Of a DNA stretch of 64,000 bases, positions 1 through 64,000 are shown one piece after another. The translations under genes and the position numbers were made by a program. The notes beneath the pieces are model-generated. The model ran no database searches and was not told the origin of the DNA. It saw nothing but the letters and a program-made list of their open reading frames with translations. The stretch spans positions 1 to 64,000 of the IMG/VR virus record IMGVR_UViG_3300033149_002674. The stretch is one strand, 5' to 3'. The stretch comes from a virus. Position 1 is the first letter of the stretch; every line of letters starts with the position of its first letter.

Positions 1-1481
1 CCAATACAATTAATAATCTCAACGAGGGTCTTCTTGTAAACGCTGATGATCAGGGTGCTAAAACAACCCTCACTCCATTCTTGAATAGAAAGACAGCCAT
101 ACCTGCACTTCTTGAGCATATGCTTGAGGATGAAACAGTTGATGATATTGGAGTTGGCTCAGGTAATAGATATGTTCTTAAAGAGCATATGATTAAATCC
201 AGGACTTATACTGAGACACCTCCTCCATACACATCGGTACAGGTGAATGGTCTTTTGGGTGAGGGCTTCATCGATGCACCATCTGGATTAGACGCAAACC
301 TTCCTTCTGCTGGTGGTGGTAACCAAGTTGTATCTGCTTATGCTGTTGATTACGACATGTGGTATCAGTATGGATTTAGAGCTTCGAACTCTGTTCCTGC
401 ACCATGGGCTTCTGACCCAAGGGCTCAGTGCGCTCCATATGCTGTTTACCTTCTGAATAAAGCTCGTATGAACATCTTTGGCGGCTCGGTCACCGTACTA
501 GGTTACAATGAGTACTATCAGGCTGGTGATGTTGTTTATATTGAAGACGATGATATGCTTTTCTACGTCTCTTCAGTATCTCACTCGTTCAGTTGGACAG
601 GCCCTCTTGAGACTACCCTTACATTAACGTATGGACACTCTCCAGGAGAATACATACCAACACCTTTGGACTTGATTGGCAAGCACCTCTATGCGGCTCA
701 GGGATTCAGCGAGAAGTTCAAGAACTCCAGGTTCAAGACCTCTGGTTCAGACATTTCTGTGGGCTCTTTTATTATCAATAGCGGTAACGACCCTGAGTCT
801 ATTCTTACTGGTCCTAACGGCAAGCGTAATAGAGAAGTTTTATCTAAGATGCTTTATGGTTTATCTGGCGCTATTAACAGGAATGTAAATAGGAATGAGA
901 GGCCTAAGTTAGAGCTTAGAGTTTATACTGATGGCGGAAAAGTATCTTCGCTTAGTGCTGCTGGTCAAAACATCAGAAGGTTCATGACAGCTCCAGAAAG
1001 ATTTACAACATTGAACTCTAAGATAATTGGAGATGCAGATGTTCAAAATAACTTTAAAGTTAACCTTTCAGACGTTGAGCTTGTTCAAGTAGATATAGAT
1101 AATGATACAATGACTCCTTCAGCAGATGCATGGAATCTTGTTAGATTGATTAGACGTTCTGGTGTCCCTGGCCGTCCTAGCCTCAATACGGAAGGTGATC
1201 TTTCATTATTTGACCTTCAGGATGAACGTGCCAATCAAGATGCTAGTGGAGAGACAGCAGATTCTTTAGATAATATTTTAATGACTTACATTATTGATGC
1301 ATGGGTTGTGTTTGAGCCTGTAGAGGAAACAACAGAGGTATCCCTAGAGGAAAATCAAGCAGCGCAGGAAGGTAACGCAGAGGTTGCAGCTGCTCAAACT
1401 GCATCAAGAAATGCAGAAACGCTTTCTGGATTTGAGGGAGATCCCTTTGGAGCAGACGGTGAGATTATCAACGATTTATGA
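1..1481 (+). CDS. Putative tail/baseplate hub protein, 5' end outside window
   Basis: The reading frame is open from base 3 through the left edge, so the gene starts upstream; the internal TTG at 81 is not a convincing start. About 490 residues are visible. A segment near bases 480-680 reads GDVVYIEDDDMLFYVSSVSH and continues into a TTLTLTYG strand and a PGEYIPTPLDLIGKH stretch. This resembles the beta-rich end of gpD/gp27-like hub proteins, which form the ring under the tail tube. The C-terminal 60 residues are acidic and Ala/Glu-rich, probably flexible. It lies 11 bases before the spike gene, the usual hub-spike order in contractile tails. The structural role is fairly safe; the precise hub assignment is inferred from context and one motif region. 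Confidence 0.6.
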   Translation, partial: NTINNLNEGLLVNADDQGAKTTLTPFLNRKTAIPALLEHMLEDETVDDIGVGSGNRYVLKEHMIKSRTYTETPPPYTSVQVNGLLGEGFIDAPSGLDANLPSAGGGNQVVSAYAVDYDMWYQYGFRASNSVPAPWASDPRAQCAPYAVYLLNKARMNIFGGSVTVLGYNEYYQAGDVVYIEDDDMLFYVSSVSHSFSWTGPLETTLTLTYGHSPGEYIPTPLDLIGKHLYAAQGFSEKFKNSRFKTSGSDISVGSFIINSGNDPESILTGPNGKRNREVLSKMLYGLSGAINRNVNRNERPKLELRVYTDGGKVSSLSAAGQNIRRFMTAPERFTTLNSKIIGDADVQNNFKVNLSDVELVQVDIDNDTMTPSADAWNLVRLIRRSGVPGRPSLNTEGDLSLFDLQDERANQDASGETADSLDNILMTYIIDAWVVFEPVEETTEVSLEENQAAQEGNAEVAAAQTASRNAETLSGFEGDPFGADGEIINDL

Positions 1482-1492
1482 TAGGTGAATGA

Positions 1493-3502
1493 ATGCCACG
1501 TATAGGTCCAACAGTAGGTTTAGCAGTTGAAGCTACAGTCAAAGAGATTGACTTCAACAAAGGTACTATTAGAATAGTAATAAACCTAGCGAAGTCAGAT
1601 GTAGTGGATAGGATACATGATGCTCCTATACCAGCAGCGTGGACAGGTGCGGCTGGTGAGTTCTCTGGAGGTTATCCTGCAGTTGGCTCTACCGTATTGG
1701 CAACTCAGGGTCAGGGTGGTAGATGGTCCATTCTATCCTATGCGCCTTCAAATGGTATTTTTGGAAACAGAAACACTATAGAATCCAGATCATTCAGGCA
1801 AAACAGAATGTCTGCTCTCAAGCCTGGGCGACATCTCATTCAGGTTAAGAACAACATCAGGCACATTACTGATCCAGATATTGGCTTTCAGTTTGGTGAC
1901 CCAGATCAGTTCGTTCACTCAGATCCAGCAAGAGGCATTCACTCAAATACCTTTGAGTCTAACATGGCCTTCACAGAGGCTCATCGTTCTATTGTTGGAC
2001 CTGTGTACCGTGACATTAATGCCAATGCTACTAGAAACATATCTGGCTCAGCACTTTCTTCTCATGAGTACCAGAACTCATTAGTTAAGATTGGTCTTGA
2101 CACTAGAACTAGAGCTGGAGATTCCTTTACGAGAAACCCTGCGTTCAATGAGGCAAGAGAAGTCGTGTATGAGTTTGAGAACTCATTTGGCTTCACCAAC
2201 GATCAAGAAGAGGAGTCTATATACGATGGCATTACCATCCCAAATGCTCCTAACTATTTCCCAAGAACATCATCAAGAGCTGATGCGCTATCGCTATCTC
2301 TGATTGAGCCCAACCAACTTATTGAAACCATTAAGGGAACAGCTGTAGATATCTACGGAAACATAGTAGACCTTAACCGTTCTATTATTCCAAACGGTAT
2401 TCTTGAGTCACTATCCCTTAGAGAGAATGAAGGCAATGAGTCTGATACGTTCAAGTCTCTAAGAGAGCAGGCTAGAAAATCTATCGCTTATCATTTTGAG
2501 ATTAACGCTAGGAAGTCTTCATCTCCCAACGTTGGAGCTGACCTTCTTGATCTCTTCTTAGAAGAGGAAGATTACGCAAGGAACAGGTCCAGGTTTTCGT
2601 TCGACGTTGACAAGGAAGGACAGTTCAAGATGAACGTCCCATCATCTTCCGAGGTTGGTAATGTTGGTCTGACTGTTCGTCATGAAAACTATTCTGCAGT
2701 TGCGGCGTCTGAGAATGATAACGACCCAAGAGAGTTCGTAAGGAACGTAGATAACCAAGACATCTTTGTAGATTCATTTGGTAAGGGTTACGTTTCTCTA
2801 TCAGGCTCTTCTGATGCTGGTCTTGAGGGCTTTGCATCTCCTACAGATAGAATCACTGGAGAGCCTGTTAAGCTCGGTACAGTGTTTCACAATATTGGCG
2901 AGAACCTCCCTCTTCATGCTGTGGACAATCCTGTTGTAAGATATCCTGCATCTAAGCTGAACCAACTAACTCCAATTACTGAGATTGTTTCAGAAGAGAT
3001 AATAGTCTCTGGCGATAATGCAAATGCTGGTGGGCGTTCAGGAACCATCACACTTGACGGTATGCTCAATATGTCAGTAGGCGCAAACACTGTTGACAGG
3101 CAGTCACTGTGGCTGGACCTTCAGGGTGGAATGGTAACATCAATGGGCAGGGACAAGAACGATGTATCTTGGTCAGGCAAGTTCGATGGCGATATTCTGG
3201 TAGAGATAGGCGGAACAACACCTTCAGATGACTCTAGATTCTCAGACTTAAACAATTCTTATAAACCAGGTGTTCTTGATATAAGGGTGCATTCAGGAAA
3301 TAACCAGCATGTATTAAGAATAGATGAGTCAGGTTTAAGAGTTTATTCTTTTGGTGAGGTTGATATAGTATCAAATGGAGATATGAGATTTAAATCTGTT
3401 GCTGGAGATATGTTCTTCGATGCTGAGGGCATTTATTTCTATGCAAATGATAGGAAAACTGGAAGAAAGGTTATTAGAAACCCTGGAAGGTCAATTAGGT
3501 AA
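1493..3502 (+). CDS. Baseplate spike protein with N-terminal OB-fold
   Basis: The 669-residue product opens with a region (about residues 8-90) that has the layout of the gpV/gp5 oligonucleotide-binding fold: short beta strands, then GGYPAVGSTVLATQGQGGRW, as in spike proteins where a mixed or diluted solution strand pair ends in a Trp/Ile-rich strand. The middle is Asn/Ser-rich with no recognised domain. The last 150 residues are short alternating strands (LDIRVHSGNNQHVLRIDESG, then VDIVSNGDMRF), as expected of a trimeric beta-helical needle. By family knowledge such proteins form the tip that pierces the outer membrane. No lysozyme domain is seen, unlike T4 gp5. ATG at 1493 follows AGGTGAATGA closely after the hub gene. 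Confidence 0.62.
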   Translation: MPRIGPTVGLAVEATVKEIDFNKGTIRIVINLAKSDVVDRIHDAPIPAAWTGAAGEFSGGYPAVGSTVLATQGQGGRWSILSYAPSNGIFGNRNTIESRSFRQNRMSALKPGRHLIQVKNNIRHITDPDIGFQFGDPDQFVHSDPARGIHSNTFESNMAFTEAHRSIVGPVYRDINANATRNISGSALSSHEYQNSLVKIGLDTRTRAGDSFTRNPAFNEAREVVYEFENSFGFTNDQEEESIYDGITIPNAPNYFPRTSSRADALSLSLIEPNQLIETIKGTAVDIYGNIVDLNRSIIPNGILESLSLRENEGNESDTFKSLREQARKSIAYHFEINARKSSSPNVGADLLDLFLEEEDYARNRSRFSFDVDKEGQFKMNVPSSSEVGNVGLTVRHENYSAVAASENDNDPREFVRNVDNQDIFVDSFGKGYVSLSGSSDAGLEGFASPTDRITGEPVKLGTVFHNIGENLPLHAVDNPVVRYPASKLNQLTPITEIVSEEIIVSGDNANAGGRSGTITLDGMLNMSVGANTVDRQSLWLDLQGGMVTSMGRDKNDVSWSGKFDGDILVEIGGTTPSDDSRFSDLNNSYKPGVLDIRVHSGNNQHVLRIDESGLRVYSFGEVDIVSNGDMRFKSVAGDMFFDAEGIYFYANDRKTGRKVIRNPGRSIR

Positions 3503-3505
3503 GAG

Positions 3506-4315
3506 ATGGAGTGCTACAGTTGCCATAATGAAAAGTCTAAGGATTTATTCGTAAAGAATAAAAGCCTTTGTAAATCTTGCGATTCCTTGCGTGGGGTTAA
3601 GAAGAGGTTCGAATCACTTTGCGAGAAATACGACATTGGATTTTCTGAACAAGACCATATTACTCATAAAATCTGTAATAAGTGCATTTCAAAAAAAGAA
3701 CTAAGTATGTTCAAGGGTCGAAGATCTTCTTTGTGCCTTTCTTGCGCTAAAGAAAATAGAGATGAGTCTCAGAGAAAGTTTCATGAAAGAAACCCTAATG
3801 CCGCAAAAGAAAACCAGAAAGCATATTATAGAAGAAATGCTGATATTATACTTAAAAAGCAGAGAGAAAGGTCAAAAGAACCAGGCCAAAGAGAAAAAAC
3901 AAGATTGAGAAAGATTGAGTATAGAAAAAATACCATAATAATAAATACTCCAGAGCAAAAGTTAAGGCATAATATTTCTTGTAGGATAAGAAAGGCTATT
4001 AGGAAAAACGGCGAATCCATGGTTGATATATTGCCGTATACCATTAAGGAATTAAGAATGCATTTGGAATCACAATTTGAGTCACGGATGACTTGGGATA
4101 ATTGGGGTAAGTATAGTCCAAAAACCTGGGATGACAATGATAAGTCAACTTGGACTTGGCAAGTTGATCATATTGTTTGTCAATCAGATTTGCCATATGA
4201 TTCGATGAAGCATACTAATTTCAAGAAGTGTTGGTCGCTTGATAATTTGAGACCTTTAAGTGCTAAGCAGAATGTAATGGATGGCGTTAATAGAGTAAGG
4301 CATGGTGGTGTATAA
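3506..4315 (+). CDS. Free-standing HNH endonuclease 1
   Basis: The 269-residue basic protein has two N-terminal Cys-pair knuckles (CYSC..CKSC near residues 3-26; CNKC..CLSC near 57-79), a long Lys/Arg-rich helical linker, and a C-terminal HNH-type nuclease core. The core runs from WTWQVDHIVCQ (D221, H222) through CWSLDNLRPLSAKQN (N247, N256). Such proteins are usually homing endonucleases that nick or cut a cognate site and spread their own gene. It sits between spike and downstream tail genes with no sign of an intron; its TAA shares one base with the next ATG (TAATG). It is clearly related to the HNH gene at 21830-22561, sharing WQ(V/I)DHI, LPYDSM and NFKKCW blocks. Confidence 0.88.
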   Translation: MECYSCHNEKSKDLFVKNKSLCKSCDSLRGVKKRFESLCEKYDIGFSEQDHITHKICNKCISKKELSMFKGRRSSLCLSCAKENRDESQRKFHERNPNAAKENQKAYYRRNADIILKKQRERSKEPGQREKTRLRKIEYRKNTIIINTPEQKLRHNISCRIRKAIRKNGESMVDILPYTIKELRMHLESQFESRMTWDNWGKYSPKTWDDNDKSTWTWQVDHIVCQSDLPYDSMKHTNFKKCWSLDNLRPLSAKQNVMDGVNRVRHGGV

Positions 4316-6468
4316 TGGTGTGCGATCCCAACTCGAATTCGCTTAACCCACCTAACCTTGGTCCACCACCAGATGGTTATTTTGGGCCGATCTTTGCTCC
4401 GCCACAGATCCCATTCCCAGACATCTCTTTGCCTGAGGGAATACCTAATGATATACTAGATATATTAAATCAAATATTTCTACAGATACCAGGAGGAAGA
4501 ATAATACCAAATGTTGACGGAGCATTTGATTCTGTCTATGACGCTGTAGGCAAGCTAATGAATGCTTTTGCTCCATACATGGCTTTCTACTCCTTCATTC
4601 AAGCCCTATTAAACATAATAATATGTATAATAGAAGTATTATGTGCATTGATAAACCCATTTAAGGTTATCAAGGCTATAAGAAGATTGTTTAAGCAATG
4701 TATTCCAGACTTTTTATCTATGTTTCCATGGATTGCTCTGATTGCAATGATATTAGCATTCATACTAATGCTATTAGCTCTTATTGAGTATTTAATAAAT
4801 ACAATTATTGCTCTTATTAATGACATTATCGCAAACATAACTACTCTTGCTGAAGCTGTTCAGATTGGTCATGAAGAGGGAATTATAGCTGTTACTACTA
4901 AGCTATCTTCTTTGCTTTGCTTTATTGAGCAGCTTTTTGCTATGCTTATAGCATTTCAGGTTATCTTTGTTATTATCAAAGCTCTTGCTGAATTAGGAGG
5001 CTCTAAACCCTGTAAGAGAAAGGGCGGTGACTGTTGCGATGACGAGGTTTGTCCTCCGTTTATTGGAGATTTTCCAGATGGTACTACTGGTGTATTTGGT
5101 CGTTTAATATATCACAACAGGATAAACTTGAATGTTTCCACTCTGGGAATACCCGCACTAGAAGATTTAGTTGCCCCACTAAGATCAGAGAGGTGGCAGT
5201 TCGTTGATGATCTTGACTCTCCTCAGTATCCTTTCAACGATATAATTACACCAATCAATGATAATATTTTTTGGCCTCAAGGTTTAGTGTTGCAAAAGGG
5301 AGATAATCTTAAAAATACAGTGCCTTATACTGTTAATCTTAGATTAGCTTTAGATCCATCCGTATTTGTTGACTCAAATGGAGATCCTATAAATAGTAAT
5401 AATGGATCTTTTACAGGCTATAGGTATTTTAGAGTTGATGATGTTATACTAGTAAGGCAGCCTTACAATGGTATATTGAACTATGAAAATAATTTAGATT
5501 TTGGAGATGATGCCCCCTCTCCATTAACTGGAACATCTTTCGGTGATAATGATGGAACAATTAAATTAGTGGGAGGCCTTGTATATGAAGATGATGGAGT
5601 AACACCATTTAATGTGGATGGAGAACAAGCTACAATAGATACCTTCATTCACAGAGGTACACAAACTTCTAGTAGCCTTCCTTCATCTGAAGATGGCTAT
5701 CAAATCTCTAACATAGAATGGAATCTAAAACCAAACCATCCTGTTCTTATGAAATATCAGCTTATTACTGCTGGTTGCCAGCCTGATATTCAGGCTGAAA
5801 CTAATGTTGTTGATTTGACAATACCAGACCCCACACCTGTTATAGATATATTAGGAGAGGAGGGATTGCCAGATCTTGATACGGCTCTTGAATGTTTGAA
5901 TACAGCGATAAATGATTTTAGACAAGATGTTTCTCTAGAAAAAGCTGCTATTTTTCAAAATTCAGTAGTTGGATGTTTAGAGGATCTGAGAGACCAATCC
6001 ATAAGGGTTTTTGAAAGAGGCCTGGCTGCTGGAGTTTCCACTTACAAGTCTGAGTTTACACTAGATCCAGAAATTCAATTTATTGATAGACCAATACAGG
6101 TTGCAGTTACCCTAAAAGATGCCGGTGGTAATGAGCTTGCTAATAATATACCTTCACCTGTTGATGAAAATATTGCTTCTCTACTTAAAGGAAAGGTAAC
6201 TTTTGGTTCTATATCTGATTTTTCATATGATGGATATAGCCTTTTTCTAGCAGATATAACATCTTCTTTGCCCGGTTCTGGAACAGCTCAAGTATCATTT
6301 GACGGAGACTTTTTATCGGAAGTTTTGAATCAGGATGATATTGATGCTCAGTCTGAGATATCAATAATTACGCTTCCTTATCAGTTTGTTGGTGGAGACG
6401 GTGCTGGCGGTGTTAGGCCAGATCCTCTTGCACGTCGCGATGAGACAGATGTCTCCAAGAATGAATAA
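4315..6468 (+). CDS. Baseplate-cluster protein with hydrophobic membrane-like segments
   Basis: I do not recognise the family. The 717-residue protein begins with a Pro-rich segment, then has three strongly hydrophobic stretches at about residues 89-115, 134-170 and 198-226, made of Ile/Leu/Ala runs such as ALIAMILAFILMLLALIEYL. A Cys cluster follows (C233, C240, C241, C246). The remaining 450 residues are soluble, beta-rich, Asn/Asp-rich and look structural, with three Asp-Gly-Tyr motifs. Placement inside the spike-gp25-baseplate J run argues for a virion component. A hydrophobic domain in such a protein could insert into the host membrane during ejection, but that is inference; a membrane-bound assembly factor is the alternative. 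The start overlaps the previous stop by one base. Confidence 0.55.
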   Translation: MVCDPNSNSLNPPNLGPPPDGYFGPIFAPPQIPFPDISLPEGIPNDILDILNQIFLQIPGGRIIPNVDGAFDSVYDAVGKLMNAFAPYMAFYSFIQALLNIIICIIEVLCALINPFKVIKAIRRLFKQCIPDFLSMFPWIALIAMILAFILMLLALIEYLINTIIALINDIIANITTLAEAVQIGHEEGIIAVTTKLSSLLCFIEQLFAMLIAFQVIFVIIKALAELGGSKPCKRKGGDCCDDEVCPPFIGDFPDGTTGVFGRLIYHNRINLNVSTLGIPALEDLVAPLRSERWQFVDDLDSPQYPFNDIITPINDNIFWPQGLVLQKGDNLKNTVPYTVNLRLALDPSVFVDSNGDPINSNNGSFTGYRYFRVDDVILVRQPYNGILNYENNLDFGDDAPSPLTGTSFGDNDGTIKLVGGLVYEDDGVTPFNVDGEQATIDTFIHRGTQTSSSLPSSEDGYQISNIEWNLKPNHPVLMKYQLITAGCQPDIQAETNVVDLTIPDPTPVIDILGEEGLPDLDTALECLNTAINDFRQDVSLEKAAIFQNSVVGCLEDLRDQSIRVFERGLAAGVSTYKSEFTLDPEIQFIDRPIQVAVTLKDAGGNELANNIPSPVDENIASLLKGKVTFGSISDFSYDGYSLFLADITSSLPGSGTAQVSFDGDFLSEVLNQDDIDAQSEISIITLPYQFVGGDGAGGVRPDPLARRDETDVSKNE

Positions 6469-6477
6469 GGTTGATGT

Positions 6478-8169
6478 ATGGCTGATTTTCCAGATAGAAA
6501 AATTGATTCAGAACTTGATGATACCCAGGGCGTTGAGCTTAACATATTCAAACTGTATGATAAGTTCATCTCACCTATTGAGGGTATGCGTTCTTTTTCT
6601 GCTGCGCCATCGATAGATAGGCCAGTTATAGCTGATGGTGATTTTGTATCTAACGATGCAGCTAACGCTGCTGAGTCAGACCCAACCCAGCCTCAGGAGT
6701 CAAGGACTCATGCATTCTATCGAATGATTGGCTTCCCAGTGGTGAATGATGCTGGCGCTTTCTACAATCCAGGTTACGACCCTCTGGTCAAAGCAGATGA
6801 GAGAGTGAAGACATACAATATCTCTTCATCTATTTCAGACCCAGTAAAGCTTGCACACTCACTTAGAGAGACAGATGTTAGAACAAGGCTATCAATATTT
6901 TCAAGGAGAGCAGTAGATGCATCTGTATATGCTGTTGCTATGGGTGTACCACAGGGTGTGAAGCCATTTCTTCAAATGGATGATACAGAAGGTTTCGACG
7001 CTATTACATCTCTTGATGAGCAGAAGTTCTCAGTGCCAGATAGAAAGAAGTACATCGAGTCAAGGTACGAAAGAAGAGATGGTCAGCCTATCACTAACTT
7101 CTTTCAGGGTGGTACTCATATTCTTAGGCCATTCAATGTTGATCCAAACATTGTTGACTCAGTTACTGGGCTTCCAAATGAGACCAGACATGTTGCCGTT
7201 CCATTCTTGCCGTTAAAAAGAGATACAGCAATCGATAGAGATATTTTCACCAAGCGTCCAGCGATTGAGTTCATCTTGAGACTCAGGCTTACATCACAGC
7301 CTGACAACGGATTGATTGGTTTGATTCTTGGTGGAACAGAGGAAACACTACGGGGTGAATTCACAAACTCTGAAGTATCAGAGGTTGTATCGGCGCTGCT
7401 TGATCAAGATGGCGCAGATATCTCAAATGCTGATATCATAAATAGATTAAAGAATGCCTCTGAAATTGAGCTTATAAATCTTAATAAGCTAGTTAAGACA
7501 ATCAAGGGTGTTGTAGGATTGCTTGCAGATTCTATCGATGAGATATCTGAGGTATCAAAGAAGATCAACTGGAAACCACTTCCTTTGGCCACTGGACCCG
7601 AGAGGGGCTCAGATATCACTCCTCTTTTGAAAACACTTCAGCAAACAGAGCTTGAGAAAAGGATTTTGAACCTATCTATCAGGGCTGATGAGGGTAAGAG
7701 GCAGGGTACACTATCTAATACCAATGCTTTTGCGTCAGAGGAATTTCATCTTTCTGGGTATGAGAACGTTGAGAAGACTTGGGACCGTGAGCTACAGGAA
7801 GAGAAAGAGCAGAGAGATAACCAGCAAAGAATAGGTTCTAACGCTCTATCATCTGTTGAAATAATCACTGGGGAGATTTCCGGCCTTGGTCTGATAGATA
7901 TACTGGCGATCTACACTGCATTATGGGCCATAGATATAGAGGTATTAATATCTATGCTTGACGAGCGTGCGTTCAATAGGATGCGCAATTTCAATCCAGA
8001 CTTAAAAACTGCTGCAGAAAATTCCACAAGAATAAGCATAAATGAGGCAATGCAGACATTCGAGAGACAGGTTATTAACATTCTATCTTATGCTGATAGG
8101 ATTTTGCAGCAGAAATTGGGATCACCAGTTAATTCGGAAGGCGGTAACGTACCAAGAGTGGAGCTATAA
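6478..8169 (+). CDS. Hypothetical baseplate-cluster protein
   Basis: A 563-residue protein without a family I can name. It is largely polar with mixed helix and strand. Residues about 300-390 look helical (alternating Leu/Ile with acidic and basic residues, for example ELINLNKLVKTIKGVVGLL), and the C-terminal 100 residues include another helical stretch with many Arg. No catalytic motif, signal peptide or membrane segment is apparent. It lies nine bases after the hydrophobic protein and its stop overlaps the gp25-like start by one base (TAATG), so it is very probably co-translated with baseplate wedge proteins and part of the baseplate or its assembly pathway. Confidence 0.6.
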   Translation: MADFPDRKIDSELDDTQGVELNIFKLYDKFISPIEGMRSFSAAPSIDRPVIADGDFVSNDAANAAESDPTQPQESRTHAFYRMIGFPVVNDAGAFYNPGYDPLVKADERVKTYNISSSISDPVKLAHSLRETDVRTRLSIFSRRAVDASVYAVAMGVPQGVKPFLQMDDTEGFDAITSLDEQKFSVPDRKKYIESRYERRDGQPITNFFQGGTHILRPFNVDPNIVDSVTGLPNETRHVAVPFLPLKRDTAIDRDIFTKRPAIEFILRLRLTSQPDNGLIGLILGGTEETLRGEFTNSEVSEVVSALLDQDGADISNADIINRLKNASEIELINLNKLVKTIKGVVGLLADSIDEISEVSKKINWKPLPLATGPERGSDITPLLKTLQQTELEKRILNLSIRADEGKRQGTLSNTNAFASEEFHLSGYENVEKTWDRELQEEKEQRDNQQRIGSNALSSVEIITGEISGLGLIDILAIYTALWAIDIEVLISMLDERAFNRMRNFNPDLKTAAENSTRISINEAMQTFERQVINILSYADRILQQKLGSPVNSEGGNVPRVEL

Positions 8170-8600
8170 TGTCTTTTGATTTGAAACTAGAACAAGGTGA
8201 TATTCAGATTTCTGCAGAATCTGACCTCGCTATTGTTGAAAACGGTGAGAAATTAACTCAGGATGTGCTTAAAGTTGTTACAACACAGCTTGGAGCTAAC
8301 AAAAGATTCCCTTGGTATGGCTGTCCGCTTACCCAGTCCATGATTGGAAGGGCTTTTGATTCTGTTTTCATCAGCTCAGTTGCTAGCAATCAGCTCAGAT
8401 TTAGTATCACAAACCTCCAGCGCCTCCAGCAAGAGCAGATTACGAACGATCAGGTGGTTACTAATCAGGAACAAATTGCTGCAGTTCAAAATCTTTCTGT
8501 AAACCAGAACCCTATTGACCCCAGGTTCTTCAATATAGATTTAACAGTATTATCAAAGGCTTTCCGCCGAGTCAATGCATCCTTTTCAGTAACCCTTTAG
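8169..8600 (+). CDS. Baseplate wedge protein, GPW/gp25 family
   Basis: The 143-residue product has the expected size and hallmark of the GPW/gp25 family: an N-terminal LKLEQGDIQIS strand pair, a KLTQDVLKVVTTQLGANK helix, then FPWYGCPLTQSMIGR, matching the conserved turn-PWYGS-like region that docks the wedge to the sheath. In T4 the homologue gp25 is part of the inner wedge core with gp6 and gp53, and in other contractile systems its relative binds the first sheath ring. The C-terminal half has a Gln-rich insert (residues about 85-115), which makes it a little longer than the minimal family member. It precedes the baseplate-J-like gene, the standard order. This is the best evidence in the window for a contractile tail. 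Confidence 0.85.
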   Translation: MSFDLKLEQGDIQISAESDLAIVENGEKLTQDVLKVVTTQLGANKRFPWYGCPLTQSMIGRAFDSVFISSVASNQLRFSITNLQRLQQEQITNDQVVTNQEQIAAVQNLSVNQNPIDPRFFNIDLTVLSKAFRRVNASFSVTL

Positions 8601-8631
8601 TACGCATTAAAGAACATATTAGGGAGTCCTC

Positions 8632-8644
8632 TGATATATAAAGT
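8632..8644 (+). promoter_or_regulatory. Candidate phage promoter motif upstream of baseplate J gene
   Basis: The 66-base gap before 8667 contains TGATATATAAAGT. The 9-mer TGATATATA is repeated exactly upstream of the HNH gene at 21814, and ATATAAAGT is repeated exactly upstream of the fibre gene at 60860 (60747-60755). No good -35 hexamer is present at the proper distance, so if it works it may be an extended -10 or a late-type promoter read by a phage sigma factor. Evidence is motif recurrence only. Confidence 0.3.
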
Positions 8645-8666
8645 ACTGAATTTTAAAGGGATGTGA

Positions 8667-11600
8667 ATGGTAAGGGTACGTACTGTAGATGAATTAATCC
8701 TAAATGCCATAGATTTTTACAAAACAGCAAGACCGCAACTGGATACAAAGCCAGGAACGGTTTCACGAGATTTGTTAATCGATGGTCCTAATACTCAGCT
8801 TGCTAGAGTATATGATGAGCTTGCGCGTATACGTACAGCTCAGTCTTTGCGTTTGTCACTAGGTTCCGACCTAGATAATCTAGCTAATAACTTTGGAGCA
8901 GTCCGTAAGCAGGGAACAGCTGCTTCTGGAACTGCACTCTACACGTTCAATGCTGTAGAGGCTGATATTGCAATTAATGTAGGCGAGACTGTTGTTGCAT
9001 CGAACGGTGCATCATTCAGAGTTACTGCAACTGTGGTGGTGTCTCCTGTTAATGCTAATCAGTATAGAGCAACCGCATCTAAGTTTAGAGGAGACTTGGA
9101 CTTTGCCGGTATTTCTGATGAATTTGCTGTTCAGGTTCCTGTGGAGGCTACAGGCCCAGGTCTCATTGGCAACATCTCTAAATACGCTCTTGTTACTGCT
9201 ACAACACCTGGCGTATCTAATGTAACGAATGCATCCCCATTCTCTGGAGGCTCAGCAGCAGAGTCGGATCAGGCTTTCAGAAACAGAGTCCTTTCAATAT
9301 TCTCAGGAGCTAACACGGGTACTGCGCTCGGCTACAGGAATGCAGTTCTTGCTGACCCACAGGTTCTTGACGCTTTGGTTGTTGAACCTGGCGACCCTTT
9401 AATGACTAGAGATGGTACTCAGGTCATTATTGCAGAGGATGGAACAAGAACAATTGTCTCAGAGGGAACTGGCGGCAAGGTTGATATCTATGTTCAAGGT
9501 ATCAGACTCACTCAGATTCTTGACTCGTTCATATACAGGGACCAGTCAAACAGAAATGACCCAACGGATCCATCTAACGATTTTGTCCTTGGACAGATTG
9601 AAGGTGATGAGGGTAAGACTGTATCAAGAAAGAGAATAGAAAACCTTGAGAATGAAGTTCTTCCAGACCAGCCTGTCAACAATGTGACAGAGGTTTCGGG
9701 TTCTACTTCTGGCGCTAACTTTACAGAGAGAGTTACAGACTCCCTTGGTAGAGTTACTGGCAACTATGAACTTGTCAGGGATAGTGGTGCTTTTGGCGGT
9801 TCTCCTTGGGGCTTCGACAGACTCCGTTGGATTGATGATAGAATCAGGAACTTCTCTGAGGATCAAAACAAGGGTCGTTTCAATGGTCAGGATCCAACAA
9901 CATTCCCTGACGTAACCAGAATTGGTACAACGACTCAGAACGTTCAGGTAACGAATGAGAATTCAACAGTCTCACAATCTGATAGGTCTTCCATTCAGCT
10001 TAGCCACAATCCAGTAACTGCTGTCACTAAGGTATTCAACCTTACGACAGGCGAGCTTTATGAGGTCACTGGTCAGAACCCTGACGGCACAGGCTCAATC
10101 AATGAGACCGGAAGGATTACAATTAGAGGTAACACCCTTCCTGCAACATCTGATATTCTTCAGGTGGATTACACATGGATCTTCGACTACAACCCAGACG
10201 TTGATTTCGATAATAGACTTACAAATCAGAACCCACGTTCTGTTACTGACTCCGTTGACTGGGGTTTCTCAAACGCAGTATCAAGAGAGGAATCAATTGT
10301 AACTGCTACGGGATCTCTTCTTACGGTTGAAGTAACCCACCCAATTACATCAGTGATATCTGTAAACACATTCGTGTCCGATACATCAACTGTACAGCTT
10401 ATCTCTGGACGTTTGGGCGTTGTCGTATCTCAGGAAGTTGCAAACGTTGTGTCCGTTGTTAGAACACTGGACTCAGCAGAGCTTTTTGATACCAATAGAG
10501 ATGACGGCTCCTTCTCAGGGTTCACGATTTTCTTGCCAACCGATACGGTTGCGCAGGTAGGAGATGCAGTGTCTGTGGTGTATAATGCAGTAGATACATT
10601 CACAGTCAATTCAGTGACGGGCTCATTCAGTGATAACATAATCACCTTACCATCAAACACAGATGTTACCGCTGGAACTATTGTAGAGGTTAACTACATT
10701 GCAAATGTTAGAACGCTTCTACCGCAGACATTGCTACCTTCACTGCCAGCAATTAGGAACGGAAACTCATTCCAGACTAATACTCTAGCGCTAACTGGAA
10801 CCCAGCCTACTACTCATATATTCTCTGGAACAGAGGTTGTGCAGAACTTGAGAAAGGCTCCTTCTAGATTGCAGCTATCAATAGCTGGTTCAATTTCACC
10901 AGGTACTATCACTGTATCAGGAACCTCATTTACACGAGTTGCTGATGCGGTATTCACAGTATCGAATGCTGGTCTTACACATGACCTCTCATCTGTTATT
11001 AGAGATGCTTTACAGCTTTCATCTACAGACCCAATCCCAGCGTCAGTATCTGTAACTAGAGTTACTTTCGTTGAAAAGGTTCAGGCAACAGATTCTTTCG
11101 AGGTTCTATCGGTAGATAATACCTTTGACTTAAAGGGTTACGGAATAAGAGATAACACTTATGATAAGTCAGAGTCTATTCAGGTTCCATCTCTTACTTC
11201 TACAGAGTTTAGAATACCATCTACACCAGATAATAATGAGAACGCTCCAAATATCGGAGATAAGCTAAGAGTTACATTCTTTATTGGAATTACATCTGAC
11301 TCAGAAAACGTTTCTTTCTCTCAGTCAGGAACTCTTTCTACTCAGAAGAGATTCGCAATTGTTGATTCAATCTCAATCTCATCTGGTTTCACATCGGCTA
11401 CTTCAAGTTCAGCAACCCTTACTGTGAACAACTTGAACCAGCCAACTGCGGGTAGGAGATATTCTGTTGCTTATGACTACATAGCTCCTAAGTCTAATGA
11501 GAGAATTACTGTTAGGTATAACAAGAATGCAGTAATCTCAGACTCTACTTTCTCAGTTGAGGATGTAAGACCAATTTCTGCAGATGTTTTGGTCAAGGCA

Positions 11601-11906
11601 GCTACACCACTGGTTATAGATACAGAGGTAAGCATCATTGTTACTACAGCGTTCAACAACTCCACAGTTATTGTTCAGCAGAACGTGGCAGATGCAATCA
11701 CTTCATTCTTGAACTCCACTTCACTAGGAAACAAAATCGACAGGTCCGACATTATTAACGTTGCATACACAGTATCCGGCGTTGATGCTGTAGAGGTAAT
11801 ATCGTTCAACCTAGAGAATGAAGCTGGAAGTGTAAGATCTATATGCGCTGAAAAGAATCAGTATACGCAAGCAGGTTTGATAACGGTAAATGTTGGAACT
11901 AGATAA
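8667..11906 (+). CDS. Baseplate J-like / gp6-like wedge protein
   Basis: The first 240 residues match the baseplate-J family pattern: a helical opening (VDELILNAIDFYKTARPQL), a segment with LGSDLDNLANNFG, a beta domain, and then GGSAAESDQAFRNRVLSIF and GTALGYRNAVLADPQV, which resemble the conserved 'ES D..R.R' and 'GT..GY..' motifs. At 1079 residues it is much longer than typical P2 gpJ; the extra 800 residues are beta-rich, with repeated segments of the type TVNSVTGSFSDNIITLPSNT that look like stacked immunoglobulin-like or beta-sandwich units. In contractile phages the J/gp6 protein links wedges into the baseplate ring. The stop shares one base with the next start. Confidence 0.82.
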   Translation: MVRVRTVDELILNAIDFYKTARPQLDTKPGTVSRDLLIDGPNTQLARVYDELARIRTAQSLRLSLGSDLDNLANNFGAVRKQGTAASGTALYTFNAVEADIAINVGETVVASNGASFRVTATVVVSPVNANQYRATASKFRGDLDFAGISDEFAVQVPVEATGPGLIGNISKYALVTATTPGVSNVTNASPFSGGSAAESDQAFRNRVLSIFSGANTGTALGYRNAVLADPQVLDALVVEPGDPLMTRDGTQVIIAEDGTRTIVSEGTGGKVDIYVQGIRLTQILDSFIYRDQSNRNDPTDPSNDFVLGQIEGDEGKTVSRKRIENLENEVLPDQPVNNVTEVSGSTSGANFTERVTDSLGRVTGNYELVRDSGAFGGSPWGFDRLRWIDDRIRNFSEDQNKGRFNGQDPTTFPDVTRIGTTTQNVQVTNENSTVSQSDRSSIQLSHNPVTAVTKVFNLTTGELYEVTGQNPDGTGSINETGRITIRGNTLPATSDILQVDYTWIFDYNPDVDFDNRLTNQNPRSVTDSVDWGFSNAVSREESIVTATGSLLTVEVTHPITSVISVNTFVSDTSTVQLISGRLGVVVSQEVANVVSVVRTLDSAELFDTNRDDGSFSGFTIFLPTDTVAQVGDAVSVVYNAVDTFTVNSVTGSFSDNIITLPSNTDVTAGTIVEVNYIANVRTLLPQTLLPSLPAIRNGNSFQTNTLALTGTQPTTHIFSGTEVVQNLRKAPSRLQLSIAGSISPGTITVSGTSFTRVADAVFTVSNAGLTHDLSSVIRDALQLSSTDPIPASVSVTRVTFVEKVQATDSFEVLSVDNTFDLKGYGIRDNTYDKSESIQVPSLTSTEFRIPSTPDNNENAPNIGDKLRVTFFIGITSDSENVSFSQSGTLSTQKRFAIVDSISISSGFTSATSSSATLTVNNLNQPTAGRRYSVAYDYIAPKSNERITVRYNKNAVISDSTFSVEDVRPISADVLVKAATPLVIDTEVSIIVTTAFNNSTVIVQQNVADAITSFLNSTSLGNKIDRSDIINVAYTVSGVDAVEVISFNLENEAGSVRSICAEKNQYTQAGLITVNVGTR

Positions 11907-14900
11907 TGCCAAACTTAAGGATCATTGGAATAAATGCGGCGGATTCACGCACAATAAAGGTTAAGTTTTCAAATACGCTTAACCCAGCTATATCTGCGCA
12001 AAACGTTAGGGTTGTTGGTAAGCAGGAGTCTACTCCTGATGCTCAGGTTAGGGCAGCAATCGTTGCGGGTGATATCCTCAATATCACAGTGCTGCCAATG
12101 ACTCCATTCGTTAAGTATGATGTTATCTTTACATCTGCTCCATCATCCCCATTCAATTCGGAAGACGGTAGAGACTTCTTGGTCGAAGACGGAGTGGAGA
12201 ATGTTAGAGAGGTTCTTGGAGCAGAGGACCCTTACAACATCTTCAGAGATAATCTTGTTGAGCTTCTTCAGGGTCAGCCATACGTACCAGAAAAGGGAAC
12301 GTTCATTAGAACCATGTTCAATGAAATCTCTAACGGTATGCTTAGGGCTCAGAGAGATATCAGGCAGTCAAAGAATGACAACTACTTATCCCTATACGTA
12401 ACAGACGAAAGAAAGAGAAGAGCTTATGGTCCATACGATAGGCTTGCTCAAGAGGGCGCTATCAGGGTTGATAGAGTAGGCCTCACTGAGTCAAATCAGA
12501 CTCTCAAAGGCTCTATTCCATTCGAGTCCTTTCCTTCAGACATCATTACCCTACAGCGTCAGTTTGTAGAAGATGAGAGACTGATAGCTGGCTCTGGTCC
12601 AGGTACGTTTGATAGGTTCGTTCTATCCCTGAACAACTTTCCTGTAACAAAGCTTACATCCGTTCAAATACTTTACCAGAACGGGGATGTGTTCAATTAC
12701 GATATCAGATCTTATGGGTATCAGATTCAGGACCCAAAGTACGATACAGCTTTTGCATCTACACTTCTCACTCTTGAGGAGAATCAGGTAAAGCTAAATG
12801 AAGCTATTCTTGAAGATGACACATTCAGAGTTCCAGAGAATGGTGACTTTGTTGCTGTTAACTATGAGTATAAGTCAACTGGTAGAATTATTGATGATGC
12901 ATCAGTTGCAGTAACTCAGGTTCTCTCTGCGGTAAGGCAGGCAACACCTGCACTTGTAAACGAGTTCTCACTTGGTCATGCGCCAGTTGTGGATGCGTCC
13001 GATGTTATCCCAACTATAAATGGAGTACAGTTCTTGGACCCAAACTCTGACGAGCCGTTCAAGACAATACACCCAGCGTTTATATCTGAAATTCCCTTTA
13101 GAGCAGAGTCCCTACCAAGGAACCCAGGAGAGTTTTCTGTAGATTATCCTAATGGTCGTGTGTATGTTTACGGTGCAGAGACTAATGATGGCACCGGAGT
13201 ATTCCCACCAGCAGCATCATTCTTCTATAGAAACTCTTTCAGAAGAGATTTGGATTACACTTATAGAGATGAGACTCGTGAGCTTGTTGCCTCTCCTCTA
13301 AGAAACCTTGCAGGTCAGAAAGCAAAGATCACATTCTTGTTTGAGCAGACTCTTGTAGAAGGAGTTGACTACAAGACCGGAGTTCATCACGAAGAGCTTT
13401 CGGAGAGAATCGAGAATCGTCTCATTTCAGGAAACTCACTCAGAGTAAAGAATGCTCCTGTAACAAACGTTTTCAGAATCTTTAATGAGACTACTGGAGA
13501 AATCTATCGTCTTAACAGATTCGTTAATGACAAGATTGTGTTCTCGGCAAACAGACCTCCAAATGTCGGAAACGATACTTTCGAACGTTCAACGTTTGCA
13601 TTGGCAACCAATGAGCAATTGATTGTGGATTCGGAGCTTACGAATGTTCTTGGAACCAGAATTTACAGAATCAACCTTCTCAACCAGAATATTATATCTG
13701 GAACAGAAGATGTTATTGGCTCATCTTACAATACTTCTGTAGTGTTCTCTAGAGCAGACATCTTTGATAACGAGAGGTACTACGAAGGTCAGTTCCTTGG
13801 TGAAGCTGGAAACTACGACAAGCTTACTGTTGGCGAGTACATGGTGGACTACAGAAACGGTGTTGTTTTTGTAGGCGTAACAAATGCTCAGGACCTAGCT
13901 ATCGGAACAGTTAACTACAGAAAACCTGAGATATCGCCACAGAACCCACACGTAATCTCTGTGTCTGAGGTTTACTACTCAATCAATCCAGCGATTGGTA
14001 TCTCAAAGAGACTAGACTACTCAGGGTTCGAGGACGGGGCGATCTTCCCATCTGTCTTCGACATATCAGATGAGCGATTCCTCAACGGTGATCAGACGAT
14101 GCCGTACCTTGTAATCAATGGCACCATCACTGTACAGGATGATGTAAGAGCTGTTCGTAACATCTTCGATAACGAAGACCTGCTCAACAACATAAGCTCA
14201 GTTAACTTTGGACCAGGCTCCATGGCGCAGGGCAATGTGATAATGATGAACCCTGCTGGTGTAGAGGTTGTTCAAAACACCACCGTTGGCCCAGGGCTAA
14301 CAATAGATATAGATACTGGGTCTCCAGGAATATCGCTCAACACAGCTCTGTCCGTGGTAAGAACCACAGACAACCAAGAGCTTCTTGACGGGTATCAGAC
14401 AATAACCGACAACATAATTACTCTATCCGGAATTTCTGGTGCGGTTGTTGGGGATCCTGTTTCAGTTCTCCACACCGTTGTTCTTAACAATGCTGCAACA
14501 CCTATCGTTGACTATGATAGAGGGGAGCACTACATAGACTACTCATACTTGGCTGATGAGATTATTGTGAGCTATGAGTACGGCGATAATGTTCTTGATT
14601 TTAGAGAGTCAACAGCCCTTGATGTAGGTCAAGAGTATTATGTTAGCTATAGAGTCGGCGCTCTTAGAGACGCTCTGCTTGAGAACTTTGGTTCTCTTAT
14701 GGAGATACCAGAGTTAAATTCTTTCGATGTTAATCTTGAAAGAGAAAGGTACAGAGATGCCATGATCGGTTCACTTCAGTCTTTCACAAGAGGGCCAACC
14801 AATCCCTCCATGAAGGATATGATTGCAGAGGTTACCAAGATCCAGCCAGATATTATCGAGGCTGCATTCCAGTTCTGGGCTCTTGGTATAACGCCTCTTT

Positions 14901-17900
14901 ATCAGAATCCATTCAAGCTCAACTGCCCACCAGGTGAGATATCAAGAAGAAGCCCAGATGAGCTACCAGGAACAGTGACTGTAGAGCGCACGATTGTACC
15001 TGCGAAGTTTGATAACGGATATCTACCAACTCGTTCCGGAGACTTTATCTCCTTCCCTGTTTCTTCCAATTTAAGACTGGAAGAGGGAACGATAGAGATG
15101 ACTGTATTCCCAGAGTGGGATGGAGTAGATAATGATGCAACTCTTACTTTTAAGAACCTAACTAAAGACGGGTATGCTCTTCCATCAGACCAAATCTTCA
15201 TTGGCTCAAGTTCATACAATCCAACAATTGGACTGGATGGAACCTTCGAAGTTTCTAGGTTTGACGACCCATCACCAGTAGGCCTTCCACCAGCAGCGTT
15301 CACTCAGACTGGTATCTTCATCTTTTACGATGACCAGATTAAGCAGTGGAGAGTTCTAGCTAAGGAAAGGGCTGTAACCACTACTGATGGTTATGTGTTT
15401 GCTGGAGAGATTATCTCTTCTGGTGAGGTTTACGATGTAAAGAAGATTCCTGGCGTTTCTGATATCGATGACATTATCAGGTCTGATCAGGAAAGGATTG
15501 AGTTTATATTCAACATCAACTCTACTGATGGGTATTCCCCAGACGGGTACACTACTGGTGATGGCTATGTTCCAGGGTATTCGTTTGACGGCCTTACCTT
15601 CATGGCAGACTCTCTTCACTACTTCTTTGATTTTGCAGAGGATGAGTCCAAGAACAGATTCTCACTTTACAAGGATGGTAGAGGTTATCTTAACTTCACA
15701 GTTTGGGATAGAGGTGGTGGATACGCACTCGATCCTAACAGGAGAACTAAGTATACAGTTTCTGCTGATATCTCTGACTGGGAGACCGGCGAGGAGCACG
15801 CTATAGGTGCATCTTGGAGACTGAACTCCAAGGACAGAAGAGATGAGATGCATATCTATGTTGATGGACAAGAGGTTCCAAACATCATTAGGTATGGTGG
15901 CATTCCAGCAGCATCTTCTACAGACCGCTTTAGAACAGTTCAGCCAGAGGTTGTTGCAGGCATCGTTCCCAAGACAGCAGTTGCAGGAACCTGTGTAACT
16001 CAGCAGGGCTCTCAGAATATTATCGGAAATGGTGTTGACTTTGGAATGCTTGGAATACTCCCTGGAGATACTATTCAGATTCAAGAACAGGGATTCGTAT
16101 CGTACAATATTATTGCAGTCAATGGCCCCACTCTAACCCTTGACGATCCAATGCCTGCGACACTTGCAGATGCTAGGTTTACTGTTAACCCATTCAATGC
16201 TATTGTTTCTTCCGAAATAGATATCTATAAGAACATTGCAGTGTATCAACTTCTTGGTGGAGTTGAGATAGAGATTCCTGGTAGGAGAGCAGCTGTTCCA
16301 GGTTATGAGTTCACAAAGAATGCGTTCAACCAGAACGTGCTTAGAATACTTGGTGGCGCTCAAGCTGGTTCTCAGATCATCATCAGAACTCTTGGTCTCA
16401 ACCATAGAAGGTGCAGAGAGAAGGTGTTCCTATGGGGTGAGCAGGCTGTTCTTAAGACACAGCTACCACCACCAATCAATCTCGATGAGGTAATAATTCG
16501 CTCTGTGAATCTCCCTTATGCGGTTCTTGGCCCTGATACATCTACTATCAATGCTGGTAACTTCGAAGAGTCATTCGTTCCTACCGGAGTGTCTAACTCC
16601 ACAGAGGGTAGAACTCTTGAGGTTAGAGTAGCTGGTGGAAATGTTGACTTTACAACACCAACAACTGTTACAATTAACGGTACATCTACTGGCGGTCCAG
16701 TTGAGGTTCTGAACTTCACTGCACCAGGAAAGCTTACTACAGCAAACAAGTGGCAGACAATCACTTCAGTCGATGTTGTGACCACACCGTTTACTACGGC
16801 TAGAACATCTGCAGGTGTTGAGATCAAGGAAGCTTACTCTGTTACCGCTCCTGATGGAAACAATGTGTATCCAGTTATCAGGTTCGGTTACCAGACTCAG
16901 GCAGGCCTTACTCTTCAGGGTGATGGCTCTAACATTGTATCTGACCCTAATGGATTTTTTGCCGCATCCACTGTAGGACAGCCAATCGTGATTGAGTCTC
17001 CACCAGCTGTGGCTGGCACTTATGTTATTGAGCAGAAAGTTGATAATCAAACTGTAAGGCTAGATACAGTGCTGGGTTCGGCATTCGCTGACGGACAGTA
17101 CAAGACCTTTAATATTTCCATTGGAAGGTCAGGATTTCAAAATGGATTCTTCTTCCTTGAGCAGGCTGGCACTGTAAACGTTCCATACGAGCTTCCACAG
17201 GGCTTCTATGAATTTGACTTCTCTGCATACCTTGAGGTTCCATTCGATCCTGTAGGCCAGCTTGAGGCGCACATAGGCTCTGACTTTAGAGGTGAGCAGC
17301 AGGCTAATGCTAAGATTGATGAGTTCAGGATTCTGAATCGTCAGCTTACTGATACCAGAGTTGGTGAGACTCTTGGATTGAATGATGAGTCTATCACTAC
17401 AGGTGCATCAAAGATATCTCCATTCAGGAAGAACAACCAGACTCTTGTCCTGCTTCACTTCGACACATTCCCAATTGAAAACGATGCAGATTACTTCACG
17501 TTTGCGAACAGGAAGTTCTTGCAGTCCGGGACATCTGTGAATGATAACTTTGGGCAGTCAATATGCTTTACAAATTCTGGACTAGGATTTGATAACAATA
17601 ACAGATTGACTACAGATACCGAAGGTACGATTGAGTTCTTTGTATCCCCAAGGTTTGACAGCTACAATGATCCGGTTAAGAGAGTGTACTTTGACGCTAC
17701 ATCATCTATAGTTGAGGAGCAGACATCGCTAACCAGAGGAACCGTTGTGGCTTCCGGAAGGATTGGAGAGGTTCTCTCTGTGAGATTGGTGACAGATGTT
17801 GACCAGACAGGAACAGACTTCTTTATCGGAGGATCTGTTGAAGATGATGGTCAGACAATATCTCTTGGAACTGCCCTACCATTCCAGCAGACACCAGTTG

Positions 17901-18631
17901 TGATTACGTACATCCCATCTGGCGTTCAGGGAGATAGGATAACAATAGCCAAGGATGAGTTTGGATTCATAGCATTCAGCGTACAGGCTTCTGGTCAGTT
18001 GTATCAGGTTCGTCAGCCAGTATTCTGGGAGCGTGATTCTTGGCATAGAATCAAGGCATCCTTCAAGTTCAACTCTCCAAACAACCTAGATGAGATCAGG
18101 CTGTTTGTAGATGGTGAGGAGCGTGGCTCTATCCGATTCGGGCAAGGAATATTGTTTGGTGATGGATTCTTGTACGGTGCCACGGTTGCAGGTGTTACCG
18201 ACCAGATTTTCCAGGCTAATATGGACTTCACGGATACAATTACCAGATTCCACCTCGGTCAGGACTTCACAGGTTCATTTACAGCTCAGGCAAGAATTGA
18301 TAACTTCAGGCTTTCTAATAAGTCTCTGGAGTCTCCAACGATTTCTGGGCAGGCAATGGACGTAAACTTCAACACAATCGTTGATTGCATGTTTCCAGTA
18401 ATTGAGAATGCATACACAACAATGCTGCTAGATTTCGACAGAGTAGTCGAAGAAGTAGAAGATTTCGCCCTTTTGCGTGATTCTGAGTTCGGTATATTCA
18501 ACTTTACCATCAATATCATTGATTCTTTTTGCATAGTTGAAGAGTCTGCAAGAGTCCAGGCAATGCTAGAAGCAATGATTTACGCCCTCAAACCAGCCAA
18601 TGCAAAGGTTGATATAAACTATGTAAAGTGA
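11906..18631 (+). CDS. Giant baseplate/fibre protein with two LamG-like domains
   Basis: A 2241-residue beta-rich protein. The N-terminal region (about 1-130) has a short domain of the type IKVKFSNTLNPAISAQNVRV, reminiscent of invasin-like sandwich folds. Two concanavalin-A/LamG-like regions are visible. The first spans about residues 1060-1330 and includes TIEMTVFPEWDG and HIYVDGQEVPN. The second spans about 1905-2105 and includes TIEFFVSPRFDSY and EIRLFVDGEERGS, closing with RIDNFRLSNKSL; a related KIDEFRILNRQL segment lies near 1795. Such domains commonly bind glycans, so a receptor-contact role is plausible. Six Asp-Gly-Tyr motifs occur, three within about 15 residues near 1210. The last 80 residues are helical. 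It sits directly after the J-like gene, where wedge or fibre-connector proteins normally lie. Confidence 0.68.
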   Translation: MPNLRIIGINAADSRTIKVKFSNTLNPAISAQNVRVVGKQESTPDAQVRAAIVAGDILNITVLPMTPFVKYDVIFTSAPSSPFNSEDGRDFLVEDGVENVREVLGAEDPYNIFRDNLVELLQGQPYVPEKGTFIRTMFNEISNGMLRAQRDIRQSKNDNYLSLYVTDERKRRAYGPYDRLAQEGAIRVDRVGLTESNQTLKGSIPFESFPSDIITLQRQFVEDERLIAGSGPGTFDRFVLSLNNFPVTKLTSVQILYQNGDVFNYDIRSYGYQIQDPKYDTAFASTLLTLEENQVKLNEAILEDDTFRVPENGDFVAVNYEYKSTGRIIDDASVAVTQVLSAVRQATPALVNEFSLGHAPVVDASDVIPTINGVQFLDPNSDEPFKTIHPAFISEIPFRAESLPRNPGEFSVDYPNGRVYVYGAETNDGTGVFPPAASFFYRNSFRRDLDYTYRDETRELVASPLRNLAGQKAKITFLFEQTLVEGVDYKTGVHHEELSERIENRLISGNSLRVKNAPVTNVFRIFNETTGEIYRLNRFVNDKIVFSANRPPNVGNDTFERSTFALATNEQLIVDSELTNVLGTRIYRINLLNQNIISGTEDVIGSSYNTSVVFSRADIFDNERYYEGQFLGEAGNYDKLTVGEYMVDYRNGVVFVGVTNAQDLAIGTVNYRKPEISPQNPHVISVSEVYYSINPAIGISKRLDYSGFEDGAIFPSVFDISDERFLNGDQTMPYLVINGTITVQDDVRAVRNIFDNEDLLNNISSVNFGPGSMAQGNVIMMNPAGVEVVQNTTVGPGLTIDIDTGSPGISLNTALSVVRTTDNQELLDGYQTITDNIITLSGISGAVVGDPVSVLHTVVLNNAATPIVDYDRGEHYIDYSYLADEIIVSYEYGDNVLDFRESTALDVGQEYYVSYRVGALRDALLENFGSLMEIPELNSFDVNLERERYRDAMIGSLQSFTRGPTNPSMKDMIAEVTKIQPDIIEAAFQFWALGITPLYQNPFKLNCPPGEISRRSPDELPGTVTVERTIVPAKFDNGYLPTRSGDFISFPVSSNLRLEEGTIEMTVFPEWDGVDNDATLTFKNLTKDGYALPSDQIFIGSSSYNPTIGLDGTFEVSRFDDPSPVGLPPAAFTQTGIFIFYDDQIKQWRVLAKERAVTTTDGYVFAGEIISSGEVYDVKKIPGVSDIDDIIRSDQERIEFIFNINSTDGYSPDGYTTGDGYVPGYSFDGLTFMADSLHYFFDFAEDESKNRFSLYKDGRGYLNFTVWDRGGGYALDPNRRTKYTVSADISDWETGEEHAIGASWRLNSKDRRDEMHIYVDGQEVPNIIRYGGIPAASSTDRFRTVQPEVVAGIVPKTAVAGTCVTQQGSQNIIGNGVDFGMLGILPGDTIQIQEQGFVSYNIIAVNGPTLTLDDPMPATLADARFTVNPFNAIVSSEIDIYKNIAVYQLLGGVEIEIPGRRAAVPGYEFTKNAFNQNVLRILGGAQAGSQIIIRTLGLNHRRCREKVFLWGEQAVLKTQLPPPINLDEVIIRSVNLPYAVLGPDTSTINAGNFEESFVPTGVSNSTEGRTLEVRVAGGNVDFTTPTTVTINGTSTGGPVEVLNFTAPGKLTTANKWQTITSVDVVTTPFTTARTSAGVEIKEAYSVTAPDGNNVYPVIRFGYQTQAGLTLQGDGSNIVSDPNGFFAASTVGQPIVIESPPAVAGTYVIEQKVDNQTVRLDTVLGSAFADGQYKTFNISIGRSGFQNGFFFLEQAGTVNVPYELPQGFYEFDFSAYLEVPFDPVGQLEAHIGSDFRGEQQANAKIDEFRILNRQLTDTRVGETLGLNDESITTGASKISPFRKNNQTLVLLHFDTFPIENDADYFTFANRKFLQSGTSVNDNFGQSICFTNSGLGFDNNNRLTTDTEGTIEFFVSPRFDSYNDPVKRVYFDATSSIVEEQTSLTRGTVVASGRIGEVLSVRLVTDVDQTGTDFFIGGSVEDDGQTISLGTALPFQQTPVVITYIPSGVQGDRITIAKDEFGFIAFSVQASGQLYQVRQPVFWERDSWHRIKASFKFNSPNNLDEIRLFVDGEERGSIRFGQGILFGDGFLYGATVAGVTDQIFQANMDFTDTITRFHLGQDFTGSFTAQARIDNFRLSNKSLESPTISGQAMDVNFNTIVDCMFPVIENAYTTMLLDFDRVVEEVEDFALLRDSEFGIFNFTINIIDSFCIVEESARVQAMLEAMIYALKPANAKVDINYVK

Positions 18632-18637
18632 TAAGTT

Positions 18638-21610
18638 ATGGTTAATAGAAGCAAAGTATCAGTACCTTACAATCAATGGAATGATGCCCAGAGGGTAGAT
18701 CGTGATGACATGAACACTGAACAGGACAGAAATGTCCAGATTGACAGTGCAATCATCAACAATCACTTCGGCTCTGGTGTGTTACCGGACTCTATTGAGC
18801 AGAAGGTGCTATTCGACTCTGATAACCTCACTCAGGAGCAGCAGGCTCTTGTGGTGTCAAATGACTTCGACGGCACTGGTGTAGACGTACATGCTCAGCC
18901 AACTGACATAAATCTTGGAGAGCAGATTGAGGTTGAGCTTACTGGCGGAGAGGTTTCAGGACGTTTCAGCACAAAGGTTCTTATTGTGGGCCTGGACTTC
19001 CAAGGTGTTCCACAGTACGACCGTTTTGAGTTCTACAAGAATGAGATTCAGGTAACTAAAAAGCATTACTCAAGAATTCTTACTGTATTATTCAATGACT
19101 TCAAGGGCAACAACAATTGCTCAAGAGACCGTGGCGGAAGAATCGTCATGCGTGAGGTTCAGTCCTATCAGCTTTCCCGTGATGGCATCATGGCATCTCA
19201 GGACTTTGAGCCAAACCTATTCTTCAGAGACTTCAAGATCTCTGGTCTCATTCAGGGAGCGAACCTTACAGTATCTCTATTCCTCACCATTCAGGATGGT
19301 ATGGGTCCAGAGTATTCTGTTGACGCTCTTCAGATTCAGACAACAGTAAGGCAGAACAGATACCTTAATGCTGGCGACGTTGTAACAAAGATTGGACAGA
19401 AGTTCCAGGCTACAACCAACAACATTCAGAAGATATCACTTCTACTTGGTATTGATAAGGATAACACACAACCAGTTGAAGATCAATTCAATTGGACAGG
19501 TGATTTGGTTATTTCTATCTATGCCCTTCAGAATACTGTAACATGTCCAACTCAGATTGTTCCTGAGCTTTCTATTGACTTTGATCCTGCAGCTGAACCT
19601 ATCGTTCAGCTCTCCATGGATTATGATGACTTCAGAAGACAGGGCTATGTTCTTACCGACGTACTTCAGCCTGTTGACTTCGTTTTCGCCGATACAAAGA
19701 TTGGCTCTACAAACAATACTGAAATTGTTCCTGATAGATATTATGCAGTAACCATCTCCAGGTCTGGAGCTGCAAACACAGGAAACATCTTCACTGGTGT
19801 TGGTAACTCATATGAGGACAATTCAAGGCTTACACTTTTCAACACCTCATGGGTTGATGTTGTTGAAGAAGAGCTTTGGCATAGAGTTTACCATGCGGCA
19901 GCTAAGGTTGCTGATGGTCAGGCTTACGATTCTGGTAACGGTATCGAGATTGAGAAGACCGAGATAAACGAAGAGGGAGCTACTGTAGACTACGCTCTTG
20001 ATGCTCAATCATTCTCTGATGCTGGTGAAGGCACATTGAATACAGCGGTTGTTCAGGCTATCACAGAGTCATTCCAAGAAGAGCAGGATGAGAGAACTGG
20101 TAACCCAGTAAACTCAAGGCAGCAGTTCGAGCCATCATTCTCTTTCGTAACTAATGCTACTCTTGAAGACCTTCAGAGCACAGCAGAGCCTCTGATCATC
20201 GGTTGCGCTCAGGATGTTAACCCTAAGCAGAATGAGACTATAGACAAGATTCAGGAGTTTCCTGGTCTTGTTCGTGGTGACATTTTTAGAGTTGTCAACC
20301 CTGATCCTGACTTGCTTTCCAACAACCTTGTTGGCTCAAAGCTTGTTCCTAACAACAATTGCGTTACAAAGGATTACCTTATCACCAAGGTTTCTCTTTG
20401 CACTGACGGTTACGGAGATGTAAACGGTGACGGCTCTATTGATGCAGATGATATTGCAAGAGCTGCAGCGCTTGTGGGCGAGTCACTTCTCTTGGAGTCT
20501 ACTCAGGAAAAGATTGTTGATGGATATATTGATACTCTTGAGATTCTCAGAGCTGACGTTGATGGTGACGGATACATTTCTGCTAATGACGTTACACTTA
20601 TCACAGAGTTCGTAACAAGAGACATCAACTCATTCCCAGTTGGTACATCATTCGACCACCTTGAGATTCAGGTTCAGCAGACAATCGGACGCTTTGACGG
20701 CTACCACGATTGTGCAGATGGATATGATGCTAACACTGGTACGTACTTTGAGCAGGTTAGAATTGGCGGTGATACCGGCAACATTGTTCCTGTATCAAGC
20801 CTCTCACAGGCAGAGCAGGAATACTACGGAGCGACAATTACTCCAGATATGAACGGAATGGATCCTGATTTTAATGCTGTTCCTTTTATGGATATAGCTT
20901 ATCAGATTCAGCCTCTACCTTGGTGGCAGGACTACAACCTTGTATTCTCTTCTGATGCTAGGTTTGTACCGGCAGCGTTTACATCTGAGTCTTCAGATAC
21001 CATTGTTGATTGCGAGGTTCAGTCTACAGCTACTTGCGTTGATAGGTCTGATATCATTCCGGTATGTGACCCTGGTAAGAATGACATTCTGATTCCAAAC
21101 AACCTGATCATGAAGGGAGGTCAGGTACTCAACCCTGATGGTTCTCATTACAAGGTTGATTTGGAAATCAATCACGTCATTTTGCAGCTTCCGGAGATTC
21201 CGTTTGAGGAGTCCATCATTGATGTATTTAGAAAGTTGGTCGCAGATGCTGGTGACGGATTCACTTCTGCTGGCTATCCTGCAATGAGATTCTCTGACTG
21301 TACTCCAGTTGGGGTAGACGCTCTAGCTAGAAACCAGGTTAAGTTTGGTGTCGCAGTTCAGGCATTCAACCCGAACCTAGATGGGTACTCAGACATGGAT
21401 GGTTACGTCGTAATTGTGGATGACCATATTGGTGTTCATATTGATGACTCCACCGGTCTATTGACGCTTACAGTTCAAGATTTAGAAGTAGATCCATTGT
21501 TCATGACATTGGTTACAAAGATTGAAATCACAGTATATCTAAAGAAAGCTGGCTGGAATCAGAATACGCTGGTCATTCCACCTGAACAGATACAAGGATT
21601 ATTGAGTTAA
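18638..21610 (+). CDS. Large tail protein with dockerin-like Ca-binding repeat pair
   Basis: A 990-residue structural-looking protein. Near the middle it has two calcium-loop repeats of dockerin type: GDVNGDGSIDADD at about residues 593-605 and ADVDGDGYISAND at 639-651. Each shows the D-x-(N/D)-x-D-G-x-I-x-x-x-D ligand spacing followed by a helix (IARAAALV and VTLITEFV). The 34-residue linker makes the pair spacing somewhat longer than in typical cellulosomal dockerins. The N-terminal 350 residues look like beta sandwiches (PVDFVFADTKIGS and similar). Seven Asp-Gly-Tyr motifs are present. It is the last gene of the left tail module, starting six bases after the LamG protein. A calcium-stabilised tail fibre or connector is the likely role; a genuine cohesin partner is not visible here. 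Confidence 0.65.
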   Translation: MVNRSKVSVPYNQWNDAQRVDRDDMNTEQDRNVQIDSAIINNHFGSGVLPDSIEQKVLFDSDNLTQEQQALVVSNDFDGTGVDVHAQPTDINLGEQIEVELTGGEVSGRFSTKVLIVGLDFQGVPQYDRFEFYKNEIQVTKKHYSRILTVLFNDFKGNNNCSRDRGGRIVMREVQSYQLSRDGIMASQDFEPNLFFRDFKISGLIQGANLTVSLFLTIQDGMGPEYSVDALQIQTTVRQNRYLNAGDVVTKIGQKFQATTNNIQKISLLLGIDKDNTQPVEDQFNWTGDLVISIYALQNTVTCPTQIVPELSIDFDPAAEPIVQLSMDYDDFRRQGYVLTDVLQPVDFVFADTKIGSTNNTEIVPDRYYAVTISRSGAANTGNIFTGVGNSYEDNSRLTLFNTSWVDVVEEELWHRVYHAAAKVADGQAYDSGNGIEIEKTEINEEGATVDYALDAQSFSDAGEGTLNTAVVQAITESFQEEQDERTGNPVNSRQQFEPSFSFVTNATLEDLQSTAEPLIIGCAQDVNPKQNETIDKIQEFPGLVRGDIFRVVNPDPDLLSNNLVGSKLVPNNNCVTKDYLITKVSLCTDGYGDVNGDGSIDADDIARAAALVGESLLLESTQEKIVDGYIDTLEILRADVDGDGYISANDVTLITEFVTRDINSFPVGTSFDHLEIQVQQTIGRFDGYHDCADGYDANTGTYFEQVRIGGDTGNIVPVSSLSQAEQEYYGATITPDMNGMDPDFNAVPFMDIAYQIQPLPWWQDYNLVFSSDARFVPAAFTSESSDTIVDCEVQSTATCVDRSDIIPVCDPGKNDILIPNNLIMKGGQVLNPDGSHYKVDLEINHVILQLPEIPFEESIIDVFRKLVADAGDGFTSAGYPAMRFSDCTPVGVDALARNQVKFGVAVQAFNPNLDGYSDMDGYVVIVDDHIGVHIDDSTGLLTLTVQDLEVDPLFMTLVTKIEITVYLKKAGWNQNTLVIPPEQIQGLLS

Positions 21611-21613
21611 GTA

Positions 21614-21796
21614 TTGAAGAGGATTGTAGTTTTTTTGGTTGTAAGTTTGTTTCTTGCTTCGGCTTGCAGGCCAGGTACACCCAAAAGACCTTCTCCTTCG
21701 AAAGACGCTCATGCTGAGAAGCGGAAAAAAGAGGAGCAAGAACCCACTATTATTGCACCTCCACCAGCATACGGTAATAAAGTTGTAAGGAAATAA
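21614..21796 (+). CDS. Small putative lipoprotein, proline-rich
   Basis: A 60-residue product from a TTG start. The first 18 residues form a lipoprotein-type signal: KR, a hydrophobic core VVFLVVSLFL, then ASAC, with C18 as the candidate lipidated residue. The -3 position is Ala rather than the usual Leu, so the lipobox is imperfect. The mature part is short, charged and rich in Pro (RPGTPKRPSPS, APPPAYG). Size and composition resemble outer-membrane spanins of the Rz1 type, and also small phage lipoproteins that block superinfecting phage. No Rz-like partner gene is adjacent or overlapping, which counts against the spanin reading. The ribosome-binding site is weak. Confidence 0.55.
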   Translation: MKRIVVFLVVSLFLASACRPGTPKRPSPSKDAHAEKRKKEEQEPTIIAPPPAYGNKVVRK

Positions 21797-21813
21797 TCAT
21801 TATTGGTATCGCT

Positions 21814-21822
21814 TGATATATA
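21814..21822 (+). promoter_or_regulatory. Candidate promoter motif TGATATATA before HNH gene 2
   Basis: This extended -10-like 9-mer sits in the 33-base gap before 21830 and is identical to one at 8632-8640. No clear -35 or ribosome-binding site is seen between it and the start codon. Motif recurrence is the only support. Confidence 0.25.
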
Positions 21823-21829
21823 GATATTC

Positions 21830-22561
21830 ATGAAAGAATGTCGCATATGCAATGAATTAAAGGACCCCTCTTGTTTTTACAAGAGGGGTTCTGGCGGTTA
21901 TAGGACTGAATGCAAAGAGTGCATAAAGTCTAAGGCGAAAAAAGAATATAGAAAAGACCCCTATAAAATAAAGTCTCGTGTTGCCCTTTATAGGAAAAAC
22001 AATAGAGATAAAATAATAGAAAACATGCGTGAGTATAACTCAAGAGAAGAGGTTAAAAAACGTATGGTTAAGTATAGACAAGATAATAAGAAAGAGCTTC
22101 GAAAGAAGGAGCGAGAGTGGCACAAAAACAACCCTGAAAAATCTCGTGCTATATCCAGAAAGAGGGCGGCGAAAAGAAGGGAGAATCCAGTTATTAGGGT
22201 TAGGTATAATGTTAGCAGAGCTGTTGGGCTGGCTTTGAACAGACAGGGCTCATCTAAGGCTGGCGAGTCTACATTTAAGTATTTGGATTATACTTTAGAT
22301 GATTTAAAGAAACACTTGGAGTCTATGTTTGAAGATTGGATGACCTGGGATAACTATGGGCCATATAAGGTAAGTGAGTGGGATGATAATAATTTATCGA
22401 CATGGACGTGGCAGATAGACCACATCATATGTCAGGCAAGTTTACCATATGATTCTATGGATCACCCTAACTTTAAAAAGTGTTGGGCGCTTAGTAATTT
22501 GAGACCGTATTCTTCTAAGCAAAACTGCCTTGATGGCGCTAATAAAGTAAGGAACAGATGA
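21830..22561 (+). CDS. Free-standing HNH endonuclease 2
   Basis: A 243-residue basic protein built like the HNH gene at 3506-4315 but with only one N-terminal zinc-knuckle pair (CRIC at residues 4-7, CKEC near 30). A Lys/Arg-rich helical linker follows, then a nuclease core with WTWQIDHIICQ (D197, H198), LPYDSM, NFKKCW and LSNLRPYSSKQN. The family nicks or cuts DNA at a target near its own gene and behaves as a homing element. It lies between the lipoprotein and the first glycosyltransferase and overlaps the latter by ATGA. There is no obvious ribosome-binding site before ATG 21830, and a strong hairpin begins 31 bases into the gene, so translation may be restrained. Confidence 0.88.
   Translation: MKECRICNELKDPSCFYKRGSGGYRTECKECIKSKAKKEYRKDPYKIKSRVALYRKNNRDKIIENMREYNSREEVKKRMVKYRQDNKKELRKKEREWHKNNPEKSRAISRKRAAKRRENPVIRVRYNVSRAVGLALNRQGSSKAGESTFKYLDYTLDDLKKHLESMFEDWMTWDNYGPYKVSEWDDNNLSTWTWQIDHIICQASLPYDSMDHPNFKKCWALSNLRPYSSKQNCLDGANKVRNR
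21861..21892 (+). other. 14-bp hairpin inside the start of HNH gene 2
   Basis: Arm AGGACCCCTCTTGT (21861-21874), loop TTTT, arm ACAAGAGGGGTTCT (21879-21892); one G-T pair, otherwise perfect. It is in coding sequence (residues about 11-21). No T-run follows, so it is not a standard terminator on the + strand. It could hinder initiation or early elongation, as hairpins do in some homing-endonuclease transcripts, or mark a recombination site. Confidence 0.6.
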
Positions 22562-23670
22562 GAATCAAAATTCAGCAATTTTTGTTCGGAGCCAATCATA
22601 GTTGGGCAGTAGTGGGACAGAACCTTGGTCGTGCTATGATTAAGCTTGGTCATGATGTTGAATTCGTGTCAACTGACGGGTTTGATGACAAATACTGCCC
22701 AGACGACCTGAAGCCATTTGTAAGACCTCAACCAACCGGTTCTTATGATTGTCAGGTTTCGTACACAGCCCCTCACAATTGGGGTCCATACCTGGCTTAT
22801 GGCAATAAAAATAAGTTCGGTATCTGGAATTATGAGTACAACTCAAAAGCAGACGCTTCAAAGCTTTTACTTCAAGGATTTGGTAAGAACTATAAGCATA
22901 CCACTAAGGTCCTACCTTCCTCTCATTTTACAAAGCAGGTGTTTATCAACATGGGTATTCCAGCTGATGAGCAGGTAGTTGTGCCACATGGAATTAACCT
23001 GGAAGATTTTGAGTCCACAAATAAGGCTGAGCTTAAAACATCTGCATCTAAAAAGATTCTTCTTAATATAGCCCAGCCACATAGAAGAAAGAACTTAGCT
23101 GCTGCCCTAGAGTCTTACGGTAAGGCATTTAAGAAGGGTGATGATGTTTGTCTTATAGCTAAGGTATTTACTGCTAATAAGCAGAAGATGGGATTTGATG
23201 TTGACTTTTTAAAGATGCTTAAAACATTCAAGTCAAAGTATAAGAGCCATGCGGAGATTGAGGTGATGACATCATATGTCCCAAACATCGCTGATCTTTA
23301 CAATTCATGTGATATTAATTTCTCAGCAACTCATGCAGAGTGCTGGCACTTGCCTTCTTTGGAGGCTCTTGCAGCAGGACTAGTGAACGTGGTTCCAAAC
23401 TATGGTGGCCAGTTAGAGTTCTGTAATTCGGAGAACGGTCTACTCATTGAAGGTAGAGAGGTACGTGCTCCTAGAGATCATCAATATTGGAAATTCAATC
23501 CTCAGGCTGTTCACTTCAAGGTTGATACAGATCATGCGGCACAGCTTCTTCAGCAAGCTGTAAGTAATACTGATGAGTTGAAGGCTAAGTTTGGCCCTGA
23601 AATGAAGAAGACAGTACAGCATTTCACATGGGAAAATGCTGCGAAGCAGATATTGGATCTGTGCGAATAA
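22558..23670 (+). CDS. GT-B glycosyltransferase, GT4-like
   Basis: A 370-residue protein with a GT-B layout: N-terminal glycine-bearing loop region (GANHSWAVVGQNLGRAMIKLG), a central VVVPHGINLEDFE linker motif typical of GT4 enzymes, LLNIAQPHRRKNL (the 'grkn' strand-loop), and the E-x7-E signature at E261 and E269 in AECWHLPSLEALAAG. These enzymes transfer a sugar from a nucleotide donor with retention of configuration; the acceptor here is unknown. Its ATG overlaps the HNH stop by four bases. It opens the glycan island; the 93-base gap after it carries a structured element and the next glycosyltransferase. Confidence 0.85.
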   Translation: MRIKIQQFLFGANHSWAVVGQNLGRAMIKLGHDVEFVSTDGFDDKYCPDDLKPFVRPQPTGSYDCQVSYTAPHNWGPYLAYGNKNKFGIWNYEYNSKADASKLLLQGFGKNYKHTTKVLPSSHFTKQVFINMGIPADEQVVVPHGINLEDFESTNKAELKTSASKKILLNIAQPHRRKNLAAALESYGKAFKKGDDVCLIAKVFTANKQKMGFDVDFLKMLKTFKSKYKSHAEIEVMTSYVPNIADLYNSCDINFSATHAECWHLPSLEALAAGLVNVVPNYGGQLEFCNSENGLLIEGREVRAPRDHQYWKFNPQAVHFKVDTDHAAQLLQQAVSNTDELKAKFGPEMKKTVQHFTWENAAKQILDLCE

Positions 23671-23713
23671 AGTTTGTGGTAAAGATGTATGATGCATTTT
23701 ACTAATTAAGAAG

Positions 23714-23752
23714 TAGCTATAGTAACTGACGGTAGTTGGCGTATTATAGCTA
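23714..23752 (+). other. Inverted repeat / structured leader between glycosyltransferases
   Basis: In the 93-base gap, TAGCTATA (23714-23721) pairs with TATAGCTA (23745-23752); between them AACTG and TAGTT can form a second small stem. No T-tract follows. The SD-like AGGAG lies just outside, 3' of the outer stem. A leader or operator is possible; there is no match I recognise to a known RNA. Confidence 0.35.
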
Positions 23753-23763
23753 ATAGGAGAAAA

Positions 23764-24471
23764 ATGAGTAAGACAAAGTTATCAATAGTAATTCCAGTAT
23801 GGAACAACTACAATTTTACGAAGAAATGTCTTGAAGATCTTAATGAGCTTCCTGATGATCATGAAGTAGTTGTTGTAGATAATGGATCAACGGACGCAAC
23901 TAGAAAGTTGGAATCTACTAAGAAGATTAAGATAGTTCGTAATTCGGAAAATCTTGGATTCGCAAAAGCTTGTAACATCGGTTATACAATGTCAGATGGC
24001 GATAATGTTATGTTTTTGAATAATGACATTCGTGTAAGATCTGATAAATCAACATGGACAAAGCCAATTATCGAGGCCTGTGAGTCTGGTAAGTGTCTAG
24101 TTGGTCCAACCGTTGGTATCCTTGATGCTAGGTTCAACTTCGTTACAGAGGCTGAGAAGATGCCATCCAAGGGGCATGTTTACATGTCTGGTTGGAATCT
24201 CAGTGCTTCTGTTGAGACATGGAAAGACCTTACCCTTGACGAATACCCTGGACCATTCTCTGAGGAGTTTGGTATTGCTTATTTCGAGGACACTGACCTC
24301 GGATTCAGAGCAATTGAAGAGGGATATGAGTATAAGATTGTGCCTTGCCCAGTTCATCACTTTGGCAAGATGACATCAAAGAAACTTGGAACATCTAAGT
24401 TTTACCTTCCAGCAAAGGCTAAGTTCATTGAGAAGTGGACTGGCAGAGCGGACGCGATACTGAGAAAGTAA
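23764..24471 (+). CDS. Glycosyltransferase family 2
   Basis: A 235-residue GT-A enzyme. It starts with KLSIVIPVWNNYNFTKKCL, the classic GT2 opening, then VVVVDNGSTD (DNGSTD at 39-44, nucleotide binding), NSENLGFAKACNIG, and MFLNNDI (LNND at 85-88, the metal-binding DXD equivalent). A later YFEDTDLGFRA motif supplies the probable catalytic acidic pair. GT2 enzymes of this rhamnosyl/galactosyl-like subgroup elongate surface polysaccharides using nucleotide sugars, with inversion. There is no membrane segment, so it should be cytoplasmic. Good AGGAG site before ATG 23764; the stop overlaps the next start by one base. Confidence 0.88.
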   Translation: MSKTKLSIVIPVWNNYNFTKKCLEDLNELPDDHEVVVVDNGSTDATRKLESTKKIKIVRNSENLGFAKACNIGYTMSDGDNVMFLNNDIRVRSDKSTWTKPIIEACESGKCLVGPTVGILDARFNFVTEAEKMPSKGHVYMSGWNLSASVETWKDLTLDEYPGPFSEEFGIAYFEDTDLGFRAIEEGYEYKIVPCPVHHFGKMTSKKLGTSKFYLPAKAKFIEKWTGRADAILRK

Positions 24472-24833
24472 TGGGAACTACGCAACAAGATATCATTAAC
24501 CTAATTACGAAGCATTCTTATGCTGCTGGGATAGTGGTAAGCATAAATACTTTTAATGATTTCTTTAATTGGGGCAAGGGTTCTCTTTTTGATCCGGAAA
24601 CTAATCGAACGCGCTTGCAAAAAGGGATTTATGCTTATGTATTAGGAAGGTGTATTGTTGTTTCGAAAGCCATTCCAGACGGAGAGGTCGTACCAGTGAG
24701 TAATAGCTTTTTAGAAGACATAATAATGTCTAAAGAGTCTAAGTTCACTAGAGTAGATCTGATAAAGCATCTTAGAGATTATGGAATGACAGAACTTGCA
24801 AATATTTTACAAATGGATGAGGCACTATTATGA
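24471..24833 (+). CDS. Hypothetical small protein between glycosyltransferases
   Basis: A 120-residue protein with no recognised family. I choose ATG 24471 because it overlaps the preceding stop by one base (TAATG); an upstream in-frame start at 24435 would lie deep inside the glycosyltransferase. The sequence is mixed, with an aromatic stretch INTFNDFFNWG and a C-terminal helix of the form LIKHLRDYGMTELANILQ. No signal or membrane segment. It overlaps the next gene by ATGA, so it is translationally coupled within the glycan operon. Possible roles include a cofactor or regulator of the island, but nothing in the sequence decides this. Confidence 0.65.
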   Translation: MGTTQQDIINLITKHSYAAGIVVSINTFNDFFNWGKGSLFDPETNRTRLQKGIYAYVLGRCIVVSKAIPDGEVVPVSNSFLEDIIMSKESKFTRVDLIKHLRDYGMTELANILQMDEALL

Positions 24834-25639
24834 AATTACATTTACTAACACTCACCTGGAACGGTGAAGACAAGATTAAGGCACTACAGCCTGGGCTAAT
24901 GAGGAACATGGAAAACGCAGGTATTGAATGCGTTTGGCATGTTAAGGATAACGGCTCAAAGGATAATACCGTTGAATGGCTAAAGGATTCTCCAAACACC
25001 GTTGTGTACCCAGTTGGTCACAACAGAGACTCCTTTGCAGGTGGAATGAACTATCTCTTCGACAAGGCGCAGCCTGCAGATGATGACCTAGTTCTTCTTC
25101 TCAACAATGACGTTGTTTTTGGTGACGACGTATCACTCAAGAAGATGATAGACCTTCAGAAGACTTCTGGTTCTGATATGGTTGGTTGTAGGCTTCTATT
25201 CACTGGAACTAATAAACTACAGCACGCTGGCGTTATCTTTAGCCCACGTTACGGCAATATGCCATTCCACTTCAGACCAGGTGATGAGTCTGATGCTGCA
25301 GCGGAAAAGAATAGGTACTTCCAAGCTGTAACTGCAGCTGTCGTTCTTGTGACTGCTAAGTCATGGAAAGAAGTTGACGGTATGGATAATAAGTATCAGT
25401 GGGCGTTTGAGGATATCGATCTTTGTATGAAGGTTGGCAAGCTCAAGAAGAACAATGTTATATACTGTGGTGGCACGAAGATCTTCCATGAAGAGTCTGC
25501 TTCACTGAAGAAGAATCCAGTCAATAAGATGTTCATGTCTCCAAACGTCAAGCACTTCAAGTCCAAGTGGACTGGAAAGTATGAGCTTGACCATGATAAG
25601 TACTTAAACGATTCTAGTTACAATGAGGCCAAAGTTTAG
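24830..25639 (+). CDS. Glycosyltransferase family 2
   Basis: A 269-residue GT-A enzyme: KLHLLTLTWNGEDKI opening, HVKDNGSKDNTVEWL (nucleotide-binding loop around residues 38-50), FAGGMNYLF, and LLLNNDVVF with LNND at 91-94 as metal site. AFEDIDLCMKVG near the C-terminal third is the typical acidic motif with the catalytic base. Closest in style to rhamnosyltransferase-like GT2 proteins that work on O-antigen or similar glycans. It overlaps the genes on both sides (four bases upstream, 17 downstream), which argues for one polycistronic, coupled unit. Confidence 0.87.
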   Translation: MKLHLLTLTWNGEDKIKALQPGLMRNMENAGIECVWHVKDNGSKDNTVEWLKDSPNTVVYPVGHNRDSFAGGMNYLFDKAQPADDDLVLLLNNDVVFGDDVSLKKMIDLQKTSGSDMVGCRLLFTGTNKLQHAGVIFSPRYGNMPFHFRPGDESDAAAEKNRYFQAVTAAVVLVTAKSWKEVDGMDNKYQWAFEDIDLCMKVGKLKKNNVIYCGGTKIFHEESASLKKNPVNKMFMSPNVKHFKSKWTGKYELDHDKYLNDSSYNEAKV

Positions 25640-26597
25640 TAAAAAGCTGTTTCCCTTTTCCCCTGGGATACCTTGGACTGTAAAGAACAATAAGTACATA
25701 TTACCTAATGTTGATGCTAAGATTTGGCAGAGAGCATTAGGAGGGAAGGACTTCATAATCTCCTGCTACGGTGGATTTTTGGAGTCCTTTTTTTCTTTGT
25801 CTTACTGTGAGGCGATTGCCGCAACAGATCCATTCAGGGAAATCATGTGGATGGGCAATCCCACGTTCGAGCCGCTCGTCTCTATGCAGGGTATAGCTAA
25901 AGTTGCGCCTTTTGACTTGGGCTCTGATATTGTTGACAAGTATCCAGTTCCAATATTTATGGATGCAGAAAATCACGCCTACTTTAATGTAATGAATGAT
26001 TATCTAAAAACAAAGTCATTCAAATCAAAAGACTTCATTATTAACAATCAACACTGTCTAGAACAGGTGTATAAGAACTGTCCCATTACTTGGGATTCAT
26101 ATGTACCAAAGATTCGTTCAGATGAAAGGATAAAGTACAAACTGTGGAAGAGAGATAACAAGTTCTACGATAACGCTAAGTATATAGTTATCTTTCCAAA
26201 GCCATGGCAATCCATGCATGAAGAAGACTGCCTTGGTTGGAATGACCGGCAAGTCAAAGAGTTTGCCTCAATGGTTCGTCACAAAGGGATCTCGGTTGTG
26301 GCATGTGGTTTTGGTAATCGAGACTATTATGACTCATCAGGCGTAATTTCTGCGCCTTTGGACATAGAGATCATGATGGGTTTGATACAGAATTCTTGGG
26401 GTGTTTTGTCGGCAGATATAGATAATCTACTTGTTACTATGGCGGTTTCAGATTCATCTATAATTATGTCGAGAGAGCCATCAGAAATATATGAACTTTA
26501 TAGCGCAGCAGAGTTTTTAGATGCACAGAATGTTATATTCACAGATAGGGATATGCTACCTAGAGATGTGTATCAGTTTTTAGAGGGAATCGTATGA
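25623..26597 (+). CDS. Putative GT-B-like glycan protein
   Basis: A 324-residue protein I cannot place with certainty. It has an N-terminal IISCYGGFLESFFSLSYCEAI segment, a middle KYIVIFPKPW strand that looks like the start of a C-terminal Rossmann domain, followed by WNDRQVKEFASMVRHKGISVVACGFG and LLVTMAVSDSSIIMSREPSE. This order is reminiscent of heptosyltransferase (GT9)-like GT-B folds, where a sugar-nucleotide binds the second domain. The usual conserved GT9 motifs are not clear. Embedded and overlapping in the glycosyltransferase run (17 bases with the previous gene, ATGA with the next), so a glycan role is the best inference. Confidence 0.55.
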   Translation: MRPKFSKKLFPFSPGIPWTVKNNKYILPNVDAKIWQRALGGKDFIISCYGGFLESFFSLSYCEAIAATDPFREIMWMGNPTFEPLVSMQGIAKVAPFDLGSDIVDKYPVPIFMDAENHAYFNVMNDYLKTKSFKSKDFIINNQHCLEQVYKNCPITWDSYVPKIRSDERIKYKLWKRDNKFYDNAKYIVIFPKPWQSMHEEDCLGWNDRQVKEFASMVRHKGISVVACGFGNRDYYDSSGVISAPLDIEIMMGLIQNSWGVLSADIDNLLVTMAVSDSSIIMSREPSEIYELYSAAEFLDAQNVIFTDRDMLPRDVYQFLEGIV

Positions 26598-27340
26598 GTG
26601 AGAAGAAAGATGTAATCACCTTAATGATGGTGACGTATAATAGGCTTGATTTAACTAAGAGAACAATTAAGTCACTACATGATAATACAAAGGTTCACTA
26701 CAATCTAGTAATCGTAGATAATGGCTCAGAGGATGGTACTGTTGAGTATCTGAATGAGCTAGCTGCAGAGCACGATAGCGTTCACCTCAATCTACTTCCG
26801 GAGAACAAGGGCATCGCTATTGGTCGTAACATAGCACTTAAGAAAGCTGTTGAGCTTGAGACGAACTGGTTCTGTACGATTGATAATGACGTAGAGGTCC
26901 CAGATGGTTGGCTTACAGAAGCTATTGACATCATGAAGGCCAACCCAAAGTACGCCATGATTGGTGTGAATATGGAGGGTGTCAAGTATCCCGTTGTGGA
27001 GCAGAATGGATTTAAGTTTCAGTCCAAGCCTAGGGGAAATCTAGGAACTGCTTGTATTGTATTCCAGTCTAAGCTTCAAAAGATGCTTGGATACTTCAGC
27101 ACAGAGTATGGACTTTATGGCGAAGAAGATGCTGATTATGGCATGAGAGCTAGGGTTTGCGGATTTGGACTCGGGTACATTGAAAGGATGGGAAATCACT
27201 TTGGTGTTGGTGAATTAGACCAAGGTGAGTATAGAGAATTCAAAGATGAGATGCATAAGAACAATTTAGCTAAGTTTAATGCTAATTGTGGCGCATATGC
27301 AAGGAGAGAGAAAAATCTATATTTCCCATACAAGGACTGA
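26594..27340 (+). CDS. Glycosyltransferase family 2
   Basis: A 248-residue GT-A enzyme with VITLMMVTYNRLDLTKRTI, VIVDNGSEDGTVEYL, PENKGIAIGRNIAL and FCTIDNDVEVPDGW (DND near residues 96-98, metal binding). A GEEDADYGMRARV motif follows, the equivalent of the family's ED..R catalytic region. These are all the landmarks of a soluble inverting GT2. It overlaps the upstream gene by ATGA, and the next gene starts on the base after its TGA. Confidence 0.88.
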   Translation: MSEKKDVITLMMVTYNRLDLTKRTIKSLHDNTKVHYNLVIVDNGSEDGTVEYLNELAAEHDSVHLNLLPENKGIAIGRNIALKKAVELETNWFCTIDNDVEVPDGWLTEAIDIMKANPKYAMIGVNMEGVKYPVVEQNGFKFQSKPRGNLGTACIVFQSKLQKMLGYFSTEYGLYGEEDADYGMRARVCGFGLGYIERMGNHFGVGELDQGEYREFKDEMHKNNLAKFNANCGAYARREKNLYFPYKD

Positions 27341-29335
27341 ATGCCAAACATTATAAGAAAGATTGTTGGTGAACAAATACAGACTTACGTAAAGTCATCC
27401 AAGTTTTGCAAGATAAATGCAAGGTCATGTGTTATTGGTGGTAAGTTTGGAATGTTATCAGTTGATTTATCAGGCTTTTTTAGCGCCAGCTCTTGTCAAT
27501 TGAAGCTAAGAAGAAATTCTGGTAATGGTTTAATTGCAGTAGTTAAAAATAACAAATCTGAAAATTACAATATATCTTCAAAAGTTTCAGAAGTAATAAA
27601 TGTTGATATTTCAGATTCTAAGCAATTAAGTATCATCAGGCCTGCTTCTGGTATTGGTGATGTAGAGCTTTTAGGTATCTTTTTGCTTTCTGATGAAGTT
27701 GCCGTCCCTCTAGATATTAGAGCTGAAGTTGTTAAGTGTGGAACTAAAGGAATTCGTTCTGTTGGAGATAGGTTCTTTGCAAATGAAGGGTCTATGATTA
27801 AATCTAACGAGATTGCGGAAATAGAAACAGAGCCGCCTGGAATGTTTAAAAAAGCAACTGGTGGAATGATTTTTACTGGAATGTGTGAAATTGTTAATCT
27901 TAAAATTGGCACGCCTGTCATTGAGCAACCACCAGATTTTGTGCAGGCTGTTCAAAAGGCTTCAGAGCTTATTCCAGAGCAGTCTAAAGCTAGATCCTTA
28001 GGACATGAGACTGCACTTGAAAGAGCACTTTCATTTGATCATAAACCATCTCAGGATGTTTTTGATTCAGATAACAACATATCTGTTTGTGCTGTTGGTA
28101 CAAAACTTACCATACAAGACCGCATCTTAATGAAAGATGTACCTCTTAAGCCTAATTCTAAGTATGTTCTTCTTGTACAAGGCAAGAGGATAGATGGTAA
28201 TGGACGTATAACAATAAACATTTATGGTTCCAATCTTAGAAACCACTCAATCTTTGTTGGGCCCAATGAAACTACTAAGATTCCATTTACAACTCTAGAA
28301 GCTGATTCATTCAAGATTGACATTGATAGAGGAGGTCCATCACTTGGAGATGTTTGGATATCCAGAGTTTCCATTGCTCCTTATTCTGTATTGTATGGTT
28401 ATGAAAATGATTTTACAGGAATTAGAGCTGAGAAGTCATCAGATGTTGAGTTGACATCTAAGAGATTTGCTCTTCTTAAGAGAGAGCGTTTCAATCCTCC
28501 AGAGACATTCAGCGACATTGATGGAATCATTGAAGCGAAGGGTCCGGGTCCAAATTCTTGGCTTAATAAAATACAGCCACTTTTCCCAAATGTTAAAGTG
28601 CGTTCAGATATGATTCTTACACCTGAGCCAAAGGGTGCAGCAAACATGCTAATAACACAGCTTGGCGATGTAAAGAAAGCCAATAAAATATGGCTTAATG
28701 AGTTTCAGGGTATAGTTCCAAACAAGGATGAGTTAAAGATACTGAAAGAAACTAAGGTTATATCCTCGTCATTGCCAAATGTTCAATACCTCAGGAACAC
28801 ACATGGCATAGATGCACTTTACCTACCAAAGGTTTGGCCTTATGTAGATCCTATTGCGCCAAGTGTTAAGAAGTATATCCTAATGTTCAATAGGGATACT
28901 AGAATAACAAAAGCATTTATAGAGGAGTATAAAGGTAGAGACCTTCCTACACTTGTCGTTCCTGGTCTTAGAGGAAACATCCCGCAGTTTGTAAAGGCTA
29001 CATCTGAGTATCTTGATTACAGAACACTGCTTGGATTGGTTCTCAACGCATCAGCAATAGTAGATTTTCCACAGTGTACACACTTTATGTCTGCTGTTCT
29101 TGATATGGCGTTCATAGCAGGAGTTCCTATTGTTACTACAAATCAGTGGATGTCTGTTTCCAAGCCTTCTACTTACCAGGTTCCATCACTTCTCAATAGA
29201 GGAATGACATGCCCTAAGATGGATGTGGCAATCAGATCTGTACAGGCAGCTCTGAACGACACTGATAGAAACAAGTTTGATGAATCATATAATCACAATG
29301 TTTATGCTTCAATTAAAACGGCTTTGGATTATTAA
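27341..29335 (+). CDS. Large glycan-island protein, beta domains plus possible GT-B half
   Basis: A 664-residue protein. The first 370 residues are beta-rich with two segments resembling carbohydrate-binding or jelly-roll modules (KPNSKYVLLVQGKRIDGNGR and SFKIDIDRGGPSLGDVWISR). The last 290 residues look like a nucleotide-sugar transferase half: strand-loop repeats such as NKIWLNEFQGIVPN, YILMFNRDTRITKAFIEEYKG, VVPGLRGNIPQFVKATSEYL, ASAIVDFPQCTHFMSAVLDMAFIAG and IVTTNQWM, the latter resembling the GT-B region where the donor sits. No full E-x7-E motif is seen. I infer a modular glycosyltransferase with a binding domain. AAGGAC precedes ATG 27341. Confidence 0.55.
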   Translation: MPNIIRKIVGEQIQTYVKSSKFCKINARSCVIGGKFGMLSVDLSGFFSASSCQLKLRRNSGNGLIAVVKNNKSENYNISSKVSEVINVDISDSKQLSIIRPASGIGDVELLGIFLLSDEVAVPLDIRAEVVKCGTKGIRSVGDRFFANEGSMIKSNEIAEIETEPPGMFKKATGGMIFTGMCEIVNLKIGTPVIEQPPDFVQAVQKASELIPEQSKARSLGHETALERALSFDHKPSQDVFDSDNNISVCAVGTKLTIQDRILMKDVPLKPNSKYVLLVQGKRIDGNGRITINIYGSNLRNHSIFVGPNETTKIPFTTLEADSFKIDIDRGGPSLGDVWISRVSIAPYSVLYGYENDFTGIRAEKSSDVELTSKRFALLKRERFNPPETFSDIDGIIEAKGPGPNSWLNKIQPLFPNVKVRSDMILTPEPKGAANMLITQLGDVKKANKIWLNEFQGIVPNKDELKILKETKVISSSLPNVQYLRNTHGIDALYLPKVWPYVDPIAPSVKKYILMFNRDTRITKAFIEEYKGRDLPTLVVPGLRGNIPQFVKATSEYLDYRTLLGLVLNASAIVDFPQCTHFMSAVLDMAFIAGVPIVTTNQWMSVSKPSTYQVPSLLNRGMTCPKMDVAIRSVQAALNDTDRNKFDESYNHNVYASIKTALDY

Positions 29336-29343
29336 GGAAATAA

Positions 29344-30306
29344 ATGATAAGAGTACTATATTTGCCACTCAACTCTCATGAGATAGTTCAAACAGGAATG
29401 TATGATGCGTTCAAAGCAGCAGGGTGTGAGCTTAAGGTTTTTGACTTTAATAGATCCAATATAAGACCCGGAGATATTCAGGGTGAGTTACTTAAGGTTG
29501 CCAAAGAATTCAAGCCTCACCTGGTACATATGCAACTTCAGTTTACTACGAACATTGTTCCAGATACTATTCTAAAGATTAAAAAGGCTTTGCCTAATAC
29601 GATTATCACTAACTGGACTGGAGATGTTAGAGCAAAGCCTCAGTCTGTATTTTGCAATATGGCTAAGGCTGTTGACATATCTCTAGTCTCTTCATCTGGC
29701 CAGGTTGATATGTACAAGAGAGCGTCAGGCAATCAGGACATTCGATACTGGCAGATCGGATTTGATCCAGCGAAGTATTTCGAAAAGAATAAGAACTCTG
29801 GATGGAAATATGATGTTTCGTTTGCTGCATCAAATCATACCAAAGCAGGCTTCCCAGGACATGCTGCAAGAAAGAAGACTGTAGACTTGCTTCATAGACA
29901 GTTTAAAAATAGGTTTGGACTATTTGGAATAGGATGGAAAAAGTACCGAGCTAAGTACATGCCTCAAGCAAAGATGAATGATGTGTATAATGATTCTCTC
30001 TGCTGCATCTCAGTCTCTAACTTTAATGACTTGGGTCATTACTTTTCCGATAGACTTCTGATGTGTATGGCTTCTGGAAGGCCTGTAATCTCTTTCAGAT
30101 TCCCAGGATGGGAAGATTACTTTGTGAATAATCATGACATTGTTATTGCTGATTCTATTGAGGACATTCCTAAAAAAGTCCACTGGCTAAAGAGCAATCC
30201 TGATATAGCTAACGCTATTGGTGCAGCTGGTGCGGCAAAAGTACAGGCTGAGCACTCATATCACTATAAGGTCGAGGAGCTTCTTCACATGGTGGGGTTG
30301 AAATGA
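29344..30306 (+). CDS. CgeB-like GT-B glycosyltransferase
   Basis: A 320-residue protein with the sequence style of the CgeB/DUF3880-type glycosyltransferases: IRVLYLPLNSHEIVQTGMYDAF, a KPHLVHMQLQF strand, TNWTGDVRAKP, then FDPAKYF, SFAASNHTKAGFPGHAARKKT, FGLFGIGWKKYR, and the C-terminal FSDRLLMCMASGRPVISFRFPGWEDYF, where an acidic/aromatic donor-binding motif sits. Cytoplasmic with no signal. An AAGGAAATAA leader precedes ATG. It is coupled to the next gene through ATGA. Function as a sugar transferase is likely; donor and acceptor are unknown. Confidence 0.75.
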   Translation: MIRVLYLPLNSHEIVQTGMYDAFKAAGCELKVFDFNRSNIRPGDIQGELLKVAKEFKPHLVHMQLQFTTNIVPDTILKIKKALPNTIITNWTGDVRAKPQSVFCNMAKAVDISLVSSSGQVDMYKRASGNQDIRYWQIGFDPAKYFEKNKNSGWKYDVSFAASNHTKAGFPGHAARKKTVDLLHRQFKNRFGLFGIGWKKYRAKYMPQAKMNDVYNDSLCCISVSNFNDLGHYFSDRLLMCMASGRPVISFRFPGWEDYFVNNHDIVIADSIEDIPKKVHWLKSNPDIANAIGAAGAAKVQAEHSYHYKVEELLHMVGLK

Positions 30307-31136
30307 TTTCTATTGTTTTTGGAACACATAACAGGCTTGGGAAGCTTAAGCAGGCTATGGAGTCAATCCACAAAGCAGCACAGAATATCAAAGGGTATGA
30401 GATCATCATCATTGATGGCGGCTCTACGGATGGGACTCTTGAGTATCTCAATACACAAAAGCATACCAAGGTTATCAATGAAGGCGGACTTCATGGAGTT
30501 ACTAGAGCTTATAATAGAGGATTTAGATTAGCCACTCAACCTTATCTTACTTGGTTCTCTGATGATTTTATTTATGATGAGAAGGCTCTGGAGGTTCTGG
30601 CAATAAGACTAGCCGAAGTTGATTCTAAAACGCTTCTATCTTTATCTATTGATGTAAAGGATGGCAAAGGGTTTAAGAATTATGCGCCAAATACTCCAAT
30701 AGGAGCTGGTCATACAAAGTTGTTCCAGTCGGTTGATTATTGGTCAGAGGATTTCATTACTTATGCCTCAGACAATGACTTCTCGCAGAAGATTCATATG
30801 TCTGGTGGTAAGGTTATAGCAGAGCCAAGTGCTAAGCTAACACATAATATAGATCTAAAAGACGATCTTCATAATGAGAATTTATCTCATAATCCTTGCT
30901 CTGCTAGATATAGAGAGCTTTACAAGGGTGGAATTAAAGGGTTTAATAAAACATATCCCGATGTTTGGATTAACGCAAGAAATGCAGACGATCTATATGC
31001 TAAGATTCAAAATGTAAGGTCTAATATAGGGTGGTGTAATTTCTATACTGCTAATCTATTTAATCACGAGGCCCTGTTTTCAAGTATGAATATACGTGTT
31101 GGCTCCAGAGACAAAAATTACGCTAAGGAAGTATGA
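30303..31136 (+). CDS. Glycosyltransferase family 2
   Basis: A 277-residue GT-A protein. The opening ISIVFGTHNRLGKLKQAMESI, then EIIIIDGGSTDGTLEYL and GVTRAYNRGF, fit GT2. The metal-binding region is LTWFSDDFIY rather than the more usual NND or DxD, still an acidic pair. The second half departs from the other GT2s in the island and includes TYASDNDFSQKIHMSGGKV, which may hold the catalytic acidic pair. Coupled at both ends (ATGA with the CgeB-like gene and with the sulfotransferase), so the transferase and the sulfation enzyme are probably made together. Confidence 0.8.
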   Translation: MISIVFGTHNRLGKLKQAMESIHKAAQNIKGYEIIIIDGGSTDGTLEYLNTQKHTKVINEGGLHGVTRAYNRGFRLATQPYLTWFSDDFIYDEKALEVLAIRLAEVDSKTLLSLSIDVKDGKGFKNYAPNTPIGAGHTKLFQSVDYWSEDFITYASDNDFSQKIHMSGGKVIAEPSAKLTHNIDLKDDLHNENLSHNPCSARYRELYKGGIKGFNKTYPDVWINARNADDLYAKIQNVRSNIGWCNFYTANLFNHEALFSSMNIRVGSRDKNYAKEV

Positions 31137-31945
31137 GTTTAGAAGATATTAAAGCACCATCTAATGACAAGCTAATTAGCTTTTTCCATATACCTAAGAC
31201 AGCTGGCACAAACTTTACCTATGTAATTAAGAATAATTATAAGGGCCATATCATTGATGATAAAAAGTTTGAGGCTCTCGATAGGCAGACCAGGAAAAAG
31301 CTTTGCACATGGGGTCATGGTGGTCACTACAATGCTATCAATCATGATGCTGTTATGTTTGTGTTTCTAAGAGACCCTGTTGAGCGAGTGGTATCCCATT
31401 TTGTAGAGCATAAGGGAAATAGATACACAAACCCTAGCTTTACACTTGAAGAGATGTTTCTCAAGAGACCAGATATTTATCTTGGTGAAAAGCCTCCTAC
31501 ACCTAATGATCTAAAGAGAGCTGGTATCAATTCAGCACACTGGGGAAGAGATTTTTATTGTAGAGCACTTTCAGGACAAGGATACCTTAAGTTTGATCCA
31601 TGGAAGGTTACCGAAGAAGATAAGGATAATATTATATCTAACATGAAGGATAATAAGGTTGTTCTTCTAAACTCTGCAGGTAAAGAAATTGAAGTTCCTA
31701 CAGTCTTTGGAATCACTGAGAGGTTTGATGATTCACTTAAGCTTTTCCAAAAGGTAGCTGGCTGGCATACTATCAAGTATCAAGAGCTATCTAAGCGTAG
31801 AGCTTATAACCATGGCAAGAGAAGGTATAATGCTTCTGAAAATCTTCTTGCCGCAATTAAGAAGCATAACGCTTTTGATATAGAAATTTACGAAGAAGCT
31901 AAGAAGCTATTCGATAAGGAACTAGAACATTTTGGGATTAAGTAA
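31133..31945 (+). CDS. Sulfotransferase (carbohydrate-type)
   Basis: A 270-residue protein with the two PAPS-binding landmarks of the Sulfotransfer_2-like family: FFHIPKTAGTNF at residues 17-28 (5'-phosphosulfate loop, with K22 and T23) and FVFLRDPVERVVSHF at 76-90 (3'-phosphate motif, R80, S88). The family transfers sulfate from PAPS to sugar hydroxyls, using host-made PAPS in a case like this. No signal peptide or membrane anchor is seen, unlike the eukaryotic Golgi enzymes, so it should act in the cytoplasm. Its position between a GT2 and a methyltransferase suggests sulfation of the glycan made by this island; a protein tyrosine target cannot be excluded. Confidence 0.85.
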   Translation: MSLEDIKAPSNDKLISFFHIPKTAGTNFTYVIKNNYKGHIIDDKKFEALDRQTRKKLCTWGHGGHYNAINHDAVMFVFLRDPVERVVSHFVEHKGNRYTNPSFTLEEMFLKRPDIYLGEKPPTPNDLKRAGINSAHWGRDFYCRALSGQGYLKFDPWKVTEEDKDNIISNMKDNKVVLLNSAGKEIEVPTVFGITERFDDSLKLFQKVAGWHTIKYQELSKRRAYNHGKRRYNASENLLAAIKKHNAFDIEIYEEAKKLFDKELEHFGIK

Positions 31946-31952
31946 GGAACAA

Positions 31953-32849
31953 ATGTCAGAGGAAGATAAGAAAGAAATTAAGCTACATATTGGGTGTGGT
32001 ACCGTTTACCTTGAGGGATATGTAAACATTCATCCAGCACCAGATGGTCTTGCACCGCTATGTCCAGAAGATGTAGAGATTAATAAGACCACTGTTGATG
32101 AATATTATAAGACTGGGTTCTCTGAGCGCCCCAAGAAGCACATTGCAGACCTTGTAAGTACACTTGACGCTCTTCCAAGTAAGCTTGGGTATAGGCCTGG
32201 ATACCCAGGCTCTCAGAGTGGATATGTTTGGAATGATGGAGTATCTGAAAGTGTTGATAATCCAGTAGATGAAATCTGTATGTTCCATGTTCTTGAGCAT
32301 ATCCCAAAGTACGATCTTGATGATGCAGTTCGTAAGATTGCACTTATGCTTAAGCCAGGTGGACGCTTCCGTGTAGCTGTTCCTGACTTTGACGCAATCG
32401 TTCTTGAGTACGCTCAAAAGCTTCAGGAAGGTATATCTGAGGAAGATAAGGAGTGGTACTACCGCTTTGTTCATGGAACTCAAAAGGATATCTATTCACA
32501 TCACTACTGTGGATACAATAGACACAGGCTTGAAGAGCTTCTAAGACGTTTCGGCTTTGATAAGTTTGAAGATCTTCCTAATCAGAACTTTTATCCATCA
32601 GTTCATTTGATGGCGTACAAGGCTGAAGAAGTAAAGGTTGAGTATAATAATGATTTAGGTATAGCTGGAGATATCACAATAACTTCTGGCTCAGGTGGCG
32701 GCAATTATCTTGCATCAGATATTACATTTGGGTCGTCTTCAACCCCAACAGCAATTACAAGCACTTCCGGAAAAGGAATTGTTATAGATGAGGACGGCAA
32801 TACAGTTATTGAGGGCGATCTTCATGTTACAGGAAAACTAATAGTTTAA
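31953..32849 (+). CDS. Methyltransferase fused to a fibre-like C-terminal tail
   Basis: Start set at ATG 31953, which has TAAGGAAC just upstream; an in-frame TTG at 31932 lies inside the sulfotransferase and is less likely. The 298-residue product begins with KLHIGCGTVYLEGYVNI, the SAM-binding motif I of class I methyltransferases with a characteristic HIGCG, then ICMFHVLEHIPKYDLDDAVR, LKPGGRFRVAVPDFD and a C-terminal catalytic cap ending near residue 225. The last 65 residues are unrelated to the enzyme: Gly/Ser/Thr-rich, then GIVIDEDGNTVIEGDLHVTGKLIV-type text (24 residues, shown here as GIVIDEDGNTV and IEGDLHVTGKLIV), which resembles the GDFGISGKLTVDG modules of the fibre gene at 50930. 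The enzyme may therefore be tethered to, or act on, the fibre. Confidence 0.78.
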   Translation: MSEEDKKEIKLHIGCGTVYLEGYVNIHPAPDGLAPLCPEDVEINKTTVDEYYKTGFSERPKKHIADLVSTLDALPSKLGYRPGYPGSQSGYVWNDGVSESVDNPVDEICMFHVLEHIPKYDLDDAVRKIALMLKPGGRFRVAVPDFDAIVLEYAQKLQEGISEEDKEWYYRFVHGTQKDIYSHHYCGYNRHRLEELLRRFGFDKFEDLPNQNFYPSVHLMAYKAEEVKVEYNNDLGIAGDITITSGSGGGNYLASDITFGSSSTPTAITSTSGKGIVIDEDGNTVIEGDLHVTGKLIV

Positions 32850-32857
32850 GGAAAGAT

Positions 32858-33547
32858 ATGACAGAACTAGGATTAAACTTTCAGAATTGGGATGAGTTCT
32901 TTGATAAGATACCATTCACATTCTTTATGACATCACAAATTCAGAAGAAGTACATTGAAACAATCAAGGCTAACACACCTGACGGTGGTAAACTACTCGA
33001 AATTGCAGGTGGCTCTGGGTACACATCTGCCGTTGTTGCAGACGTTGTTAGAACCAAAAACGGTACTGTTACTTTCTCTGATCTTGAACAGACTTTGACT
33101 GATAAGGTTAAGGATAACTTCGATTCAATTGTGAATCTTGACTTCAAGGCAGCGGACGCTTTCAAGCTACCATTCGAGGATGATTCTTATGACGTTATCT
33201 TCCATCAGGGATTCCTTGAGCACTTCAGCGATGAAGACATCATCAAGTTCCTCCAGGAGCAAGCTCGTGTTGCTGAGAAGATTGTATTCGATGTACCAAA
33301 TGGTCGTCGTTGGAATAAGTATCAGGAGTTTGGTAACGAGCGCTTCCTGAGCCACAAGCAGTGGGTTCAGATTGCGAAGGATGCTGGGCTTCATGTTCAT
33401 TATCACACAGCACGCCGCTTCACTAATGGCTGGAAGAAATGGGTTCCAGTTGCTATTCAGAATTCAGAATGGTTTCACAGAAACTTCGGTGAGTCATCAA
33501 TTGTTGTATGCTCATCAATGCCTCTTAATGAGAGCATAGGTAAGTAA
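32858..33547 (+). CDS. Class I SAM-dependent methyltransferase
   Basis: A 229-residue protein with LLEIAGGSGYTSAVVADVV (motif I, the SAM loop), VTFSDLEQT (motif II acidic residue), AADAFKLPFEDDSYDVIFHQGFLEHF (motifs III/IV) and VAEKIVFDVPNGRRW. Size and order fit the ubiquinone/menaquinone-type and Methyltransf_11/25 group. The substrate cannot be read from sequence; the neighbouring glycan genes suggest a sugar. AAGGAAAGAT precedes ATG 32858. A strong terminator follows 22 bases after its stop, so it probably ends this transcription unit. Confidence 0.82.
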   Translation: MTELGLNFQNWDEFFDKIPFTFFMTSQIQKKYIETIKANTPDGGKLLEIAGGSGYTSAVVADVVRTKNGTVTFSDLEQTLTDKVKDNFDSIVNLDFKAADAFKLPFEDDSYDVIFHQGFLEHFSDEDIIKFLQEQARVAEKIVFDVPNGRRWNKYQEFGNERFLSHKQWVQIAKDAGLHVHYHTARRFTNGWKKWVPVAIQNSEWFHRNFGESSIVVCSSMPLNESIGK

Positions 33548-33569
33548 CTGTCGAGTTCATACTTCTCCG

Positions 33570-33598
33570 AGCCCTGCTATTTATAGCGGGGCTTTTTT
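33570..33598 (+). terminator. Rho-independent terminator inside the glycan island
   Basis: AGCCCTGCTA (33570-33579), loop TTTA, TAGCGGGGCT (33584-33593), then six T (33593-33598). Ten pairs, one G-T. The next start codon begins on the base after the T-run, so the GGGG of the 3' arm is the only SD-like sequence available to that gene. Confidence 0.85.
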
Positions 33599-34459
33599 AT
33601 GAAGATATCTCTAGTTATCTCTATTAAGAACAGGACCAAGTTATTCTCTAGGTCTATTAAAATGTACAATAAACAAACCATCCCCAAAGAAGATTGGGAG
33701 ATGGTTGTTGTCGATGATATGTCTGATGAAGATGTGTTGGGTACATTAAAGAAACATGCCAAGTTTAACTGGCAGTATATTAAGATGGATTCTAAGAAGA
33801 ATGACTTCCCTATTTATTGGGGGCCATCACTTTCAAACAACATAGGCTTCAAGTCTGCGAAGGGTGAGGTCTTGGTCATCACAGGGCCTGAAATGCTTAT
33901 GCAGGAAGACGCTCTGGAGATTTCTTATGAGACAGCGATGAAGGGTGTTGCGGCATACGGTCACGTTCTTCATTCTCATAATAAGTTTGTGAGGTTGATG
34001 GATTCAAACCCTGCAATGGAAGAGTATCCATTCAAGCGTTTGTTCGCTCTTCCAACGGCCAAGAATGGTTATCCGGATATCACTAAGGATAACTTCTACT
34101 GGTTTTGGACTGCGGTTAAGAAAGAAACCATCATCAACATGGGTGGGTGCGATGAAAATCTCATGAAGGGTATATGCGCTGACGATGATCTATTTGCAGA
34201 CAAAGCAAGAATGATTGGTTGCGAGCCAGTTCACGAGATGAGAGTTAAGGGTATTCATCAGGAGCACTTGACTGCAGATAAGGCTGACCCAAAAAGGATT
34301 CGTTGGAATCCAACCTGGGAAAAAGCAAGACATATAAACACTAAGTATTTAGAGGATTGGAGGGCAGACCCCAATCGCTCAGCTATTTCTAATGAGGGCA
34401 GGGACTGGGGTTCCGAAAAGCTTGTTATAGAGAGGGTTGAATCTAAGGAGACAAATTGA
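33599..34459 (+). CDS. Glycosyltransferase, GT2/galactosyltransferase-like
   Basis: A 286-residue GT-A protein: MKISLVISIKNRTKLFSRSI, EMVVVDDMSDEDVLGTL (nucleotide-binding pair), an ITGPEMLMQEDAL stretch in place of a typical DxD loop, and MGGCDENLMKGICADDDLFADKAR, which matches the C-terminal galactosyltransferase motif (GxDE..xGxxxEDxDL type). The start is unusual: ATG is placed immediately after the terminator T-run. No in-frame alternative retains the GT2 opening, so I keep it. It must be expressed by read-through or a promoter overlapping the preceding gene. The stop overlaps the next TTG start by four bases (TTGA). Confidence 0.82.
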   Translation: MKISLVISIKNRTKLFSRSIKMYNKQTIPKEDWEMVVVDDMSDEDVLGTLKKHAKFNWQYIKMDSKKNDFPIYWGPSLSNNIGFKSAKGEVLVITGPEMLMQEDALEISYETAMKGVAAYGHVLHSHNKFVRLMDSNPAMEEYPFKRLFALPTAKNGYPDITKDNFYWFWTAVKKETIINMGGCDENLMKGICADDDLFADKARMIGCEPVHEMRVKGIHQEHLTADKADPKRIRWNPTWEKARHINTKYLEDWRADPNRSAISNEGRDWGSEKLVIERVESKETN

Positions 34460-35454
34460 AGACAGCAGTAATTACAGGCATAACAGGGCAGACAGGTTCA
34501 TATCTCGCAGAGATCCTTTTAGATAAAGGATACAAGGTTTACGGTCTTCGTAGGCGTGCGTCTACTTTTAACACTGAGCGCATTGACCACGTACTAGAAG
34601 ACCCTCATGTTGATGATAGAGTAGAGCTAGTGTACGGAGATCTTGCGGACTCTTCGTCTATCATTTCGTTGGTGAACGATACCAAGCCGGAATTGTTCTT
34701 CAACATGGCAGCGCAGTCGCATGTTAGAGTCTCATTTGAGATTCCAGAGTACACATTCGACATTGATGCCACTGGTGTTGTTAGATGTCTTGATGCATTG
34801 CGCAGGTTCTCACCTGAAACTCGATTCGTACAGTCTTCTACATCAGAGCTGTACGGCTCAACGCCAGCTCCACAGGATGAGAGTACTCCATTCCATCCAA
34901 GATCTCCGTATGCAGCTGCAAAGATAGGCGGATACTGGGCTACGGTTAATTATAGAGAAGCATATGGCATGCACGCATCCAATTCCATCTCATTTAACCA
35001 TGAAGGACCACGCAGAGGCGGCACATTTGTGACTAAGAAGATCACTCAGGCAGCTGCACGCATCAAATTCGGTCTCCAGGATAAGCTGTATCTTGGAAAT
35101 CTTGATGCAAAGCGTGACTGGTCACATGCAAAGGACGTTGCAAGGGCTCAATACATGATTGCTACAGCTGATAAGCCCTGTGATTACGCAATTGGCTCTG
35201 GAGAATCGCATTCTGTGAAGGATTTCTTGCACTTGGTGTTTGATAAGATGGGTTTGGATGTTGAAAAGCACGTAGAATTCGACCCAAGGTACCTTAGGCC
35301 ATCAGAAGTTGACCATCTTGAGTGCAATCCAGCCAAGATCAAGTCTGCTTTGGGTTGGGAACCTGAATATTCCTTCGATAAACTTGTCGAGGAGATGGTT
35401 GAATACGACTTGGAATTAGCAAGGAAAGAAAAGCTACTTAAGGATAACTCATGA
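34456..35454 (+). CDS. gmd: GDP-mannose 4,6-dehydratase
   Basis: A 332-residue short-chain dehydrogenase/reductase of the extended type. It has the NAD(P) loop TGITGQTGSYL (residues 7-17), RRRAS with STFNTERIDH typical of GMD, the VQSSTSELYGS region (125-135) and the YAAAK catalytic pair Y152/K156. GMD converts GDP-mannose to GDP-4-keto-6-deoxymannose. The family is about 320-370 residues, so this is full length. TTG is the start (34456) with AAGGAG spaced correctly upstream. It is followed by GDP-fucose synthase with an ATGA overlap, the same two-step pair found in bacterial fucose operons. Confidence 0.9.
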   Translation: MKTAVITGITGQTGSYLAEILLDKGYKVYGLRRRASTFNTERIDHVLEDPHVDDRVELVYGDLADSSSIISLVNDTKPELFFNMAAQSHVRVSFEIPEYTFDIDATGVVRCLDALRRFSPETRFVQSSTSELYGSTPAPQDESTPFHPRSPYAAAKIGGYWATVNYREAYGMHASNSISFNHEGPRRGGTFVTKKITQAAARIKFGLQDKLYLGNLDAKRDWSHAKDVARAQYMIATADKPCDYAIGSGESHSVKDFLHLVFDKMGLDVEKHVEFDPRYLRPSEVDHLECNPAKIKSALGWEPEYSFDKLVEEMVEYDLELARKEKLLKDNS

Positions 35455-36380
35455 AGACAATTTTAGTAACAGGTGGTAATGGTTTCTTAGGTAAGCACCT
35501 AAAAGAGAAGTTTAGGAAGGCTAAGGCTCTTAATATTATCTATCCATCATCAAAAGAGGTTAATTTACTACGTCAAGATGCTGTCATGGACCTATTTGAG
35601 CGTGAAAGACCCGATTCAGTGCTCCATATGGCAGCAATTTGCGGCGGAATAGGTGCTAACAAGGAATCTCCAGCGGATTTCGTCCATCTGAACTCAAAAA
35701 TGACCTGTAACATCTTCGATGCGGTCCTTAAGTACGGAACTGAATCACTTTACACGCTTGGTTCCGTTTGTTCGTACCCAAAACACTGTCCAGTGCCTTT
35801 TCAGGAGGACGATTTGTGGAATGGGTACCCTGAAGAGACAAATGCTCCCTATGGAACCGCAAAACGACTTCAATTAGTCATGCAGCAGTCATTCATGCAG
35901 CAGTACGGCCTAAAAGGCGCTCATCTCATCCCTGTTAATATGTATGGCGAGCATGATCACTTCGATTTGGAGAAATCACACGTCATTCCAGCTCTCATTC
36001 GTAAATTTGTAGAAGCTAAGGAGAATGGCGACCCAAATGTGACTTGCTGGGGCACTGGCTCTGCAACAAGAGAGTTTTTGTATGCAGGTGATGCTGCAGA
36101 AGCAATATCATATGCTGTACTATCAAACTTCTCAAATCCTGAGCCAATTAACTTAGGTGTTGGTTATGATATCTCTATTAAAGATCTGGCTACTAAAATA
36201 TCTGATATAATAGGTTATGAAGGAGATATTATCTGGGACACAACTAAACCAGACGGTCAGCCTAAGCGAATGTTGGATGTATCACGGGCTGAGGAGCTAC
36301 TAGGATTTAAAGCTTCGACCTCTTTTGATGATGGATTGCGCAAGACCATTGAATGGTACATGTATAACCAAGTAGGATAA
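35451..36380 (+). CDS. fcl: GDP-L-fucose synthase
   Basis: A 309-residue protein with TGGNGFLG (7-14) for NADPH, LHMAAICGGIGANKESPADF (the GDP-fucose synthase signature region), LGSVCSYPKHCPVPF and the NAPYGTAKR block with Y134/K138. It carries out the 3,5-epimerisation and 4-reduction of GDP-4-keto-6-deoxymannose to give GDP-L-fucose. The usual length is about 310-320, so it is intact. It is coupled to gmd by ATGA, so the phage encodes both steps from GDP-mannose. The GDP-fucose would serve one of the neighbouring glycosyltransferases. Confidence 0.9.
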   Translation: MKTILVTGGNGFLGKHLKEKFRKAKALNIIYPSSKEVNLLRQDAVMDLFERERPDSVLHMAAICGGIGANKESPADFVHLNSKMTCNIFDAVLKYGTESLYTLGSVCSYPKHCPVPFQEDDLWNGYPEETNAPYGTAKRLQLVMQQSFMQQYGLKGAHLIPVNMYGEHDHFDLEKSHVIPALIRKFVEAKENGDPNVTCWGTGSATREFLYAGDAAEAISYAVLSNFSNPEPINLGVGYDISIKDLATKISDIIGYEGDIIWDTTKPDGQPKRMLDVSRAEELLGFKASTSFDDGLRKTIEWYMYNQVG

Positions 36381-36382
36381 TT

Positions 36383-37696
36383 ATGGGATTGATCTCAGTT
36401 AAAGAATTTGATTTTGCGGCTAAAACTAACAAGGCACAAGTAGAAGTGCAAGAGCCTGTTAAGGAGCCAGAATCGCAAGAAGACTCCGAAGAAGAGCTAA
36501 TAGACTATGTTCTTAAGAACAAAATCTCTGATTTCGTCATGGACGATGCGGAGGAAAAGTACGAAGAGGTTCCTATTGACTATGGCGCATTCAAGCCAAG
36601 GGGCAGGAAGTCAAACATGCTGCACAAGATTAAGAATACATATAAGTCAAAGCCTAGACTTCATAAGTATGAGGAAAATCTTCTGATTAAGCTAATGAAG
36701 GATTCACTTAAGTCTGGAGACCCTGAGTTTGTAGATAAGGTGAACGAGGCTGGACTTCATGCTATTAAGAACTCCAGAACATCAATTACTCATAATGATA
36801 GAACTCTTAAAAACATATGTCGAGAGCTTGTTGTAGATGAGTTCAATCAAAAGGTTGAGCCATCTATGTTGGTTGAGCTATCTAATAGGCTAAGGTCTAA
36901 TTCTGGGTCTCCTAATGATAGGGGAGCTTTAGAGTCATTATACTTATGGGATAAGTATAATCCAATATCTGATGAAGATAAGAAGCATATTGAAGAGTAT
37001 ACTGGACCAATGGGGTTGTCTACATCTGGAGTTAAGATGTCTGAGCCTGTTGATATAAAGGACGAAGAGTTGAAGATAGCGGTTATCAAGAATGCTAGTG
37101 CAACAGACCGTGGCGAAAAGACAGAGTTCATCGATAGAGATCCTGATATTGTTAAGGTTATGAATCATCTGACTGGCAGGGACGTTCCAAAGGAAACGGG
37201 ATTGCCTCCTGCTCAAATACCTGAGATCAAAAAGCCAGTAGTTAATAAGTCTACACTAAAAGATTCTCTTTCAGTTAGTGAAGCTGTTGACCTTTTGAAT
37301 AAAGCTAAGGAAAAAGAAATGCCTGAAGTTAAGATAGATGCAGATACGTTCGCTATGGGCGAGTGGAAAGAAGATATCAAAGAGATTAAGGATGACTTAA
37401 AGAAGAACATTAAGTCACAGGTTCGCTCTAGAACTTGGTCTTCAGATGAAGAGTGGTTTAACTCGCCTGAGGCTAAGGGTCAGCTAAGAGCTATGCCTTC
37501 TGAGCCTCCACCAAAGCCATCAGAACTTGTCCGTGAAGCGGTTGAGTCTAAGAAGGAAAACATCATGGAGATCCAGGAGAAAAATCTGGCAGAAGCACAT
37601 GCGAAGATGCTTGCGGCTCAAAGAGAGTATGCACAGCAGAAAAAGGTACTTAATGATTTGTACGAGTCATTTAATGTACCAACTATAGAAGAATAA
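36383..37696 (+). CDS. Hypothetical acidic, coiled-coil protein
   Basis: A 437-residue, highly charged protein with no recognised domain. The N-terminal 50 residues are rich in Glu (for example QEDSEEELIDYVLK); the middle (about 70-140) is Lys/Arg-rich and helical; the C-terminal 60 residues predict a coiled coil with heptads in KENIMEIQEKNLAEAHAKMLAAQREYAQQKK. No signal, membrane segment or catalytic motif. It starts after AGGATAATT between fcl and the RmlB-like gene; the sequence is unlike either, so it may be a structural or scaffold-type protein placed by chance in the sugar operon. Function unknown. Confidence 0.7.
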   Translation: MGLISVKEFDFAAKTNKAQVEVQEPVKEPESQEDSEEELIDYVLKNKISDFVMDDAEEKYEEVPIDYGAFKPRGRKSNMLHKIKNTYKSKPRLHKYEENLLIKLMKDSLKSGDPEFVDKVNEAGLHAIKNSRTSITHNDRTLKNICRELVVDEFNQKVEPSMLVELSNRLRSNSGSPNDRGALESLYLWDKYNPISDEDKKHIEEYTGPMGLSTSGVKMSEPVDIKDEELKIAVIKNASATDRGEKTEFIDRDPDIVKVMNHLTGRDVPKETGLPPAQIPEIKKPVVNKSTLKDSLSVSEAVDLLNKAKEKEMPEVKIDADTFAMGEWKEDIKEIKDDLKKNIKSQVRSRTWSSDEEWFNSPEAKGQLRAMPSEPPPKPSELVREAVESKKENIMEIQEKNLAEAHAKMLAAQREYAQQKKVLNDLYESFNVPTIEE

Positions 37697-37703
37697 GGAT
37701 AAT

Positions 37704-38666
37704 ATGAGTAAGAAAAAGATTCTTGTTACAGGGACCGGTGGGTTCATATTTTCAAACTTTATTAGGAGAGCTTTCCATAATAAGGAGAACTTTAACTTTG
37801 TCTCGCTAGATAAAATTAGGAAGTCTCATACGCTTCACAATATCTACATTAACAAGTCTCACCAATTTTATCCGGTAGACGTTTCAGACCCACACTTCGT
37901 AAACGTAGTGTTTGAAACTGAGCGTCCTGATATCGTAATTCATGGTGCTGCCGAGTCTTTCGTTGATTCATCGATTGATAATGCAGCACCATTTATTACA
38001 TCAAATGTAATGGGAACTCAGGTCATCATTGATGCCTGTGTAAAGTGGGGAGTTGAAAAGCTTGTTTACATATCCACTGACGAGGTGTACGGCCATCTTA
38101 CAGATGAGTCAGCTCCTGCTTGGACTGAGGATTCACCTCTCAATCCAAGAAACCCATACGCAGCTTCTAAGGCTTCAGGAGAGCTTTTGGTTAAGGCTGC
38201 TCATGAGACACACGGGCTAACTTACAACATCACCAGATCTTGTAACAACTACGGCCCATGGCAGGACCCAGAGAAGTTCTTACCAAAGATGATTATGAAG
38301 ATTGTTTCTGGCGAGAAGGTTCCAGTTTATGGACAGGGCCTTCAGATTAGAGACTGGATGCACGTCTTTGATAACTGCGAAGCTATAATGAAGGTAGTTA
38401 AAGAAGGTAAGGATAATGAAACTTATAATATCGCAGCTAATCAAGAACTTCCAAATATAGAAGTATTTCAAAGAGTTTGCAATACTTTAGGTAAAGGTCA
38501 TGATTTAATTGAATTTGTTAAGGATAGGCCAGGACATGACTTTAGATATTCTATAGATGCAACAAAGTTAAAAAACTTAGGTTGGGAACCAGAATTTAAG
38601 TTTAATGATGGTATAGTACAAACTGCACAATGGTATCTTAATAATCAGTGGTTCTTTAGACTTTAA
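37704..38666 (+). CDS. RmlB-like NDP-sugar 4,6-dehydratase
   Basis: A 320-residue extended SDR with ILVTGTGGFIFSNFI (NAD loop; note TGTGGFIFS where relatives normally have a TG.AGFIGS pattern), IVIHGAAESFVDSSI, YISTDEVYGH (T125, D126, E127, the catalytic triplet of dTDP-glucose 4,6-dehydratase), YAASK (Y152/K156) and VKDRPGHDFRYSID near the C-terminus, a very characteristic RmlB motif. It would dehydrate an NDP-hexose to a 4-keto-6-deoxy sugar. Whether the donor is dTDP-glucose or another is not settled. There are no RmlA, RmlC or RmlD genes here, so later steps would need host enzymes. Confidence 0.82.
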   Translation: MSKKKILVTGTGGFIFSNFIRRAFHNKENFNFVSLDKIRKSHTLHNIYINKSHQFYPVDVSDPHFVNVVFETERPDIVIHGAAESFVDSSIDNAAPFITSNVMGTQVIIDACVKWGVEKLVYISTDEVYGHLTDESAPAWTEDSPLNPRNPYAASKASGELLVKAAHETHGLTYNITRSCNNYGPWQDPEKFLPKMIMKIVSGEKVPVYGQGLQIRDWMHVFDNCEAIMKVVKEGKDNETYNIAANQELPNIEVFQRVCNTLGKGHDLIEFVKDRPGHDFRYSIDATKLKNLGWEPEFKFNDGIVQTAQWYLNNQWFFRL

Positions 38667-38706
38667 TGGTCGAGAGCCATGAACCGATAAACATTAAAAT
38701 GTAGTT

Positions 38707-38715
38707 TGATAATAT
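38707..38715 (+). promoter_or_regulatory. Candidate extended -10 promoter before tubulin gene
   Basis: TGATAATAT fits an extended -10 (TGn then TAATAT). The -35 region at the proper distance (ATAAAC) is poor. It lies 16 bases before ATG 38731, which has AGGAG correctly placed. Together with the terminator at 40142 it would make the tubulin gene a single-gene unit. Confidence 0.4.
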
Positions 38716-38730
38716 CAGACAGGAGAATTT

Positions 38731-40116
38731 ATGAGTGTTACTAGTACTAAAGAAGATGTTGATAGAGAGAATCTCGCAGACGATGTTTCTGATGAAAAAG
38801 TAGAGAAATCTCAAGAAGAAATTGATAATGAGGTTCTTGCCCGCCTGCAGGCTCGCAAGGCTAAGGCTGAGGCTAAAAACGAACCACAAGGAGAAGAAGT
38901 GCCACCAAAGATAGTAGATGAGAAGACCCGTTCCATTTCCATGGGTGTTATTGGTTCCGGTCAGGCTGGCTCACGTATTGCTGAGTGTTTTTACAAGCAG
39001 GGCTATGACACTGTTGTTGTGAACACTGCACAGCAGGATCTTCAGTTCATTGATGTTCCAGAGTCTAATAAGCTCTTGCTTGAGCATGGACTTGGCGGTG
39101 CTGCTAAGGACTTGGACATGGGAGCTGATGCTGCCGAAGCTTATAGGGATTCAATTAATGAAATTGTCAATGCAAAACTTGGACACAATCAGATGCTTCT
39201 CTTCTGTACCTCCTTGGGCGGCGGCTCTGGTGCTGGATCAGCTGAGACTATTGTTAACATTCTTTCTAGCCTTGAATGCCCAGTAGCGGTCATCACAGTC
39301 CTTCCACAGACTTCTGACGACGCTCAGACAAAGCACAACGCAATTGTAACTCTTTCCAAGTTCACCAAGATGGCTCAGGATAGAGTTATTGATAACCTTA
39401 TCGTTGTTGACAATGCTAAGATCGAGTCCATCTATTCAGATGTTGGTCAGATGCAGTTCTTCGGTGTATCCAATAAGGCAATCACTGATCCTATCGATGC
39501 GTTCAACACACTTTCATCCAAGCCATCTTCTGTGAAGAGCCTTGACCCAACTGAGTTTGGTAAGCTTTTCACTGACGGCCAGGGTCTCACAACCTACGGT
39601 TACATGGACGTTCCTAACTATGATGACGTTGATGCGCTCGCAGGAGCAATCATCGACAACCTTGACGGAACACTTCTAGCTGGCGGCTTCGACCTTAAGC
39701 AGACTCGTTATGCTGGCGTTATCTTCGCTGCATCTCAGAAGGTTTGGGAGCGTATTCCACAGGCTGCAACCAACTACGCAATGGCAATGGTTAATGAGGC
39801 ATGCGGAACTCCACTCGGCGTTTTTAAAGGTATCTACACCATTGATACCGATGAGGATGTTGTAAAGGTTTACTCTATGTTCTCAGGTCTTGGTCTTCCA
39901 GAAGATCGTGTTAAGCAGCTCAAGTCTGAGGCTAAGGAGCGCATGAAGCAGTCCGACGCCAAGGATGAGAGCAGAAACCTCTCACTTAAGCTTGATGCTG
40001 AAGATGCTGGAATGTCAGAGACAGACCGTATCAAGAAGAGAGTCAATGCGAAGAAGTCCAAGACTGGCGGTCTTGGAAAGCTCAATCGACTAGCAATCGA
40101 TAGACGCCGTAAGTAA
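38731..40116 (+). CDS. FtsZ/tubulin-like GTPase
   Basis: A 461-residue protein. After a charged 65-residue N-terminal extension comes a tubulin/FtsZ GTPase core: GVIGSGQAGSRIAECF (72-87, first glycine loop), VVVNTAQQDL (95-104), HGLGGAAKDLDMGADAAEAY (119-138), and the tubulin signature GGGSGAGSAE (163-172). N296, D298, D299 and D301 sit in VPNYDDVDAL, where FtsZ has its catalytic T7 loop. The C-terminal tail is basic and may be flexible. FtsZ-type proteins form GTP-dependent filaments; phage examples include PhuZ, which positions the phage nucleus, and TubZ, which partitions DNA. It is longer than FtsZ because of the N-terminal extension. Flanked by its own promoter-like site and terminator, suggesting strong separate expression. 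Confidence 0.86.
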   Translation: MSVTSTKEDVDRENLADDVSDEKVEKSQEEIDNEVLARLQARKAKAEAKNEPQGEEVPPKIVDEKTRSISMGVIGSGQAGSRIAECFYKQGYDTVVVNTAQQDLQFIDVPESNKLLLEHGLGGAAKDLDMGADAAEAYRDSINEIVNAKLGHNQMLLFCTSLGGGSGAGSAETIVNILSSLECPVAVITVLPQTSDDAQTKHNAIVTLSKFTKMAQDRVIDNLIVVDNAKIESIYSDVGQMQFFGVSNKAITDPIDAFNTLSSKPSSVKSLDPTEFGKLFTDGQGLTTYGYMDVPNYDDVDALAGAIIDNLDGTLLAGGFDLKQTRYAGVIFAASQKVWERIPQAATNYAMAMVNEACGTPLGVFKGIYTIDTDEDVVKVYSMFSGLGLPEDRVKQLKSEAKERMKQSDAKDESRNLSLKLDAEDAGMSETDRIKKRVNAKKSKTGGLGKLNRLAIDRRRK

Positions 40117-40141
40117 TAAGGCCTAATCGCAGAGGGTAGAG

Positions 40142-40167
40142 GGGCTGGGCATTGCCTGGCCCTTTTT
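40142..40167 (+). terminator. Terminator after tubulin-like gene
   Basis: GGGCTGGGC (40142-40150), loop ATT, GCCTGGCCC (40154-40162), followed by five T. Nine pairs, two of them G-T. It is 25 bases after the stop and just before the helicase gene's AGGAG. Confidence 0.82.
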
Positions 40168-40188
40168 ATTTGCACCAATTGCAGGAGA

Positions 40189-41676
40189 ATGATGATCAAG
40201 ATAATAAAATACGACAATGTATGCCAGATATTAAACGAAGACGATGACACGAGACGCAAAGCACTAGACCTCCATCTTTCATATAAGATCCAAGGTGCAG
40301 AACATTCAAAGGCCTTCAAAGGTTACATCAACCAGAGAGGCGAAGAGGTAACCTGGGATGGGCGCAAACATCTACTTAAGTCTAATCTTAAGTTTCCTAT
40401 TGGGCTCATTCAACGTGTCTGTGAGTTCTATGACGCCAGAGACGTGGAGTACGAACTGGATGACCAAAGAAGATTGGTTACAGAAAAGAACCCAATAGAT
40501 CTTCTCCCTATTCTAAAAGAGGGAGGAAAGATTCCTCGTGACTACCAGATGAAAGCTGTCGAGAACGCTGCATCTGTGAACAGAGGAATTATCCGCATCG
40601 CTACAGGCGGCGGTAAAACGATAGTCGCAGCTCTACTTACAGCTGCCTTAGGTAAGCCTACCATGATTTACGTCATCGGTAAAGACCTTTTGTACCAAAT
40701 CCACGGCTTATTTTCGTCCCTCTTCGATGAGCCAATCGGACTTATCGGAGACGGAAAGTGCGAAATCCATAGGATAAACGTCGCTACGATATGGTCCGTA
40801 GGAAAGTCTTTAGGAATCAAAGACTCTACAACAGACGAAGATTCTACGAAGGAAAAGGATATCTCCAAGGATAAATTCAGGGAGATAAAGACAATGCTTC
40901 TAGATTCTAGAGTCCATATTCTAGACGAGTGTCATTTGGCTGCGTGTGAAACTGTGCAAGCTATTTCCCATCACGTCAAAGCAGAGCACTTTTACGGTAT
41001 GTCTGCTTCTCCTTGGCGAGACGATGGTTCGGATATGCTTATCGAATCAGTTTTAGGCAGGAAGGTCGTAGATATCTCTGCGAAATATCTTGTTGAAAAA
41101 GGCTTCCTCGTAAAGCCAGCAATCAGATTCTTGGCTGTTCCACCTTACACTGGAGCCAAAAAAGCAGCGTACAAAACTGTCTACAAGAATTACATCACTG
41201 TTAACGCAGCTCGAAATAACATGATCTGCACCGCAGCTGAGAAACTTGTCGAGCAGGGCTTCAAGACTCTCGTACTTTTCAAGACGAAAGCTCACGGGCA
41301 GAGATTACACGAAATGATTTCTGAGAAAGTATCCTGTGAGATTCTAAACGGTGACGACAAGTTCGAAGTCAGGAAAGAAGTTTGCGACAAGCTAAACAAT
41401 GGAGAGATAGACTGCATTGTGGCTTCTACCATCTTTGACATCGGAGTAGACCTTCCATCTTTATCTGCGCTTGTAATTGGCGGAGGTGGAAAATCTTCTG
41501 TTCGAGCCCTCCAGCGCGTGGGCCGTGTAATTAGGAAGCATCCTGGAAAGACAATCGCTCCAGTTATCGACTTCGCAGATCAAGCACCGTATCTGTTAAA
41601 TCACTCACTAATGAGAAAAGAAATTCTAGAAGAGGAATTCGAGGTAGAATGGCCGCAAGAAAAGCAAGAACAATAA
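40189..41676 (+). CDS. Superfamily 2 DNA helicase, UvsW-like
   Basis: A 495-residue helicase. Motifs in order: IPRDYQ (Q-motif, about 115-120), ATGGGKT (Walker A, 138-144), DECH (246-249, Walker B), SAS (272-274, motif III), and QRVGR (442-446, motif VI). An N-terminal region of about 110 residues precedes the core, as in T4 UvsW, whose N-terminal domain binds DNA. In T4, UvsW unwinds branched DNA and R-loops and helps switch from origin- to recombination-dependent replication. A role in replication or repair is supported by the nearby helicase loader and DnaB-like genes. AGGAG precedes an ATGATG start; the first ATG is at 40189. Confidence 0.85.
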   Translation: MMIKIIKYDNVCQILNEDDDTRRKALDLHLSYKIQGAEHSKAFKGYINQRGEEVTWDGRKHLLKSNLKFPIGLIQRVCEFYDARDVEYELDDQRRLVTEKNPIDLLPILKEGGKIPRDYQMKAVENAASVNRGIIRIATGGGKTIVAALLTAALGKPTMIYVIGKDLLYQIHGLFSSLFDEPIGLIGDGKCEIHRINVATIWSVGKSLGIKDSTTDEDSTKEKDISKDKFREIKTMLLDSRVHILDECHLAACETVQAISHHVKAEHFYGMSASPWRDDGSDMLIESVLGRKVVDISAKYLVEKGFLVKPAIRFLAVPPYTGAKKAAYKTVYKNYITVNAARNNMICTAAEKLVEQGFKTLVLFKTKAHGQRLHEMISEKVSCEILNGDDKFEVRKEVCDKLNNGEIDCIVASTIFDIGVDLPSLSALVIGGGGKSSVRALQRVGRVIRKHPGKTIAPVIDFADQAPYLLNHSLMRKEILEEEFEVEWPQEKQEQ

Positions 41677-42308
41677 GCTTGGTTCCGGATAAGGTGAAGA
41701 AGCCTTCAGGTTTGAAGAAGGATGGAACACCTAACGCTTCTTGGAGGAAGTTTAAGGAACGCTTAGATTCGTACACCGATACTCCAGTTGCAAACTGGGG
41801 ACCGGACCAAGCTTTAGGTCATCTTTTTAAGAGATACACAGATCATTTCGATATTGATTTCTCGCTCTCATACTCTGGCCCTCCATCCAAGTGCTCAGAG
41901 ATTTACTGCACGAAGCGTATGATGTCTATGCTTGGTGGAGAGAATCCAGATATGAAGATGGTTAAGGAGTTTATTGATTGGTCTTTTGACTCAGTAATCA
42001 TTCCTAAGAAGCTTCAGATAGAGTCACTTGCATTCTTCTTCGCTGCAAAGCTCGTAAGAGAATTCAAGGCCAAGTACAAGAAGGCTAAGACTATTACAAG
42101 AGCTACTAAGCTGCCTGTTCTTATCGAGCAGATTGCAGAAGACCACGGCTTGGATGATTCCATCACTACTTATGGTGAACTAGCGTTCGCTAAGAAGGCA
42201 GTAGATGCAGATCCAGAGAATGGCTCTTACAAGATTTATCATGAGTTTTTCACATCCCTCACTCAGGAAGGGTTTGATTACTCAGTCCTACAATCATTAG
42301 AAGGATAA
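41649..42308 (+). CDS. Hypothetical basic protein in replication block
   Basis: A 219-residue protein without a family I can name. The N-terminal 45 residues are strongly basic (MAARKARTISLVPDKVKKPS); the rest is helical and mixed, with a long Lys-rich helix near LVREFKAKYKKAKTITRATK. It starts 28 bases inside the helicase gene and is followed by the Sm-like gene with one spare base. DNA binding is plausible from the charge and its place between a helicase and a helicase loader, but not shown by any motif. Confidence 0.65.
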   Translation: MAARKARTISLVPDKVKKPSGLKKDGTPNASWRKFKERLDSYTDTPVANWGPDQALGHLFKRYTDHFDIDFSLSYSGPPSKCSEIYCTKRMMSMLGGENPDMKMVKEFIDWSFDSVIIPKKLQIESLAFFFAAKLVREFKAKYKKAKTITRATKLPVLIEQIAEDHGLDDSITTYGELAFAKKAVDADPENGSYKIYHEFFTSLTQEGFDYSVLQSLEG

Positions 42309-42309
42309 T

Positions 42310-42738
42310 ATGCAGCCCCAGCAGGGTTCTTACGTAAAGGTTTGTTTTAATAATGGGTTAGTTGAATGCGGAACTGTAGCATCTTGGAATGATACCGAGA
42401 TAGTTCTGGAAACAATTGACTCTATGATAGTTATTAAGAATCCACAGGATATCTTTATCTATAAGATATTCAAGGACAAGCCTGACCATAAGCCGCCAGT
42501 ATCTGATGTCTATGTAGATAAGGAGCTGACGCCAACAGAATATGTTCGAGACCCTGCCCTGCGAGCCCTCAATATCTACGAACTAAGAAAAGAAGTTCAA
42601 GCAGAGGAAGAACAGAGAGCTAGAGAAAAGCTCACGGAATTTAGACCGTCAGGCAACGGAGTACCAGTACAATATGGAAACATTGAATTACTCAGAGACA
42701 AATCCATTCTTCGGGATACCGCAGAAGAAGATAAATAA
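42310..42738 (+). CDS. Small protein with Sm/Hfq-like N-terminal half
   Basis: A 142-residue protein. Residues about 5-55 follow the alternating strand pattern of an Sm fold: YVKVCFNNGLVECGTVASW, then a turn, TEIVLETIDSMIVIKNPQDI and FIYKIF, with the typical NG turn and closing strands. The C-terminal half is acidic and helical (RKEVQAEEEQRARE). Sm/Hfq proteins form rings that bind RNA; a phage copy could act on phage or host RNA, but the fold call rests on pattern alone and the usual RNA-contact residues cannot be confirmed. It overlaps the loader gene by 65 bases, which suggests a coupled unit. Confidence 0.55.
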   Translation: MQPQQGSYVKVCFNNGLVECGTVASWNDTEIVLETIDSMIVIKNPQDIFIYKIFKDKPDHKPPVSDVYVDKELTPTEYVRDPALRALNIYELRKEVQAEEEQRAREKLTEFRPSGNGVPVQYGNIELLRDKSILRDTAEEDK

Positions 42739-43396
42739 TGCAATAGAAGATATTTACAATGTTCATCTAAACCCAAAGACGGGTAAGATAACAACAGACG
42801 GAGCCAAACTCCTAGAAGTGATCCACAGGTATGCAAGCGCAAATATACCTGTGGATTATTGGTTTCGTGAGATGGATAAGTTCGAGGGTGATGACTCTCT
42901 TGTAAGGTCGTACAAAGAGATGACCGCTTCTGTAAAGAAGTCTTACGACGATGGTAAGAACTACTGCTTTGCTGGAGCCCACGGTAGAGGCAAGACAATG
43001 ACCGCTTGCTGCATGCTGAAGCGTGTAGTTGAAACTGGTAAGTATAACGCTCTGTACGTTAACCTTACAGATATCGTTAACCTCATGGCCTCTTACTCAT
43101 CAGAAGACAGAGAGGTCAAGTCAGCGGCCAGAAAGCTTCTGCTATCTGTAGACTTCCTGGTTATTGATGAGTTCGATTCAAGGTTCATGGGAACTGATAA
43201 CGCTACTGACCTTTTCGGTCGTATGCTTGAGCCTGTTCTACGTTCTAGAATTCAGAATAAGCTCCCCACAATTTTTTGCACCAATAACACCGAGCCAGAC
43301 TCTCTATTCAATGGCGCTCTTAAGCAGAGCTTCAAGTCACTCATGCAGAGAGTTAAGACTGTAAACATCCTCGGTACAGATTTCAGGAAGAAATAA
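42674..43396 (+). CDS. DnaC/IstB-like AAA+ helicase loader
   Basis: A 240-residue AAA+ protein. The Walker A motif is GAHGRGKT (101-108), Walker B is FLVIDEFD (161-168), and a sensor-1 like IFCTNN lies at 200-205, with an Arg-containing segment (LEPVLRSRIQNKLP) before it. The N-terminal 90 residues carry the partner-binding helices. Members load the replicative helicase onto DNA. It directly precedes the DnaB-like gene with a one-base overlap (TAATG), the classical loader-helicase pairing. The start lies 65 bases inside the Sm-like gene; a weak GGAG is 12 bases away, so the start may be coupled to that gene. Confidence 0.85.
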   Translation: METLNYSETNPFFGIPQKKINNAIEDIYNVHLNPKTGKITTDGAKLLEVIHRYASANIPVDYWFREMDKFEGDDSLVRSYKEMTASVKKSYDDGKNYCFAGAHGRGKTMTACCMLKRVVETGKYNALYVNLTDIVNLMASYSSEDREVKSAARKLLLSVDFLVIDEFDSRFMGTDNATDLFGRMLEPVLRSRIQNKLPTIFCTNNTEPDSLFNGALKQSFKSLMQRVKTVNILGTDFRKK

Positions 43397-44835
43397 TGGC
43401 AGACATCGATTACAATATCCTTAAGGTCCTTGTTACGGACCAAACTGCAGGCATGGATTTCGTCTGCAACAATGACGTATCTCTCTTCGACTTCGCTATT
43501 CGTGACGAAGCGAAGATGATTTTCGACTTCGTTAAGACATACAAGACGGTTCCTACCAAGAGAACTCTTATCGGTAGGTATGCTGAATCTCCTCAAGACC
43601 TGGAGCGTATTGATAAGCTCTGGAAAGATATCGAGGAGCACCAGTACGATACGAAGGACTACAAGTTTGACCTAGATAACATGAAGGAGCGCTTTAAGAA
43701 GCGTTCTGTTAAGTCTATCTCTTCAGCTATGACTGAGAAGATGGAGCAAGGACTAGAGCCTGATGTTATCCTCAAGGATGTAGCTCTAAGACTTCAGCAA
43801 GCCTCTGTTGTTAATGAGGGACGCTCTCATATCCAGATGTCAGCTGGTGACTACATCGAAGAGTTCAAGGATAGGTATGAGTCCAAGAAGAACTCTGATG
43901 GTGAGATATCAGAGATCAAGACTGGCTATTCCATGCTTGATTCTGTTACTGGCGGGCTATCACCAGCAGAGCTTGTTGTTATCGGTGGTGAAACTAACGC
44001 TGGTAAGTCCATGCTTCTCAATAACATGGCTGTCCAGATGTGGATGCAGGAAAATACTCTTGACACTGATCCAGAGGAGTTTAAGAAGGGGTATTCAATT
44101 CTATACTTCTCTCTTGAGATGCCTTATGCAGACTGCTTCGATAGGTTCCTAGCTAGAGTTGCAGAGATACCTCAGCGTTCAATTAGAGATGCTGTGCTTG
44201 ATGAAGACCAGCTTGAGCGCAAGGCTAAGGCTCTTAAGTTCATTGATGAGTATCAGAAGGCTGGCAATCACTTCAATATCGTAGACGTTCCAAGAAACGT
44301 GACGATTGAAGAAGTTGAGCTTAGATATCAGGATGCTCTGCTTCAGTTCCGTCCAGATGTGGTTGTAGTTGACTACATGGGTCTTATGCATGACCCAGCT
44401 AAGGCTAAGGAGCAGGACTGGTTGAAGATGGGTGCTATTGCCGCATCTCTTCACGAGTTCTCCAGAGCTTATGACTGCGTAATGCTAACAGCTGTACAGC
44501 TTACTGATATCAAGCGTGGCTCTAAGACTAAGGGTGAGCAGGATGAGTCTCAGAAGGTTGGCGTTCACAGAATTGGACGTTCATCTCACATCATGCACCA
44601 CGTTAATATCGGCATTCAGATTGAGACCAGATTGAATGAAAGGTCTCTTCCTGATATGAGATATCATGTTATCAAGAACCGTAAGGGTCCGCTTGGTCAG
44701 GGTAATATGATCAAGAACTTTGAGTGCGCTTCTCTTTATGATGTTCCTTATGTGGATGATACTCCATCTGGAGATGATGTATCTGAGAATATTGAGGATC
44801 TGATCAAAAAGGTCAGAGATGCCAACGAAGGATAA
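43396..44835 (+). CDS. DnaB-like replicative helicase
   Basis: A 479-residue protein with the DnaB arrangement: a helical N-terminal domain, a linker helix around residues 100-140, and a RecA-fold core with GGETNAGKS (197-205, Walker A), YFSLEMPYADCFDRFL (the 'SLEM' motif, E241 catalytic), VVVVDYMGLM (Walker B, D326) and LTAVQL (motif H4-like). Full length for the family. It should unwind the phage replication fork 5' to 3' as a hexamer, loaded by the product of the adjacent gene. No primase domain is fused. Its 3' end overlaps the next small gene by 17 bases. Confidence 0.9.
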   Translation: MADIDYNILKVLVTDQTAGMDFVCNNDVSLFDFAIRDEAKMIFDFVKTYKTVPTKRTLIGRYAESPQDLERIDKLWKDIEEHQYDTKDYKFDLDNMKERFKKRSVKSISSAMTEKMEQGLEPDVILKDVALRLQQASVVNEGRSHIQMSAGDYIEEFKDRYESKKNSDGEISEIKTGYSMLDSVTGGLSPAELVVIGGETNAGKSMLLNNMAVQMWMQENTLDTDPEEFKKGYSILYFSLEMPYADCFDRFLARVAEIPQRSIRDAVLDEDQLERKAKALKFIDEYQKAGNHFNIVDVPRNVTIEEVELRYQDALLQFRPDVVVVDYMGLMHDPAKAKEQDWLKMGAIAASLHEFSRAYDCVMLTAVQLTDIKRGSKTKGEQDESQKVGVHRIGRSSHIMHHVNIGIQIETRLNERSLPDMRYHVIKNRKGPLGQGNMIKNFECASLYDVPYVDDTPSGDDVSENIEDLIKKVRDANEG

Positions 44836-45046
44836 GTACTCTAAGAAGCATAAGTGGAACGCTTATGATATGACTATTTCTGAGCTAGAGAGGCTAGATA
44901 GGGGCTGGCTAAGGAATCACAAGTTTAGAATATGCAGAAAGTGCGGCTTAATAATGTACCATTCTTACGGTAATAATTGGCTTCCATTAAACGAAGATGA
45001 AAAGACAACATGTGATAAGAGAAGGATGTTTAACGCTTTGGAGTAA
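44819..45046 (+). CDS. Small zinc-binding protein
   Basis: A 75-residue basic protein. CRKCG (C39, C42) plus H48 and C65 could form a zinc site. No further homology is recognised. It overlaps the DnaB-like gene by 17 bases, so it is probably coupled to it. Small phage zinc proteins often bind nucleic acid or host RNA polymerase, but nothing here decides between those roles. Confidence 0.7.
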   Translation: MPTKDKYSKKHKWNAYDMTISELERLDRGWLRNHKFRICRKCGLIMYHSYGNNWLPLNEDEKTTCDKRRMFNALE

Positions 45047-45049
45047 AAT

Positions 45050-45238
45050 ATGTCTAAATACGAAACAGTAGCAAAAGCTATAAGATTAGAGGTTGACGAA
45101 TCTAAGGATGATGTTTATATTATCTTCAAGATAGTTGACGAACGCTTTAAACAAAAGGTTCGAGCGGACTGGAAGGAGGATATCGAAGTTAAACTGGTTA
45201 ATAAAGAACTCGTTAAGGAAATTGATGCCACTATATGA
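45050..45238 (+). CDS. Small hypothetical protein
   Basis: A 62-residue, charged, mostly strand/helix protein (YETVAKAIRLEVDESKDDVYI; shown up to 20 residues: YETVAKAIRLEVDESKDDVY). No motif or membrane segment. It starts three bases after the previous stop (TAAAATATG) and overlaps the zinc-ribbon gene by 14 bases, placing it in the same polycistron. Confidence 0.65.
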   Translation: MSKYETVAKAIRLEVDESKDDVYIIFKIVDERFKQKVRADWKEDIEVKLVNKELVKEIDATI

Positions 45239-45536
45239 TTACAGATGCAAAAACTGCGGGCACACATTTGAAGCCCTACATAAGATAGCTGACCCAGGAC
45301 CGTCAGAATGTCCAGAATGCGGACATAAAGAGGTAGGGAAGCTTATTTCAGCTGTACATGGCAAAGTTGAGCTAACGGGACACGAGCTTACAGCTAAGAT
45401 TAAGGAAGACGCTAAGAAGCTTAAGGCTGAGTCCGCTACTAACGAAAAAGTTAGAGCTAACCTCGTAGGAGAGGATAAGTACCAAGCGAATGTGGTAATG
45501 GACGATAAAATTCGCAAAGAAATCGGAAAGGAATGA
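45225..45536 (+). CDS. FmdB-type zinc-ribbon protein
   Basis: Start chosen at ATG 45225, because MPLYDYRCKNCGHTFE is the standard beginning of FmdB-family proteins; an in-frame start at 45135 would overlap the previous gene by over 100 bases. The 103-residue product has a zinc ribbon from C8, C11, C29 and C32 (CKNC and CPEC). The C-terminal 60 residues are Lys/Glu-rich and helical. FmdB-like proteins are small putative regulators; in phage they may contact nucleic acid or polymerase. The exact function is not known for the family. Confidence 0.8.
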   Translation: MPLYDYRCKNCGHTFEALHKIADPGPSECPECGHKEVGKLISAVHGKVELTGHELTAKIKEDAKKLKAESATNEKVRANLVGEDKYQANVVMDDKIRKEIGKE

Positions 45537-45543
45537 GGATCCG

Positions 45544-45690
45544 ATGGTTACTTTATCACAAGATAGATTGCAAAATATCATCGATAGAATAAAAGCCATA
45601 GTAGATCTTGAAGACCAAGAGATCAAAAACTACACGCTATTAGCTCTGATTGAAGAGTTAGAAGAGCTACAGCGTTCTGATAAGGAATAA
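45544..45690 (+). CDS. Very small helical protein
   Basis: ATG 45544 to TAA 45690 encodes 48 residues (too small for many ORF filters). It is acidic and helical with a leucine-rich end (YTLLALIEELEELQRSDKE). It begins seven bases after the previous stop and ends on the base before the sigma-factor ATG. Tight spacing on both sides supports a real gene or a translational coupler for the sigma factor. A GAGGAT sits just upstream. Confidence 0.5.
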   Translation: MVTLSQDRLQNIIDRIKAIVDLEDQEIKNYTLLALIEELEELQRSDKE

Positions 45691-46341
45691 ATGAGTAATG
45701 TTAGCGATGAAGAAGCAGAGAAACTATTGCAGGAATTTGTTACACTTAGAGACAGGTGTGTTAAGTCAAAGTCCAAGTCCCTACGTTTAAAGTACGATAG
45801 GTGCAAGCAGACCTGCGCAGAAAAATTCGATTACATAGTGAAGAATAAGGTTAGGAAGTACCGCAACTTCTCTAACTATGATGACCTTCTTCAAGACGGC
45901 AGACTAGCTCTGATGTTAGCTTTAGATTCATATAAGCTAAATCAGGGCTCTTGGTTTTGGTGGGCTAATCAATATGTCAAAACTAAGGTATCTAGAGAGG
46001 CGAATAGGCACTCCACCATAAAGATACCAATCAAGCAGACTAAGAACATTCTCCCATACAAGCTATCTCAGATGCCAGTAATTGCTGACACGTCAGCTTC
46101 TGCTCTTGAGAGTATTGAGGTTGTTGAGAATACAAGACTTGTTCATGGGGCTATCTCTAAACTTTCGCCAATTCAGCGTAGAGTTATTGAGATGTATTTT
46201 GAGATAGGCTTTAAGGGAGTTGAGAAATCTTCCATATCTAAGATTTGTGAAGAGCTTGATATATCTCGTAAGGACTGTGTAAAAATACTATCTCAGGCTA
46301 AGAGGTCTCTAAAAGAGAATTTAGAGCATATTAGAGTATAA
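45691..46341 (+). CDS. Sigma-70-like RNA polymerase factor
   Basis: A 216-residue compact sigma factor. Region 2 runs about 47-115: FDYIVKNKVRKYRNFSNYDD, LLQDGRLALMLALDSY, SWFWWANQYVKTKVSREANR, with the core-binding and -10 recognition helix order. Region 4 spans about 157-210: LSPIQRRVIEMYFEIGF, ISKICEELDISRKDCVKILS, QAKRSLKENL, a helix-turn-helix. Region 3 is short, and region 1.1 is absent. T4 gp55 and related late sigma factors are similar in size. It would redirect host RNA polymerase to phage promoters, possibly those with the TGATATATA or ATATAAAGT motifs seen here. This is the only transcription factor I can call in the window. Confidence 0.82.
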   Translation: MSNVSDEEAEKLLQEFVTLRDRCVKSKSKSLRLKYDRCKQTCAEKFDYIVKNKVRKYRNFSNYDDLLQDGRLALMLALDSYKLNQGSWFWWANQYVKTKVSREANRHSTIKIPIKQTKNILPYKLSQMPVIADTSASALESIEVVENTRLVHGAISKLSPIQRRVIEMYFEIGFKGVEKSSISKICEELDISRKDCVKILSQAKRSLKENLEHIRV

Positions 46342-46346
46342 ATCGC

Positions 46347-46739
46347 ATGGAATACTCAATATACGTAAATAGGGAAGATGTAGCTAAGGTCGAGGAAGAG
46401 GAGCTTAATAACTTTATCTACGCTATTATATCCGAAATAGGGATAGAAATTGACGAGATCTGGAAAGAAGGTGATCCTTTAGATATTGAGACCAAGGTTA
46501 AGCTAAGAAAATTGTTAGCGACTTACGATATTGATATAATACATGACGGGGATAGAGGATATAAAATCTACTTCGAAGATACTATTGTTGGAGAGTGGTT
46601 TAAACCCCGAGTTGTTTTGAAAAAAGATTTGAAAGCACGTAGAGCCTCTCAGCGTGTTTTTTATGAAATAATATTATGCTTCTCCTCTCCTTTTGAAGAT
46701 GGAGAAGATGAAATAAATCAGGAGTATGAAGATGAGTGA
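46347..46739 (+). CDS. Hypothetical protein
   Basis: A 130-residue acidic protein without a known domain, mixed helix and strand (IYAIISEIGIEIDEIWKEGD), with a charged C-terminus ending EDGEDEINQEYEDE. Begins five bases after the sigma-factor stop without a strong ribosome-binding site. Its end overlaps the next gene by eight bases. Confidence 0.65.
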   Translation: MEYSIYVNREDVAKVEEEELNNFIYAIISEIGIEIDEIWKEGDPLDIETKVKLRKLLATYDIDIIHDGDRGYKIYFEDTIVGEWFKPRVVLKKDLKARRASQRVFYEIILCFSSPFEDGEDEINQEYEDE

Positions 46740-47013
46740 AGAAAAAATTACACCAGAAGAGTTGAGTGCAATTACTGAAGCGGCTGTTAAGCGCAATACT
46801 GCTACTCAGGTAGCTGAGCGTGCTGTTCTTGAAGCTCGTAATGCAGAGCTACAGCATCAAGTTACTGTACAGCATGTATTTATGAAGTATGGTCTTACGT
46901 TTAATGATAAGATTGATGATAACACTGGTGTTATCACTAGGAACACTGGTGTTATCACTGGTGGTGAGAATAATGCTCCAGCTGAAACACCCGAAGAAGA
47001 AAGCGCCGAATAA
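46732..47013 (+). CDS. Hypothetical small protein with internal 21-base tandem repeat
   Basis: I prefer ATG 46732 over the in-frame ATG at 46726, because GGAG (46721-46724) is better spaced. The 93-residue product is acidic and helical (SAITEAAVKRNTATQVAERA), followed by a short tandem repeat NTGVITR/NTGVITG encoded by two near-identical 21-base units. The same DNA forms an inverted repeat. No known family. The stop overlaps the next start by one base. Confidence 0.62.
   Translation: MSEEKITPEELSAITEAAVKRNTATQVAERAVLEARNAELQHQVTVQHVFMKYGLTFNDKIDDNTGVITRNTGVITGGENNAPAETPEEESAE
46917..46962 (+). repeat. Inverted repeat and 21-base tandem repeat in coding DNA
   Basis: TGATAACAC (46917-46925), TG, GTGTTATCA (46928-46936) is a 20-base near-perfect palindrome. 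AACACTGGTGTTATCACT occurs at 46921-46938 and again at 46942-46959 (period 21). It could be a protein-binding site inside the gene or simple repeat slippage. Confidence 0.6.
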
Positions 47014-47459
47014 TGAATATTCAAGATATTGCAGCATTAGTTCAGATTAGGAACTATGCTTTCTCTGTTAGAGAGGATAGGAATATATTTAGGGGAGCGA
47101 CTTACGCAAAGGTAACTGAGCAAATTAATCGGATTGATAAGTTTCTATCCACTGTTCTTACTGAAGAAGATCTTGTCAATATGGCTCTTGTTGCTGACCC
47201 TCCAAAGAAGGCTGTATCAAAGAAAAAGGCTCCTTCTAAAAAGAAAGAGCCTGTTAGGAAAACTATGGAGGTTCAAAAGAAAGAGGATGATATTAAGTCC
47301 GAAACTTCTGAGGTTTCAGACTCACAGATACCGCTTAAATTTGACGAGCCAAAGTCTGAGGGAAAGTCAGAAAAAGATCTTTCTGCCGATGAGGATGCGG
47401 ATTTGATTGCTGCAGCCATCGCCAAACAGAAAGCAAAGATAGCTGATAAGAAGAAGTAA
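47013..47459 (+). CDS. Hypothetical Lys/Glu-rich protein
   Basis: A 148-residue protein. The N-terminal 60 residues are helical and mixed (IQDIAALVQIRNYAFSVRED), followed by a very Lys- and Ser-rich middle (SKKKAPSKKKEPVRKT) and a charged tail ending AIAKQKAKIADKKK. Disorder is likely across residues 65-148. No motif recognised. It sits three bases before the aminopeptidase gene. Nucleic-acid binding is possible from its charge, no more. Confidence 0.65.
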   Translation: MNIQDIAALVQIRNYAFSVREDRNIFRGATYAKVTEQINRIDKFLSTVLTEEDLVNMALVADPPKKAVSKKKAPSKKKEPVRKTMEVQKKEDDIKSETSEVSDSQIPLKFDEPKSEGKSEKDLSADEDADLIAAAIAKQKAKIADKKK

Positions 47460-47461
47460 AT

Positions 47462-48274
47462 ATGTTTGATGAGCATTCAGAGTTAATAGTTTTAAAAGAT
47501 GACCTTTGGCTTGAGCGACAGAAGAAAGCTGGAAAAGCTGTCTCTGCATGCCTTCGAACATTTGCTGATCAATGTAAGAATCCTTATATGCTTGGGCAAC
47601 TTAGCTTAAAGTACATAGAGGAGTTCTGCATTGAGATAATAGAAGAAGCAGGCTGCACTCCAACCTTTCAGGGATATGATGGGTTTCCGGGTGCAGTTTG
47701 TTTATCTGTCAATAAAAATGTTGTCCATGGAGTTCCTACGAAATACATCCTACAACCTGGGGATGTTGTTACTCTAGATCTTGGAGCAACTTATAAGGGC
47801 GCAATTGCTGATGCGGCATTTACTGCTATCTACGGTGAAGCTAAAGATCCTAAGCATCAAGAAATGCTTAAGCTATGTCAGCAGGGTTTAAATGCTGGTA
47901 TTGATGCATTTGAAGAAGGTAAAAGAATCGGAGCTATTGGTTCTGCAATTTATCGAACTTTAAGGGATCATGGTTATGGTATAATAACTGATTACGGTGG
48001 ACATGGTATTAACTATGACCAGCCTCATGCTCCACCTTTTGTTGCTAACAAGTCTCATGGAAACGAGGGTCCAAGAGTTCAAAAAGGAATGTCTATAGCT
48101 ATTGAGCCTATGCTTATTATGGGCGGCTCACCTAGAACTAGAACTTTAAAGGACAAGTGGACCATTGCTGGTAAAGACATTGGGTGTCACTTTGAACACT
48201 CTGTAACAATAGATTCTAAAGGTAATAAGCATATTATTACTGAACATGGAATGGATGCTGCGGATTATGTATGA
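47462..48274 (+). CDS. map: Type I methionine aminopeptidase
   Basis: A 270-residue enzyme of normal family length. All metal ligands are visible: D106 (VTLDLGA), D117 (AIADAAF), H181 (GGHGIN), E215 (AIEPML) and E245 (CHFEHSV), together with H89 (VVHGVP), the substrate-side histidine. MetAP removes the initiator methionine from proteins when the second residue is small. Bacterial hosts have their own essential copy, so a phage-encoded one suggests that phage protein maturation outstrips or differs from the host's. The gene is coupled to the next by ATGA. No deformylase gene is adjacent, so host or other phage deformylase must act first. Confidence 0.9.
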   Translation: MFDEHSELIVLKDDLWLERQKKAGKAVSACLRTFADQCKNPYMLGQLSLKYIEEFCIEIIEEAGCTPTFQGYDGFPGAVCLSVNKNVVHGVPTKYILQPGDVVTLDLGATYKGAIADAAFTAIYGEAKDPKHQEMLKLCQQGLNAGIDAFEEGKRIGAIGSAIYRTLRDHGYGIITDYGGHGINYDQPHAPPFVANKSHGNEGPRVQKGMSIAIEPMLIMGGSPRTRTLKDKWTIAGKDIGCHFEHSVTIDSKGNKHIITEHGMDAADYV

Positions 48275-48588
48275 GCAAGGGATTTATACTGAATAAGTAC
48301 TCAGAAAAGGTTGGCGAGTTTGACAATGCTAATTTTGATTCAATAGGCGTATGGAACCTATCACACGTTAGAGTTAATCAAGATCATATAGATATTGTAA
48401 AGATGTCAACTAAAGAGCCTTATCTATTTCTATTAGTTGAAGAAAGAGGTGCAGACTCTTTTGATGTTGTAGATTCATTAGGTGTTGGTCTTATGTTCTC
48501 CGAGTCAGAGTCGTGGTGTTCAACTAATGATATGGTTTTTAAAGAAGCTTGCTTTATAGAAAATAAAGGCAATAATTATGAGAATTAA
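48271..48588 (+). CDS. Hypothetical protein
   Basis: A 105-residue, Asp/Glu-rich protein with predicted strands (FILNKYSEKVGEFDNANFDS). Cys 93 and Trp near 48 and 87 stand out, but no motif is recognised. It overlaps the aminopeptidase stop by four bases (ATGA) and the following gene by 11 bases, so it is part of the same polycistron. Confidence 0.62.
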   Translation: MSKGFILNKYSEKVGEFDNANFDSIGVWNLSHVRVNQDHIDIVKMSTKEPYLFLLVEERGADSFDVVDSLGVGLMFSESESWCSTNDMVFKEACFIENKGNNYEN

Positions 48589-48811
48589 TATAGATGGCGG
48601 ATTTGTTGCAGCAGAGAAACAGGAATCTGGCAAGATTGCTTTCTCGGTTGGCTGTGAGCAGTTTAACCCTGATGGCACGAGAGCGCAGACATTAGTTAAT
48701 ACGGCATCATTAACTCAAGATGAATTAGTTGAGTTATTTAGCGATGTGTTTCCAAAAGAAGATGTCGAGGCCGACTCTAGTGAAGACTCTGAAGATGCCA
48801 GTGAGGCATAA
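48578..48811 (+). CDS. Small acidic hypothetical protein
   Basis: A 77-residue protein whose last 25 residues are almost all acidic or Ser (ending SSEDSEDASEA). The first 50 residues look like a short beta-hairpin plus helix. The acidic tail suggests a DNA-mimic or disordered segment, without firm support. Overlaps the previous gene by 11 bases; followed by the next after an AGGAG-like GGAGAT. Confidence 0.6.
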   Translation: MRINIDGGFVAAEKQESGKIAFSVGCEQFNPDGTRAQTLVNTASLTQDELVELFSDVFPKEDVEADSSEDSEDASEA

Positions 48812-48822
48812 TTGGAGATAAT

Positions 48823-49125
48823 ATGAACATAAAGACAGCTTTAAAGAACGTAAACCGCCGTAACTTCACCAACAACACTCAGAAGGTTGCATATCGTCTG
48901 TTGAATGCAGATGGCTCTTGGGTTTCTAGAAAGGACCTTGAGCGGTCAGTTACATCAGCAGCAGCTCGCATTAGAGATCTTCGTAAAGATAAGTTTGGAG
49001 CGTTTTCTGTAGAATGTGCATCAGCATCTTCTCTAAACCGCAGAGGAGACAGAGGGACATTTTTCTATAGAATCAGACCAACCTCTGTTAAGAAAACGCA
49101 AATTCAAGCGATTTTTGGCAGCTAA
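48823..49125 (+). CDS. Small basic protein, possible winged-helix
   Basis: A 100-residue basic protein. Its middle (about 20-60: KVAYRLLNADGSWVSRKDLE, then AAARIRDLRKDKFGAFSVEC) fits the helix-turn-helix plus wing pattern of winged-helix DNA binders. No further match. It is the last gene before a strong terminator, 26 bases away, and might act on a nearby promoter. Good GGAGATAAT site before ATG. Confidence 0.55.
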   Translation: MNIKTALKNVNRRNFTNNTQKVAYRLLNADGSWVSRKDLERSVTSAAARIRDLRKDKFGAFSVECASASSLNRRGDRGTFFYRIRPTSVKKTQIQAIFGS

Positions 49126-49151
49126 AAAAAATTAAACAAAATCATGAGCTA

Positions 49152-49188
49152 AGCCCTGGGGATTAATACTCCCTGGGGCTTTTTGTTT
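49152..49188 (+). terminator. Strong terminator ending the replication block
   Basis: AGCCCTGGGGA (49152-49162), loop TTAATAC, TCCCTGGGGCT (49170-49180), then TTTTGTTT. Eleven pairs, two of them G-T. It separates the replication/expression block from the fibre locus. Confidence 0.88.
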
Positions 49189-49210
49189 GGTGCATATTTC
49201 GGAATATAAT
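49183..49210 (+). promoter_or_regulatory. Candidate promoter of the fibre locus
   Basis: TATAAT at 49205-49210 is a perfect sigma-70 -10 box; TTGTTT at 49183-49188 is a partial -35 with a 16-base gap. It lies directly after the terminator and about 48 bases before ATG 49258. The 10-mer CGGAATATAA occurs here (49200-49209) and again just before the start codon (49248-49257). Confidence 0.5.
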
Positions 49211-49247
49211 TGAAAAAGTACCGTTAATCATGCTTCATTGTAACTTC

Positions 49248-49257
49248 CGGAATATAA
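49248..49257 (+). repeat. Second copy of CGGAATATAA before the fibre start codon
   Basis: Direct repeat of 49200-49209. It provides GGAA as a Shine-Dalgarno-like site close to ATG 49258, but the exact duplication around a TATAA core may instead mark a second promoter read by a phage sigma factor. Confidence 0.4.
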
Positions 49258-50928
49258 ATGGCCATAGAAATAAAATACTCAGTATATCCGTCTGCTATAG
49301 ATAGCGGTAGCCAGTTACCACTTATTTGTGACAACATAACTGAAGTTAACGCTGAGGCAATGAATAGGCACCGTTCCGCCATCATTGCCATAGAGGGCGA
49401 GCTGGGTATTGATCCGTCAGGTGTTTATACTACAGTTAGAGCAAGGCTGGATGCCTTAGAACAACTGATAGCAAACCTAGGTGGCGGCTCAGGCATCACA
49501 AGCGTCCTCGATGAGGGCGTTTTAATCGATAATGCGGCTTCTTCTCTTAATTTTGTTGGTGATATCATCACTGCAACATCAGATGGGTCTGGAAATATTA
49601 CAGTAGAGGTTGATGGCTATGCAGGAGCTGCTATTCAGAGACAGGAAACAATTCCTGTATTAGTACCTGCTCAGACAGCATTCACACTAACTGAAACCCC
49701 AGCTGATTCTTCAGCTGTTGAAATGTTCATCAATGGTATCAAGCAGCAATATGGTGTCGATTATGTAGGCGTAGGTACAGCTATTACATATTTATCAGAC
49801 GCATCCTATTCACTAACTCCAGCTGATGTTGTTGAGTTTTGGTATTTAGTAAGCGGTGTCATCCTCGGAAGCGGTGGAACTGACCTTACAATTCAGGAAG
49901 CTGGTGTAACAGTTGATACACAAACAGCTCTCATTAACTTCACCTCTGGTGCATCTATCACATCAGGCGGTCCAGGCATTGTTAACGTTGAGATTTCAGG
50001 CGGTGACCCAATTGTGCAGGAGCAGGAGACAATACCTGTTACATTTAATGGTCAGGCCATGTTCACGCTCTCTCAACAGCCTTTGGATAATGATGCTGTT
50101 CAGATGATTGTAAATGGCATCAAGCAGCAATATGGAGCTGATTATTCAGTATCCTCTGGGATTGCTAACTATACTGGCATTCCTGCATTAATTACTACTG
50201 ATATTGTTGAGTTCTGGTACATTGTTGATGGGTATGCTGGTCCAGCACTGGGAAGCCAGACATGGGGTGAAACCCTTGGTCTTGGAAATACCTCAGATGG
50301 TTATAACGTTGTATTAACATCAAGCTCGATAATAACAACACCTGACACTAATGGTAATAATGTTTATGACTTAACCATTCAGCCAGGTGATGTTCTTTCC
50401 GGTAACGGTGATGGTGGTAACTTAATACTTAATCCAACACCAGGATCTGGTACTGGTTCTGATGGTTATGTTGTTATCAACGGTCTGTCTTGGCCGTTTG
50501 CAGATGGTACTGCAGGGCAGGCAATTGTCACTGATGGCTTCGGTAATCTTTCTTTTGGAAATGTTGCTGGCACATCTGAAGAAATTGAAGTTGCAGGAGA
50601 TATAACAACTAATGATGCGACACCTACTGTAATAATTACTGAGACTCCAGCAGACGGAACTGTCACCCATATCGAGGTTAAATTTGCTGCATACTCAGCA
50701 GCAACCCCAGAGGGCGCAACATTTAAGATTCAAGGCTCATTTAGAACAGATGCTGGAGTAACATCACAAATTGGCACTACAGCGATAACTCACATTGAAA
50801 GAGAAGACCTGGCTTGGGAGGTAGATTTTAATCTTCCAGGTGGAGTAGATATTCAAGTTCAGGTTACAGGCGATGCAGCTAATCCAACCAACTGGAGAGC
50901 TGTGGCTAAAATGGTACAGGTAGTATAA
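49258..50928 (+). CDS. Modular tail fibre protein A
   Basis: A 556-residue fibre-like protein. The N-terminal 85 residues include a helical stretch (TTVRARLDALEQLIANLGGG), typical of a trimer-forming attachment segment. Two copies of a roughly 75-residue module follow (about 127-200 and 256-330), each with QETIPV, NGIKQQYG, and a final VVEFWY or IVEFWY. A linker with DGYVVINGLSWPFADGTAGQ leads to a C-terminal domain of about 100 residues that is related to the end of the 2510-residue gene downstream. Four Asp-Gly-Tyr motifs. Probably the first of a set of exchangeable adsorption proteins in this locus. Confidence 0.72.
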   Translation: MAIEIKYSVYPSAIDSGSQLPLICDNITEVNAEAMNRHRSAIIAIEGELGIDPSGVYTTVRARLDALEQLIANLGGGSGITSVLDEGVLIDNAASSLNFVGDIITATSDGSGNITVEVDGYAGAAIQRQETIPVLVPAQTAFTLTETPADSSAVEMFINGIKQQYGVDYVGVGTAITYLSDASYSLTPADVVEFWYLVSGVILGSGGTDLTIQEAGVTVDTQTALINFTSGASITSGGPGIVNVEISGGDPIVQEQETIPVTFNGQAMFTLSQQPLDNDAVQMIVNGIKQQYGADYSVSSGIANYTGIPALITTDIVEFWYIVDGYAGPALGSQTWGETLGLGNTSDGYNVVLTSSSIITTPDTNGNNVYDLTIQPGDVLSGNGDGGNLILNPTPGSGTGSDGYVVINGLSWPFADGTAGQAIVTDGFGNLSFGNVAGTSEEIEVAGDITTNDATPTVIITETPADGTVTHIEVKFAAYSAATPEGATFKIQGSFRTDAGVTSQIGTTAITHIEREDLAWEVDFNLPGGVDIQVQVTGDAANPTNWRAVAKMVQVV

Positions 50929-50929
50929 C

Positions 50930-53900
50930 ATGGCAAAAAAATCCTTATATATTAACGGTATTAACACCGATGATCTGATCCCAGTCCCAACTGGAAATGG
51001 TGTTTTAAGGAGAAACGAGTCTGACACCGCTTACGAGTGGGCAGACTTATCACCATCCTCTGCAGAGGATGGATACATTGCTATTGCCCAGGGTGGCGAT
51101 ATCACCTGGCTAAATGCTGACACTGATGGGTATGTGCTTACCTGGAACTCTACTCTTAACTCATGGCAGCCTCAGCCAACTCAGGGCGTAGGTGGAGAGG
51201 AAACTCTTGCCGAGACTCTTGCTTTTGGCAATACAGCTGATGGTATCAATATTGATTTGAACGGAGGTGCTCAGCTTACCTCTTCAGACGGCAATGTTAC
51301 AGTTGGAGATAACCTTGATGTAACCGGTAATGCAGCCATAACAGGGAACACCAATGTTACCGGCGATGGATATGTCCTTGGCAACTTTGAGGTTGCAGGA
51401 AAGTTAGTACTTGATGCAAATACAGACTTCAATAACGCCGGATACAGAGATGTACTAGCAGTTAATCAGGCAGGCACAGCTCTTGAGTACATCTCACCAG
51501 CAGAGTTCCTCGGTCTTGAGCAAGAGACCATACCTGTAACTATTAATGGACAGCAGGCATTTATTCTCTCAGAGATACCAGTAGGTGACGGATATGTAAT
51601 GATGTTCGTTAACGGCATGAAGCAACAGTACGGTGTTGATTATGTTGGTGTTGGTACTTCCATCATGTACTCCGATACAGATCTTATCACAGCTGATGTT
51701 GTTGAGTTCTTCTATCACACTTTTACAACTGCTACGGCACCTCCAGGTGGAATGCAGACGCTTGCTGACACTCTCCTTCTTGGAAATGTTACTGGTGGAA
51801 CAGATATTGTTTTAAGTTCCGGTGATGCAATAACCAATACACTTGGATCGACGCTTGACATCAATACATTAAGCAATGCTGTTGGTACATCAAATAACAT
51901 AGATATTTTTACTGGAAATGCTCTTGGTGATTCTGGTAACATCAATCTTACAACTGGTATCGCTGGTGGCACCAGAGGCATTGTAAATATTGATGGAGAT
52001 GGTTACGTTCTTGGAGATTTTGGAATCTCTGGTAAGCTTACTGTTGATGGACTTATAGACCCAACAGGTCTCGTTTTAACAGAGCAGGCTGTTGCTCCAT
52101 ACTCTCCTCTTGTAGGAGGCTCTACTGAAGGTATGCTTTGGGTTAGGAACGATGGATATATGTTCCACACTAACCAGGATGATACCACTATTGCTCTTGA
52201 TACTATTCTTTCAAGCGCAGCTGGCTCTATCAATGCAGATACTATTACATCTAATTTAAATGGGGAGTTTATAAATGTAGACCTTCCTAACATTGAACTA
52301 AGATATGATGATGGCGAGGGATTCTTTCTTCAAGGATTTGCATTTGTAGCTAGAGATGCTGGAAGCGTAGGAAATGCAAATGTAACAGCATTTACAACAT
52401 CAGGAACCGGTGTTGGCCCTCTAACAGTATTCTTATCTCCAGTTTCCCCAGGTAATAGTGCGATCACTGGACTTACTGGTGGTACAGGATTTATTGTTGG
52501 TGATACTGTAGAAATTACAGAAGTCGATCATGGTACCGGTCCAATAGCTGTAGGACCCCTGACAGCTGTCTATTCTAAGAGAGGGGGCACTTCTAGAATA
52601 GGAACAAACTCAAAGATTTTGAGTGGCGATGTTGGTCCTAATATGACACTGCTTGGTGGTGGTGCAGGTAACAATCTTGCTCCGGGTTCAACTGGAAGTG
52701 TTATCCTGGGTAACGCTGGGGAGGGTCTGACAGGAGCATTCTCGTCCGTTCTTATAGGTAATGATACGGGACCTCAGGGCGGATCTGTATTTGGTGCAGT
52801 CATGATAGGTGACAAAGCTGGTGGAGGGTCATTCCCTTCCATTGGCGAGATTTTTATTGGTCAGTTTGCTGGATATGGAGCATCTACAATTGGTGGCATT
52901 GCTCTCGGTACCCAGGCAATGGGATCAGGCGTAATCGGCAACAACCATATCGCTATCGGTCTTCAAGCGATGGGTGGCCCAGAGATTTCTGGTATTAGCA
53001 ATATTGCTATTGGTACTCAAGCAATGGGTGGTGGTAGAATTACCGGGAATGATAATATTGCTATTGGTTCCCAGTCAATGGGCTCACCTTTGGGTGATAT
53101 TAATAATGCTATTACAATTGGCAGAGTATCAAATATAATAAGTGGCAACTCTTTTGTTAATATTGGCGATGAGTTTGTTGTCAATAGGGATAGTACAAGT
53201 GTTAACTCAACTGGAAATACTTATATTGGCATTGGTGATGTGGGAAGCGTTGGAGTCAATAATCTAACAAATCGCGCCTTAGTTAACTTTACAACCAAGC
53301 CAGATCAGTTCACTACGAACGATTCTACGCCATACTTTTTTGTAAATGGAGAAAATGCTTACAATATCTACGCTGGATTTAGACCAAACCCAGGCGTGAA
53401 TAATTCGATACAGAATATTTCATATTCTAATAATGGTATTTATGACTCAACGGTAAATGTTGGAGGTTCATTTGCTCTTGCAGATGGCTCTTATACTGTT
53501 AATGCATATACATCATCAGGAACTGGTACAGGTATTCTTTATGTTAAGATAGCTTCTAATGCTGTAATAAAGGTTACTGGTGGCTCTAACTTCGCAGTAT
53601 CAGAGACAGTTAATATCACATCTATTCTTGATGATAACGGATCTCCGATTGCTGGAGCACCTGCAGCAGACCTCTCAGTATCTGTACTCACAATTGAAGG
53701 ATATTATGGAGGGAGTGGGCTTAGAGTTGTAGAAGCCAAGTATTCTACTGATTCTACCTCTGGCTTCGGAAAGATTTACAGCAATGCTATTAATGGAAGA
53801 TTTGTTGGTGGTGGAAACTTTGAACTCGGTGATACAATTGAGATTTTCTCTATTGGAGAAAATCAGGCAACAACAAATGGTATCAACTCTGTTAGTATTA

Positions 53901-56900
53901 CTAATGGTGGTATTCTAAATTGGTCATCTGTTCAAACTGGTGATTTTAATCTAATTCCAGGCAGGTATGATGTAACAGCTTATTCAACAACCGGCTCTGG
54001 AACCGGAACGTTAACTGCAGAGATTGATGGTATAGGTAGAATATCCAAATTATATGGCGGTGATAACTTTGGCTCTGAAACGGTTACTGTTACAGAAATT
54101 GATGGAGTCCCGTCTGATGAAGATGGCGTATTTAATATCACCAGCACTGGTGTTGGAACATTTGATGTAACTGATGGCTTGAAACAGGTTACTGCTTATA
54201 CTACTTCTGGTTCTGGAACTGGCACTATATTTGTTAATATGTTTAATAGACATATAGCTGGATTACAAGTTGGTGGTCAAGGCTTTGCCGCACTTGATAC
54301 TATTACAATTACAGAGATTGAAGGCGTCCCTGTTCAGAATGCATCTGGAACAATTACAGTTACATCAATAACGGCCACGGGGGGAGCAACTAGAACAAGA
54401 GCTTATATTACAGAAATTCAAGATGATAATATAATATCAGCATCTGCTGGTGATATGTATTTCTCACCATCTGGTATATCTATAAATACAGATGGCTCTA
54501 CCGGTTGGGAAATTCAAGGTGATCAACCTCATCTAGTAATTGGAACTTCTCCTACAGATCTACAAGACGGCATAGCTGGTGGTGTTAATGCTTTTGGTAC
54601 TGGTGTAAATGATCCGATCCCAGATGCACTAATCGGATCTGTTGTTTTTGGCAATGATGCGTGTTCAGGCTCTCAGTTCCCAGTAGGATTTAGTGTTCTT
54701 ATAGGAGACCAGGCTGGGCCTCAAAATAATGGAAATGGTCCTGGCTTTATGTCTCTTGGACCTTGGTCAACTGTAATTGGATACCAGTCAGGTCAGGGAA
54801 TTTCCAATAGTGTAGGATTTGGTCAGACTTATCTTGGAGCAAATACAGGTCCGCAAACACTTGGAACAAATGTTGGCTTTAACAATGTTGCTATTGGTAG
54901 AGATACATTTACAGAATCAAGTGGTTTATCACAGGAAATAATAGGAATTGGTTTTAACAACCTTAAAGATCCTCGTATTGGTCCTAATACAATAGCAATT
55001 GGTTCTAATATTCTATCTGCACCAGAAATTATTGGTAATGGTGCAGTAACCGGAGTATCAGTTGGAACAGGTGGAGCAGTAGCAAATCCAGATGGTAACT
55101 ATATTGTTAACCCTGGAGACTATACAGATACTATAGACGGTAGAGCTTTGGTATTAAATGTAACGGTCACAGGTGGTACTGTAACAGGAGTTTCTGTTAA
55201 CTTTCCTGATGTGGGATATGCTTATAATCCCGGAGATATAATAGCCATCAATCAAATTAATGGTCTTGCAGTTACAGTATCTCCTGTTATTAACATAAAT
55301 AGTACACAGGCAGTTTCAAACGAAAAGAATATCATCATTGGCTCTGGAGCAATGTCTAATATTGGTCAGGCTGGTGATACTTATAGTGCTGTATCCAACA
55401 ATATTGTAATAGGCAATGATGCTGCAGCTAATCTTCAAGATATTAGCCCTGCTCTTGCACTTCAAAATATAATTATTGGTAATAGTGCTGCAGAAAATGC
55501 TACTCTTGGTGGTGGTCCATCAGTTATTATTGGAGACCTTGCTGGTCAGAATGCTTCTATATTTGGAACAACAAATTTCAATGCTATTGTTGGTTACCAA
55601 GCTGCACAGAACGCTACATCTCTGGATTCATGTGTTGTATTTGGTTCAGGAGCCGTAAGGCTTTCTACAGGAATTTCCTATGGAACCTTCCTTGGACATG
55701 GAACTGGTACTAATGCAAGCGGTGAAAGAACAGTTGTCGTTGGTTGGCTTGCTGGTAGCCAAGCAGGATCAAGATCTGTTATCATGGGTGCCGAAGCAGC
55801 TGTTTCAGGCCCAAATAACGACTCTGTTATTATAGGTTACCAGGCTGGTAATGGCATTACAATAGGTTTTGAGAATGTTATTATAGGTGGTAATGCTGCA
55901 GATCTATTAACGGAAGGTTCTAATAATACATTAATAGGTAAAAGTATTGCGCCCTCTCTAACGACAGGCTCTGGAAACACTGCTGTTGGCGGTTCTAGCA
56001 CTCTTGATGCAATTACAACACAGTCTGGAAATGTTGCTCTTGGTGATGGTGCTGGTACAGGATTTACTGGCAGTGGTACAATTCTTATTGGTGGTGGATC
56101 TGGTAGCGGTGGCTCAACGACATCTGGCTTATTTATAGGTGCAGGTGCAGGCTCTGGAGCGTCTGATTCAAATCAAGTAGCTATTGGTAACGGAACAATA
56201 GTAACTGGCAATGATTCGGTTGCTTTAGGTACTGCAGCAGCTGTTAGTGGCGGTGCGGGTGTAGCGGTTGGTACTGCATCATCAGCAGCAGATACATCAG
56301 TAGCAGTTGGTTTTACAGCCTCTGCAGCTGGTTCAAGTGGAATCGCAATAGGTCCAGCTGCTAATGCCGGAACAGGTGGAACAAATACAGTAATAGGCTT
56401 CTTAGCTGGCTCAGGAGCACTTAGCGGATCTAATAACTTACTTATTGGTAATGCCTCTAACACATTGACAGGGGCTTCTAATGATAATGTTATCATAGGC
56501 AACATCCCATTTGTATCAATTCCAACTGCTCCTATTAGTGATTATATAAATCTTGCTGGCGTTATCAAGGGATCTCTTGCTGCAGGACCTGGTAATGCAG
56601 TCGCTGCAATTGGTGGCCCAGCTGCTTATGATCCAACTAGCCAGGCAGAGACACTTTACGTATTCGGAGATGGATATGTAGAAGGCGACTTCGGAATATC
56701 TGGCAAACTTTCTGTTGATGGACTAATCGATCCAACCGGAATGGTATTTGTTAACCAGTCTTCTGTACCGGGAGGTACTCCTGCAACTGGAGAAACAACT
56801 CTTTGGGTTAGAGACTCTGATGGTTATGCAATTCTTACAGATGAGTTTGGTAATGATAATGTTCTAGGTCAAGGTGGTGGCGGAGGAGGCGGTTCACAAG

Positions 56901-58462
56901 ATCTTGAATCTGTTCTTATTAATGGAGACACAACCAGAGGCAATGATATTGTCATATCTACCGGTGATGCTATCACAACTGAAACTGATGGCAGTAGCTT
57001 AACTGTTCAAACAAGAGAAGCTGCTGGTGTTAATGGTGATTTTTATATCTCATCTGGTGATTTTGCAACGGCTGGAAATGCTAAGATGCAACTTACACCA
57101 ACCTCTACACAAATAGAGGCTGCATTTGAGACTGATATTCAGATAAGATCTGGCGGAGCCAACGGGACTAGCTCTGGAAATGTTACCATTCAGTCATATG
57201 CAGCTGGCGGATCAGGTGTGGGTTCTGGTGGACAGATATCATTGGATGCAGGTGACGCATCTGGCGGTAATTTCGCAGGCGGAACAATACAGATTACTTC
57301 AGGTAATGGTTCCGGAACTGGAGTTGCTGGTGCTATTAACCTAACAGCTGGAAATGGTGATGGCGTTTCTACTGGTATAGGTGGCGCTGTTAATATAGCT
57401 GGTGGTACATCTCAGACAGTAGGTGGCTCTGTAACCTTAACCTCTGGCGAAGGCGAGACTTTCGGTGGAAATCTTGTTCTCACAGCTGGAAACTCTGATA
57501 ATGGCAATGCTGGAGACTTGATCTTCGCAGCAGGAGATACAGTCAATGGTTCAGGTGGTGCTGTTAGTATTACCTCTGGCGCTGTTACTGGTGCTGGAAC
57601 TGATTCTGATATTGATATCACAACTGGTGGAGCTGGACAGATTCACCTTGATGCATTAACCAATGGACTTGGCTCTGTTCAAGTTGATGGTAACATAATT
57701 AATATTGCATCACTTGCTACTGCTACAATAACTGGTGCAAATACAACAATGTCTGCGACAGGAACTGTTTTACTAAGTGGTTCTACTGCAAATATTACAT
57801 CATCTGGTGTTGGAGGACTTGCTATAACGGCTGGTGGTGCTGGTGACCTCACCCTTGATAACGGAGTTCCGTTTGTCTGGCCAACAGCAGATGGCTCTAA
57901 TGGGCAGGTTCTAACAACAGATGGATCTGGGAATCTTTCATTTGCCTCTAGTGGTGGCGGACTCACTGCTCCAGCTAACCCAGCTGAAGATGGTTATGTT
58001 CCAATCGCATCCGGAGGCGATCTCACTTATCTTAGAGGAGATGCAGATGGTGATGTTCTTGCTTGGAATGAAAGTGCAGAGACTTGGGAGTCTCAGACAT
58101 TATCAGCTAATCTTGGAACAAATATTACAGGAAATGTTCAAACAACAGATGCGACCCAAACTACTCTTGCAACATTTAGTGCAAATACAAATGACACTAT
58201 TTATTCATTCAGGGCTGAGGTAACGGGTATTCAGGCCGGTGCAAATGGTGCTGGCTATGAAATAAAAGGTACCTTCAAGAGAATTGGAGGTACGGTAACG
58301 CAAATTGGATCTACTCTTGTCGTTTATGCTCACGAGGATGATTCGACATGGGGTGGAGTAACGTTCGACATATCAGGTTCTGATATAAGAGTTAGAGTAA
58401 CCGGATTGGCAGCTACAACAATCGACTGGCAATGCTTTGGAAATATTAAGGTTGGATCATAA
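50930..58462 (+). CDS. Giant modular adhesin-like tail fibre
   Basis: A 2510-residue Gly/Ser/Thr/Asn-rich protein. An N-terminal fibre linker (AEDGYIAIAQGGDITWLN and DGYVLTWN, residues about 44-75) is followed by one QETIPV module (about 198-265). Long arrays of short repeats of the form NIAIGTQAMG, SVALGTAAAV and NVIIGNIPF (about 560-760, 1200-1400 and 1500-1900) resemble the YadA-like head repeats of trimeric autotransporters. In between are at least four units of the type VTAYTTSGSGTGTI with a GG.F....TITEI close. GDFGISGKL modules sit near 358 and 1914. A Gly-rich stretch (about 2060-2230) precedes the C-terminal DGYVPIASGGDLTYLRGD module and a terminal 100-residue domain. Likely a long trimeric fibre. 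No protease or chaperone domain is seen. Confidence 0.75.
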   Translation: MAKKSLYINGINTDDLIPVPTGNGVLRRNESDTAYEWADLSPSSAEDGYIAIAQGGDITWLNADTDGYVLTWNSTLNSWQPQPTQGVGGEETLAETLAFGNTADGINIDLNGGAQLTSSDGNVTVGDNLDVTGNAAITGNTNVTGDGYVLGNFEVAGKLVLDANTDFNNAGYRDVLAVNQAGTALEYISPAEFLGLEQETIPVTINGQQAFILSEIPVGDGYVMMFVNGMKQQYGVDYVGVGTSIMYSDTDLITADVVEFFYHTFTTATAPPGGMQTLADTLLLGNVTGGTDIVLSSGDAITNTLGSTLDINTLSNAVGTSNNIDIFTGNALGDSGNINLTTGIAGGTRGIVNIDGDGYVLGDFGISGKLTVDGLIDPTGLVLTEQAVAPYSPLVGGSTEGMLWVRNDGYMFHTNQDDTTIALDTILSSAAGSINADTITSNLNGEFINVDLPNIELRYDDGEGFFLQGFAFVARDAGSVGNANVTAFTTSGTGVGPLTVFLSPVSPGNSAITGLTGGTGFIVGDTVEITEVDHGTGPIAVGPLTAVYSKRGGTSRIGTNSKILSGDVGPNMTLLGGGAGNNLAPGSTGSVILGNAGEGLTGAFSSVLIGNDTGPQGGSVFGAVMIGDKAGGGSFPSIGEIFIGQFAGYGASTIGGIALGTQAMGSGVIGNNHIAIGLQAMGGPEISGISNIAIGTQAMGGGRITGNDNIAIGSQSMGSPLGDINNAITIGRVSNIISGNSFVNIGDEFVVNRDSTSVNSTGNTYIGIGDVGSVGVNNLTNRALVNFTTKPDQFTTNDSTPYFFVNGENAYNIYAGFRPNPGVNNSIQNISYSNNGIYDSTVNVGGSFALADGSYTVNAYTSSGTGTGILYVKIASNAVIKVTGGSNFAVSETVNITSILDDNGSPIAGAPAADLSVSVLTIEGYYGGSGLRVVEAKYSTDSTSGFGKIYSNAINGRFVGGGNFELGDTIEIFSIGENQATTNGINSVSITNGGILNWSSVQTGDFNLIPGRYDVTAYSTTGSGTGTLTAEIDGIGRISKLYGGDNFGSETVTVTEIDGVPSDEDGVFNITSTGVGTFDVTDGLKQVTAYTTSGSGTGTIFVNMFNRHIAGLQVGGQGFAALDTITITEIEGVPVQNASGTITVTSITATGGATRTRAYITEIQDDNIISASAGDMYFSPSGISINTDGSTGWEIQGDQPHLVIGTSPTDLQDGIAGGVNAFGTGVNDPIPDALIGSVVFGNDACSGSQFPVGFSVLIGDQAGPQNNGNGPGFMSLGPWSTVIGYQSGQGISNSVGFGQTYLGANTGPQTLGTNVGFNNVAIGRDTFTESSGLSQEIIGIGFNNLKDPRIGPNTIAIGSNILSAPEIIGNGAVTGVSVGTGGAVANPDGNYIVNPGDYTDTIDGRALVLNVTVTGGTVTGVSVNFPDVGYAYNPGDIIAINQINGLAVTVSPVININSTQAVSNEKNIIIGSGAMSNIGQAGDTYSAVSNNIVIGNDAAANLQDISPALALQNIIIGNSAAENATLGGGPSVIIGDLAGQNASIFGTTNFNAIVGYQAAQNATSLDSCVVFGSGAVRLSTGISYGTFLGHGTGTNASGERTVVVGWLAGSQAGSRSVIMGAEAAVSGPNNDSVIIGYQAGNGITIGFENVIIGGNAADLLTEGSNNTLIGKSIAPSLTTGSGNTAVGGSSTLDAITTQSGNVALGDGAGTGFTGSGTILIGGGSGSGGSTTSGLFIGAGAGSGASDSNQVAIGNGTIVTGNDSVALGTAAAVSGGAGVAVGTASSAADTSVAVGFTASAAGSSGIAIGPAANAGTGGTNTVIGFLAGSGALSGSNNLLIGNASNTLTGASNDNVIIGNIPFVSIPTAPISDYINLAGVIKGSLAAGPGNAVAAIGGPAAYDPTSQAETLYVFGDGYVEGDFGISGKLSVDGLIDPTGMVFVNQSSVPGGTPATGETTLWVRDSDGYAILTDEFGNDNVLGQGGGGGGGSQDLESVLINGDTTRGNDIVISTGDAITTETDGSSLTVQTREAAGVNGDFYISSGDFATAGNAKMQLTPTSTQIEAAFETDIQIRSGGANGTSSGNVTIQSYAAGGSGVGSGGQISLDAGDASGGNFAGGTIQITSGNGSGTGVAGAINLTAGNGDGVSTGIGGAVNIAGGTSQTVGGSVTLTSGEGETFGGNLVLTAGNSDNGNAGDLIFAAGDTVNGSGGAVSITSGAVTGAGTDSDIDITTGGAGQIHLDALTNGLGSVQVDGNIINIASLATATITGANTTMSATGTVLLSGSTANITSSGVGGLAITAGGAGDLTLDNGVPFVWPTADGSNGQVLTTDGSGNLSFASSGGGLTAPANPAEDGYVPIASGGDLTYLRGDADGDVLAWNESAETWESQTLSANLGTNITGNVQTTDATQTTLATFSANTNDTIYSFRAEVTGIQAGANGAGYEIKGTFKRIGGTVTQIGSTLVVYAHEDDSTWGGVTFDISGSDIRVRVTGLAATTIDWQCFGNIKVGS

Positions 58463-58484
58463 GCAGAGCGGACTAGGGTAAAAT

Positions 58485-60662
58485 ATGTCTAATAAGTATA
58501 TACAAACTACAGACCAAAAAAATCCAGAGAACCTTCCAGATACAACGGGGCAGGGAGGCAAGGTACTTGCTCGTAATGCAGGTAATACTGACTGGGAATT
58601 TGTCGAGCAGGGTGGTTCATCAGATCCTACTTATACCCCAGTTAACTTCACACCAACTGGTGGAGATATCGATGGGTATCTTGAAGGTATTGACAACGAG
58701 CTTGCTCCAGGAGCTACAGTAGTTGAAAATGTTGGAAGGCAACTTCTTGATACAACCTATAGCCCAATTGGTCTTTGGCATTTTGATGGAGACCTAACAG
58801 ACTCTTCTGGTAATGAATACAATCTAACAGCTGGTTCTGGTGAAAACTATAACATATCACCATTACCCGGAGTACAAGGTATTGAATTAGCTGACTCTGA
58901 TAGTTTTTCAATTAATGAGCCAGCACTTAGATTATCTGGGGAGATGACACTTCAATGTGTATACTTTGATGAAGGAGGAGATAATCCAAGACAAATTGTT
59001 GGATGTTGGGGACCAACAGAGTCATCTGCTGATAACTTTTTATACTCTTTGAAGATTGATGGTGGTCATATTACGTACTTCCATGAAACGGGTGCTGGAA
59101 TTAATGTTGATTTAAATTCAAATGTTAATATGCCACAAAATGAATGGGTGCATCTTGCATTCACAAGAACCGGCACTGGTGATGTAAAGATTTTCTTAAA
59201 CGGAACAAAAATCGCTGATGGTTCTCCCGGGCTTCCTACTGATGGATCTGCAGCAATATTTGGAGTAAATAACTTCGCAGCTCAAAAAGCCATAGGCAGT
59301 TTATCTTCTGTCAAGGTTAATGACTTTGTTTTAACAGAAGAGCAAATCTTACTTGAAGCTCGAAAGGCTTTGAATGTTGGGTCTATTACTGCTTCAACAT
59401 CTTACCTAATAGCACAAGATTCCTTTGATGTCATCAGATGGTTCGGTCCAGGTTCTATAGTAACAACTACAGTAACAAATCAAGGGTCTTCAGGGGTGAC
59501 TGATGATCTTACAACAAATAATGGAACATCTCACAATGATGCATCTCCTCCTGATGCTGATACATTCAAGGTAAAGGGTAATGTTGATGGTGCAAGAACG
59601 CAAACCATGCATTACGAGACCGCAACGTCTCCAACAAATCCAGATGTCTCAAATGGTTTAACAATATCTGGCTGGCTGTACTATGAGGGTGGCATTGCTA
59701 ATCTTGATAGAATCTGCCTAAAGCAAAATTCTACAGCATGGTCTGGATCTCCACTTTATACGTATGGATTCCTAGCAGAAAATGGCCCTGCATCAACATT
59801 GATATTTAATATCAATGCTGGCGGTACAGCTACTGCACTTTCTGCACCTAATACATTTGTATCAGACAATGAAAGAACATGGATACATATAGGTGCAACA
59901 ATAGACGCTGGTGGAAGCACTGTTAGGCTGTATGTAAATGGTGTTGAAGCAGATAATACTGCGCTAGTAGCTGCCCCAGTTTATGGAACAGGTCCATGGG
60001 TTCTTGGTAACCGAGTAGGAGCTTCTGCAAATAGATTCCCAGGCACATTTCTTGACTGGAGAGTTGCAGAAACTGAGCGTGATGCTAACTGGTTTGAAAG
60101 TGCATATACCAGGGGTATTGACTTCATCCAGGAATCATCCGCTGCGTTAAGGGCTCCTAATGATTCAGAAAATGGAGGAGTTGCGCTGGCTGTTAATGGT
60201 GATGTTTCTTATCTTCAGGGAACCGGAGATGGGTATGTTCTTGCTTGGAATGAAACCGATCAGGCTTGGGAGTCCCAGAATCAATCAAATGATTCTACTA
60301 TTGATACCATTACTATAGTATCAACAACTCAAACAACTCAGCAAACTGGTTTTACAGTTCTGTCTGCATTTGAGTTTGATCCAGCAGACTTTAACAATCC
60401 AACCTCTGTAGACTTTAGGGCATTGATTGAAACAGATAATGCAGCTGATGGAGCTGAGATTAGACTATTAAATATTACTACTGCATCTGAAGTTACTGGC
60501 TCTGTACTGTCAACTACTAACACAACAACCACATTAGTAAATGCAGATTTGGTTGCAAATATGGCTTCTGGCTCAAACATCTATGAGGTTCAACTAAGGC
60601 TTCAAACAACCGGGGCACCAAATACAGCTTCTTGCAAGAGAGCAGAGTTAAGGGTTTCCTAG
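58485..60662 (+). CDS. Tail fibre protein with two LamG-like domains
   Basis: A 725-residue protein. Two concanavalin-A/LamG-like regions are evident: about 90-270 (PIGLWHFDGDLTDSSGNEYN, WVHLAFTRTGTGDVKIFLNG) and 375-530 (GLTISGWLYYEGG, WIHIGATIDAGGSTVRLYVN). These folds usually bind carbohydrates. A DGYVLAWNETDQAWESQ module near 580-600 matches those in the 2510-residue gene, and a unique beta-rich C-terminal domain of about 110 residues follows. ATG 58485 has AGGGTAAAAT upstream. It looks like a receptor-binding fibre made by recombining modules from its neighbours. Confidence 0.72.
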   Translation: MSNKYIQTTDQKNPENLPDTTGQGGKVLARNAGNTDWEFVEQGGSSDPTYTPVNFTPTGGDIDGYLEGIDNELAPGATVVENVGRQLLDTTYSPIGLWHFDGDLTDSSGNEYNLTAGSGENYNISPLPGVQGIELADSDSFSINEPALRLSGEMTLQCVYFDEGGDNPRQIVGCWGPTESSADNFLYSLKIDGGHITYFHETGAGINVDLNSNVNMPQNEWVHLAFTRTGTGDVKIFLNGTKIADGSPGLPTDGSAAIFGVNNFAAQKAIGSLSSVKVNDFVLTEEQILLEARKALNVGSITASTSYLIAQDSFDVIRWFGPGSIVTTTVTNQGSSGVTDDLTTNNGTSHNDASPPDADTFKVKGNVDGARTQTMHYETATSPTNPDVSNGLTISGWLYYEGGIANLDRICLKQNSTAWSGSPLYTYGFLAENGPASTLIFNINAGGTATALSAPNTFVSDNERTWIHIGATIDAGGSTVRLYVNGVEADNTALVAAPVYGTGPWVLGNRVGASANRFPGTFLDWRVAETERDANWFESAYTRGIDFIQESSAALRAPNDSENGGVALAVNGDVSYLQGTGDGYVLAWNETDQAWESQNQSNDSTIDTITIVSTTQTTQQTGFTVLSAFEFDPADFNNPTSVDFRALIETDNAADGAEIRLLNITTASEVTGSVLSTTNTTTTLVNADLVANMASGSNIYEVQLRLQTTGAPNTASCKRAELRVS

Positions 60663-60752
60663 TGGTACATACAATAGGAACCTGGATATCACTTCTGGAC
60701 CGTACAGGACGATCCAGATTTTGCAGGAACAAACGCTCCTGGCGCAATATAA
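60660..60752 (+). pseudogene. Possible remnant of a fibre-gene beginning
   Basis: The 197-base gap after 60662 holds traces of coding sequence. GTGGTACATACAATAGGA at 60662 resembles the start of the partial gene at 63479 (ATGGTACAGCCAAGAG). In the frame of the upstream gene, 60678-60749 reads EPGYHFWTVQDDPDFAGTNA (then PGAI), which can be loosely compared with the PG..FWV....F...GA.I block of the two following genes. In-frame stops interrupt it. Weak evidence; chance is possible. A 6-bp stem (60682-60687 with 60712-60717) followed by ATTTTG is too poor to call a terminator. Confidence 0.3.
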
Positions 60753-60755
60753 AGT
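60747..60755 (+). promoter_or_regulatory. Candidate promoter motif ATATAAAGT before fibre gene
   Basis: Identical 9-mer to that at 8636-8644, here in the 197-base gap about 105 bases before ATG 60860. No -35 at proper distance. The rest of the gap is AT-rich with no other signal except AGAATAA-type sequence near the ribosome-binding site (TTTTGGAGAATAA). Confidence 0.3.
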
Positions 60756-60859
60756 GGTTCAGCTGTTACTCTAACTAAGAATAATAAAGCCTCAAAAGTA
60801 ATAAAATGCCATTTATCTAGAAGAGTAAAGAAGGTATTTCCTTATCTTTTGGAGAATAA

Positions 60860-63466
60860 ATGGTAAAAGCTAGAGAGAATCAACTAGGGCCGATTACAAT
60901 CTTGGACGAGGATTCTGGGGGCACTGTAGATAATACTGGTGCTAACCTACAGAATACTGGCGGTGTGACTCATAACGAACTTGTAGGAACTCCTGGAAAT
61001 AACTCTTTCTGGGTTGAGACCGGTGTGCCATCTCTTCCTAAGTTTACGGACTCTACTGGTGCTACCATTACTCTTGGCGCTCTAGCTGTTACAGATACTC
61101 TAGCAGCAACTCTTGCTGCTGGTAATGTCACTGGTGGAACCAGCATTGCCTTATCCAGTACTGACTCTATCACAGTAGAGAATCCATCTGGAAATATTGC
61201 TATTATGAATGGAGGTAATGGCTCTGATATCGGTGGAGATATAAATATTACATCTAGAGATATGGGATCTCTATATGTAAGAACTGAAGATTATCCTACT
61301 GGGTCTAATGTTGGAGATGGATATTTTGGATCATACTCAGTAACTGGCCCCTCTGGCAATGTTGAATTCGTAACAGAAGGTAATGGAACTCCATCTGGAG
61401 ATGTTCGTATTGGTACATACTCAAATGCAGATTCTGGTGACCTAACAATAATGACGGAAGCTACTGGTGGAAGTGCTGGTGATTTATTTATTGGGAGGTC
61501 TCATTCTGGTCTTGGCGGAGATATTATAGTCAGAAATGAGTCAACTGGTGGAACGGTTGGCGATATACTAATACAGAATGATGGCGCTGGCACTGCTGGC
61601 AATATAGAGATATCTAATACATCTATTGGCGGCGTTTGTGGTGAAATCAATATCTTCAATACATGCGGTGGACAACCAGGCGACATCAATATTTTCTCAC
61701 AGGGATTAGGTGCTCCTCCGGGAGATATTAATATATATGCACATGCAGGTGGTGGTCCAGGTGGTGACATCAGCTTTTCAACAGAAGGCGTTGGCGCTCC
61801 AGGTGGAAACTATGAGTTTAGAAGCTTTGGTGGTGGTGGTTCCGGTGGAGACTTTGACTTCTATTCATTTGGAACAGGTGGACCAGGCGGTGTATTTAGA
61901 TTCAATTCAGGCGGACCTACCAGCTCTGGTATAGCCGGTGAACCAGTCTTTCAATTCTTCACAGATGGTTACGGCGCTCCAGGTGGCGACTTTGACTTAA
62001 GAACAATTGGTCGTGGTGGTCCTGGTGGAAACTTTACATTCCACTCGCAAGCTTTATCTGGCGCTCCCGGTGGTAATGTACTTTTTAACCTTATCGGATC
62101 CGACGCTCCAGGCGGAGATTTTACTATAAGGTCTATTGTTGATGGTTCAGGTGCGCCATCTGGAAATTTCTTATATGAATCTATTACTCCAGCAGGTGCT
62201 CCTGGTGGTTCTATAACATTCAGAACTCAGGGTACAGGTGGTCCAAATGGTGAAGTGCTATTTGTTAGTTCCACTTCTTCTGCAGGTGGTGCTGCTGGTG
62301 GCGACATTAGAATGCAGACTGATAATGACTCCGGAGAAGGAGGAAATATAACATTAAGATCTTCTTCAACAGGGTATGGCTCAAATGTTACCGGTATCCT
62401 TATAGAAGGAGTTCAGAATGATGGCGCTAATGATACTCCATCTGTTACATTAAGAACTTCAAATTCAAATGGTTCAAACTCATCTATAAACATCAACCCA
62501 AGCAGTACATCTTCTGGAAATATTGATATTGAAACGTCAGGTGCGCCAAATGGTTCTGGTAGTATAAATATTTCTACAGGTGATGGTTTTGGTGCAGGAT
62601 CTGGTTCGTTAAACTTTGAGACAGGTGGTGGAGATAGTGCTGGCTCAGGTGCTATTACATTCCAAACGGGTTATGGTGGTAACGGGGCCTCTGGTCCTAT
62701 CACTTTCAGAACTGGCAATGGAGATACTGGTGGTTCTGGTAATATGACTTTTATAACGTCATTTGGAGGCAATGATGAGTCGGGTGGTTTCTATTTTGCA
62801 TCCGGTGAGGGTAATGATGGTGGTTCAGGCGAGTTTAGTATAATCACTGGTCCTGGTCAGGGAGGGGAATCCGGAGGTTTTACATTTACATCTGGTGATG
62901 TAGTTACCGATGGTTACACATCAGGACCATTTATTATTACTACAGGTAATGCTAATGGTAGCTTAGTTGACTCTGGAAATATTGAGTTTACTACTGGTGA
63001 TGTTTCTGGTGGAACTGGAATGGCTGGTGACATTATCTTTACACCAGGTACTGGAAATGGAACTAACGGTTCTGTTAGAGCAATTGGTGCATCACACACA
63101 GCAATAAGAGAACAAATAGAGTTAAGCTCATCTCAAGTAGTATCTGGTGCTGTTACATCAGGTGGCGGAACACTAGCTCTTACACTTCCAACGATTACAG
63201 ATGGAAGAACTGAAACATACAGTGTTAAAGTCAAAACCAATACAGCTGGAGCAAGAGATTTTTACAGAGCTATTGTAATAGCCTACAGATCTACAACGTC
63301 TACAATAGATAGAGTTGAGGTAGTATCTCCATTTAATAATGGAAACTTCACATTGGGAGCATCCCTGTCAACAAATGATGTTGTACTTACATTTACTAAT
63401 AACTCTGGCACGAACACTACTAATACGGTTATAACTGCATCTATAGATACAGAAGTTAATGCTTAA
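60860..63466 (+). CDS. Glycine-rich repeat tail fibre/adhesin
   Basis: An 868-residue protein. The first 75 residues form a shared N-terminal module (GPITILDEDSGG, TPGNNSFWVETG, PKFTDSTGATITLG). From about 115 to 700 it is a run of roughly 13-18-residue Gly-rich repeats of the pattern GG-(A/G)-PGG-D/N-x-x-F/I-x-(S/F)-x-G, for example GAPGGDFDLRTIGRGGPGGN. Glycines at two or three regular positions per unit could support a polyglycine-II or beta-solenoid fold. The C-terminal 120 residues lack the repeats (LALTLPTITDGRTETYSVKV) and probably form the terminal binding domain. The next gene begins 12 bases later with the same N-terminal module. Confidence 0.72.
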   Translation: MVKARENQLGPITILDEDSGGTVDNTGANLQNTGGVTHNELVGTPGNNSFWVETGVPSLPKFTDSTGATITLGALAVTDTLAATLAAGNVTGGTSIALSSTDSITVENPSGNIAIMNGGNGSDIGGDINITSRDMGSLYVRTEDYPTGSNVGDGYFGSYSVTGPSGNVEFVTEGNGTPSGDVRIGTYSNADSGDLTIMTEATGGSAGDLFIGRSHSGLGGDIIVRNESTGGTVGDILIQNDGAGTAGNIEISNTSIGGVCGEINIFNTCGGQPGDINIFSQGLGAPPGDINIYAHAGGGPGGDISFSTEGVGAPGGNYEFRSFGGGGSGGDFDFYSFGTGGPGGVFRFNSGGPTSSGIAGEPVFQFFTDGYGAPGGDFDLRTIGRGGPGGNFTFHSQALSGAPGGNVLFNLIGSDAPGGDFTIRSIVDGSGAPSGNFLYESITPAGAPGGSITFRTQGTGGPNGEVLFVSSTSSAGGAAGGDIRMQTDNDSGEGGNITLRSSSTGYGSNVTGILIEGVQNDGANDTPSVTLRTSNSNGSNSSININPSSTSSGNIDIETSGAPNGSGSINISTGDGFGAGSGSLNFETGGGDSAGSGAITFQTGYGGNGASGPITFRTGNGDTGGSGNMTFITSFGGNDESGGFYFASGEGNDGGSGEFSIITGPGQGGESGGFTFTSGDVVTDGYTSGPFIITTGNANGSLVDSGNIEFTTGDVSGGTGMAGDIIFTPGTGNGTNGSVRAIGASHTAIREQIELSSSQVVSGAVTSGGGTLALTLPTITDGRTETYSVKVKTNTAGARDFYRAIVIAYRSTTSTIDRVEVVSPFNNGNFTLGASLSTNDVVLTFTNNSGTNTTNTVITASIDTEVNA

Positions 63467-63478
63467 TATAGGACTTAT

Positions 63479-64000
63479 ATGGTACAGCCAAGAGAAGAAC
63501 AATTAGGAAACATTACCGTTTTAGACGAGGATAATGCAGGAGTTGTAACCACATCTGGTTCCAACATCACCGATGCTGGTGGTGTTATTCATGATGAGCT
63601 TGGAGGAACTCCTGGAAATAACTCTTTTTGGGTTGAAAATACATCCCCATCTCTACCAAAGTTTACCGATTCTGCTGGCTCTACAATAACACTTGGTGGT
63701 GGAGGAGATGGCTATAGCTCAGATGGACCAGCAAATCGTATTCAGGTTTCTGATGGATCAGAAGGTTTTGTTGCTGGTGGTTTAAGTGATGATGGGTCTG
63801 GTTTTCTTTCCTATGAAGTTGATGCTTCAGTATCTATTACCACTCAACCATCACGAGGAATAGCTCTTCTACCTGGAATAGGCGGGGACGCTTTCATATT
63901 TGGTCAAGACATAAGTCTTAATGCTAGTGCTGGTTCGGGTATCTCCACTATTCAGGGTGCTGATGTTGCACTTAATGCACAAGTAAATGATGTTAGTATA
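63479..64000 (+). CDS. Paralogous fibre gene, 3' end outside window
   Basis: ATG 63479 follows TATAGGACTTAT; 174 codons are visible and the frame is open at the window end. The N-terminal 75 residues closely match the start of the preceding gene: NITVLDEDNAG, TPGNNSFWVENT and LPKFTDSAGSTITLG. After that it diverges (GDGYSSDGPANRIQVSDGSE, GFLSYEVDASVSITTQ). It therefore shares an attachment module with its neighbour but carries a different distal part, continuing the fibre-gene array beyond this window. Confidence 0.75.
   Translation, partial: MVQPREEQLGNITVLDEDNAGVVTTSGSNITDAGGVIHDELGGTPGNNSFWVENTSPSLPKFTDSAGSTITLGGGGDGYSSDGPANRIQVSDGSEGFVAGGLSDDGSGFLSYEVDASVSITTQPSRGIALLPGIGGDAFIFGQDISLNASAGSGISTIQGADVALNAQVNDVSI

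Follow-up and report, generated by a model that had tools for sequence, protein, structure and literature searches.

What kind of tubulin-like protein is encoded in this viral DNA, and what might a phage use it for? The stretch that we analyzed (64,000 nucleotides [nts], here called the window) is part of a virus record of 67,970 bases. The gene in question is a single intact open reading frame (ORF) with an ATG start at 38731 and a stop codon that ends at 40116, preceded by an AGGAG ribosome-binding site. The product of 461 amino acids (aa) matched the Pfam families Tubulin (PF00091; E value, 3e-16; 60.6 bits against a cutoff of 33) and TubZ-like_C (PF22453; E value, 1e-6; 29.3 bits against a cutoff of 26). 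Codon usage is unremarkable, and Rfam and tRNA scans gave no match. The ORF is real, well beyond chance, and its product is an intact TubZ-type GTPase of the tubulin/FtsZ superfamily.

Table 1. Positions of the tubulin gene, its motifs, and the neighboring genes in the window
Feature	Position	Strand	Basis
Nucleotide-sugar epimerase/dehydratase	37704..38666	+	Upstream of tubulin gene; epimerase-family gene upstream in most relatives
Weak extended -10 candidate, TGATAATAT	38707..38715	+	Sequence
TubZ-type tubulin/FtsZ-superfamily GTPase, 461 aa	38731..40116	+	PF00091, PF22453, AF2 fold match, 71 relative loci
Charged N-terminal extension, residues 1-66	38731..38928	+	Alignment, model
T1 nucleotide loop GSGQAG, residues 75-80	38953..38970	+	Alignment
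T4 tubulin signature GGGSGAG, residues 163-169	39217..39237	+	Alignment
T6 motif VVDNAK, residues 225-230	39403..39420	+	Invariant, 53/53
T7 catalytic loop LDPTEF, residues 271-276	39541..39558	+	Homology to FtsZ VDFADV region
NYDDVD, residues 296-301, not T7	39616..39633	+	Alignment, profile alignment
Predicted long C-terminal helix, TubZ-type H11, residues 391-418	39901..39984	+	AF2 model, fold alignments
Basic C-terminal tail, last 25 residues	40039..40113	+	Net charge, +9
Intrinsic terminator hairpin, U-rich 3' arm	40138..40166	+	13-bp hairpin after tubulin gene
UvsW-like helicase	40189..41676	+	Conserved downstream neighbor
Conserved helical protein without assigned function	41649..42308	+	AF2 pLDDT 92, no clear PDB match
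Conserved small protein without assigned function	42310..42738	+	Conserved context
DnaC-like helicase loader	42674..43396	+	Profile match, conserved context
DnaB-like replicative helicase	43396..44835	+	Profile match, conserved context
FmdB-like small protein	45135..45536	+	Match, conserved context
Phage sigma factor	45691..46341	+	Match, conserved context

Conservation was counted in an alignment of 53 sequences. Invariant in all of them are G72, G75, G77, G80, N98, T99, D103, the GGG at 163 to 165, D197, N203, VVDNAK, N248, and D272. An earlier note on this DNA had described the GxGQxG and GGGSGAG motifs as intact, as they are, and had suggested that the protein may polymerize and hydrolyze GTP; judged from its motifs and predicted fold, a polymerizing GTPase is indeed likely. 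The same note took NYDDVD to be a T7-like loop, which proved mistaken. The T7 loop is L271-D272-P273-T274-E275, in which position 275 is acidic in all 53 sequences (E in 48 and D in 5), and profile alignment places D272 on D209 and E275 on D212 of FtsZ (residue numbers counted by hand). LDPTEF matches the T7 loop of TubZ in the profile alignment; the FtsZ T7 synergy loop, NxDFADV, is not present, its acidic positions being kept but the motif otherwise differing. NYDDVD lies about 20 residues after LDPTEF and is not conserved in its second half. Nor is the protein closer to FtsZ in motif detail, as had been thought by eye. The T1 form GxGQxG is that of the TubZ and CetZ references, whereas those of FtsZ have GGGG or GGCG, and the C-terminal domain, sequence, fold, and profile comparisons all point to TubZ.

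A charged N-terminal extension, put at 65 residues in the note, is real: it has 66 residues, of which 45% are charged, and is kept in the relatives at lengths of 36 to 77 residues. At the other end of the protein, the last 25 residues carry a net charge of +9 (family mean, +5.9) and finish in a D-R-R-K-type motif in 51 of the 53 sequences. The tip of the TubZ tail is the binding site for TubRC and TubY (PMC5322520), and by analogy the basic tail is a good candidate for a cargo handle. In one relative (L054:6591-8000), the tubulin gene carries an in-frame intein of 470 aa with LAGLIDADG-type motifs, which sits directly after GSGQAG (GSGQAG/C...HN/S) and ahead of a nearly invariant serine. Inteins prefer conserved active-site positions, and so an intein at the T1 loop is consistent with an important nucleotide site.

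An AF2 model built from 53 sequences had a mean pLDDT of 79.5 and exceeded 90 over most of the core. The N-terminal extension, which is mostly disordered in the model, and the tail were of low confidence except for helices at residues 33 to 48 and 430 to 444. When the model was searched with Foldseek, the top 22 matches were all TubZ chains. VIA-align gave Z scores of 40.6 and 39.3 against two TubZ structures (root mean square deviation [rmsd], 2.5 and 2.7 over 343 and 361 residues), followed by CetZ2 (37.2), TubZ of phage c-st (33.0), and FtsZ (32.9 and lower). Only the TubZ and CetZ alignments extend through the C-terminal helix; those with TubZ end at residues 404 to 430, and most of those with FtsZ end near 387 to 399. 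Thus, the model predicts a feature of the TubZ family, a long C-terminal helix followed by a low-confidence tail. Sequence comparisons agreed. The best match among solved structures was TubZ/RepX (residues 66 to 410), followed by TubZ-Bt, and most FtsZ matches were restricted to the GTPase half. With hhalign, the E value was 1.6e-47 over 354 columns for TubZ and 5.9e-15 for FtsZ; the match to the PhuZ profile (E value, 1e-11; 190 columns) was much weaker than that to TubZ. The NCBIfam ftsZ equivalog score of 64.6 bits did not reach the cutoff of 295.2. We therefore rejected assignment to FtsZ on the basis of the equivalog score, the reach of the alignments at the C-terminal helix, the profile comparison, and the position of T7.

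Among characterized proteins, the nearest are the TubZ/RepX proteins of Bacillus plasmids (PDB 4ei7, 2xka, and 2xkb; type III partition), to which the two highest Z scores belong. They share with the phage protein the fold, the TubZ-like C-terminal domain, the long C-terminal helix, and the T7 position, but identity is about 22%, the phage protein has its long N-terminal extension, and the phage gene lacks an upstream TubR or centromere repeats and adjoins UvsW/DnaB as a core gene. TubZ of Clostridium phage c-st (PDB 3v3t and 4xcq) is also phage-borne and has the TubZ fold (Z scores, 32.4 and 33.0) but is 18 to 19% identical; it is part of a plasmid-prophage partition system (PMC7950403). (TubZ proteins of phage c-st and of virulence plasmids were taken into the comparison as solved structures only.) PhuZ of the nucleus-forming jumbo phages is likewise a tubulin of large lytic phages but differs in its weak profile match and separate clade. 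CetZ (Haloferax; PDB 4b45) shares the GxGQ-type T1 and is close in fold but is archaeal. FtsZ is similar in the GTPase domain, but its alignments stop before the C-terminal helix and the score is far under the equivalog cutoff. The Pontibacillus megaplasmid gene for a TubZ-like protein (L106:2498-3577), the plasmid match with the best E value to the window protein, adjoins a gene for a single-stranded DNA-binding protein and has no upstream TubR-like gene.

In a tree that combined 18 phage sequences with 18 references, the huge-phage proteins formed one clade (support, 100/99), apart from FtsZ (100/99) and PhuZ (100/100); the distinct lineage that the earlier note had thought possible is thus firm. 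The best tree joined this clade to TubZ with support of 75/79, but topology tests did not reject joining it with FtsZ (P = 0.197) or PhuZ (P = 0.181). A sister relationship to TubZ is therefore favored by the profile and fold comparisons, and the tree alone does not settle the sister group. That the gene is a recently acquired host FtsZ, a case that the note had also raised, is exceedingly improbable, although a database homologue is automatically annotated as FtsZ. The protein is 22% identical to Escherichia coli FtsZ over 179 residues (E value, 0.15), its clade has deep branches, and no close cellular relative turned up in two pattern scans of 84,980 cellular genomes. In addition, the tubulin and terminase trees of 13 phages agree (Mantel r = 0.95; 0 of 2,000 permutations), which indicates vertical inheritance, and the equivalog score, already given, is far too low.

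Scans of IMG/VR found 71 relative loci on viral contigs, 34 to 59% identical in the alignment, many of them on contigs of 330 to 481 kb. When distant members were used as seeds, the scan gave back almost the same loci, which suggests that the family is nearly closed at that sensitivity. We also gathered loci through the neighboring gene, uvsW, so that the count would not be limited to the sequences sought. The tubulin gene was present, 1.3 to 6.8 kb upstream of uvsW, in all 78 of the loci with enough upstream sequence, a count that includes some near-copies and leaves out 88 weaker UvsW matches. PF00091 found one clear copy per long contig, with a subthreshold second match in one contig. In this clade of uncultured huge phages, the tubulin gene is thus a core gene. 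We could not place the clade close to any cultured phage, since the terminase from one relative shares only about 26% identity with those of named phages. A tblastn search of the INPHARED phages came back empty even at an E value of 10, which is odd for that limit; we take it only as the lack of a close relative there. A search for the T4 Gp23 capsid protein (0/18) was uninformative since it gave no match anywhere.

The family is already in the databases: A0A6J5RW92 of an uncultured Caudovirales phage (BFVD) is 52% identical and clearly belongs to it, but the automatic name, FtsZ, should be corrected to TubZ-type; our searches turned up no study of this homologue. Huge-phage surveys refer to "tubulin homologues (PhuZ)" (PMC7162821), and two FtsZ/tubulin types are named in a comparison of jumbo phages (PMC7824862). 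We found no description of the present TubZ-type lineage in the open-access papers searched.

The gene order epimerase, TubZ, UvsW, 41649 protein, 42310 protein, DnaC-like loader, DnaB, FmdB, and sigma factor is kept in nearly all loci that are long enough, with insertions in some. The 41649 protein, kept in 47 loci, is nearly all helical in its model; the best VIA-align Z score was 4.6, which is at noise level, and the fold is not recognizable as TubR-like. No DNA-binding adaptor was identified; this conserved neighbor has no recognizable fold. The small 42310 protein, for which we found no family, is conserved in 38 loci, where it follows the 41649 protein and precedes the helicase loader. 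In three relatives, the UvsW genes (L059:9669-12338, L061:9490-12171, and L069:9624-12176) encode about 850 to 890 aa and have an apparent intein at the Walker A motif (GSGK or GGGK/C...HN/T).

The note proposed that the tubulin gene has its own transcription unit, set apart on both sides. On the 3' side, the clear terminator that had been noted is present, and a hairpin in this position was also seen by eye in many relatives. The hairpin in the window has a folding energy that is ordinary for its composition (z = -1.3), and so the case for a terminator is its architecture. The extended -10 proposed on the 5' side fared less well: TGATAATAT is a poor match, and transcription would start within the ribosome-binding site. 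A scan for sigma-70 sites found fewer than in shuffled sequences. A better element, TGATATA, occurs upstream of the gene in 18 of 52 relatives versus 1.0 in shuffled sequences, an excess inflated by relatedness and by the upstream stop codon, and is absent from that position in the window. A separate transcription unit is thus plausible on the 3' side and unproven on the 5' side. Because the terminator, and inserted genes in relatives, separate tubZ from uvsW, their linkage does not imply cotranscription.

Genes for a nucleus, partition, and lysogeny were sought in 17 records, that of the window and those of 16 long relatives; the contigs may be incomplete, and profile searches could miss diverged proteins. 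The chimallin profile matched none of the 17 (the control, 201phi2-1, itself in the profile, gave 1e-253), nor did PF00623 for the beta' subunit of multisubunit RNA polymerase (control found), the integrase family (bacterial controls matched), or a profile of the TubR position in six plasmids (which matched 3/3 plasmid controls, themselves in the profile). ParA was found in a control plasmid and in none of the 16 long relatives. The lack of integrase, ParA, and plasmid-type TubR in the long relatives favors a lytic role over plasmid partition.

The reading that we prefer, and to which we give about an even chance, is that, during lytic growth and with no chimallin nucleus, replicating phage genomes are positioned or moved by a GTP-driven, TubZ-like filament by way of its conserved basic C-terminal tail. 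The protein would bind GTP in its intact T1-T6 pocket, D272 and E275 of the T7 loop would complete the pocket of the neighboring subunit, and the subunits would polymerize head to tail with GTP, hydrolyzing it at their interface; the conserved residues and the superfamily argue strongly for GTP-driven polymerization. The moving filament may then position or carry replicating genomes, a replication compartment, or packaging capsids within the host, with the tail as the cargo handle, either directly on DNA or through an adaptor. That it moves phage DNA or capsids is suggested with moderate confidence by the kinship to TubZ, the tail, and the linkage to replication genes; genomes as the cargo would follow from gene neighborhood and that kinship. 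Moderate confidence also attaches to lytic timing, given the lack of integrase, ParA, and TubR, and to a filament that works without a chimallin nucleus, given the negative searches.

The kinship to TubZ could instead mean type III TubRZC partition, in which the genome would be segregated as a low-copy plasmid in a pseudolysogenic or plasmid-prophage state, as in c-st and the Bacillus plasmids. The closest family is indeed plasmid and phage TubZ, the basic tail resembles that of TubZ, and no other partition ATPase (ParA) was found. However, six of seven plasmid references have a gene of about 100 codons immediately before tubZ, in the TubR position, whereas the gene directly upstream here encodes an epimerase, and the TubR-position profile matched no phage record. 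The tubulin gene is flanked by gaps of only 64 and 72 bp, no tubC-type array of centromere repeats was found there or nearby, and integrase was lacking. We consider partition unlikely. Jumbo phage tubulins studied so far accompany chimallin nuclei (PMC10299810), and the present gene is also found in huge phages, which would fit a PhuZ-like spindle serving a nucleus-like shell too diverged to recognize. The negative chimallin search excludes only chimallins of the known family, but the beta' subunit was also lacking and the protein is closer to TubZ than to PhuZ, making a hidden shell quite unlikely.

Finally, the protein might act on the host, coassembling with or sequestering FtsZ so as to block or redirect division and enlarge the cell. 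The phage protein and FtsZ have the GTPase fold in common, and huge phages would gain from large host cells. Against this are the low identity to E. coli FtsZ, the TubZ-type C-terminal domain, a tail that by eye is unlike the C-terminal peptide of the FtsZ references, and a fixed linkage to replication genes that gives no hint of division. Interference with division is thus very unlikely.

Previous work linked jumbo-phage tubulin to the phage nucleus and multisubunit RNA polymerase (PMC7824862, PMC10299810), and about 66% of the phages that encode chimallin also have PhuZ (PMC10299810). In contrast, the present tubulin was universal in the sampled loci of a clade in which neither nucleus genes nor that polymerase was detected, and it travels with replication genes. 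If, as in our preferred reading, it moves phage DNA, then positioning by tubulin needs no nucleus, and TubZ can work without its usual TubR. We tentatively suggest, with slightly less than even confidence, that it represents a separate phage-tubulin lineage besides PhuZ and c-st TubZ, a huge-phage core gene that is spindle- or partition-like and lytic, without chimallin nucleus or TubR.

Other parts of the window also deserve mention. Adjoining the replication module, 22558-38666 has glycosyltransferase and nucleotide-sugar epimerase matches. A 990-aa ORF (18638-21610) contains a dockerin type I/EF-hand-like calcium-binding stretch, which is unusual for a phage, and a 725-aa ORF (58485-60662) has concanavalin A/laminin G-like domains and perhaps encodes a host-binding protein.
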